The notes under the pieces are model-generated. The model was given only the letters and a program-made list of their open reading frames with translations. It was not told the DNA's origin and made no database searches. The position numbers were made by a program, and so were the translations under genes. From positions 1 to 33,108 of the forward strand of contig JANQHV010000079.1 of the NCBI GenBank assembly GCA_028282505.1: a stretch of DNA of 33,108 nucleotides, read 5' to 3'. Source of the DNA: SAR324 cluster bacterium. GTDB lineage: Bacteria > SAR324 > NAC60-12. This document shows positions 1-33,108 of the stretch, one piece after another (within the stretch, counting starts at the first letter, position 1; the number at the start of each line of letters is the position of its first letter).

Positions 1-2340
1 CACAGTTGTGACAGTAGCAGTCATAACACCACATTATGGCTTAACTTGATTGGACTCATCATTGGTGCTATATGTGCACCCAAGTAGCTGACCATAATAA
101 CCTGAAACAGACATAGGAGACAATATAACACAAAAATAGCCACAACTACTTGAAAGTATTAAAAATTTACTATTTTTTCGAAGAGGAGGGTAACATTTAA
201 AAATACCTTTGGTTATTACATGATATGTGCGTGTACTAAAATCAGAGAAGGCAGCCACCATTAAATCATTTTGACAGTGTTTGTTTTAGGTACACCCACT
301 GACTGACTGTGCTATGTAAATGTAGTTGATGCATGACACTGTAGTGTATATCCTGTCTCACATTACATACAATCACTCTTCATCATCACCCACTATCTCT
401 CCCTGTATGTATACACTGTGTCTTTTTAATGAGGACTTGTCTGCCAATATAAACTGGTCACTGATGTATCAAGATGGATGGATCTTGTGTCTGTGTATGT
501 TTTAATATGTGTGTGTGTGACCCCTTTTATCTTTCTTCAGCTTCTAAACTGTTCAACTTCTTAAAACCACACCACTTTTCAAAATCTTACAAAAACTGTG
601 TGTGCATCCAAAGCTGCCAAAGTTTTAATCCAACAAAATGTTTCACATTATTATATTGGCCAATGTGTGCATTATATAGCTGAGGATTATGTACTAAATA
701 GCACTGTGTTGTTATAGTGATATCAGTAGTGATAAGCAATCATATTTCACCTGTGTATATGAACCTGAAATGCCACATTCTCTCACTTTATGGGTGCCTT
801 GTAATAACATGTTTATGCAGCTTAATGAGCTGTTTGTTGTTTTTAGACACTGGCTATCAGGGAGCTCCTAACTACACTGAAATAATGTTAATTCTAGCCT
901 TTAGTCATGGTTTATGCAGTTTAATGCACACACACACCTGCTGAGAGGGATGAAGTCCTCCACTTGCCACATGTGTCACATCCCTGTTAAGATAACTGGA
1001 CTTTCTCCTGATAGTGTTATATAAATAGGTGTGTCATGTCCAGTGGGTTAAGATAACTGTGGACTTTATCTTATCAAACTAATCCAGTAGGCTGGACCAG
1101 TCACTGGCATGTATGTGACATATTCACTGTGTGAAAATTATCAAATAGAAAGTGCCAAAAAAAATACATACTTGACACAATAAAACTGTTTTCAATAAAT
1201 GCTCTCAATGTATTATGTTCAAAATAGTCAAATTAAAATTATAATCAAAAGTGATAATTTTGGGGGCAATTATTGCATCATGCTTTGGGAAAGAAAACAA
1301 AATTAGGTCAATAAAATTGTCTTACTGAGGTATTAATGGGTGAAAAGTATGTTAATATTATATGTTTTTAAAAATCAGACCAAAGAGTTGGACTCCCATA
1401 TTCTCACTTTCAACTGGTTCACAACTTTGTTGGTGAATTTTGGCAAAGTGCTAAAATGCCATGTATTGTATTCAATGCAATTGAGTAAGTAATGGGTTTG
1501 AAATAGTTGTTTTAGTGTGGGGAGGGGGTTATATACAGTGTACCATATAGCAGCTTGTGCCATATCACAGTTATACAAGCACTAAATCAAATTTACAAAC
1601 CAGCCAAAACTTGTTAGCATTGATTTCCACCCTTTTCTGTTGGTAGTGGAGATAAAAGGCTATAAAAGAATTTTGACAATTACAGCATTCTTTTTTTTCC
1701 TTGTGTCCCCCTTGTTGGGGGGGTTTATAAAAGAACAGCCACTTTTTTGCTCAATTAAATTATACATAGAATAAATAGTTTGTTTTTAAAAAAAATTGAG
1801 TAGGAGATTTCCAAATATTTATTATTATAAGTACAAAAATATCTTCATTTGAAAGAAAATTCTAATTAAATAAGCAATTATGCATGTGTTTAAAAGCATA
1901 ACATTAAAATAGATAGTGCAGCCAGGTTAAAACCTTTGCTTTATAAGGCTTCCTTTCATATATTTTCTGGCTATTGAACAACGTGTTATGTAATAGCCCT
2001 GATGCCACCTTTTTGTTGAGTGAGAGCCTAAGTGCACATTAGTGTGAATGGTGTGTTTGTAATGTGACCCTCCTGTGACATATCAGTTGTCATATTGTAG
2101 GCCTTATTTACTGTGTTGTCACTTACCCACACCAAGGGTCTCTCTCTTACTCAAACACCTACATCACTAACTCTTGTCAATCTCTTTCAATGCACTTAAA
2201 AATAAGAAATCCCTGGTTAAATTACCTTTTAAAATATACACATTCAAAAATAATAACAAGAAGAATCTATTTTCATGTTTGAAAAGTATCAACATTTTGT
2301 TGGTTGCTACAAGAGAGAAATAATTTCTGTTTTTTTTTTT
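1..2340. other. Non-bacterial-looking (eukaryotic/host-like) AT-rich noncoding DNA joined to bacterial sequence
   Basis: No ORF above ~75 aa in any frame, short CA/TG microsatellites (e.g. near 508-518 and 926-936), homopolymer runs, ending in a poly-T tract around 2330-2345. Gene density is close to 100% immediately after. Confidence 0.7.
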
Positions 2341-2365
2341 TTTTTATTATTGAGCTGTTTTAATT

Positions 2366-4657
2366 TCAATGTAATACCCCAGCCGTAAATCGTTCTGTTG
2401 GCAGAGAAATTCCCCATCGTTGTTTTTCCCATTCTAACAAGGCTTCTGCATCACTCTGGATTTGCAAGGGCTCTGGCACATTTTCCTGAGACGTGGCAAA
2501 ATTCCACTCCAAAACCGAGGGATCGCCTTCCACAATATCGGAGGTTTGCTTCATATACATGGAGAAAGCTTCTGCAAGACGGTCATCGAACAAAAAATCT
2601 GTCAGTTCGTCAATCAACCATTGAATGGGAAGAAACGATGCATATTCATTGAGGGGAAAAAAAGCACAAAGCGCCTGCTTATGGTTGGCAGCCCATTGAT
2701 AAAAAGCTTCTCTGTTGGTTGGCAACTGAAGTTGTTGGAAATCAACCAGGTGGGTACAATCAATCCCGATTGCATCAGAAGTGACAACCAATCCTTCTTG
2801 TGCTGCCAGGCTGTGCTCAATGGACCACTGGAGCAGCAAATTGCCCAGTGATCCTAGAAAAGTACGATATTGGTACAATCCACTGAACTTTCGTCCCAGT
2901 TCCATACCATTTGCCAGCTTGACGACCCTCCGATTTTGCTGCAATTCCAGATTCCATAGTTTTTGTGGCCGATTGAATAACTGGAGTGTTCGATCCTCAT
3001 CAATTGCTTCAGGAGTTTGCAACAGTTTTTGAATGGCTTGAGCAACCTCATAAGATATTTGAAATCCAGCACCCAACCAGATGATGTCTTTGTCATCCAA
3101 TTCTTTGGTTGGTTGTGCCACAACATATTTCCGTTCTTTCTTTTCAATTTGCAGTATTTGGATACGCTTGCCTGCTAACTGGACTCGATCTCCCACTTCC
3201 AGTTGCTTGACCACCGATGTGGGCAAATCCGCAATTGATTCTCCAGCAAGCTCCAGAATATAATCTTCCTCTGCTTCTGGAAAATTGCTCCAGATTTTTC
3301 GTTCCAACAAATAATCCCGGTAACGCCAGCCTCCTCGGAACAACCCTTTCACCCGATCCTGACGAAGCCAGTTTTGTCCAATCATGCTTTCAAAAAACGT
3401 TTTGATTATCTCTGGAATATCAGGAAAAAGCTGTTGCAGTGAGAGTGTGGAGAGCTGTTTCTTTTCATAAAGACAGGAAAGGATCTGTTGAATCAAGACA
3501 CTGGGCAATGTTTTAGGGAGTGGTGACTCGATCATACTTTGCCGGGCCAACTGCAATAATCCGAGGAAGCGGAGTAATTGATAACTCGCTTGCTCTCCCC
3601 GGCAAACTCCCCAGAAATTGATGGCCTGCTGACGACGATTGGAGCGCCCAATTCTTTGCAGAAACGTAGCAACCGAATCAGGAGGCTCATAGAGCAAAAC
3701 AGCATCCACATTGCCAATGTCAATGCCCAGTTCCAAGGTGCTGGTGGCAATGCAAAGCACATGCTTTTGACGGCGAAAACGCTGTTCTACTCCCCGACGC
3801 TCTTTCGTTTTGAGATTGGAATAATGCAGTTCACAAACACTACGGAATCGTCCCTTTTGATTCAAAAGCGCAAACAGTTGATCGCAACACCCCCGGCTAT
3901 TGGAAAAAATCAAAACTTTACGATAACCCCAGGCATCATAAAAATCATTGATCAAGGCGACTACTTCCTCTTCTTTCTGAAGATGAACGAGATGAGGAAT
4001 GATCTCTCGTTGTATGGATGTACGGATTTGTACAGTCTCTGAGGAAAAATCAAAGGATTGGATAACAGCATCAATATCAGCAATTGTGGCAGATAGAGCA
4101 ATTTTTTGTAATGGTGTGACTGAGCGCAAATCCAGTCGCCTTAAAAGGTAAGCCAGTTGTCTACCCCGGTAGCTGTGCACAAAAAAATGGATTTCATCCA
4201 TGATCGCTATTCGAACACGCTGCATGAAACCACGTAGGTCTGCATTGGAACTACCCAAAGCGACGTCTAACGATTCTGGGGTGGTCAACAACAGTTCAGG
4301 GTGTCCACCTCCTGCTCGTTTTACATCTCCGGTGCGGATACCCAGAGACAACCCAAGCCTGTCCATGACTGGCATAAGACGTCTTTCCAAATCAATGGCC
4401 AAGGCTCGAGTAGGAACAATGTAGAGAATAGCTTCTTGTCCTTGAGACTGAATCACGCGCTCCAGGGCAGGAGCCAATACGGCTTCTGTTTTTCCTGAAC
4501 CGGTCCTGGCCTGTAAAATCAGATCTGAGCCTTCCAAAATAGGAGCAATGGCCTGCTTTTGCACTGAATGCAGTTGAGAAAATGCTCCATAAAATGCACG
4601 GAACGTATTAGGAAGTTGAAGGAGTGGAGAGGTACTATTGTTCAGAGAAATAGACAT
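2366..4657 (-). CDS. DEAD/DEAH-box superfamily 2 helicase, Lhr/BrxHI-like
   Basis: 763 aa; Walker A ARTGSGKTEAVLAPAL, motif II MDEIHFF, motif III ALSATIAD, C-terminal helicase motifs IATSTLELGIDIGNVDAVL and QRIGRSNRR. Confidence 0.9.
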   Translation of the reverse strand: MSISLNNSTSPLLQLPNTFRAFYGAFSQLHSVQKQAIAPILEGSDLILQARTGSGKTEAVLAPALERVIQSQGQEAILYIVPTRALAIDLERRLMPVMDRLGLSLGIRTGDVKRAGGGHPELLLTTPESLDVALGSSNADLRGFMQRVRIAIMDEIHFFVHSYRGRQLAYLLRRLDLRSVTPLQKIALSATIADIDAVIQSFDFSSETVQIRTSIQREIIPHLVHLQKEEEVVALINDFYDAWGYRKVLIFSNSRGCCDQLFALLNQKGRFRSVCELHYSNLKTKERRGVEQRFRRQKHVLCIATSTLELGIDIGNVDAVLLYEPPDSVATFLQRIGRSNRRQQAINFWGVCRGEQASYQLLRFLGLLQLARQSMIESPLPKTLPSVLIQQILSCLYEKKQLSTLSLQQLFPDIPEIIKTFFESMIGQNWLRQDRVKGLFRGGWRYRDYLLERKIWSNFPEAEEDYILELAGESIADLPTSVVKQLEVGDRVQLAGKRIQILQIEKKERKYVVAQPTKELDDKDIIWLGAGFQISYEVAQAIQKLLQTPEAIDEDRTLQLFNRPQKLWNLELQQNRRVVKLANGMELGRKFSGLYQYRTFLGSLGNLLLQWSIEHSLAAQEGLVVTSDAIGIDCTHLVDFQQLQLPTNREAFYQWAANHKQALCAFFPLNEYASFLPIQWLIDELTDFLFDDRLAEAFSMYMKQTSDIVEGDPSVLEWNFATSQENVPEPLQIQSDAEALLEWEKQRWGISLPTERFTAGVLH

Positions 4658-4695
4658 TGATGAATGTTCTACTTGGAGAATTCATCTTGTGAAAT

Positions 4696-4727
4696 CTTTC
4701 TATACGTATTAAATTACGTATAGAAAG
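4696..4727. promoter_or_regulatory. Perfect 13-bp inverted repeat, probable MazEF autoregulatory operator
   Basis: CTTTCTATACGTA-TTAAAT-TACGTATAGAAAG immediately upstream of the antitoxin ATG (4736), overlapping its ribosome-binding site (aaaggag). Confidence 0.75.
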
Positions 4728-4735
4728 GAGTTGCT

Positions 4736-4960
4736 ATGCAAAAAAAGTTAACAATCTCATTAGACCCTCAAGTATATGAAGGTTTACATACCAACATTGG
4801 TCGTCGTAACATCAGTAAATTCATAGAAAACCTCGTACGTCCCTATACAGAACAAAGTTTAGACGATGGTTATCAAGCTCTAGCTCAAGATGAAGAGTCC
4901 TCACAAGAAGCCCTCGAATGGTCCGAAGCACTGATCGGAGACGTGGACTATGAAACGTAA
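4736..4960 (+). CDS. MazE/RHH-like antitoxin
   Basis: 74 aa, N-terminal MQKKLTISLDPQVYEGLHTNIGRRNISKFIENLVRPY resembles a ribbon-helix-helix antitoxin; overlaps the downstream MazF ORF by 11 bp. Confidence 0.8.
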   Translation: MQKKLTISLDPQVYEGLHTNIGRRNISKFIENLVRPYTEQSLDDGYQALAQDEESSQEALEWSEALIGDVDYET

Positions 4961-5273
4961 AGAAATATGGTGGGTCAACTTTGACCCTTCAGTTGGTGGA
5001 GAAATTCAAAAGCAACGTCCCGCAGTAATTATTAGTAATGACAGTGCAAATAAGCATCTTAATCGTGTCCAAGTTGTACCGATAACCAGCAAAGCTGATC
5101 GAATTTATCCTGGCGAAGCTCATGTCACATTCAAAGGCACTCAACATAAAGCATTAGCCAATCAAATCACAACGGCAAGTAAACGACGCTTAGTTAAGAA
5201 AGCCGGATCATTATCACAATCCGATATTATAAAAGTTGAGCAAGCAATCAAAATCCAGCTTGGGCTTCGCTAA
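4950..5273 (+). CDS. PemK/MazF-family mRNA interferase toxin
   Basis: 107 aa; KRKEIWWVNFDPSVGGEIQKQRPAVIISND...VQVVPITSK typical of MazF/PemK. Confidence 0.93.
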   Translation: MKRKEIWWVNFDPSVGGEIQKQRPAVIISNDSANKHLNRVQVVPITSKADRIYPGEAHVTFKGTQHKALANQITTASKRRLVKKAGSLSQSDIIKVEQAIKIQLGLR

Positions 5274-5303
5274 CTCCTAAGCCTACGAGTCTCAGCTATT
5301 TCG

Positions 5304-6554
5304 TTAATTGAACTCATGAATCTCCCCTTGATAGATCACATCCAGTTGGTTGACCAGGGCTTTCAACTGATAGCGGGTTTCTTCTCCCTGGAGTTGGACA
5401 ATTTGCGCCATCATTTGAGGTAACGTTGTTTCTGCGGGAGATGGTTGTTGATAGGCATTGGCATATAAGTCGATCAATTTTTCGATCAGTCCTTCCCATT
5501 CTTTTTTGGACAAATCTTCCAGACGATACAAGTTCAAATCGTTCCAGGCATCGGCATAGTTTTCTGGGAAGTAAGGAATTTCTTCCTCTTTGCGCAGATA
5601 AGTCCGTTCATAATCTTCTTCCTTCACACACTGAAAAAAATCATCGGTGAAGGCAAAGACAGGAAACAATCTTCCAGGTTCCACTTGAAAGAACAGACGA
5701 TGGAGAATTTGGTAGCTGCGGCTGCGGGAAGCAATCCGCACCTGAGCAATAGACTCTCCTTCATCAAAGAGCAGGACCCAACCCTGGTAACCCAACTGTT
5801 GAAAAAGTTTGGCCAACCCTTCGATCATCTGAAGATAAATTTCTATGCCTTTAAAAGACAAAGAACCTTCTCGATAAAAGGAAACTTGTCGGTATTTGAG
5901 GACATTTCGTAATTTATTCACGGGGATAACATCTCCCCCAAGTGCGGATTCTAAGAGGTAAGAAAACTCTCTTGGGCGGAAATTGGCATGCTTTTTAGCC
6001 TTTTTTTGCCGTGTGGAAAGTGACACATTCTTTTGTGCCATGCCCACCAGGATGGACCGGAACAGGTGGGGAATGTTGTCTGGCAATAAATCCATGACAC
6101 CATTCGGCAAATCATTTCGATTGCGCATTTGCTGTTGAACCCATTCTTTCCAATGATTAGCAAGAGAGGACTCTGCCTTTGGAAATTGGAGATTAGCCAA
6201 CAAAGCACGATAGACCTGTCGAAAATCATGCAAAGGGACTTCGCGCAAATCCAGGTTGACCATACTGGTCACATAATTGGCTTCAAGTGCCTTTTGCTGA
6301 ATATAAGTCAGGCTGTGGGATTTGCCCTGACCATAAGAACCACAGACACACAAATGGGTGTTTTTCCCCCTTTGCACTTGTTGGAAATTTTGCTCAATCG
6401 CAGCATTTAATTTGTCTTCATGGGCTGTTAGCAGACGCACCGCAATAGGATCGAACAGCCCTTCCCGCAAGCGTTCAACGGCATGACGTAAATGGAAGGG
6501 AGATTCGTCGTTCAGCTTCTGGAGATAGGCATTGGTGTCTTTCATGAATCCCAT
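5304..6554 (-). CDS. BrxC/BrxD (DUF2791)-like P-loop ATPase, paralog B
   Basis: 416 aa; Walker A CGSYGQGKSHSLTYI, Walker B GWVLLFDEGESIA, LREVPLHDFRQVYRALL motif; overlaps the upstream gene by 13 bp. Confidence 0.75.
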   Translation of the reverse strand: MGFMKDTNAYLQKLNDESPFHLRHAVERLREGLFDPIAVRLLTAHEDKLNAAIEQNFQQVQRGKNTHLCVCGSYGQGKSHSLTYIQQKALEANYVTSMVNLDLREVPLHDFRQVYRALLANLQFPKAESSLANHWKEWVQQQMRNRNDLPNGVMDLLPDNIPHLFRSILVGMAQKNVSLSTRQKKAKKHANFRPREFSYLLESALGGDVIPVNKLRNVLKYRQVSFYREGSLSFKGIEIYLQMIEGLAKLFQQLGYQGWVLLFDEGESIAQVRIASRSRSYQILHRLFFQVEPGRLFPVFAFTDDFFQCVKEEDYERTYLRKEEEIPYFPENYADAWNDLNLYRLEDLSKKEWEGLIEKLIDLYANAYQQPSPAETTLPQMMAQIVQLQGEETRYQLKALVNQLDVIYQGEIHEFN

Positions 6555-7846
6555 TTTGGCTGAAGTTGTTCCATTTTTTCCTGTTCCACTTCTTTCTGAC
6601 TCAGGACAATCTGCTCGGTCATGTCATCTTCCATATCTGGCGCAACTCCTTGTTCTGCCATGTCCAAGTAACGAATGACCTGTTTGATAAAAAGCCTCAC
6701 TTCACTCAACACTCCCATTTGAGACTGAGCCTTGCATATTTTCTTGATCAAGTCGTCATTGATGAGGCCTTTGCTGTCCCAACGATAAGAAATTTCATGG
6801 ATTTGGCGTAAAGCATATCCCAGTTTGACCAGTTCTTCTGTTTGCAAAGGAGTTCGGTGTAAATCAATCAGAATGCTGCGATAATTCAGCCGTTTACTTT
6901 CTCCCACAGAACGAACACGACTCCAGAGAGCATCATAAGATTTGAATCCCTTCTCGGATGCAAGCACATCGGGAATGATGGAAAAGAAAATATGGAGGTA
7001 TTGGGCCTGCTCGGTATTGTCAATCAACAAACGCACATTTTCATAACCTGCATTACGGACAGAAGCCGACTGGGGAATGATGGTTTCCAGTTCATCCATC
7101 AACAAAATAAAACCTTTGAAATCTAAATGTCGCACCCAGGCAATCAGAGATGTCAAAAAACGTTTACTGTTGGTCTTATTCAGGGACTCGAAGATCTGAA
7201 ACGGCTTCAATTCACGCTTCGTGATTTTGCCGCCTTCAAACCATTGATACAAAACTTCCAGGTTCCGAGTCCGTTCCTCCTGAGTTTCTCCGTCTGCCAA
7301 TGCATTGTACTTTTGATCGATAAAAGCGGTGAGGGCATTGGCAAAATTGAGGTCCATGCCAGGCAGTGCACGCAGGGTGTCATTGAGCCCATTCCATTTT
7401 TCCTGGAAAGCAGCTGAATCTTTTTGCGCAAAATCAGCTTCCAACTTGCTGACCCAGTGATCCACCAAATGACGAATTCCAGTTCCTTCAAAAGTTCCAC
7501 AGAGTTGACGCACCAACTCCTGATAGATGACCTCGAATTTGTGCACAGGTACTTCCCGAGTCAGTACCACAAAAGAAACCACAAAACCCTGTTGCAGAGC
7601 AAGGTGGCGAACGACAGACATGAAATGAGTTTTACCATCCCCATAATCCCCATTGATGAAACGCACCTTGGAGCCACCTTCGGCTACGTAGTTTTCCAGA
7701 TCATCTTCAATAAAGGAGAGCCACTTTTGACGTCCTACCGTGAACAAAGGGACATAATCAATGGGCACGCTGCCTTTGCGCAGACTCTCTACAATGGCCC
7801 TTGCTTCAAAAGGCTTTAGTTGCTGAATTTCTGTTTGTGATGTCAT
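6542..7846 (-). CDS. BrxC/BrxD (DUF2791)-like P-loop ATPase, paralog A
   Basis: 434 aa; Walker A NGDYGDGKTHFMSVV, Walker B GFILLMDELETII, TREVPVHKFEVIYQELV motif shared with paralog B; 4-bp ATGA overlap with the upstream gene. Confidence 0.78.
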   Translation of the reverse strand: MTSQTEIQQLKPFEARAIVESLRKGSVPIDYVPLFTVGRQKWLSFIEDDLENYVAEGGSKVRFINGDYGDGKTHFMSVVRHLALQQGFVVSFVVLTREVPVHKFEVIYQELVRQLCGTFEGTGIRHLVDHWVSKLEADFAQKDSAAFQEKWNGLNDTLRALPGMDLNFANALTAFIDQKYNALADGETQEERTRNLEVLYQWFEGGKITKRELKPFQIFESLNKTNSKRFLTSLIAWVRHLDFKGFILLMDELETIIPQSASVRNAGYENVRLLIDNTEQAQYLHIFFSIIPDVLASEKGFKSYDALWSRVRSVGESKRLNYRSILIDLHRTPLQTEELVKLGYALRQIHEISYRWDSKGLINDDLIKKICKAQSQMGVLSEVRLFIKQVIRYLDMAEQGVAPDMEDDMTEQIVLSQKEVEQEKMEQLQPKWDS

Positions 7847-8685
7847 GATGAAGGCTCCTGAAATGTGATAGCCGTGAATTGACGTGTTTCTCCATCTTTA
7901 TCAATCAACCATAGGGCATGATTGCGTCCAGATCTCAATTGCAGTGGATATTTTCCCAATGCTCCTCCCGTATTTGCTTGAAAATACCGCCATATGTCTA
8001 CTGAAAACTCTCCCAAACTGTATCCTTTGAATTTTCCCTTGTCCATGTTCTGGAAAAAGGCTTTGGTTTGCAAAGATATGACGTATGCCAGATAAAATTC
8101 CTGCATGGGAATTGGGTACCCTAACACCTCTTTATGATCTTTAACCAGCTTGCTGTATAATTGGAACAGTGAGTCAATGAATTTTTGTGGATCATACGGG
8201 CGATCATACAACTGGCGTTTGATTTTCAATACAGATGAAATGATCCGTTTGGGATCAATGGATTTTAATTTTTTTTCATTGATCGTTGTCTGTCGGCCCG
8301 GAAAATCAAAGGTTCCCTCAATGCCTTTCAATACAGAAAAGCGGGGAAAATCTATCTCAATGGGTAAATCTGCTGCTGCTGCATGAGTTTTGACGTCTTC
8401 GATGAAATCGAGCCGATAACGGTCTACTTTGGCATTAGCATATGTTCGCAAACGTGCAAAAATTTCTGTGCATGCCTGTAGCTCAGGTTCCTTTTCCATG
8501 TCCTGCGCCAATCGGTTTTTGAGCAACTCATCCAATCGTAAAAAATCGTCTTTTTCCGCACATTGGATGCAGCGTCGCACCAGTTCGACCATCTGCTGAC
8601 GCCGATTTTGCTGCTGTTGGTAAGGTTTTAAGATCTCAGTGAGGCCCTCGGTGGCTTCTTGAAGAAATATTTCCTGCTCTTGCAT
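7843..8685 (-). CDS. Uncharacterised, mostly helical 280-aa protein, first gene of the ATPase operon
   Basis: Intact ORF translationally coupled (ATGA) to the first ATPase; no domain recognised by eye. Possible distant TerB-C-type partner, not verifiable here. Confidence 0.75.
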   Translation of the reverse strand: MQEQEIFLQEATEGLTEILKPYQQQQNRRQQMVELVRRCIQCAEKDDFLRLDELLKNRLAQDMEKEPELQACTEIFARLRTYANAKVDRYRLDFIEDVKTHAAAADLPIEIDFPRFSVLKGIEGTFDFPGRQTTINEKKLKSIDPKRIISSVLKIKRQLYDRPYDPQKFIDSLFQLYSKLVKDHKEVLGYPIPMQEFYLAYVISLQTKAFFQNMDKGKFKGYSLGEFSVDIWRYFQANTGGALGKYPLQLRSGRNHALWLIDKDGETRQFTAITFQEPSS

Positions 8686-8905
8686 ATCATTCCTAACATT
8701 ATCTTATAAGGTCATCTATCAATTGATGATGTGTTATGTTTCATGACTGTATCTCAAATCTATGAACTCACGAGCATGCATTCATATCAAAAATTCAGAT
8801 GAATTACCAAATTTTTATTTTTTTGGTGAATAGCTCTACAAAGAATGAGAACAGGGGCACGATTAGTTTCTCATAATGACATTGAATTAATCCAAAGAAC
8901 GGGTT

Positions 8906-8968
8906 AATATGTCGAAATATTTAAAAAATCGACATATTCTACAAATATGTTGATGGAATCGACATAAT
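8906..8968. promoter_or_regulatory. Tandem inverted repeats upstream of the antitoxin/PIN operon
   Basis: AATATGTCGA (8906-8915)/TCGACATATT (8929-8938) perfect 10-bp arms, then a second degenerate pair AATATGTTGA (8944-8953)/TCGACATAAT (8959-8968). Confidence 0.65.
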
Positions 8969-8980
8969 TGTCTCAATCTG

Positions 8981-9283
8981 GTGCCAACTATGCAACAGCT
9001 TTCCAAGAACACAAATAAACTGTCACTACAAGAATTACAGAATCATCCTCAATTGTTGTCGAATCTGATTGCTCAAGAAAAAGACAGTCGCTTCATTATT
9101 GAAACACATGGCGATGAGGTAGTCGTTGTACAGCAAAAAAAAACTTCCCTACGTTTTGTGGAGATCATGCAAAAAGTTGAAGCAGAACGAAACAAACGGA
9201 AAAAACAAGGATATACAAGAGAGCAATTGTTTCAGGAATTTTTTGAGCTTCAAGACGAATTGAATCTTGCTATCACACAGTAG
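8981..9283 (+). CDS. Putative antitoxin partner of the PIN toxin
   Basis: 100 aa (GTG start at 8981 or ATG at 8990), small charged protein ending 1 bp before the start of a PIN-domain gene, preceded by operator-like repeats. Confidence 0.7.
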   Translation: MPTMQQLSKNTNKLSLQELQNHPQLLSNLIAQEKDSRFIIETHGDEVVVVQQKKTSLRFVEIMQKVEAERNKRKKQGYTREQLFQEFFELQDELNLAITQ

Positions 9284-9284
9284 G

Positions 9285-9725
9285 ATGAAAACAGAGTTCC
9301 GAGTTGTTCCTGATACGAATGTTATAATTGCCGCAGAAAAACCGACGTTTAATAGCCCAAATCGAGAATTTCTACAGCGTTGGAAAAATGAGGAATTCCA
9401 GGTTCTATATTCCCAGGACATGTTGGAAGAATACTTGAATAAATTGGATGACCATCATATAGCTGAAGAACAGATTATTTCATTTTTCTTCTATTTAACA
9501 GAACTTGCTGAAGCCATCGAAATTCTGTACTTTCATCATCCTTCATACAAATACCCCATAGACCCAGACGATATAGCCTTCCTCCTTTGTGCGGACAATG
9601 GCCACGCCACTCACTTGGTCACCTACAACAAAGACCTCCTCGATGTCGATCCTTACCACAAGTTTCGCATTTGCCAAACCCTTCCTTTTCTAAAGGAACT
9701 TCGTACTGAGCTACCGGAACATTGA
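9285..9725 (+). CDS. PIN-domain toxin (VapC-like ribonuclease)
   Basis: Start ATG likely at 9285 rather than 9267; RVVPDTNVIIAA N-terminal Asp motif, PIDPDDIAFLLCADNGHATHLVTYNKDLLDV conserved acidic motifs. Confidence 0.88.
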   Translation: MKTEFRVVPDTNVIIAAEKPTFNSPNREFLQRWKNEEFQVLYSQDMLEEYLNKLDDHHIAEEQIISFFFYLTELAEAIEILYFHHPSYKYPIDPDDIAFLLCADNGHATHLVTYNKDLLDVDPYHKFRICQTLPFLKELRTELPEH

Positions 9726-9760
9726 CTTTCTTTTTTGCAGTCTACGAAACTAAGGCAAAT

Positions 9761-11128
9761 CTAATCGACACACAGTGAATTCAGGCAGGCATATCCGGCA
9801 CAAACACCACCTTCATTTTGATCAGCAGCCTTGGTACGCACCAGATAGCCCACATCCTGATTGAGCAGGATATCGTTTTCCTTAGCGAGGCACACTCCAT
9901 AACAGCCGACTTCACTGATACAAGATGTTTCCTGTGTTTTTCCTTCCACTACTAAGATAGCTTGATGCTCTTGGGCCTCAATCCGCTCCATTAAAATGTA
10001 GGCAGGATATTCCTCTTTGTTCAAAGACTGGAGCAAAGTGACCATCTCTTGATCAAAAAAATTATTGCCCCCTCCTTCTCTTTGAGGTTTGAGGACATAC
10101 TTGTCAGGAAAATGACGAACAATATTCTTGGCAAGATCGGCTTGTCCCTTACTTTCCAGAGTTTCATCCAATTGATACATGCCAACAAAGGTCTCTGCTA
10201 TTTTCTGAACATTTTCTACTTTCACAAATTCCTGTAAAACCCTGGAGTCTGTCAAAACTTGTTGAATTTTTTTCATACCAGCCAACTGCATCGCTACACT
10301 GGGAACACTGATTGAAGACGACGATTCAATCAGTCTTCTTCCTTTCCAGGCATCTTCTGTCTGATAATCAGCAGGACTATAGCCTGCTCTCAAATAAGTT
10401 ACCGCCGCAATTTTTCCCTGAACCATCAAATGTCCTTCTCGGCATACTGCATGGTTGGCCACGTCTTCCAGAGTCATGCGAATCGTAGGAATTCGGTATT
10501 TTTGCCAAAGCAGGTATTCTCCTCCTCGCTGATCAAAGAGATTCTGTTCGCGCGTTTGCACAATCTGCAAAACACAAGATTCCGGATGATCATATTGCCG
10601 AATCACCAAAGCGATGGCATCCACAATTCCTGTTAGAGGATCATTGGCCACCAATTTTTGTCCCAAAGCCTGATGCTCATATAGAAATTGGTGCAACTGG
10701 TTGAGTTGAACCGATAAGTAAGGAAAACTCACGGATATGGTATTATACTCAACCTGCTTTGGTTGCAGCAAACCTGAAGAATTCACAGCCAACATAAAAT
10801 CATTCCTGCCAATCAAGAATTGATAGGGTTGTGTGATTTCCTTTTCAATATAGATCGCTATCAGGTTCTTGACAAACTCATCGGTATGCGCTGTCTGTTC
10901 CAGGTAGTTGATTAAAAAATCTCGATTAGACGCAATTCGCAACATCAACTCATTGAAAATTGGTGTGAGTGTTACCATCTGGTCTAATGTGTCTTTAGAT
11001 AGGGAATACGGAGTTAAAGAAAATGGAGCATGTACTAATTGAAAACCGGCATTGAATTTAATCAAGCCATGCATTAATGCAAAATCGATTGCTTCTTCCA
11101 GTCGATTAGGCGCAACTATTGCTTGCAT
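9761..11128 (-). CDS. Eukaryotic-type glutathione synthetase
   Basis: 455 aa; VLKPQREGGGNNFF, YLRAGYSPADYQTEDAWKGRRLIESS, QLAGMKKIQQ, ILMERIE, DVGYLVRTKAADQNEGGVCAGYA match the eukaryotic GSS family (human: VLKPQREGGGNN, RDGYMPRQY, QLAGTKKVQQ, ILMEKIE, HVGHLLRTKA...GGVAAG), recalled from memory. Confidence 0.9.
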   Translation of the reverse strand: MQAIVAPNRLEEAIDFALMHGLIKFNAGFQLVHAPFSLTPYSLSKDTLDQMVTLTPIFNELMLRIASNRDFLINYLEQTAHTDEFVKNLIAIYIEKEITQPYQFLIGRNDFMLAVNSSGLLQPKQVEYNTISVSFPYLSVQLNQLHQFLYEHQALGQKLVANDPLTGIVDAIALVIRQYDHPESCVLQIVQTREQNLFDQRGGEYLLWQKYRIPTIRMTLEDVANHAVCREGHLMVQGKIAAVTYLRAGYSPADYQTEDAWKGRRLIESSSSISVPSVAMQLAGMKKIQQVLTDSRVLQEFVKVENVQKIAETFVGMYQLDETLESKGQADLAKNIVRHFPDKYVLKPQREGGGNNFFDQEMVTLLQSLNKEEYPAYILMERIEAQEHQAILVVEGKTQETSCISEVGCYGVCLAKENDILLNQDVGYLVRTKAADQNEGGVCAGYACLNSLCVD

Positions 11129-11528
11129 AAAAATCCTTAAAATAATATTTCTTGAGTTTTTAAAAAAAATAACCTATATTGTTTATTTTTCAATTTAGCC
11201 TTTTTTCTAAAAAGGAGCTTAAACGCCTGCCAGATCTCTTCTAAATCAATCTTTCCAAACTTCATCCATTATTTGAGGTTACCAATGTAAGCAATTCTTA
11301 TTATTGATATTTTCGATAATCAAAAAATTGTTTTGTAACATCAAACCGTAAAATCACCCTGTATAATAAGCAAGTGAGTGGATCTGAACACACGAACTCG
11401 TGAAGTCTCAGAATGTCATTACTCATTTTGCAGCACCATCGGCATCTCGTGTTATTTGTGGCGAGAGAGGTAGTTGTTGTCTATGGTATTTTATTATACA
11501 AAATTGATAACTCAATCAATGAGAACCT

Positions 11529-12080
11529 ATGGTACGTATTATTAGATGCGCTTTAGTTTTTAGTATTCTTCTGGGCATAACTAGTTTTACCGCATTGGCT
11601 GAATCCATAAATGAAGCAGCAATGATCAATCCGGTCAACGATACCAGTGAGGTAAAGCCCAAAAAACAAACACGAAAAACCACTATAAACCAATCCATCG
11701 AAGCTGCCATTCAAAAAGCCAGTCGTATGCATAAATTACCCACTGACTTAATCCGTGCCTTGATTCACGTAGAAAGTGGCGGTGGTATCAGAGGAGTTTA
11801 TGCTGTTTCTCACGCAAACGCACAAGGATTGACTCAATTATTACCAAATACCGCCAAGGAAATGGGAGTACGTGATCCTTTTGATATTGAACAAAATGTA
11901 ATTGGTGGCACTGGTTATTTAAAGCGTCAAGTGGAAAAATTTGACAGTTTATTCTTAGGATTGGTTGCCTACAATTGGGGTCCACGCAATACATTAAGAG
12001 CGCTACGGGGTCAAAAGCACATTCCACGCTCTGTGAGACACTATGCCAATCGGATCATCAAAGCATATCTTGAAGCATGA
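11529..12080 (+). CDS. Lytic transglycosylase (SLT domain), secreted
   Basis: Signal-peptide-like N-terminus; LPTDLIRALIHVESGG, AQGLTQLLPNTAKEMGV, NVIGGTGYLK, LGLVAYNWGP motifs. Confidence 0.92.
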   Translation: MVRIIRCALVFSILLGITSFTALAESINEAAMINPVNDTSEVKPKKQTRKTTINQSIEAAIQKASRMHKLPTDLIRALIHVESGGGIRGVYAVSHANAQGLTQLLPNTAKEMGVRDPFDIEQNVIGGTGYLKRQVEKFDSLFLGLVAYNWGPRNTLRALRGQKHIPRSVRHYANRIIKAYLEA

Positions 12081-12091
12081 CCTATTTTCTC

Positions 12092-12123
12092 TGACTCACA
12101 CCTTTTTTCTATTGTGTGAGTCA
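12092..12123 (+). terminator. Putative intrinsic terminator after the transglycosylase
   Basis: TGACTCACAC...GTGTGAGTCA perfect 10-bp stem 12 bp after the stop codon; downstream T-tract is weak (actctcctttt). Confidence 0.5.
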
Positions 12124-12307
12124 ACTCTCCTTTTCATTGTATCTTGCTCCCCTGAAAAACTTTCCTTATCAATCGCTGCTACTCGATTATCTTTCGCAAG
12201 CGGCATAAAATCTGCAAAATCATTTGTGTCTATCGGCTCAGACGTTTACAATAAATAATGTCAATTTTAGCTTTCCACACACTTTTTTATTTTTTGAGCA
12301 CTGTACC

Positions 12308-13786
12308 ATGATCAAATCCTTCAAAATACCACCAATTCTACATTTCTTTATTTGTTTTTTCCTGGTTGGTGTTGTCAATGTCCATGGACAAACACAATCC
12401 AGCATGAAGCAACTACAAAACCAGGCATTAGCTTATCATTATGGAAGAGATGGAAAAACACAAAATTACCAAAAAGCCCTGGAATTGCATGGGCAAGCGG
12501 CAAATCAAGGGTATGCCCCCGCACAGTTTTCATTAGGAATCATGTACTATCATGGCCGTGGTGTTGCCCAGGATTATAACATTGCTTTTCGCTGGTTCCA
12601 AAAATCCGCACAGCAAAAATACCAGGAAGCTCAGTATTATACAGGGTTTATGCACTATTATGGCAAAGGTGCTGCCCAGGATTATGCAAAAGCTGTAGAG
12701 TGGTTTTATGGTGCAGCAGAACAAAATCATGCTCCCGCACAATATTATCTGGGTTTTATGTATTACTATGGCCGTGGCGTCACACAAAATCATGCCACTG
12801 CCTTCAAATGGTTTGAAAAATCATCAAAGCAGAATCATGCTCAGGCACAATATTATGTGGGTCTGATGTATGAACAAGGAAAACATGTTACGAAAAATGA
12901 AGAAAACGCAATGGAATGGTATCAAAAAGCAATTGCAAAAGGGGATTTAAACGCAAAACGTCGCATGGTCATTCTTCAAAAACAAATGGCAAAACAAAAA
13001 AAGAAGCTCCGACAACCAGATTCTGAAAAAACACCCCCTCCAATTGCCAAAACTCCTGTGAAAAAAACTCAGCAATCTGACAAAGTTCAAAAATCTTCTA
13101 AAACAACTAACAATGCTTCGGTATCTTCTCTTCCGTCTTCCTCAACGGAATCTGTGTCAGCTTCTGTTTTTGTCTGTGAGAAGATGCCAGTACCAATTGA
13201 AAAAAACGAAAAAGAAAATAAGGCGCTACCCAAAGGACAGTGCGACGATCCCAAATCTGCACACAGCTATGTTCATTGTGATTTTAAAGAAGCTGATTTA
13301 TCAGGACGGGATTTGCATGCTTCTTCTTTTAGAGGAGTGAACTTAACAAATGCGAATTTAGAAAACAGCAATTTGCAAGGGGCTGATTTTCAACATGCTT
13401 GGCTCAGTCAAGCTAACTTGAAAAACACACAATTGATCCAGACCAATTTAGCCCATGCTGATTTGAGAGGCGCGAACCTGGAAAATGCCATCGCATGTGA
13501 AGCCAATCTTGATGGTGCATCGCTCAATGGGGCTTTCTTGCATCAAGTGGACTTGTATGGAGCCAGTTTAATCAAAACAAATTTCAGTGGTGCGTTTCTT
13601 GTCCATGCCAACCTGAATCGTTCTCATTTGATTTCTACGTTGTTGCTCCAATCCCGCATCCGAGGCATTCAACTCAAAGAAGCATCCTTGGAAAACGCAA
13701 ACTTCAATGGGGCTATTGGTATTCCAAAATGGTTGCTCGCCCATCTAAACTCAGATGGCGAGCTGTTGCATGCTAAGCTCAAATAA
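12308..13786 (+). CDS. Secreted Sel1-repeat/pentapeptide-repeat fusion protein
   Basis: Start likely ATG at 12308 (MIKSFKIPP..., signal peptide) rather than 12224. About five Sel1 units (e.g. APAQYYLGFMYYYGRGVTQNHATAFKWFEKSS), a K/P/S-rich linker, then pentapeptide repeats (ADLSGRDLHASSFRGVNLTNANLENSNLQGADF). Confidence 0.9.
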   Translation: MIKSFKIPPILHFFICFFLVGVVNVHGQTQSSMKQLQNQALAYHYGRDGKTQNYQKALELHGQAANQGYAPAQFSLGIMYYHGRGVAQDYNIAFRWFQKSAQQKYQEAQYYTGFMHYYGKGAAQDYAKAVEWFYGAAEQNHAPAQYYLGFMYYYGRGVTQNHATAFKWFEKSSKQNHAQAQYYVGLMYEQGKHVTKNEENAMEWYQKAIAKGDLNAKRRMVILQKQMAKQKKKLRQPDSEKTPPPIAKTPVKKTQQSDKVQKSSKTTNNASVSSLPSSSTESVSASVFVCEKMPVPIEKNEKENKALPKGQCDDPKSAHSYVHCDFKEADLSGRDLHASSFRGVNLTNANLENSNLQGADFQHAWLSQANLKNTQLIQTNLAHADLRGANLENAIACEANLDGASLNGAFLHQVDLYGASLIKTNFSGAFLVHANLNRSHLISTLLLQSRIRGIQLKEASLENANFNGAIGIPKWLLAHLNSDGELLHAKLK

Positions 13787-13787
13787 A

Positions 13788-14852
13788 CTATTTAGGAATG
13801 GTACCAACCACACCTTCGACGAAATAACTCATACTGAGCATTTCTTTATCAGTTAATTTTTGCCCTTCTTTCGCAGCCAGAGTTCCATCTTGTTTTTTGA
13901 TAGGACCTTCAAAGACTGTGAATGTTCCTTGAATCATTTCCTCTTTTTTCTTCAGCACCATGTCTTGTACTGATTGAGGAACCATATCTCCAAAAGGAGA
14001 CAGGTCAATCACACCTGTTTCAATACCCCACCAATCTTCACCAGGTTTCCATGTGCCATCTCGCACTTGCTTATAGACGTGCTCATAGTATACTGCCCAG
14101 TGGTAAATATTGGCTGTCAAGTGTGCCTTTTTCCCATAAATTGACATATCAGAGTCATTTCCAATCGAGTACAACCCTCGTTTTTCAGCAGCCTGTGTTG
14201 CTGCGGCAGAGTCGGTGGTAATGGTGACAATGTCAGCACCACTATCCATCAGACTATTGGCTGCTGCTCCTTCTTTAGCAGGATCAAACCACGAATTGAC
14301 CCAAATCACCTTAATCTCAGCTTTGGGATTGACAGCACGGGCTCCCAGGGTGATGGCATTGATGTGACGCAAAATTTCAGGAATCGGGTGAGATCCAATC
14401 ACACCAATGGTATTGGTTTTCGTCATTGCTCCTGCAACCATTCCCACTAAATATCGTGCCTGATACATCCGGGCAAAATAATTCCCCATATTCTCAGATT
14501 TTTTGAAGCCTGTGGCGTGCATGAAAACAGTATCAGGAAATTGTTTGGCCACTTTGAGCGTTGGGTCCATATACCCAAAACTGGTCGTGAAGATTAAATT
14601 ATAACCTTTTCGCGCCAAATTACGAATAGATCGTTCAGCATCAGATTCAGGAACACTCTCTATGTATCTGGTGTCAACTCCCATTTTTTCAAGATGCCTT
14701 CTCCCCAGGTCATGAGCATAGGTCCAACCACCATCACCAACTGGACCGACGTAGATAAACCCTACTTTCACTTCTTTTGCCCAGCTAACACTACTCAAAC
14801 AGAAGCACATCAACAAAGCTATCAAAAACCATTTCAATTTGATCGATTTCAT
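13788..14852 (-). CDS. BMP-family ABC transporter substrate-binding protein (purine/nucleoside type)
   Basis: Start likely at the internal Met MKSIKLKWFLIALLMCFCLSSVSWA; KVGFIYVGPVGDGGWTYAHDLGR and GIETGVIDLSPFGDMVP typical of BMP proteins. Confidence 0.88.
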   Translation of the reverse strand: MKSIKLKWFLIALLMCFCLSSVSWAKEVKVGFIYVGPVGDGGWTYAHDLGRRHLEKMGVDTRYIESVPESDAERSIRNLARKGYNLIFTTSFGYMDPTLKVAKQFPDTVFMHATGFKKSENMGNYFARMYQARYLVGMVAGAMTKTNTIGVIGSHPIPEILRHINAITLGARAVNPKAEIKVIWVNSWFDPAKEGAAANSLMDSGADIVTITTDSAAATQAAEKRGLYSIGNDSDMSIYGKKAHLTANIYHWAVYYEHVYKQVRDGTWKPGEDWWGIETGVIDLSPFGDMVPQSVQDMVLKKKEEMIQGTFTVFEGPIKKQDGTLAAKEGQKLTDKEMLSMSYFVEGVVGTIPK

Positions 14853-14884
14853 TACTTTTTCCTTTCCAAATAATCCAGATGTAT

Positions 14885-15212
14885 TGCCACAGAGCCTCAG
14901 AGCCACAGAGAAGAGTCTTCATGGTTCTGTGGCTGGATAGTGACTAATTTTCTTCAAATAGTTTAAAAAATCCTGAAAATCAAGCGGGCCACTTAGGCTC
15001 CCAAAACTTTTAGAAATTCTGAAATCACCACAATGAGAGAAGATTGTCAATCCGAAGTTACTTTTTTGACCAAACTTGATGATTGACTTCTGACAGTCTA
15101 GCTGTCCAGGTAAATTTTGCCCAAAGACATCTTTTTGGCTGATGGCCACAAAGCCGAAAGGAAAGATCTTTTTATGTTGTTGTAGTTTCTTTTCCTCTGT
15201 GTCTCTGTGGCA
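14885..15212. repeat. ~328-bp MITE/REP-like element with terminal inverted repeats
   Basis: Left end TGCCACAGAGCCTCAGAG and right end (reverse complement) TGCCACAGAGACACAGAG match at 16 of 18 bases, the first 10 perfectly. Confidence 0.55.
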
Positions 15213-15256
15213 TTTTTACGTTCTTTCTATGTTAAGTTAGGACAAGTAAAGATAAG

Positions 15257-16204
15257 TCAATGCTTTTCTCCTCGAAAAAAGGCCAATCCCAGAGCAGCAG
15301 GCATCACGGACAAACCACGTTTATTGTTGCGAATGGTCACAATAGTCAACACAGCGATTGTCAAAATATAGGGAAACATTTCCAGAAAATAAGAAGGAAT
15401 GGCAATCCCCATTGCCTGAATTCGCAACTGAAGCGCAATGGCAGCACCAAACAAATAAGCCCCCAACAGCGCTTTGACAGGATGCCAAAAAGCAAAGATG
15501 ACCAATGCGACGGCAATCCATCCCCGACCCGCAGTCAAGTTATCCACCCAAAATGATGTGAGAACAAGAGGAAAATAAGCCCCTCCTATACCAATCAACA
15601 TCCCTCCAACAATCACGCATCCATAGCGATAGCGAAAAACAGAAAGTCCCAGGGCATCACAAACTTCTGGTGCTTCTCCCATAGAGCGAATATTGAGCCC
15701 AAGAGTCGTTTTAAACAGAATGAACCAGATTAAGGCAACACACAAATAGGAGAAATACACCATCATATCTTGATTAAAAAAGATGGTTCCAATTGCAGGA
15801 ATGGCCGATAACAAAGGAATTGGCAGGTTATTCAATGATTCTACGGTTTTACCAATCAATGAATCTCCCAATAACCCACTCAGTCCACTGCCAAACATGG
15901 CTAATGCCAAACCGGAAGCAATTTGATTGGCCCTCAAAGAAATGCAGACAATCGCATGGATGGTTGTTACCAAACCAGCAGCCAAAGCGGCACACATCAC
16001 CGCAACCACTTTAGAGTCTAAATGCAAATCAACAACAAACGCAGTCAATGCACCTACCAGCATCAACCCTTCCATGCCAAGATTGATCACACCTCCTCTC
16101 TCACTGATCACGCCACCCAGCGTACCGAAAAGCAAAGGTGTTCCCATCTTAATTGCGGCAACCATTATTAAAACGATCCATTCCATTCCAAACGTTTCCA
16201 TCAA
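15257..16204 (-). CDS. ABC transporter permease (BMP/nucleoside family, second permease)
   Basis: 315 aa hydrophobic; FGTLGGVISERGGVINLGMEGLMLVGA and NPxLG/RSMGEAPEVCDALGLSVFRYRY motif typical of the branched-type sugar/nucleoside permease family. Confidence 0.88.
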   Translation of the reverse strand: MMETFGMEWIVLIMVAAIKMGTPLLFGTLGGVISERGGVINLGMEGLMLVGALTAFVVDLHLDSKVVAVMCAALAAGLVTTIHAIVCISLRANQIASGLALAMFGSGLSGLLGDSLIGKTVESLNNLPIPLLSAIPAIGTIFFNQDMMVYFSYLCVALIWFILFKTTLGLNIRSMGEAPEVCDALGLSVFRYRYGCVIVGGMLIGIGGAYFPLVLTSFWVDNLTAGRGWIAVALVIFAFWHPVKALLGAYLFGAAIALQLRIQAMGIAIPSYFLEMFPYILTIAVLTIVTIRNNKRGLSVMPAALGLAFFRGEKH

Positions 16205-17271
16205 GCCACCACCTTTTTGACCTTGATTTTATACTCTGTAAATATCTCAGAGCCCAGTACCGAAAAGAGGATAATGCCTTGAAACAGATAAACCATAGCA
16301 ATAGGCAGGCTAAACTCCAACTGCATCAATTCCCCACTGACAAAAACAACAGCAAGAAAAAATGCTGTGAAAATAATAGCAATTGGGTGATTGCGAGCCA
16401 ACCAGGCCACAATGATGCCTGTGTATCCATAATTGATAGAAAAATTTTGCTTCAGGCGATAATGAACTCCAGCCACTTCCGTCATGCCGGCAATACCGGC
16501 CAATGCTCCGCTAATCATGACAACGGCCAGAGTGATCCATTTGATATTAAAACCAGAGTACTGGGCCGCATAAATATTATCGCCAATCACTTTGACTTTG
16601 AACCCAACTTCTGTTTTTTCCAAAATGAAATATACCAGGAGAATGATCACCAGACCAATGACTAAACCAACATGAATCGAAGTATTACCAAAAGCAGGGA
16701 GCTGGGCAGACTCAGGAAACTCACGGGTGACAGGGAAATTGTTACTGCCGGGATCTCGCCAGGGGCCATACAGTAGATAATCCACCCAACTGATGGCAAC
16801 ATAGTTTAACAATAAAGTCGTAATGATTTCATTCACCCCAAACTGAGCCTTTAAAAAACCAGGAATAAAAGCCCATAGAGATCCACTGAGCATGGCAAAA
16901 AGGATCATGATAGGGATCATCACCCAGATAGATAAGGCACTTCCCCAGTTCAACGCAACCCATGTCGCTGCAACTGCCCCCAAATACAGCTGCCCCTCCG
17001 CTCCAATATTCCAAAGCCTCATCTGTGCTGCCAGGGCGACGGCAATACCTGTCAGGAGGAATGGGATAATTTTAACCAGCAAATCTTGCCATCCCCAATA
17101 ATCCATAAAAATTTGATCGATCACCAGACCATAAGCTTGCAAAGGGTTGACTCCTACAGCAAACAAAAAAAATCCGCCGATCAAGATAGCCACACCAATG
17201 GCAATCAAAGACACAATAATTCTAGTGACAGGAGAGGAATGAAGACGTTTTTCCAAAGTAAAATAAATCAT
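16201..17271 (-). CDS. ABC transporter permease (BMP/nucleoside family, first permease)
   Basis: 356 aa hydrophobic; LWNIGAEGQLYLGAVAATWVAL, FGVNEIITTLLLNYVAI, ALAGIAGMTEVAGVHYRL; 4-bp overlaps with both neighbours. Confidence 0.88.
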   Translation of the reverse strand: MIYFTLEKRLHSSPVTRIIVSLIAIGVAILIGGFFLFAVGVNPLQAYGLVIDQIFMDYWGWQDLLVKIIPFLLTGIAVALAAQMRLWNIGAEGQLYLGAVAATWVALNWGSALSIWVMIPIMILFAMLSGSLWAFIPGFLKAQFGVNEIITTLLLNYVAISWVDYLLYGPWRDPGSNNFPVTREFPESAQLPAFGNTSIHVGLVIGLVIILLVYFILEKTEVGFKVKVIGDNIYAAQYSGFNIKWITLAVVMISGALAGIAGMTEVAGVHYRLKQNFSINYGYTGIIVAWLARNHPIAIIFTAFFLAVVFVSGELMQLEFSLPIAMVYLFQGIILFSVLGSEIFTEYKIKVKKVVA

Positions 17272-18800
17272 GATACCGCAACTCCTGTCATCATTAATCC
17301 AATTTGCTCGATATTGGCTTCTTCTTTGGGCATGTGTCCTACCATTTTCCCATCACAGATGACATAAATATGATCACTCATGAGGAAAAGCTCGTCCAAG
17401 TCTTCTGTAATCAGTAAGACAGCCAATCCTTCTGATTTGGCCTGCAAAATTACCTTTTGAATGAATGCAGTGGCATGGACATCCAGCCCACGAATGGGTT
17501 GAGAGGCAATTAAAAATTTGAGTGCTCGTGAACTTTCACGTGCTAAAATGGTTTTTTGAATATTTCCTCCTGATAAGACACCTGCTTGTATCTTTTCAGA
17601 TGCCGCTCGAATGTCAAATTCCTGCATTTTGATACGAGCGTACTGGTTCATTTTGTTGATATTCAAAAATTGTTGACCATAAAATTGAGGATTTTTATGA
17701 TCACGCAGTAAAAAGTTATGAGAGATGGAAAGGCTGCCAGCAATACCATATCTTTTTCGATCTTCTGGAATGTACCCCAATCCCCGTGCAATCATATCAG
17801 ACACTGTAGGCGCCTTGAGCTTTTCCCCCCAGTAGGTATAAGTGCCACTTACCATTGGACGTATACCACTCAAAACTTCTGCCAACTGTGCCTGTCCATT
17901 GCCTGAAACACCTGCCAAACCAACAATTTGGCCTGCTCGAACCTCTAAATCGACCTCACTCAATACCTGATATCCACGATCATCATTGGCACAAATTTTT
18001 TCCACTTGAAGGACAACTTCTTGCGTTCGATGAACAATAGGGGAGGAGACCAGTAATTCCTTAATCTCTTCATTGCCCATCATGATTTTGGCCAACTCTT
18101 GCGCATCCGTTTTTTCTTTTACAAATGTTCCCAATACTTTTCCCCGACCCAGAACCGTGATCCTGTCTGACAATGACATCACTTCCTTCATTTTATGGGA
18201 AATGAAAATGATGGAATGATCCTTTTGAATCATGTTTTCGATAATTTGATAAAGGGCTTCCGATTCCTGGGGAGTCAAAACAGCTGTCGGTTCATCTAAG
18301 ATTAAGATTTTTGCCCCTCTATACAACACTTTCAAAATTTCGACACGCTGTTGTTCACCCACAGACAATTCCTGTATCTTTTTCTGGGGATCAACTGTCA
18401 ATCCGTATTTTTCCCCAAGCCTCCGAATTTCTTCATTGACACGACGAAAATCCAGTTTGAATCGCTGAGGGGTTCCCAAGATGATATTTTCAGTCACCGT
18501 ATGGTTGCGAATGAGCATGAAATGCTGGTGCACCATACCAATTCCATGTTTAATGGATTGTCGTGGATTGGTGAAATGAACTTTTTTACCAAAAACTAAA
18601 ATTTCTCCTTGTTCGGGTGGGTACAACCCTGCAATGACATTCATTAAGGTCGATTTACCAGCTCCATTTTCTCCAAGAATCGTATGAATTTCTCCCTGCT
18701 TGAGCGTAAAGTCAACATGATCGTTGGCAATAATGCCAGGGAATGCTTTGGTAATTCCACGAAGTTCCAGAACAAAAGGCTGGTGGGGGGGAGTCTGCAT
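17268..18800 (-). CDS. ABC transporter ATP-binding protein, duplicated nucleotide-binding domains (nucleoside type)
   Basis: 510 aa; Walker A GENGAGKSTLMN, signature LSVGEQQRVEILK, Walker B ILILDEPTAVLTPQE, second domain VSGNGQAQLAEVLSG and LSGGNIQKTILARE. Confidence 0.93.
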   Translation of the reverse strand: MQTPPHQPFVLELRGITKAFPGIIANDHVDFTLKQGEIHTILGENGAGKSTLMNVIAGLYPPEQGEILVFGKKVHFTNPRQSIKHGIGMVHQHFMLIRNHTVTENIILGTPQRFKLDFRRVNEEIRRLGEKYGLTVDPQKKIQELSVGEQQRVEILKVLYRGAKILILDEPTAVLTPQESEALYQIIENMIQKDHSIIFISHKMKEVMSLSDRITVLGRGKVLGTFVKEKTDAQELAKIMMGNEEIKELLVSSPIVHRTQEVVLQVEKICANDDRGYQVLSEVDLEVRAGQIVGLAGVSGNGQAQLAEVLSGIRPMVSGTYTYWGEKLKAPTVSDMIARGLGYIPEDRKRYGIAGSLSISHNFLLRDHKNPQFYGQQFLNINKMNQYARIKMQEFDIRAASEKIQAGVLSGGNIQKTILARESSRALKFLIASQPIRGLDVHATAFIQKVILQAKSEGLAVLLITEDLDELFLMSDHIYVICDGKMVGHMPKEEANIEQIGLMMTGVAVS

Positions 18801-18807
18801 AAAATAT

Positions 18808-19608
18808 CTATTTTTCTAAAGGAGGGCTGCTAAAAAATTGATCTCGCACTTCCAGTAGTTGTGCGGCAATGCTGATGGCAATTTCTTGAGGATGATTGGT
18901 TCCAATCGGTAAACCCAGGGGACAGATAAAATCATTATACTTTTCTGGCGGCAATCCATTCGTTTTCAGATCTTTTCTCAGGGCAGCAGCCTTTTTGTCG
19001 CTGCCAATCACTCCCAGATATGGTTGTTTGCCACGTTCCAAAAATTTTTGCAAAATAATTGCGTCGGTTTGATGACTTTTTGTTATCAGCAACACAAACG
19101 CTTCTTTTGAAATGGCATCAATGGCTTCTACAAAATTTTCTGTTTGGATTAGTTTCAATTTAGGAGAGGTGGGAAGCTTGTTCAGCCATTCCTCCCTGGA
19201 ATCCAGGCAAGTGATCTGACAGTCCAGCTGGAGCAGCAAGGGAATGACCACATTTGCCAAGTGGCCTGCCCCAAAAACTGTAATTTCCCACACATGGGAA
19301 TTGAATACTTCAAAATAAAGCTTTATTCCACCACCACAGGCCATTCCCGTTTCCTGGTGAAGGTTCCATTCCACAAATCGAAAACGTTGAGATGGGTTCT
19401 TGTCCAGTAACATGGACTGCGCTACTTCAATGGCTTGCTTTTCAGAAATTCCTCCTCCAATAGTTCCTGAGTACAACCCATCCTCCGTCACCAACATTTT
19501 GCTGCCTTGACTTTGTGGAGTGCTCCCACTCGTCTCCACTAAAACGACCAATACGACAGGGATACGATTTTGAGACAATTCATTCAATTTTTGCAAAAAT
19601 GTATCCAT
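18808..19608 (-). CDS. xdhC: XdhC-family xanthine dehydrogenase accessory protein
   Basis: 266 aa; ETSGSTPQSQGSKMLVTEDGLYSGTIGGGISE, GMACGGGIKLYFEVF, VFGAGHLANVVIPLL, next to the molybdenum subunit. Confidence 0.9.
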   Translation of the reverse strand: MDTFLQKLNELSQNRIPVVLVVLVETSGSTPQSQGSKMLVTEDGLYSGTIGGGISEKQAIEVAQSMLLDKNPSQRFRFVEWNLHQETGMACGGGIKLYFEVFNSHVWEITVFGAGHLANVVIPLLLQLDCQITCLDSREEWLNKLPTSPKLKLIQTENFVEAIDAISKEAFVLLITKSHQTDAIILQKFLERGKQPYLGVIGSDKKAAALRKDLKTNGLPPEKYNDFICPLGLPIGTNHPQEIAISIAAQLLEVRDQFFSSPPLEK

Positions 19609-19616
19609 GATTTGCT

Positions 19617-22028
19617 TTATGCCACCTTGGTGACTTCTCCTGCTTCTTCAGTATTTGCAAATGCAGCAACTAATGGAATTTCCAATTCTGTTGATGTCAC
19701 ATCAGGTTGTGATTTGCTGGTGTACTGCGTAATTCGCCTTAAAATTTCTTCATTGGTTGCAGGAATCCTCAATTTTGGTATCTGGTCTTTGGCAAGATAA
19801 GAAAGAGCATTTTTCACAGCAGCCCATACGGATAAAGAGAGCATGAAAGGAGGCTCCCCAACGGCTTTACTGCGCCTGATATTGATGGTATGGTAAGGAT
19901 TTTTCATGGTGTTGACATAAAATTCTTTGGGGAGATCCTGTATATTAGGAATTTTATAAGTTGTTGGTGAATGCGAAAGCAACGCGCCATCCTCCTGATA
20001 CCGAAGTTCCTCATTGGTCAACCAGCCGATTCCCTGAATAATGCCACCCTCAATTTGCCCACGGTCGATGCCAGGGTTGATGGATTCTCCAATATCCATT
20101 AATAAATCAAGACGCTCTATCGTCAAGTTGCCTGTGAAACGATCAATCAGCACTTCAGCGACAGAACAACCTGTTGTATAATAGAAGAAAGGATTGCCTT
20201 TCCCCGTTTCCCGATTAAAATCCACTCCCGGCGTTTTATAGAAACCACGTGCACCAAGACTGATGCGTTCTTGAAAGGCTTGAACAACCAATTCTTTAAA
20301 TTTTACTTTTTCTTCAGGACGCCTTTCGTCGAAAACATGACCTGCTTCAAATTTGATATATTCTGCTCCAGGAGCAATTCCTTCTTCTGAAGAAGCCAAA
20401 CGACGGCTGGCCAGTTCAATCAAACCTGTTTTGATTTTTTGACAGGCATCGATTGCAGCAAGCCCGTTTAAATCAGTTCCTGCTGAAGCGGCGGTGGGAG
20501 GAGTATTGTTATTTTTCTCAGTTGAGGTGGGCATTAACTTCACATGATGATAATCAATACCAAACTCATCTGCAACAAGCTGGCGAATTTTGGTATTCAA
20601 CCCTTGCCCCATTTCTGTTCCACCAGTCGACACCTGCACTGTACCATCTTTATAGACATTGACCAATGCATTGCCCTGATTTAAAAATTTTGTGGTAAAG
20701 GAAATACCAAATTTAACCGGAGTCATAGCGATTCCCTTGAGTTGGGTACCAGCTTGTTCGTTGAAACGCTTTACAGCAGCATATCGTTGTTTATACTCAG
20801 AGGTCGCGGCTAGTTTCTCAAAAATTTCTGGTAAAATCGTGTGTTTTACAATTTGACCATAAGGAGTGATATTATTTGTTTTCACTCCATAACAGTTCAA
20901 AGTACGAATGTCATAAGCATCCATTTTTAGATAAATGGCGATTTCTTCTATTATGTTTTCGATAACCGCCATGCTTTGAGGACCACCAAATCCACGAAAA
21001 GCTGTATTGGGAGGAAGATTGGTCTTACAAACTCTCCCATTGATTTCAACATGGGGAATATAGTAAGCATTTTCTGCATGGAGCATGGAACGCTCCATGA
21101 TTGCTGTCGACAAATCAGCAAAAGCGCCACCGTTGGAATAGAAATCCACCTGCAATCCCTCGATTTGTCCTTGCCGGGTAAATGCCACTTTATAGTGAGT
21201 CTGATAAGGATGACGTTTCCCTGTAATTTTCATGTCATCATCTTTGGTGTAGACAACTCGAGCCGGGCGTCTGGTGTAAAAGGCAACCAATGCTGCCATC
21301 ATTGCCGGAATAGCAGCCTGGGTTTCTTTTCCCCCAAATGCCCCTCCCATTCGTCTACAAACACTCACCACTTCGTGTTGTCCGACACCCAGCAATTCGG
21401 CAACAACTTGCTGTGTCTCTGTTGGATTTTGTGTTGAAGAGATAATCGTCAGTTCATTATGTTCCCCTGGATAAGCAATAGCTGCTTGAGATTCCAAATA
21501 AAAATGGTCTTGTCCGTTGCTATAAAACGTATCTTCCAGGACACATTCTGTTTCGTTGAATGCTGTCTGAACATCTCCTCGTTTGATTTGCCGTTTTTCT
21601 CCCAAAAATTGTTGTTTGGCACATGCCTGTTCAATAGAAAACACAGGTTCATATTCTTCCATCTGGACATGAACGAGCTTTTTTGCCTGTTTTGCAGCCT
21701 GCCAATTTTCGGCAGCAATGATCACAATGGGTTGTCCCAAATATTCACAAATGTCTTCTGCCAAAAAATACTCATCCACCAGAATGGGGCCAAACAGATT
21801 ATGTCCTGGAATATCCTGATACGTATAAAGGTCAACAATCCCTTCAATCTTCCTAGCCTTCCCTAAATCAATTGACTGGATTTTACCATGAGCAACGGGG
21901 CTACCCACAACATCAACAACTAGTTCATTGTTGGCAAATGGGATATCATCAATATACAGTGCCTCTCCAGTCACATGTCCTACCGCAGAGTCGTGTGGTA
22001 TCTTTTTTCCAATGGTTCCCATAATCAT
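19617..22028 (-). CDS. xdhB: Xanthine dehydrogenase, molybdopterin-binding subunit
   Basis: 803 aa; RRMGGAFGGKE, TAFRGFGGPQ, GGTEMGQGLNTK, AVGEPPFMLSLSVW catalytic-site motifs of true xanthine dehydrogenases. Confidence 0.93.
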   Translation of the reverse strand: MIMGTIGKKIPHDSAVGHVTGEALYIDDIPFANNELVVDVVGSPVAHGKIQSIDLGKARKIEGIVDLYTYQDIPGHNLFGPILVDEYFLAEDICEYLGQPIVIIAAENWQAAKQAKKLVHVQMEEYEPVFSIEQACAKQQFLGEKRQIKRGDVQTAFNETECVLEDTFYSNGQDHFYLESQAAIAYPGEHNELTIISSTQNPTETQQVVAELLGVGQHEVVSVCRRMGGAFGGKETQAAIPAMMAALVAFYTRRPARVVYTKDDDMKITGKRHPYQTHYKVAFTRQGQIEGLQVDFYSNGGAFADLSTAIMERSMLHAENAYYIPHVEINGRVCKTNLPPNTAFRGFGGPQSMAVIENIIEEIAIYLKMDAYDIRTLNCYGVKTNNITPYGQIVKHTILPEIFEKLAATSEYKQRYAAVKRFNEQAGTQLKGIAMTPVKFGISFTTKFLNQGNALVNVYKDGTVQVSTGGTEMGQGLNTKIRQLVADEFGIDYHHVKLMPTSTEKNNNTPPTAASAGTDLNGLAAIDACQKIKTGLIELASRRLASSEEGIAPGAEYIKFEAGHVFDERRPEEKVKFKELVVQAFQERISLGARGFYKTPGVDFNRETGKGNPFFYYTTGCSVAEVLIDRFTGNLTIERLDLLMDIGESINPGIDRGQIEGGIIQGIGWLTNEELRYQEDGALLSHSPTTYKIPNIQDLPKEFYVNTMKNPYHTINIRRSKAVGEPPFMLSLSVWAAVKNALSYLAKDQIPKLRIPATNEEILRRITQYTSKSQPDVTSTELEIPLVAAFANTEEAGEVTKVA

Positions 22029-22061
22029 TTCTCCTTGCTTACAAAGAAGTCACTAAGATCA

Positions 22062-23516
22062 CTAAGAGACACTAATATTCTCTTCAAGAACATCATGATA
22101 AAATTGCAGCAACATATTTTCTGATAACTGCCAACGATACTCAGCCGAAGCACGCACGTCAGAAATGGGTGTTATCTCGCCACGTGCCAATCGCCCTGCT
22201 TTCTGAAAATTTTCCAGGCAGAACTGTTTGTCTCTCAAGAAATTTTCTGTCTCAGGCAACCTCAATACAACCGGTCCCACCCCTCCATAGGCAATCCGGA
22301 TATCTTGAATCATCCCATCCATTTCCTGTAATAACATTCCTGCCGTGAACATGGCAATATCCAAATCTTTTCGTTTGGACACTTTATAGAGCTTCATTTT
22401 CTGTCTGGGTTGCAAAGGAGATAAACGGATTTCTGTGATGAATTCTTCCTGCGTCATTTCTGTCTTTTTATAATCATGATAAAAATCATTGACATTGACC
22501 CACCTTTTTCCATCAACTGAGCTCAATTCAACTTCTGCATTCATGACAAAAAGAAAGGGCAACGCATCAGCAACAGGAGAAGCATTGGCAATATTACCTG
22601 CAATCGTGCCTACATTTCTGATCTGTGGAGAGCCAAACACCATGAGGATTTTATACAATTCTGGAAAAGCTTCTTTACAAAAATTTTCCAACTCAGTCCA
22701 GCAGACTTTTGGGCCAATCCTGATAAATCCATCCTGCGATTTGATGAAATCTAAATCGGGTAGATTGGATAAACTGATAATGGTGTCAGGTCGAACTTTT
22801 CCTTTGTTCATTTGAACGGAGATATCAGTGCCCCCCGCAACAAAGACGGCATTGGGATGTTGTTTTTTGCAATCCAGTAGCTCTTGCAATGTGGCAGGAT
22901 TGAAATATTTTTTTATAGTGGATTGGTTTGCGATGATTTCTTGATATTCGACCGCAATCGAATTGGTCGAATATTGCTCAAAATCACGGAGCATTGCTTC
23001 ATCGGAAAAACACTCCGCCATCAGGGGAACCGTTTCTGGAGTGATGGCAAGTACAGCTTGAATAATAGGTTGGTAGCCAGTGCATCGACATAAATTGCCT
23101 GTTAAGCCGTCTCGGATATCCTGCTCAGACAAAACTTTTTTTTTCTCAAATATGCCTGCTATGGCGACAACAAACCCCGGTGTGCAATACCCGCATTGAG
23201 AACCAAAATGATCGATCATGGACTGCTGAACGGGGTGTAAAGTGCCATTCGTTTTAAGCCCCTCTACGGTGACAACATGCTGGCAATCCAGTTGATAGAC
23301 ATATTGAATGCAGGTATTGAATACCTCATAAGTGAGTTTGTTCTCTTTGACGCTCCCCAGCAAAGCGGTACATGCCCCACAATCTCCTTCGGCACAAACA
23401 ACTTTGGTTCCTGTTAACCCTTGTTCGTACCTTAAGAAATCAGACAATGGTTGAAAAATCTGCTCTCCTGCAACCTGATACCGTTTTCCATTAATATACA
23501 ATAAAATGTAATCTCT
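22062..23516 (-). CDS. xdhA: Xanthine dehydrogenase, [2Fe-2S]/FAD subunit
   Basis: Start probably MRDYILLYINGK (23516) within the called ORF 22062-23552; Fe-S motifs CAEGDCGACTALLG and CGYCTPGFV...GNLCRCTGYQ; FAD motif FVAGGTDISVQ...AGNIANASPVADALP. Confidence 0.92.
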   Translation of the reverse strand, partial: RDYILLYINGKRYQVAGEQIFQPLSDFLRYEQGLTGTKVVCAEGDCGACTALLGSVKENKLTYEVFNTCIQYVYQLDCQHVVTVEGLKTNGTLHPVQQSMIDHFGSQCGYCTPGFVVAIAGIFEKKKVLSEQDIRDGLTGNLCRCTGYQPIIQAVLAITPETVPLMAECFSDEAMLRDFEQYSTNSIAVEYQEIIANQSTIKKYFNPATLQELLDCKKQHPNAVFVAGGTDISVQMNKGKVRPDTIISLSNLPDLDFIKSQDGFIRIGPKVCWTELENFCKEAFPELYKILMVFGSPQIRNVGTIAGNIANASPVADALPFLFVMNAEVELSSVDGKRWVNVNDFYHDYKKTEMTQEEFITEIRLSPLQPRQKMKLYKVSKRKDLDIAMFTAGMLLQEMDGMIQDIRIAYGGVGPVVLRLPETENFLRDKQFCLENFQKAGRLARGEITPISDVRASAEYRWQLSENMLLQFYHDVLEENISVS

Positions 23517-23526
23517 CATAACAGTT

Positions 23527-24312
23527 TTACAGAGTTTGCTGCAACCACTCATAAAAAGCAGGAAGCCCTTCTTTGGTTTTGGCAGAAACGGGAAAAATGG
23601 TGATTTCCGGATTGATCTGCTTTGCCCATTGGATGCATTGATCTAGATCGAAATCAAGATAAGGCATCAAATCAATTTTATTGATCAACAAGACCTGAGC
23701 AGTCAGCAACAGGTCTGGATATTTGAGTGGCTTGTCCTCGCCTTCTGTACAACTGATGATGGATAATTTCAGATGCTCTCCCAAATCATAAGCGGTGGGA
23801 CAAACCATGTTTCCCACATTTTCAATCACCAGTAAGCTGTTTTGCTGCAACGGAAGCTTGTGTAAAGCCTGATGGACCATTTCCGCATCCAAATGACAAG
23901 CAGCTCCTGTGTTGATTTGTACCGCCTCGGCACCAGCCTGACGGATGCGAGCGGCATCATTATCGGTTTGTTGATCCCCTTCAATGACCGCAATGGAAAG
24001 CTCGTGTCCCAAGTCTTCAACCATCCTCTCCAATAGGGCGGTTTTTCCAGAGCCAGGTGCACTGATCCAGTTCATGGAAAAGACATGATGCTGAGCAAAG
24101 TGTTCCCGGTTGTGTTGGGCTATCTGGTTGTTTTTTTGCAGAATGTTTTGCTTGATACTGATTTCTCTGCCAGTACCATCCGCCTCTTTCATATGGTGCA
24201 GATGATCATGTTGGTGAGAATGATCATGGGGATGAGCATGACTCATCACAGCCAAGGGTTTGCCATCAATTTTGGTTTGGTCGGCTTCCAAACATCCACA
24301 ATCCTGACACAT
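23527..24312 (-). CDS. hypB: Hydrogenase nickel incorporation GTPase HypB
   Basis: N-terminal CQDCGC plus His-rich tract HAHPHDHSHQHDHLHH; P-loop SAPGSGKTALLERM; IEGDQQTDNDAARI; NKIDLMPY. Confidence 0.96.
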   Translation of the reverse strand: MCQDCGCLEADQTKIDGKPLAVMSHAHPHDHSHQHDHLHHMKEADGTGREISIKQNILQKNNQIAQHNREHFAQHHVFSMNWISAPGSGKTALLERMVEDLGHELSIAVIEGDQQTDNDAARIRQAGAEAVQINTGAACHLDAEMVHQALHKLPLQQNSLLVIENVGNMVCPTAYDLGEHLKLSIISCTEGEDKPLKYPDLLLTAQVLLINKIDLMPYLDFDLDQCIQWAKQINPEITIFPVSAKTKEGLPAFYEWLQQTL

Positions 24313-24653
24313 TAGTCCTCCACCTCAATACTTTTAATATTCAATTCCTGACCACTGATCAATTTTGCATAATTTCCACACTGATCACAAACTAAAAAAC
24401 CTTCTGACGCATGAAATCGTCGTTGACAGTGAGAGCATTCGCCCTCAAACGGGATCAGGTCAATTTCCAATTCAGCCCCTTCTGCCATAGTATCCTGGGT
24501 TGCCATGTCGAATACAAACTTCAGTGAATCCACAACCACTCCAGACCGTTCTCCTATCTGCAGATGGATCTTACTAACTTTTGCCGCTCCTGCCTTCTTG
24601 GCTTCTTGCTGACATGTATCCAGGATACTCATCATGATTGATAATTCATGCAC
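24312..24653 (-). CDS. hypA: Hydrogenase maturation nickel metallochaperone HypA
   Basis: 113 aa starting MHELSI; two CxxC zinc motifs (CSHC, CDQC); TAATG overlap with hypB. Confidence 0.96.
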   Translation of the reverse strand: MHELSIMMSILDTCQQEAKKAGAAKVSKIHLQIGERSGVVVDSLKFVFDMATQDTMAEGAELEIDLIPFEGECSHCQRRFHASEGFLVCDQCGNYAKLISGQELNIKSIEVED

Positions 24654-24703
24654 CTTTATCTCTCAATAAGCCTAATCCAGCATAGCCAGAATCAATCAAT
24701 GTT

Positions 24704-24730
24704 TGCCACAGAGGCACAGAAACACAGAGA
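24704..24730. repeat. Further copy of the TGCCACAGAG... terminal motif
   Basis: TGCCACAGAGGCACAGAAACACAGAGA, close match to the termini of the 14885-15212 element. Confidence 0.5.
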
Positions 24731-24955
24731 AAATTTTTTTTATCTAGATATCTAATATTCATTTCCAGAGTACTCCCAAAACAGAGAAATGTCCAGGAAG
24801 CGACTTTTCTTCAAGCTGGATTACAGGAATTTGAAGGCATAAAAAGTAAAAAAATCTTAAATTCTTCCAAAATGATTTTTTTCATTGATTCCTTCTCGAT
24901 TTTCGACTATACAGGGTAACTCATTATTGTAATCAGGAGTAGTCTATCGTTTTTG

Positions 24956-25082
24956 GTTTGGATTTTTTAATATTCCAGGTCTTTAACCCTAATATAAAGT
25001 GTGGAGTTGTTGTATAGAATAAAGAAGTAAGAGAATTAGTTTGGGATTTTTTAAGATTTCACGGTCTTTAATCTTAAATTAT
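24956..25082. promoter_or_regulatory. Two imperfect ~41-bp direct repeats in the hypA/hydrogenase divergent promoter region
   Basis: GTTTGGATTTTTTAATATTCCAGGTCTTTAACCCTAATATA (24956-24996) and GTTTGGGATTTTTTAAGATTTCACGGTCTTTAATCTTAAATTATA (25039-25082). Confidence 0.5.
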
Positions 25083-25210
25083 AAAAAATACAATTAGTAA
25101 AATACAAGAAAGTGGCGAAAACAGTATCAGCCAATAAGCATTGATAAAAAACAGTAAGAGATAGAAGCTCTCATGCTGAAGCTGAAAACTTCTTTAGAGG
25201 AGAGGAAGGT

Positions 25211-26308
25211 ATGGAAAAACGTCAAACTTTCTGGGAAAAAATGCAGGAAAAAGGGTATTCTCGGAGAGATTTTATCAAATTTTGCGCCTGGATTGGCGCA
25301 GCTACGGGGATGCAAACCTCGTCTATTGGGAGTATTGTTCATGCAATGGAAACCAAACCCCGACCACCGGTGCTTTGGTTTCATTTTCAAGAATGCACGT
25401 GCTGTAGTGAATCTTTTGTCAGGAGCGCACATCCCATCGTTGCTGATATCATATTGGATCACATTTCTTTAGATTATACAGAAACTCTACAAGCGGCTTC
25501 TGGACATCAAGCCGAAAAATCTCTACACGACACCATGGAACATTATAAAGGCCAGTACCTGATGCTGGTCGAAGGTTCCATTCCACTGGCCAACAATGGA
25601 GTTTACTGCTGCATTGGAGGTCGAACCTCACTAGACATTGTCAAAGAAGCTGCAGCAGGAGCAGCAGCCGTTGTTGCCTGGGGCAATTGTGCTTATGCCG
25701 GCTGTGTTCAAGGAGCGAAACCCAACCCCACTCAAGCAACCCCCATTCGAGATATCATCAAAGGTAAGCCAATCGTTAATGTGCCTGGATGCCCTCCCAT
25801 TCCAGATGTCATGGCAGGCACTATCGTTCATTACTTAGCCTTTGGCCGCCTTCCTCAATTGGATTCTCAAGGCAGACCCAAGGCCTTTTACTCACGCCGA
25901 GTCCATGACACATGTTATCGTCGTCCCAACTATGATGCAGGCTTGTTCGTCGAAACATTTGACGATGAGAATGCGAAAAAAGGATACTGTCTTTACAAAG
26001 TAGGATGCCGGGGTCCAGTCACTTATAATGCCTGTGCCGTCACAAAATGGAATGAAGCTACCAGTTTCCCGATCCAATCCGGACACGGGTGTATTGGTTG
26101 CAGTGAAGCAGGCAACTGGGACAACGCCCCTCTTTATGACCGTCTTCCAGGAGTACTGGGCTTCACTTCTGAAACCGATGCGGATACAGTTGGTATGGTT
26201 GCAGCCGGTGTAACAGCAGCAGGTCTGGGTTTTCATGCAGTCACTGCCAACGCTCGAAAGCGAAAGCAAATACGTAAGCAAATCGAAGAATCACAAGGAG
26301 GGCAATAA
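25211..26308 (+). CDS. [NiFe] hydrogenase small subunit with Tat signal, group 1 uptake type
   Basis: YSRRDFIKFCAWIGAATG twin-arginine motif; WFHFQECTCCSESFVRS, CAYAGCVQGAKPNPT, VPGCPPIPD, GCIGCSEAGNWD Fe-S ligands. Confidence 0.96.
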   Translation: MEKRQTFWEKMQEKGYSRRDFIKFCAWIGAATGMQTSSIGSIVHAMETKPRPPVLWFHFQECTCCSESFVRSAHPIVADIILDHISLDYTETLQAASGHQAEKSLHDTMEHYKGQYLMLVEGSIPLANNGVYCCIGGRTSLDIVKEAAAGAAAVVAWGNCAYAGCVQGAKPNPTQATPIRDIIKGKPIVNVPGCPPIPDVMAGTIVHYLAFGRLPQLDSQGRPKAFYSRRVHDTCYRRPNYDAGLFVETFDDENAKKGYCLYKVGCRGPVTYNACAVTKWNEATSFPIQSGHGCIGCSEAGNWDNAPLYDRLPGVLGFTSETDADTVGMVAAGVTAAGLGFHAVTANARKRKQIRKQIEESQGGQ

Positions 26309-28017
26309 TGGCAAATAGAATCGTAGTAGATCCCGTCACTCGGATCGAAGGCCATCTGCGTATTGAAGCAGAAGTCAAAGATGGGAAAATTGTAGAAGCT
26401 TACAGTTCCGGGACCATGGTCAGGGGTTTAGAAATCATTCTAAAAGGAAGAGATCCCAGAGATGCCTGGGCAATTGTAGAGAGAGTTTGTGGCGTTTGCA
26501 CCACTGTGCATGCTTTAGCATCGATACGTGCAGTCGAAGATGCTTTAGAAATTAAAATTCCTCCCAGTGCGGAATTGGTGCGCAATCTCATGTTTTGCGC
26601 ACAATACATGCAAGATCATGTTGTGCATTTTTATCATTTACACGCACTCGACTGGGTAGATGTTGTCAGCGCACTCAAAGCAGATCCTGCTGAAACCTCA
26701 AAAATCGCACGCAGCATTTCTCCCTGGCCCAAAAGCTCTCCCAAGTATTTTGCAGCCATCCAGGATCGTATTAAAAACTTTGTAGCCAGTGGCCAGCTTG
26801 GTATTTTTGCCAATGCGTACTGGGGACATCCGGCCTACAAGCTTCCTCCAGAAATCAATTTATTAGGAGTGGCTCATTATCTGGAAGCACTGGAATGGCA
26901 AAAAGAGATTGTTAAAATTCATGCGATTTTTGGCGGAAAAAATCCACATCCCAATTATGTGGTAGGAGGCATGCCCTGTTCCATTAATATAGATGAAGTC
27001 AATGCCATCAATATCGAGCGTTTGTCCCACGTCAAATCCTTATTGCAAGAAGCTAAGACCTTTGTGGAGCAAGTATACATCCCGGATGTTCTGGCAGTGG
27101 CTCCTTATTATACCGATTGGGCAGGAATTGGGGGCGGTCTTACCAATTACCTGGTTTATGGCGATTTACCAACCAATGGATATAACGATCCTTCCAGCTT
27201 TAAATTCCCTCAAGGCATTATCCTGAACCGTAACCTCAATGAGGTGGTTCCTTTTGATGTGAACAAGGTCGAAGAATATATTGCCCGCTCCTGGTATACT
27301 TATGGTATTGGAAACGAGAAAGGGAAGCATCCCTGGGAAGGTGAAACGACTCTGAACTATACAGGGCCTCAACCACCTTATGAATTCTTGAATGTGGAGG
27401 AAAAGTACAGTTGGCTGAAAACGCCACGTTGGGACGGCATGCCAATGGAAGTCGGTCCACTGGCCAGAATGTTGGTTGGCTATGCGTCTGGCAAGGATGA
27501 ATTTAAGGAAGTGGTCAATGGCGCATTAACTAAGCTGAATGTGCCAGCCACTGTTTTATTTTCTACTCTGGGCAGGACTGCGGCTAGAGCCTTGGAAACC
27601 CAGTTAATTGCCAATTGGTCTATGGAATTTTTTGATCAATTGATGACCAACATCAAAAATGGGGAGACCCGCATGTTCAACAATGAAAAGTGGGAACCCA
27701 GCACCTGGCCTGCTAGAGCCAAAGGTGTCGGTTTAACAGAGGCACCACGCGGAACATTGTCACATTTTATCAATATCAAAAATACGAGAATTGACAATTA
27801 CCAGTTGGTGGTACCATCGACCTGGAACGCCTCTCCGAAAGATCCGAAAGGGCAGCGTTCTGCCTATGAGGAATCTTTGATAGGAACACCAGTTGCTGAT
27901 ATCGAACAGCCTCTGGAAATTATCCGCACCATCCATTCCTTCGATCCTTGCTTGGCATGTGCGGTTCATTTGTATGATGAAAACGGAAGTTATGTCCATC
28001 AACTCAATACGTTTTAG
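26308..28017 (+). CDS. [NiFe] hydrogenase large subunit
   Basis: VDPVTRIEGHLRIE, RVCGVCTTVHALASIRAVEDAL and DPCLACAVH active-site motifs, with a 15-aa C-terminal extension (LYDENGSYVHQLNTF) for protease processing. Confidence 0.97.
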   Translation: MANRIVVDPVTRIEGHLRIEAEVKDGKIVEAYSSGTMVRGLEIILKGRDPRDAWAIVERVCGVCTTVHALASIRAVEDALEIKIPPSAELVRNLMFCAQYMQDHVVHFYHLHALDWVDVVSALKADPAETSKIARSISPWPKSSPKYFAAIQDRIKNFVASGQLGIFANAYWGHPAYKLPPEINLLGVAHYLEALEWQKEIVKIHAIFGGKNPHPNYVVGGMPCSINIDEVNAINIERLSHVKSLLQEAKTFVEQVYIPDVLAVAPYYTDWAGIGGGLTNYLVYGDLPTNGYNDPSSFKFPQGIILNRNLNEVVPFDVNKVEEYIARSWYTYGIGNEKGKHPWEGETTLNYTGPQPPYEFLNVEEKYSWLKTPRWDGMPMEVGPLARMLVGYASGKDEFKEVVNGALTKLNVPATVLFSTLGRTAARALETQLIANWSMEFFDQLMTNIKNGETRMFNNEKWEPSTWPARAKGVGLTEAPRGTLSHFINIKNTRIDNYQLVVPSTWNASPKDPKGQRSAYEESLIGTPVADIEQPLEIIRTIHSFDPCLACAVHLYDENGSYVHQLNTF

Positions 28018-28025
28018 GAGGTTTT

Positions 28026-28724
28026 ATGGAACAAAAAGGCCCTTCGCGTGTGACCTATGTATGGCAGCTGCCGGTTCGTCTATTTCACTGGATCAATGCA
28101 CTCTGTATTGTTGTGCTGATCATCACGGGTTACTTGATCGGTGATCCTCCTGCTCTGCAAAACTCACAGGAAGCTCATTTCGGTCACTGGTTTGGCACTG
28201 TGCGCATGGTGCATTTTGCTGCTGCCTATGTGTTTTTGTTTGTCTGGATTTATCGGTTGGTCTGGGCCTTCATGGGCAACGAATACGCACGCTGGACCAA
28301 CTACCTTCCCTTGTCTAAAAAACAATGGGAAGAGTTCAAAGATGTCATTGCCATCGACGTGTTTATGATGGTGGAAGAAAGAGAAATCCACAGTCCAGGG
28401 CACAACAGTGTGGCCTGCTTTTCCTATGTTTTACTAGGATTGGCCTCACTTTTCCAAATTGTGACTGGATTTGGATTGCTGGCCCCCATGAGCGAGTGGT
28501 GGATTGCTGATCTTTTCACCTGGATTGTCCCGTTGATGGATGGTGATACGAGTGTGCGTTTCTGGCATCATCTGATGATGTGGTTTTTCATCATTTTCAT
28601 CATGGTGCATCTCTATATTGTGGCTTTTCATGATTATGTGGAAGCCAGAGGCACGACTTCTTCCATGATTGGAGGCTGGAAGTTTGTGGAAGAAAAAGAC
28701 TTACAGAAAAATCCTCCAAAATAA
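28026..28724 (+). CDS. Ni/Fe-hydrogenase b-type cytochrome subunit
   Basis: 232 aa; VYVWQLPVRLFHWINALCIVVLIITGYLIG, RFWHHLMMWFFIIFIMVHLYIVAFHDYVEARG. Confidence 0.95.
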   Translation: MEQKGPSRVTYVWQLPVRLFHWINALCIVVLIITGYLIGDPPALQNSQEAHFGHWFGTVRMVHFAAAYVFLFVWIYRLVWAFMGNEYARWTNYLPLSKKQWEEFKDVIAIDVFMMVEEREIHSPGHNSVACFSYVLLGLASLFQIVTGFGLLAPMSEWWIADLFTWIVPLMDGDTSVRFWHHLMMWFFIIFIMVHLYIVAFHDYVEARGTTSSMIGGWKFVEEKDLQKNPPK

Positions 28725-28750
28725 TAACTAATCGTCCAACAGCATAAAAG

Positions 28751-29227
28751 ATGGGAACTTCGGAGTCTATTCTGATTTTAGGAATTGGTAATTTGTTGTT
28801 GGGCGATGAGGGCATTGGGGTCCATACCATTCAAGCTCTGGAGAAATTGAGCTTTCCTGACAATGTGCAGTTGCTGGATGGTGGCACGGGCGGATTTCAC
28901 CTCCTTTCCCATCTGGAGGGACATGCTTGTGTCATTTTGATTGATGCCACCATTGATGGCAAACCGCCAGGCACCCTCTCTGTGATCAAGCCCAAATATT
29001 CTTCGGACTTCCCCAAAACACTGAGTGCCCATGACATTGGTCTGAAAGATTTGGTGGAGTCCTCTGCCTTGCTTGGTCATCTTCCCCAAATTATCCTGAT
29101 TACGGTCTCCATCGCAGATTTACAACCGATGACCATGGACTTGACTCCAGCCGTCGCACAATCCATTCCTCAGGTAGTTGATACCATTCAGACAACTCTG
29201 CAAAAACTCCTGGCACAACAGACCTAA
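28751..29227 (+). CDS. Hydrogenase maturation protease (HyaD/HybD family)
   Basis: 158 aa; ILGIGNLLLGDEGIGVHTIQALE, LLDGGTGGFHLL, LIDATIDG motifs. Confidence 0.95.
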   Translation: MGTSESILILGIGNLLLGDEGIGVHTIQALEKLSFPDNVQLLDGGTGGFHLLSHLEGHACVILIDATIDGKPPGTLSVIKPKYSSDFPKTLSAHDIGLKDLVESSALLGHLPQIILITVSIADLQPMTMDLTPAVAQSIPQVVDTIQTTLQKLLAQQT

Positions 29228-29300
29228 TTATCCCATTGCCTTTTGCATTGATGCTCATATTATTATGAGCTACTATTTCAACTAATCAGTGGATTTTCAC

Positions 29301-29312
29301 GCAACTTGGTAT
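29301..29312. repeat. Solo terminal motif GCAACTTGGTAT
   Basis: Identical to the outer 12 bp of the right arm of the 111-bp element at 32625-32735. Confidence 0.5.
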
Positions 29313-29334
29313 AAGAACTCTTTCAGGTAAAGAT

Positions 29335-29598
29335 ATGGATTTTTATACATACGTCACACGAAGAATTGGTAAACATGTTCTCGCTCTTTGTCTTGAAAAT
29401 GGGGCCACTTCACAAGGGAATTCAAAAGAAGAAGCAATTGAAAAACTCAACGATGCAGTGGCCAGTTTGAATGAAGCAATGGCTGATGATTCAGAACTGG
29501 CGACCTCACCTATTTCTATCAATGAGCTCCATGAATTTATGGCTATTGAGAATGCCTCTCTTACAGAGATTTTAGAATTACAGGCAGTTCATGCCTAA
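29335..29598 (+). CDS. HicB-like antitoxin
   Basis: 87 aa; ALCLENGATSQGNSKEEAIEKLNDAVA HicB-like fold, overlaps the downstream HicA-like gene by 8 bp. Confidence 0.75.
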   Translation: MDFYTYVTRRIGKHVLALCLENGATSQGNSKEEAIEKLNDAVASLNEAMADDSELATSPISINELHEFMAIENASLTEILELQAVHA

Positions 29599-29836
29599 GA
29601 ATATCCCATCACTCAAACCACGACAACTCATTAAATTGCTGCGATCTGCTGGTATTGAATATTATCGACAAGGCAAAGGAGACCATACTCTGTATGTAAG
29701 AAGGTGGAACAACAACAAAAAAGTAGTTCCTATTGATACAGGATTGAGTGAATTTTCCTCTGTCTATGTTTTACGTATCTTTAGACAATTCGGGTTCAAC
29801 GATCAGGAAATTGAAGAAATTATCAGGAAGACTTGA
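29591..29836 (+). CDS. HicA-like (YcfA) mRNA interferase toxin
   Basis: 81 aa; LKPRQLIKLLRSAGIEYYRQGKGDHTLYVRR with conserved Gly/His site. Confidence 0.85.
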   Translation: MPKNIPSLKPRQLIKLLRSAGIEYYRQGKGDHTLYVRRWNNNKKVVPIDTGLSEFSSVYVLRIFRQFGFNDQEIEEIIRKT

Positions 29837-29890
29837 CCACCTCACAATTTGATAGCAAGTAAAAGAGACATGGTCAAAATTGATAATGCC

Positions 29891-32509
29891 TTAGAAAACG
29901 TCAGGAACCTTGGGCAATGACAACCACGGCGCAAACTTGTTATAAAGCTTGGTCACTTTCCGTGCCAGAGCCATACCGTTCTCGACTCCTTTCACGGCTT
30001 TGTGGTAATCCGAGTTCTCATCAGCGACTTTTTCCAGAAAACGCTTCATTTTGTTCATTGGTTTCTTCAACTCTTTTTTATTGTCCTCCGCACTGACCTC
30101 ATCCAGACCGTCTTCAATGCGCTGCACTTCTTCTTTCAAGTTTGGGTCAGCATCAGCCATCAATTGACTCAAAGCGGCAAAATCATTTTGCAGGGCCGGT
30201 AAGTCCACCTGCACCTGGATATCTATTTTAATGCTGTTATGAACTTCTAGTGTATGGTGGGTAGCGACATTAATATTGGGCTGAAAGACAATTTCTGTAT
30301 GCCCTCGTTGATATTTGCTTTGCATTCTTTCTTGCCGAACTCGGCTTTCCTCAAAACCATCCAGCAGGGTTTTGATATGGACTTCCTCAATATTTTTTTC
30401 ACAAGTAATGGTTTCCTTGCCTTTTTCCTCACAACGCAACAGAAAATTATAAGGAAACCGATGAGAGCAATCTTTCTGACAGGTACAGGGGATTTTTTCC
30501 GCGTAATTGATCTTTTTGATGCTTCTGTGGATGGCGGCAAAGTGAGAGCGGATCACAGCCAAAAAATCCCGTTTGCTGGAACCCTGAATCTGGATAGTGG
30601 CAATGCGGGTATAGGGATTGATTTTGATCAGGGCCTCGCTGTTTTCATATCTCAAATAGGCTCCCTCACGCCAGCAAAGCATTTTGCCCTTTTGTTCAAT
30701 CACATACTCGTGCAACCGCACAATCAAACGAGTGATCACCCCTGCTGGCAGAAACTGATAATGGTACTCAAACCACAGACAGTTCTCCGTGCTCCAGTCG
30801 TACTTCACCGCTTTGGGCAGCAACAGTTCTGCTACAATGTGTTTGCCTGAGTCGCCAAAGGGAAAGGACAGTTCAAAATTAGCCATCAAGCGAAGAATGA
30901 TGGGGTAGCGGCTTTCGGGATACCTCCCACGATCCGACCAGATGATTGGCAAATCACTCTCATGCAAAATACCGTTGCGCTTCTTCACACTCGGCGCATC
31001 CAGGACTTTATAGACGGCATCCGTGCCCCATTCCGGTTGAATGATGATGTATTGTTTTAATAGCTTGTCCTGGTGAAAATGCAGAATGATGCCCAGGTCG
31101 TGCAAATAACAGCTCAAGGTATGCGCTTCCTCTTGATTGATTTTGGCTTTTTTACAAACTTTCAGATACCTGGAATAAGGAATCAGGGTCAATTGAGTGT
31201 CTTCCAGGGCTTTGCGCACACGCAGCCAGGAGTTGGGCCAAAAGGTGCCCATCAAGGGCATCTTCCAGGCGTAGTCTTTGATAAATTCTCTCAATTCTTC
31301 AATCCCCCGACCACTTTTAGAGCTGGTTTTGCCAGACAACTTCACTTGAGGAAAACGCTCCTTGATGTCCTGGATATTGAGGTTTTTGGAGCGTTCATCG
31401 GCTTTATTCATCACAATGATCACCGGGCTGTCCGCAGCAAACGTCTCAATGGTTTTCAGCCAGTAATCGATCCGTCCATATTCTTCTTCCTGCCGGGCGT
31501 CCCACACCAGAATATAAAGAGAGCGTTGGGTTAGAAAAAACTGGTGAGTGGCGTGATAAATCTCTTGCCCTCCAAAATCCCAGACATTCAATCGCATCGG
31601 CTGGTTACGTGTTTTATCCGTTTCAATGTTCCAATGCTGGATGTCAATTCCTTCTGTCGAAACTTCCCCCTCTTCAAAAGTATCGTGGATCAAACGTTGC
31701 CGCAAACAGGTCTTGCCCACGCCTCCCTGCCCCAGCATTAGCAGCTTGCCTTCATACAGTTCTTTCCCCCCTTTGTTGAGATTTTTGAAATAGGCTTTAA
31801 TCGCCGGTAATCCTTGATTGATCACTTCTGGAGGAGGAGTTTCGAAGGAATTTTTATGACCAGCAACCATTTCAGCCAGTTCATTATACAACTTCAACTC
31901 TCTCAGATTTTTTAAATGGAGAATTTGATTTGAAATCTGTTTGAGTTGATTTGCCGCCAAATCTATTGTTTCCAGTTTTGGTAAGTGATAAAGCTCTAGT
32001 GGGAGTTCTTTTAAAAGATTGTTAGACAAATAAAGTTGTTTTAGATTTTCTAATTTTCCAATGGCTGCCGGAAGCTCACCTAATTTATTTTCCCATAAAC
32101 TGAGAGATTGTAGATTTTTTAATTCTCCGATTTCTGCTGGAAGCTCGCTTAACTTATTAGACGGTAAACTGAGAGATTGTAGATTTTTTAATTCTCCGAT
32201 TTCTGCTGGAAGCTCGCTTAATTCATTAAAATATAACTCGAGAGATTGTAGATTTTTTAATTCTCTGATTTCTGCTGGAAGCTCGCTTAATTCATTATTT
32301 CGTAAATTGAGAGATTGTAGATTTTTTAATTGCCCAATTTCTGCCGGAAGCTCGCTTAATTTATTAAAAGATAAATCGAGAGAATGTAGATTTTTTAGTT
32401 GCCCTATTTCTGTTGGAAGAGACCCTAATTCATTAGCGGATAAATCAAGCTCAGTAGCCTTTGTTTGTTTGGCCTGACGGATGATTTTCAGTAGTTCTTT
32501 TTGGTCCAT
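29891..32509 (-). CDS. LRR-Roc-COR (ROCO) GTPase with C-terminal helical extension
   Basis: 872 aa; N-terminal LRRs (LPAEIGELKNLQSLSL...), Roc P-loop LMLGQGGVGKTCLRQ, WDFGGQEIYHATHQFFL, VMNKADE, COR region with CTCQKDCSHRFPYNFLLRCEEKG cysteine motif. Confidence 0.93.
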   Translation of the reverse strand: MDQKELLKIIRQAKQTKATELDLSANELGSLPTEIGQLKNLHSLDLSFNKLSELPAEIGQLKNLQSLNLRNNELSELPAEIRELKNLQSLELYFNELSELPAEIGELKNLQSLSLPSNKLSELPAEIGELKNLQSLSLWENKLGELPAAIGKLENLKQLYLSNNLLKELPLELYHLPKLETIDLAANQLKQISNQILHLKNLRELKLYNELAEMVAGHKNSFETPPPEVINQGLPAIKAYFKNLNKGGKELYEGKLLMLGQGGVGKTCLRQRLIHDTFEEGEVSTEGIDIQHWNIETDKTRNQPMRLNVWDFGGQEIYHATHQFFLTQRSLYILVWDARQEEEYGRIDYWLKTIETFAADSPVIIVMNKADERSKNLNIQDIKERFPQVKLSGKTSSKSGRGIEELREFIKDYAWKMPLMGTFWPNSWLRVRKALEDTQLTLIPYSRYLKVCKKAKINQEEAHTLSCYLHDLGIILHFHQDKLLKQYIIIQPEWGTDAVYKVLDAPSVKKRNGILHESDLPIIWSDRGRYPESRYPIILRLMANFELSFPFGDSGKHIVAELLLPKAVKYDWSTENCLWFEYHYQFLPAGVITRLIVRLHEYVIEQKGKMLCWREGAYLRYENSEALIKINPYTRIATIQIQGSSKRDFLAVIRSHFAAIHRSIKKINYAEKIPCTCQKDCSHRFPYNFLLRCEEKGKETITCEKNIEEVHIKTLLDGFEESRVRQERMQSKYQRGHTEIVFQPNINVATHHTLEVHNSIKIDIQVQVDLPALQNDFAALSQLMADADPNLKEEVQRIEDGLDEVSAEDNKKELKKPMNKMKRFLEKVADENSDYHKAVKGVENGMALARKVTKLYNKFAPWLSLPKVPDVF
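32050..32450. repeat. Tandem 69-bp coding repeats (LRR array) within the ROCO gene
   Basis: Near-identical nucleotide units such as gagagattgtagattttttaattctccgatttctgctggaagctcgctta, period 69 bp (23 aa). Confidence 0.85.
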
Positions 32510-32624
32510 TGTTGTTTTGATGGGATAACGGGGTTCTCTGATGGAGTTGATGAATCAGGCAATGTCACCTGTTTGGAGCATTTCATATGGATAGTACCCT
32601 TTGACTGTGTTCGAGGATGATTTT

Positions 32625-32735
32625 ATACCAAGTTGCGTTTAAAAAAGTGACAATACTTTTAATTCTTCTCCCTGGGGAGAGGACTAAAGTGAGGGGATAA
32701 AAATGCTTGTCACTTTTTTAAACGCAACTTGGTAT
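32625..32735. mobile_element. 111-bp MITE-like element with perfect 29-bp terminal inverted repeats
   Basis: ATACCAAGTTGCGTTTAAAAAAGTGACAA (32625-32653) and its exact reverse complement (32707-32735); the TA dinucleotides at the ends fit a TA-targeting (IS630/Tc1-like) transposase. Confidence 0.8.
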
Positions 32736-32843
32736 TACCTCATTTTTTTCAATCTTTTTCGAATCCGATCTTTCGAGTGCTCTTAGTACAAATATTCACA
32801 ATAAAGTACACAAATCCATATTCTTAAGATATTGAACATGTAC

Positions 32844-32909
32844 GGTAGCGTCGGCCTACGTGCCGACTCAAATATCAGGTACTTTGCCGCCATGTAAGGC
32901 GGCGCTACC
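32844..32909. repeat. REP-like palindrome: outer stem enclosing two hairpins
   Basis: Outer GGTAGCG/CGCTACC; inner hairpins GTCGGC-CTACGT-GCCGAC (32850-32867) and GCCGCC-ATGTAA-GGCGGC (32886-32903). Confidence 0.75.
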
Positions 32910-33031
32910 ATAACGTCACCAATCTAACATTCCGTTTGGTCTACATTCGGGCAAAACGCCAAAACGATCTCTACAAATAGATTTTTCGTGTTTTTTTGTG
33001 AGGGGCTGACCTTTCAGTTTCGTGGGCTCCA

Positions 33032-33108
33032 TTAAATATCAATTCCCCGCTCTCGCAACAGGGCCTCCAAACGCTCTTTCTCTTGCAAAGCTGCCTCTTT
33101 TTCTTGTA
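33032..33108 (-). CDS. C-terminal end of an ORF, Uma2/DUF820-like tail (partial)
   Basis: Minus-strand translation QEKEAALQEKERLEALLRERGIDI-stop runs off the window edge; such E/K/L/R-rich tails ending in LREQGIDP-like sequence are common in Uma2-family proteins. Confidence 0.45.
   Translation of the reverse strand, partial: QEKEAALQEKERLEALLRERGIDI

Follow-up and report, generated by a model that had tools for sequence, protein, structure and literature searches.

The window, i.e., the whole stretch of 33,108 nucleotides of a SAR324 cluster bacterium that was analyzed here, contains a compact minus-strand operon whose ATPases and helicase are related to those of phage-defence systems. This raises the question of whether the operon encodes a defence system of its own, a divergent form of a known system, or a machine that maintains the cell's own chromosome. 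An earlier note on this DNA had proposed an undescribed, BREX-related set consisting of a 280-aa helical protein, two ATPases, and an Lhr/BrxHI-like helicase.

Gene content and the chimeric contig end

The operon and its surroundings comprise the following features.

7843..8685, minus strand: P280, the first gene, 280 aa, founding member of an unnamed family
6542..7846, minus strand: ATPase 1, 434 aa, ORC/Cdc6-type AAA+ protein of the BrxC/BrxD family (Walker A GDYGDGKT, Walker B LLMDE)
5304..6554, minus strand: ATPase 2, 416 aa, second ORC/Cdc6-type AAA+ protein of the BrxC/BrxD family (Walker A GSYGQGKS, Walker B LLFDE)
2383..4657, minus strand: N-terminal part of the helicase-nuclease gene, SF2 helicase, BrxHI/SngC/Lhr-like
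4736..5273, plus strand: MazEF/PemK-like toxin-antitoxin pair, an insertion separating ATPase 2 from the helicase gene, optional neighbour
8981..9725, plus strand: putative antitoxin and PIN-domain toxin pair, an insertion immediately upstream of P280, optional neighbour
1..2382, no strand: apparently foreign, animal-like DNA, part of a chimeric contig and outside the system

On the sequence evidence, P280, ATPase 1, ATPase 2, and a helicase-nuclease of about 1950 aa clearly constitute a single operon and are inherited together. The first three genes overlap as originally described, with spacings of -4 bp (P280/ATPase 1) and -13 bp (ATPase 1/ATPase 2). ATPase 1 and ATPase 2 matched the Pfam family BrxC_BrxD (PF10923; E=4e-62 and E=5e-29, respectively). 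The reported P-loops were present, and the Walker A Lys and the Walker B Asp-Glu were invariant in the 13 aligned rows of ATPase 1 and the 12 of ATPase 2. Judged by the family profile and the intact Walker A/B motifs found in both, the two ATPases belong to the PF10923 ORC/Cdc6-type AAA+ proteins and evidently keep the intact motifs of the ORC/Cdc6 (helicase-loader) clade. A sequence search of ATPase 1 against the PDB gave no useful match.

P280 had no family match in Pfam, PADLOC, NCBIfam, or PHROGs and no sequence match in the PDB, and its homologues formed an alignment of 14 rows at 47-80% identity. The AlphaFold2 model (pLDDT 88.6) has a long helical N-half, as the description of a helical protein implied, but the C-half is alpha/beta. 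The top Foldseek matches in the PDB were mostly winged-helix proteins (Stn1, ORC, Cdt1, LP1413), all at E>=0.5, and a fold search against the PDB and viral structures returned nothing significant apart from a winged-helix signal that was weak but consistent; the C-half of the model may weakly resemble winged-helix domains, at a level below significance. P280 as a TerB-like protein was unsupported, with no Pfam or PADLOC match to TerB/SngA and an hhalign probability of 0.1 of 100 against two SngA proteins.

The called helicase ORF (2366-4657) encodes 763 aa, and its final codons belong to the foreign sequence beyond a junction. The foreign window end has a GC of 0.34, the CpG observed/expected ratio of positions 1-2350 is 0.04 versus 0.64-0.72 in the bacterial gene blocks, and no homology to the sister genome G001 was found in 1..2382. 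Window positions 2383-2473 match, at 100% identity, the opening 91 bp of another contig from this genome, C203, where the frame continues for 1221 codons (L030:92-3666), in frame with the ORF of the window, and the bacterial reading onto C203 has the same gene order as G001. The composition and the overlap indicate that window 1-2382 is CpG-depleted, animal-like DNA joined to a bacterial gene by a chimeric contig. The 763-aa ORF is not the full protein because of the exact 91-bp overlap and the in-frame continuation. An alternative, in which the strain has a genuine helicase shortened via an insertion of foreign DNA, would agree with the in-frame stop in the assembled contig, but it is extremely improbable given the in-frame remainder of the gene, the flank order shared with the sister genome, and the CpG shift to animal-like DNA, by which a complete 763-aa protein was ruled out. 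The same-strand helicase reported earlier stands as an SF2 helicase closest to BrxHI, but its size was an assembly truncation, and the nuclease and SF1 helicase that follow had been overlooked.

The N-terminal part of the protein matched DEAD (E=1e-30) and Helicase_C (E=7e-19) in Pfam, and the best PADLOC match of its first 700 residues was BrxHI (E=1.7e-84), with SngC at E=3.4e-72. The chain continues on C203 into a Cys4 PD-(D/E)XK nuclease, an RNase H-like region, and an SF1 AAA_11/AAA_12 helicase. The Foldseek matches of the nuclease domain were Cas4, MGME1, Exo5, Dna2, and RecE (probability ~1.0, E 4e-5 to 1e-3), and the domain also matched the NCBIfam TM0106 RecB-like nuclease (E=1.9e-6), while a sequence search against the PDB gave no useful match. 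All four cysteines were invariant in 14/14 nucleases, and the GxPDL...GDIK...Q motif is intact in the window's organism. An active-site residue was lost in 3/14 nucleases; therefore, cleavage may be dispensable in some. The fold, the active site, and the four cysteines place the domain among Cys4 PD-(D/E)XK nucleases, with nuclease activity and a metal cluster as predictions. The motifs and the modelled fold together define the large protein as two helicases, SF2 and SF1, whose motor motifs are intact, joined to a predicted Cys4 (Cas4/Exo5/Dna2-like) PD-(D/E)XK nuclease.

Conservation, spread and neighbours

A total of 21 loci from SAR324, Desulfobacterota, Gammaproteobacteria, and Chlamydiae were compared, with contiguity judged within the limits set by contig ends. 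P280, ATPase 1, and ATPase 2 were contiguous and in a fixed order in all 21, an arrangement far beyond chance, and the helicase-nuclease came next in 17 of the 19 testable loci, either immediately or after a short gap or insertion, so that the set does co-occur in other genomes. Cultured hosts of the complete operon include Desulfobacter vibrioformis (L020) and D. latus (L017). The trees of ATPase 1 and ATPase 2 are congruent; therefore, the unit travels together. The ATPases of Legionellaceae pair with those of Chlamydiae (support 100/100), which indicates horizontal transfer. The spread is patchy, with counts of 3/52 for SAR324, 8 close and 7 distant among the 396 of the Desulfobacterota sample, 1/399 for the phylum of the Methylococcales genome, and 25/86 for one family. 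The locus is syntenic in two SAR324 congeners and is therefore not very mobile there. No P280 homologues were found in the plasmids and phages searched, and only BrxD and SngB-type relatives of ATPase 1 (~25% identity) were on plasmids among the matches listed. One class of six genomes contained P280 in 6/6 and the ATPase pair in 4/4 tested, unlinked and in housekeeping surroundings (P280 next to homologues of hps/phi, panE, and hpt; the ATPase pair next to genes resembling pmbA or selA), and the quartet-type helicase was clear in only 3/6.

The MazEF pair that had been noticed between ATPase 2 and the helicase gene consists of a putative antitoxin (4736-4960) and a PemK/MazF-like toxin (4950-5273; PemK_toxin, E=5.2e-27, Pfam). 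The gap at this place is 646 bp in the window versus 6 bp in G001, which is without the pair. The toxin upstream of P280 matched PIN_3 (E=3.4e-11, Pfam), and homology to G001 is broken at 8702-9767, the region of the PIN pair. By comparison with the syntenic G001, both pairs are insertions and do not appear to be core parts. The pairs could nevertheless be functional, as an abortive infection guard in which the toxins are set free, and the cell dies, once the ATPase block is disturbed. In the window, they bracket exactly P280-ATPase 1-ATPase 2; a PemK pair occupies the same intra-operon place in the distant lineage L065; and PIN genes lie <=2.4 kb upstream of P280 in 4/11 genomes versus 0.09 expected, over a span chosen after seeing the data. 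However, the pairs are missing from most loci, including G001, the toxin families differ between loci, and addiction modules settle in plastic regions anyway, and a guard function is thus very improbable. Other defence-like neighbours are DruA, which lies upstream at locus L064, and, in the genome of the window, a TIR protein encoded 6 kb downstream.

Proposed working and the housekeeping alternative

The nuclease and the SF1 helicase in the helicase polypeptide change the likely mechanism from the one that had been envisaged. The most likely reading, with a probability of about 0.5, is an AAA+-loaded two-motor helicase-nuclease that would degrade foreign DNA. P280 may bind DNA and/or dock both ATPases, which would assemble around the DNA and load the helicase-nuclease. 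Ski2/Lhr-type motors usually run 3'->5' and Dna2/Upf1-like SF1B motors usually 5'->3'. Being usually opposite in polarity, the two motors could each follow one strand of the same duplex, as in RecBCD, while the nuclease would cut the unwound DNA. The mobile four-gene lineage would provide a modification-independent defence against phages or plasmids, in which foreign DNA would be discriminated by its state (ends, replication forks, topology) and not by methylation. The machinery part of this model, predicted from motifs and folds, is fairly secure, whereas the chance that the mobile four-gene lineage serves in defence is put at a little better than even. The patchy spread, the horizontal transfer, and the toxin-antitoxin neighbours support a defence role, and Shango, with a homologous ATPase and helicase, would count for it by analogy. 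BrxD, which has been proposed as the loader of BrxHI (PMC12839542), argues for the loader model.

Counting against defence are the lack of P280 homologues in the plasmids and phages searched, the SAR324 synteny, and the class with unlinked P280 and ATPases, which looks like genome maintenance. P280 and the ATPases could serve the cell's own chromosome, where they would load the helicase(-nuclease) at stalled forks, double-strand ends, or crosslinks in the manner of Lhr, AddAB, or Dna2, and the patchiness would then be that of replaceable repair pathways. Genome maintenance stays a live rival because P280 is universal in one class and lies in housekeeping contexts there; the nuclease-helicase core resembles Dna2/AddB/Exo5, the locus is syntenic between congeners, and Lhr is a repair helicase (PMC10953399). 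On the other hand, the close four-gene lineage is patchy with cross-phylum transfer, it has toxin-antitoxin, TIR, and DruA neighbours, and the relatives of its ATPases and helicase belong to defence systems, and maintenance is considered less likely than not. A wider proposal, somewhat short of an even chance, is that the foreign-DNA-degrading machine represents a new, modification-independent class of immunity, in which P280, as an adaptor, and two ORC/Cdc6-like AAA+ ATPases would load a single-chain SF2+SF1 Cys4 helicase-nuclease onto invading DNA. This loader-dependent, RecBCD-like restriction machine may derive by recruitment from a P280-ATPase core with an older housekeeping role, which one bacterial class has kept.

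Relation to BREX, Shango and other systems

Shango, a proven anti-phage system, consists of a TerB protein, the SngB ATPase, and the SngC helicase (PMC10250203). Like Shango, the operon is compact, an Lhr/BrxHI-like SF2 helicase comes after a PF10923 ATPase, and a methyltransferase is lacking (no PglX ORF among the operon genes). Its homologous ATPase and SF2 helicase, encoded by adjacent genes, also resemble the BrxD-BrxHI dyad of type 2 BREX (Pgl). A divergent Shango or type 2 BREX locus that works in the same way, with P280 in place of the TerB subunit or the Pgl components, would agree with this gene order and with the PADLOC matches to BrxD/SngB and BrxHI/SngC. However, P280 is unrelated to SngA and takes the place of a ~790-840-aa TerB protein. 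Shango has one ATPase, whereas the operon has two in separate clades (ATPase 1, support 100/99; ATPase 2, 100/100), both outside BrxD and SngB, the latter forming a separate clade. SngC and BrxHI are ~680-750 aa, whereas the helicase here is extended by the Cys4 nuclease and the SF1 helicase. ATPase 1 and ATPase 2 scored 153.7 and 87.4 bits, respectively, against the 350-bit cut-off of the NCBIfam BrxD equivalog. PglZ (PF08665) was not found in the window's 7.57-Mb genome (assembly 88% complete) and was absent in 9/13 quartet genomes searched, including this one, and no PglW was present among the operon genes. A divergent locus of this kind is improbable, and membership in Shango or type 2 BREX is largely refuted. 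The operon instead appears to be a cousin of both systems and a member of neither; for BREX, this had been anticipated by the description as BREX-related. The TerB-associated neighbourhood mentioned in the earlier note corresponds to Shango, and SngB and SngC were among the best PADLOC matches, although the set is not Shango. No description of the set was found in PADLOC, NCBIfam, or the papers searched, where a search for a TerB/ORC-ATPase/Lhr-helicase neighbourhood or the gene set returned only BREX, Shango, YprA, and Hachiman; a prior account may exist in the Ter-system genomics work to which the earlier note refers.

Defence systems repeatedly contain ATPase-helicase pairs like BrxD-BrxHI and SngB-SngC. 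In the operon, such a pair is accompanied by a second ATPase and a new, dedicated protein, and the helicase chain itself also includes a recognisable nuclease and a further motor. These additions allow a direct test of the "helicase loader" idea for BrxD/SngB, and the operon supplies a predicted effector, none being recognisable in Shango. The class with P280 and ATPases in housekeeping surroundings may reveal the origin of such systems.

Among other systems, ARMADA, TALON, and DISARM are multi-gene defence operons in which large SF2 helicases are fused to nucleases (YprA helicases, PMC12458937), but they carry a YprA helicase, a BrxHII-like helicase, and a PglX-like methyltransferase, and their described genes include no counterpart of P280 or of the ATPase pair. 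ApsAB/DdmDE, which removes plasmids, likewise has an SF2 helicase and a PD-(D/E)XK nuclease in one polypeptide (PMC11096173). In contrast, the operon has ORC-type ATPases and no Argonaute-like partner, and profile searches of P280, ATPase 1, and ATPase 2 gave no Pfam or PADLOC match to the Argonaute family. The TM0106-family RecB-like or Dna2-type nuclease-helicases, AddAB, and RecBCD also join a Cys4 PD-(D/E)XK nuclease to an SF1 helicase, and RecBCD similarly combines two motors in one machine. Here, however, the chain itself also contains the second motor, an SF2 Lhr/BrxHI-like helicase, and the helicase-nuclease is accompanied by ORC/Cdc6-type ATPases of its own.

Organization and conservation of the operon

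The first three genes of the operon overlapped on the minus strand as the earlier note had claimed, with spacings of -4 bp between P280 and ATPase 1 and -13 bp between ATPase 1 and ATPase 2:

7843-8685, minus strand, P280, 280 aa
6542-7846, minus strand, ATPase 1, 434 aa
5304-6554, minus strand, ATPase 2, 416 aa

Both ATPases, previously described as BrxC/D-like, indeed matched the BrxC/BrxD-type Pfam family PF10923, which is classed as ORC-Cdc6 AAA+ (PMC12839542). P280 had no above-chance match in Pfam, PADLOC, NCBIfam, or PHROGs. A single P280 scan of genome contigs yielded 12 loci, which came from SAR324, Desulfobacter, Desulfobacula, Desulfotignum, further Deltaproteobacteria, Legionellaceae, Methylococcales, and Chlamydiae; together with others from genome searches, the window, and a close locus in another genome (G006), these made up 21 close loci. 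P280 was followed by ATPase 1 in 21/21 of these loci (partial at one contig end) and then by ATPase 2 in 20/20, and the helicase-nuclease came next in 17 of the 19 testable loci, a count that includes partial genes at contig ends and two loci with an intervening toxin-antitoxin pair. The co-occurrence of the four genes in other genomes, raised in the earlier note, was thus confirmed. The two exceptions were G006 and a Methylococcales locus (L024), in which a PD-(D/E)XK transposase-family gene (7454-8377) followed ATPase 2 at the expected helicase position. The quartet is a real, conserved system that has so far not been described.

Comparison with a sister SAR324 genome (G001) showed two insertions in the window strain: upstream of P280 lay a PIN pair, and inside the operon, between ATPase 2 and the helicase, a PemK/MazF-type toxin-antitoxin pair (4736-5273). 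A locus from a distant lineage, L065, likewise had an upstream PIN gene and a PemK/MazF-type pair (11903-12509) at the same internal position. Of 11 genomes, 4 had PIN genes no more than 2.4 kb upstream of P280, compared with 0.09 expected from their genome-wide density (P about 1e-6 for this span, which was picked post hoc, and 2e-4 with a 10-kb span). A Druantia DruA-family gene was immediately upstream of P280 in one relative (L064:11094-12059), and the window's genome encoded a TIR_2-domain protein approximately 6 kb downstream of the helicase-nuclease (L030:9705-10886). The window also contained a gene for a eukaryote-type glutathione synthase upstream of the operon (9761-11128; syntenic in G001), a xanthine-dehydrogenase-type molybdoenzyme cluster (19617-24312), a NiFe hydrogenase operon (25211-28724), and a bacterial Roco protein with leucine-rich repeats, Roc, and COR domains (29891-32509).

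The helicase-nuclease and its truncation

In relatives, the fourth gene encoded approximately 1780-2030 aa, of which the window carried only the first 760 or so. The remaining C-terminal part was found from base 1 of C203, another contig of the same genome. Window 1-2382 was animal-like DNA joined to the bacterial gene; GC content in 1-2350 was 0.34 and CpG observed/expected was 0.04, compared with 0.64-0.72 in the measured blocks of bacterial genes. Because of this CpG depletion, an exact match of window 2383-2473 (reverse strand) to the first 91 bases of C203, a reading frame that continued into C203 without a stop, and alpha/beta hydrolase and SGNH-like genes after the helicase-nuclease that matched those of G001, we conclude that foreign DNA, window 1-2382, was mis-joined to the gene in a chimeric contig of the SAR324 MAG, and that C203 is the true continuation. 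The Lhr/BrxHI-like helicase of the earlier note stands as an SF2 helicase, but its gene is cut by the chimera, and the 763-aa ORF is not the complete protein.

The N-terminal SF2 part (DEAD/Helicase_C) was followed by a nuclease region, then an RNase H-like region of tentative identity, over which an NCBIfam TM0106 match extended, and then an SF1 helicase (AAA_11/AAA_12) whose motifs were intact. The nuclease region contained four cysteines as well as GxPDL, GDIK, and KWQVAFYA motifs. All four cysteines were invariant in 14/14 sequences, but an active-site residue had been lost in three relatives (L062, L063, and L064). Its AlphaFold2 model (pLDDT 83.6) matched MGME1, Cas4, Exo5, Dna2, and RecE with a probability of ~1.0, and AddB more weakly. 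In two genomes (L059 and L060), the protein was in two pieces, divided between its nuclease part and its SF1 part. A stand-alone 1287-aa protein resembling the nuclease-SF1 half was also present in the window's genome (L034:308-4171).

Distant forms and the P280-ATPase core

Three distant loci (L066, L067, and L071) contained P280-ATPase-ATPase-helicase operons with a helicase of ~700 aa and no fused nuclease. P280 was universal (6/6) in one six-genome class, where the ATPase pair sat away from it in 4/4 tested genomes and a clear quartet-like helicase was present in only 3/6. The unlinked P280 homologues, apart from ATPases, were:

L068:7912-8751, P280 homologue
L069:9743-10585, P280 homologue
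L070:6911-7747, P280 homologue
L072:8807-9634, P280 homologue

These four lay in a conserved operon with hexulose-phosphate synthase and isomerase genes and, in most cases, ketopantoate-reductase-like and phosphoribosyltransferase-like genes (all identified by eye). Because the helicase varies in form and is clear in only half of the class genomes, P280 and the ATPase pair are the core and the helicase is the variable module; therefore, the ancestral role of this core may have been other than defence.

Proposed mechanism and relation to Shango and BREX

ATPase 1 and ATPase 2 formed separate clades in a maximum-likelihood tree (support 100/99 and 100/100, respectively). The trees of the two ATPases agreed in their main groups, and Legionellaceae ATPase 1 paired with Chlamydiae ATPase 1 (100/100), the pattern expected from horizontal transfer. 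Three ATPase 2 homologues (L093:6855-8183, L094:8841-10166, and L067:2180-3619) had an additional N-terminal region of ~60 residues, which by eye was similar to a UvrD/PcrA-type Tudor-like domain and had no Pfam match.

The ATPases would load the helicase-nuclease onto DNA, with P280 perhaps acting as a DNA-binding or docking subunit. SF2 and SF1 motors of these types usually have opposite polarities; the two could run along both strands, and the nuclease part would cut the DNA. Of the two candidate main roles of the system, defence and maintenance, defence is somewhat more probable than not.

P280 had no detectable relationship to SngA, the TerB protein of Shango. The ATPases SngB of Shango and BrxD of BREX formed their own clades, joined to each other (96/97) and apart from ATPase 1 and ATPase 2, in a tree that sampled SngB and BrxD with only a few rows and in which the distant homologues had long branches and unsure placement. 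The BREX phosphatase PglZ, noted earlier as missing from the window, was not found in the window's genome either. Shango blocks phages (PMC10250203), and BrxD has been proposed as the loader of BrxHI (PMC12839542). The quartet is a variant of this kind of system, an ORC-type ATPase with a Ski2/Lhr helicase, and is new in its subunit family P280 and its fused nuclease.
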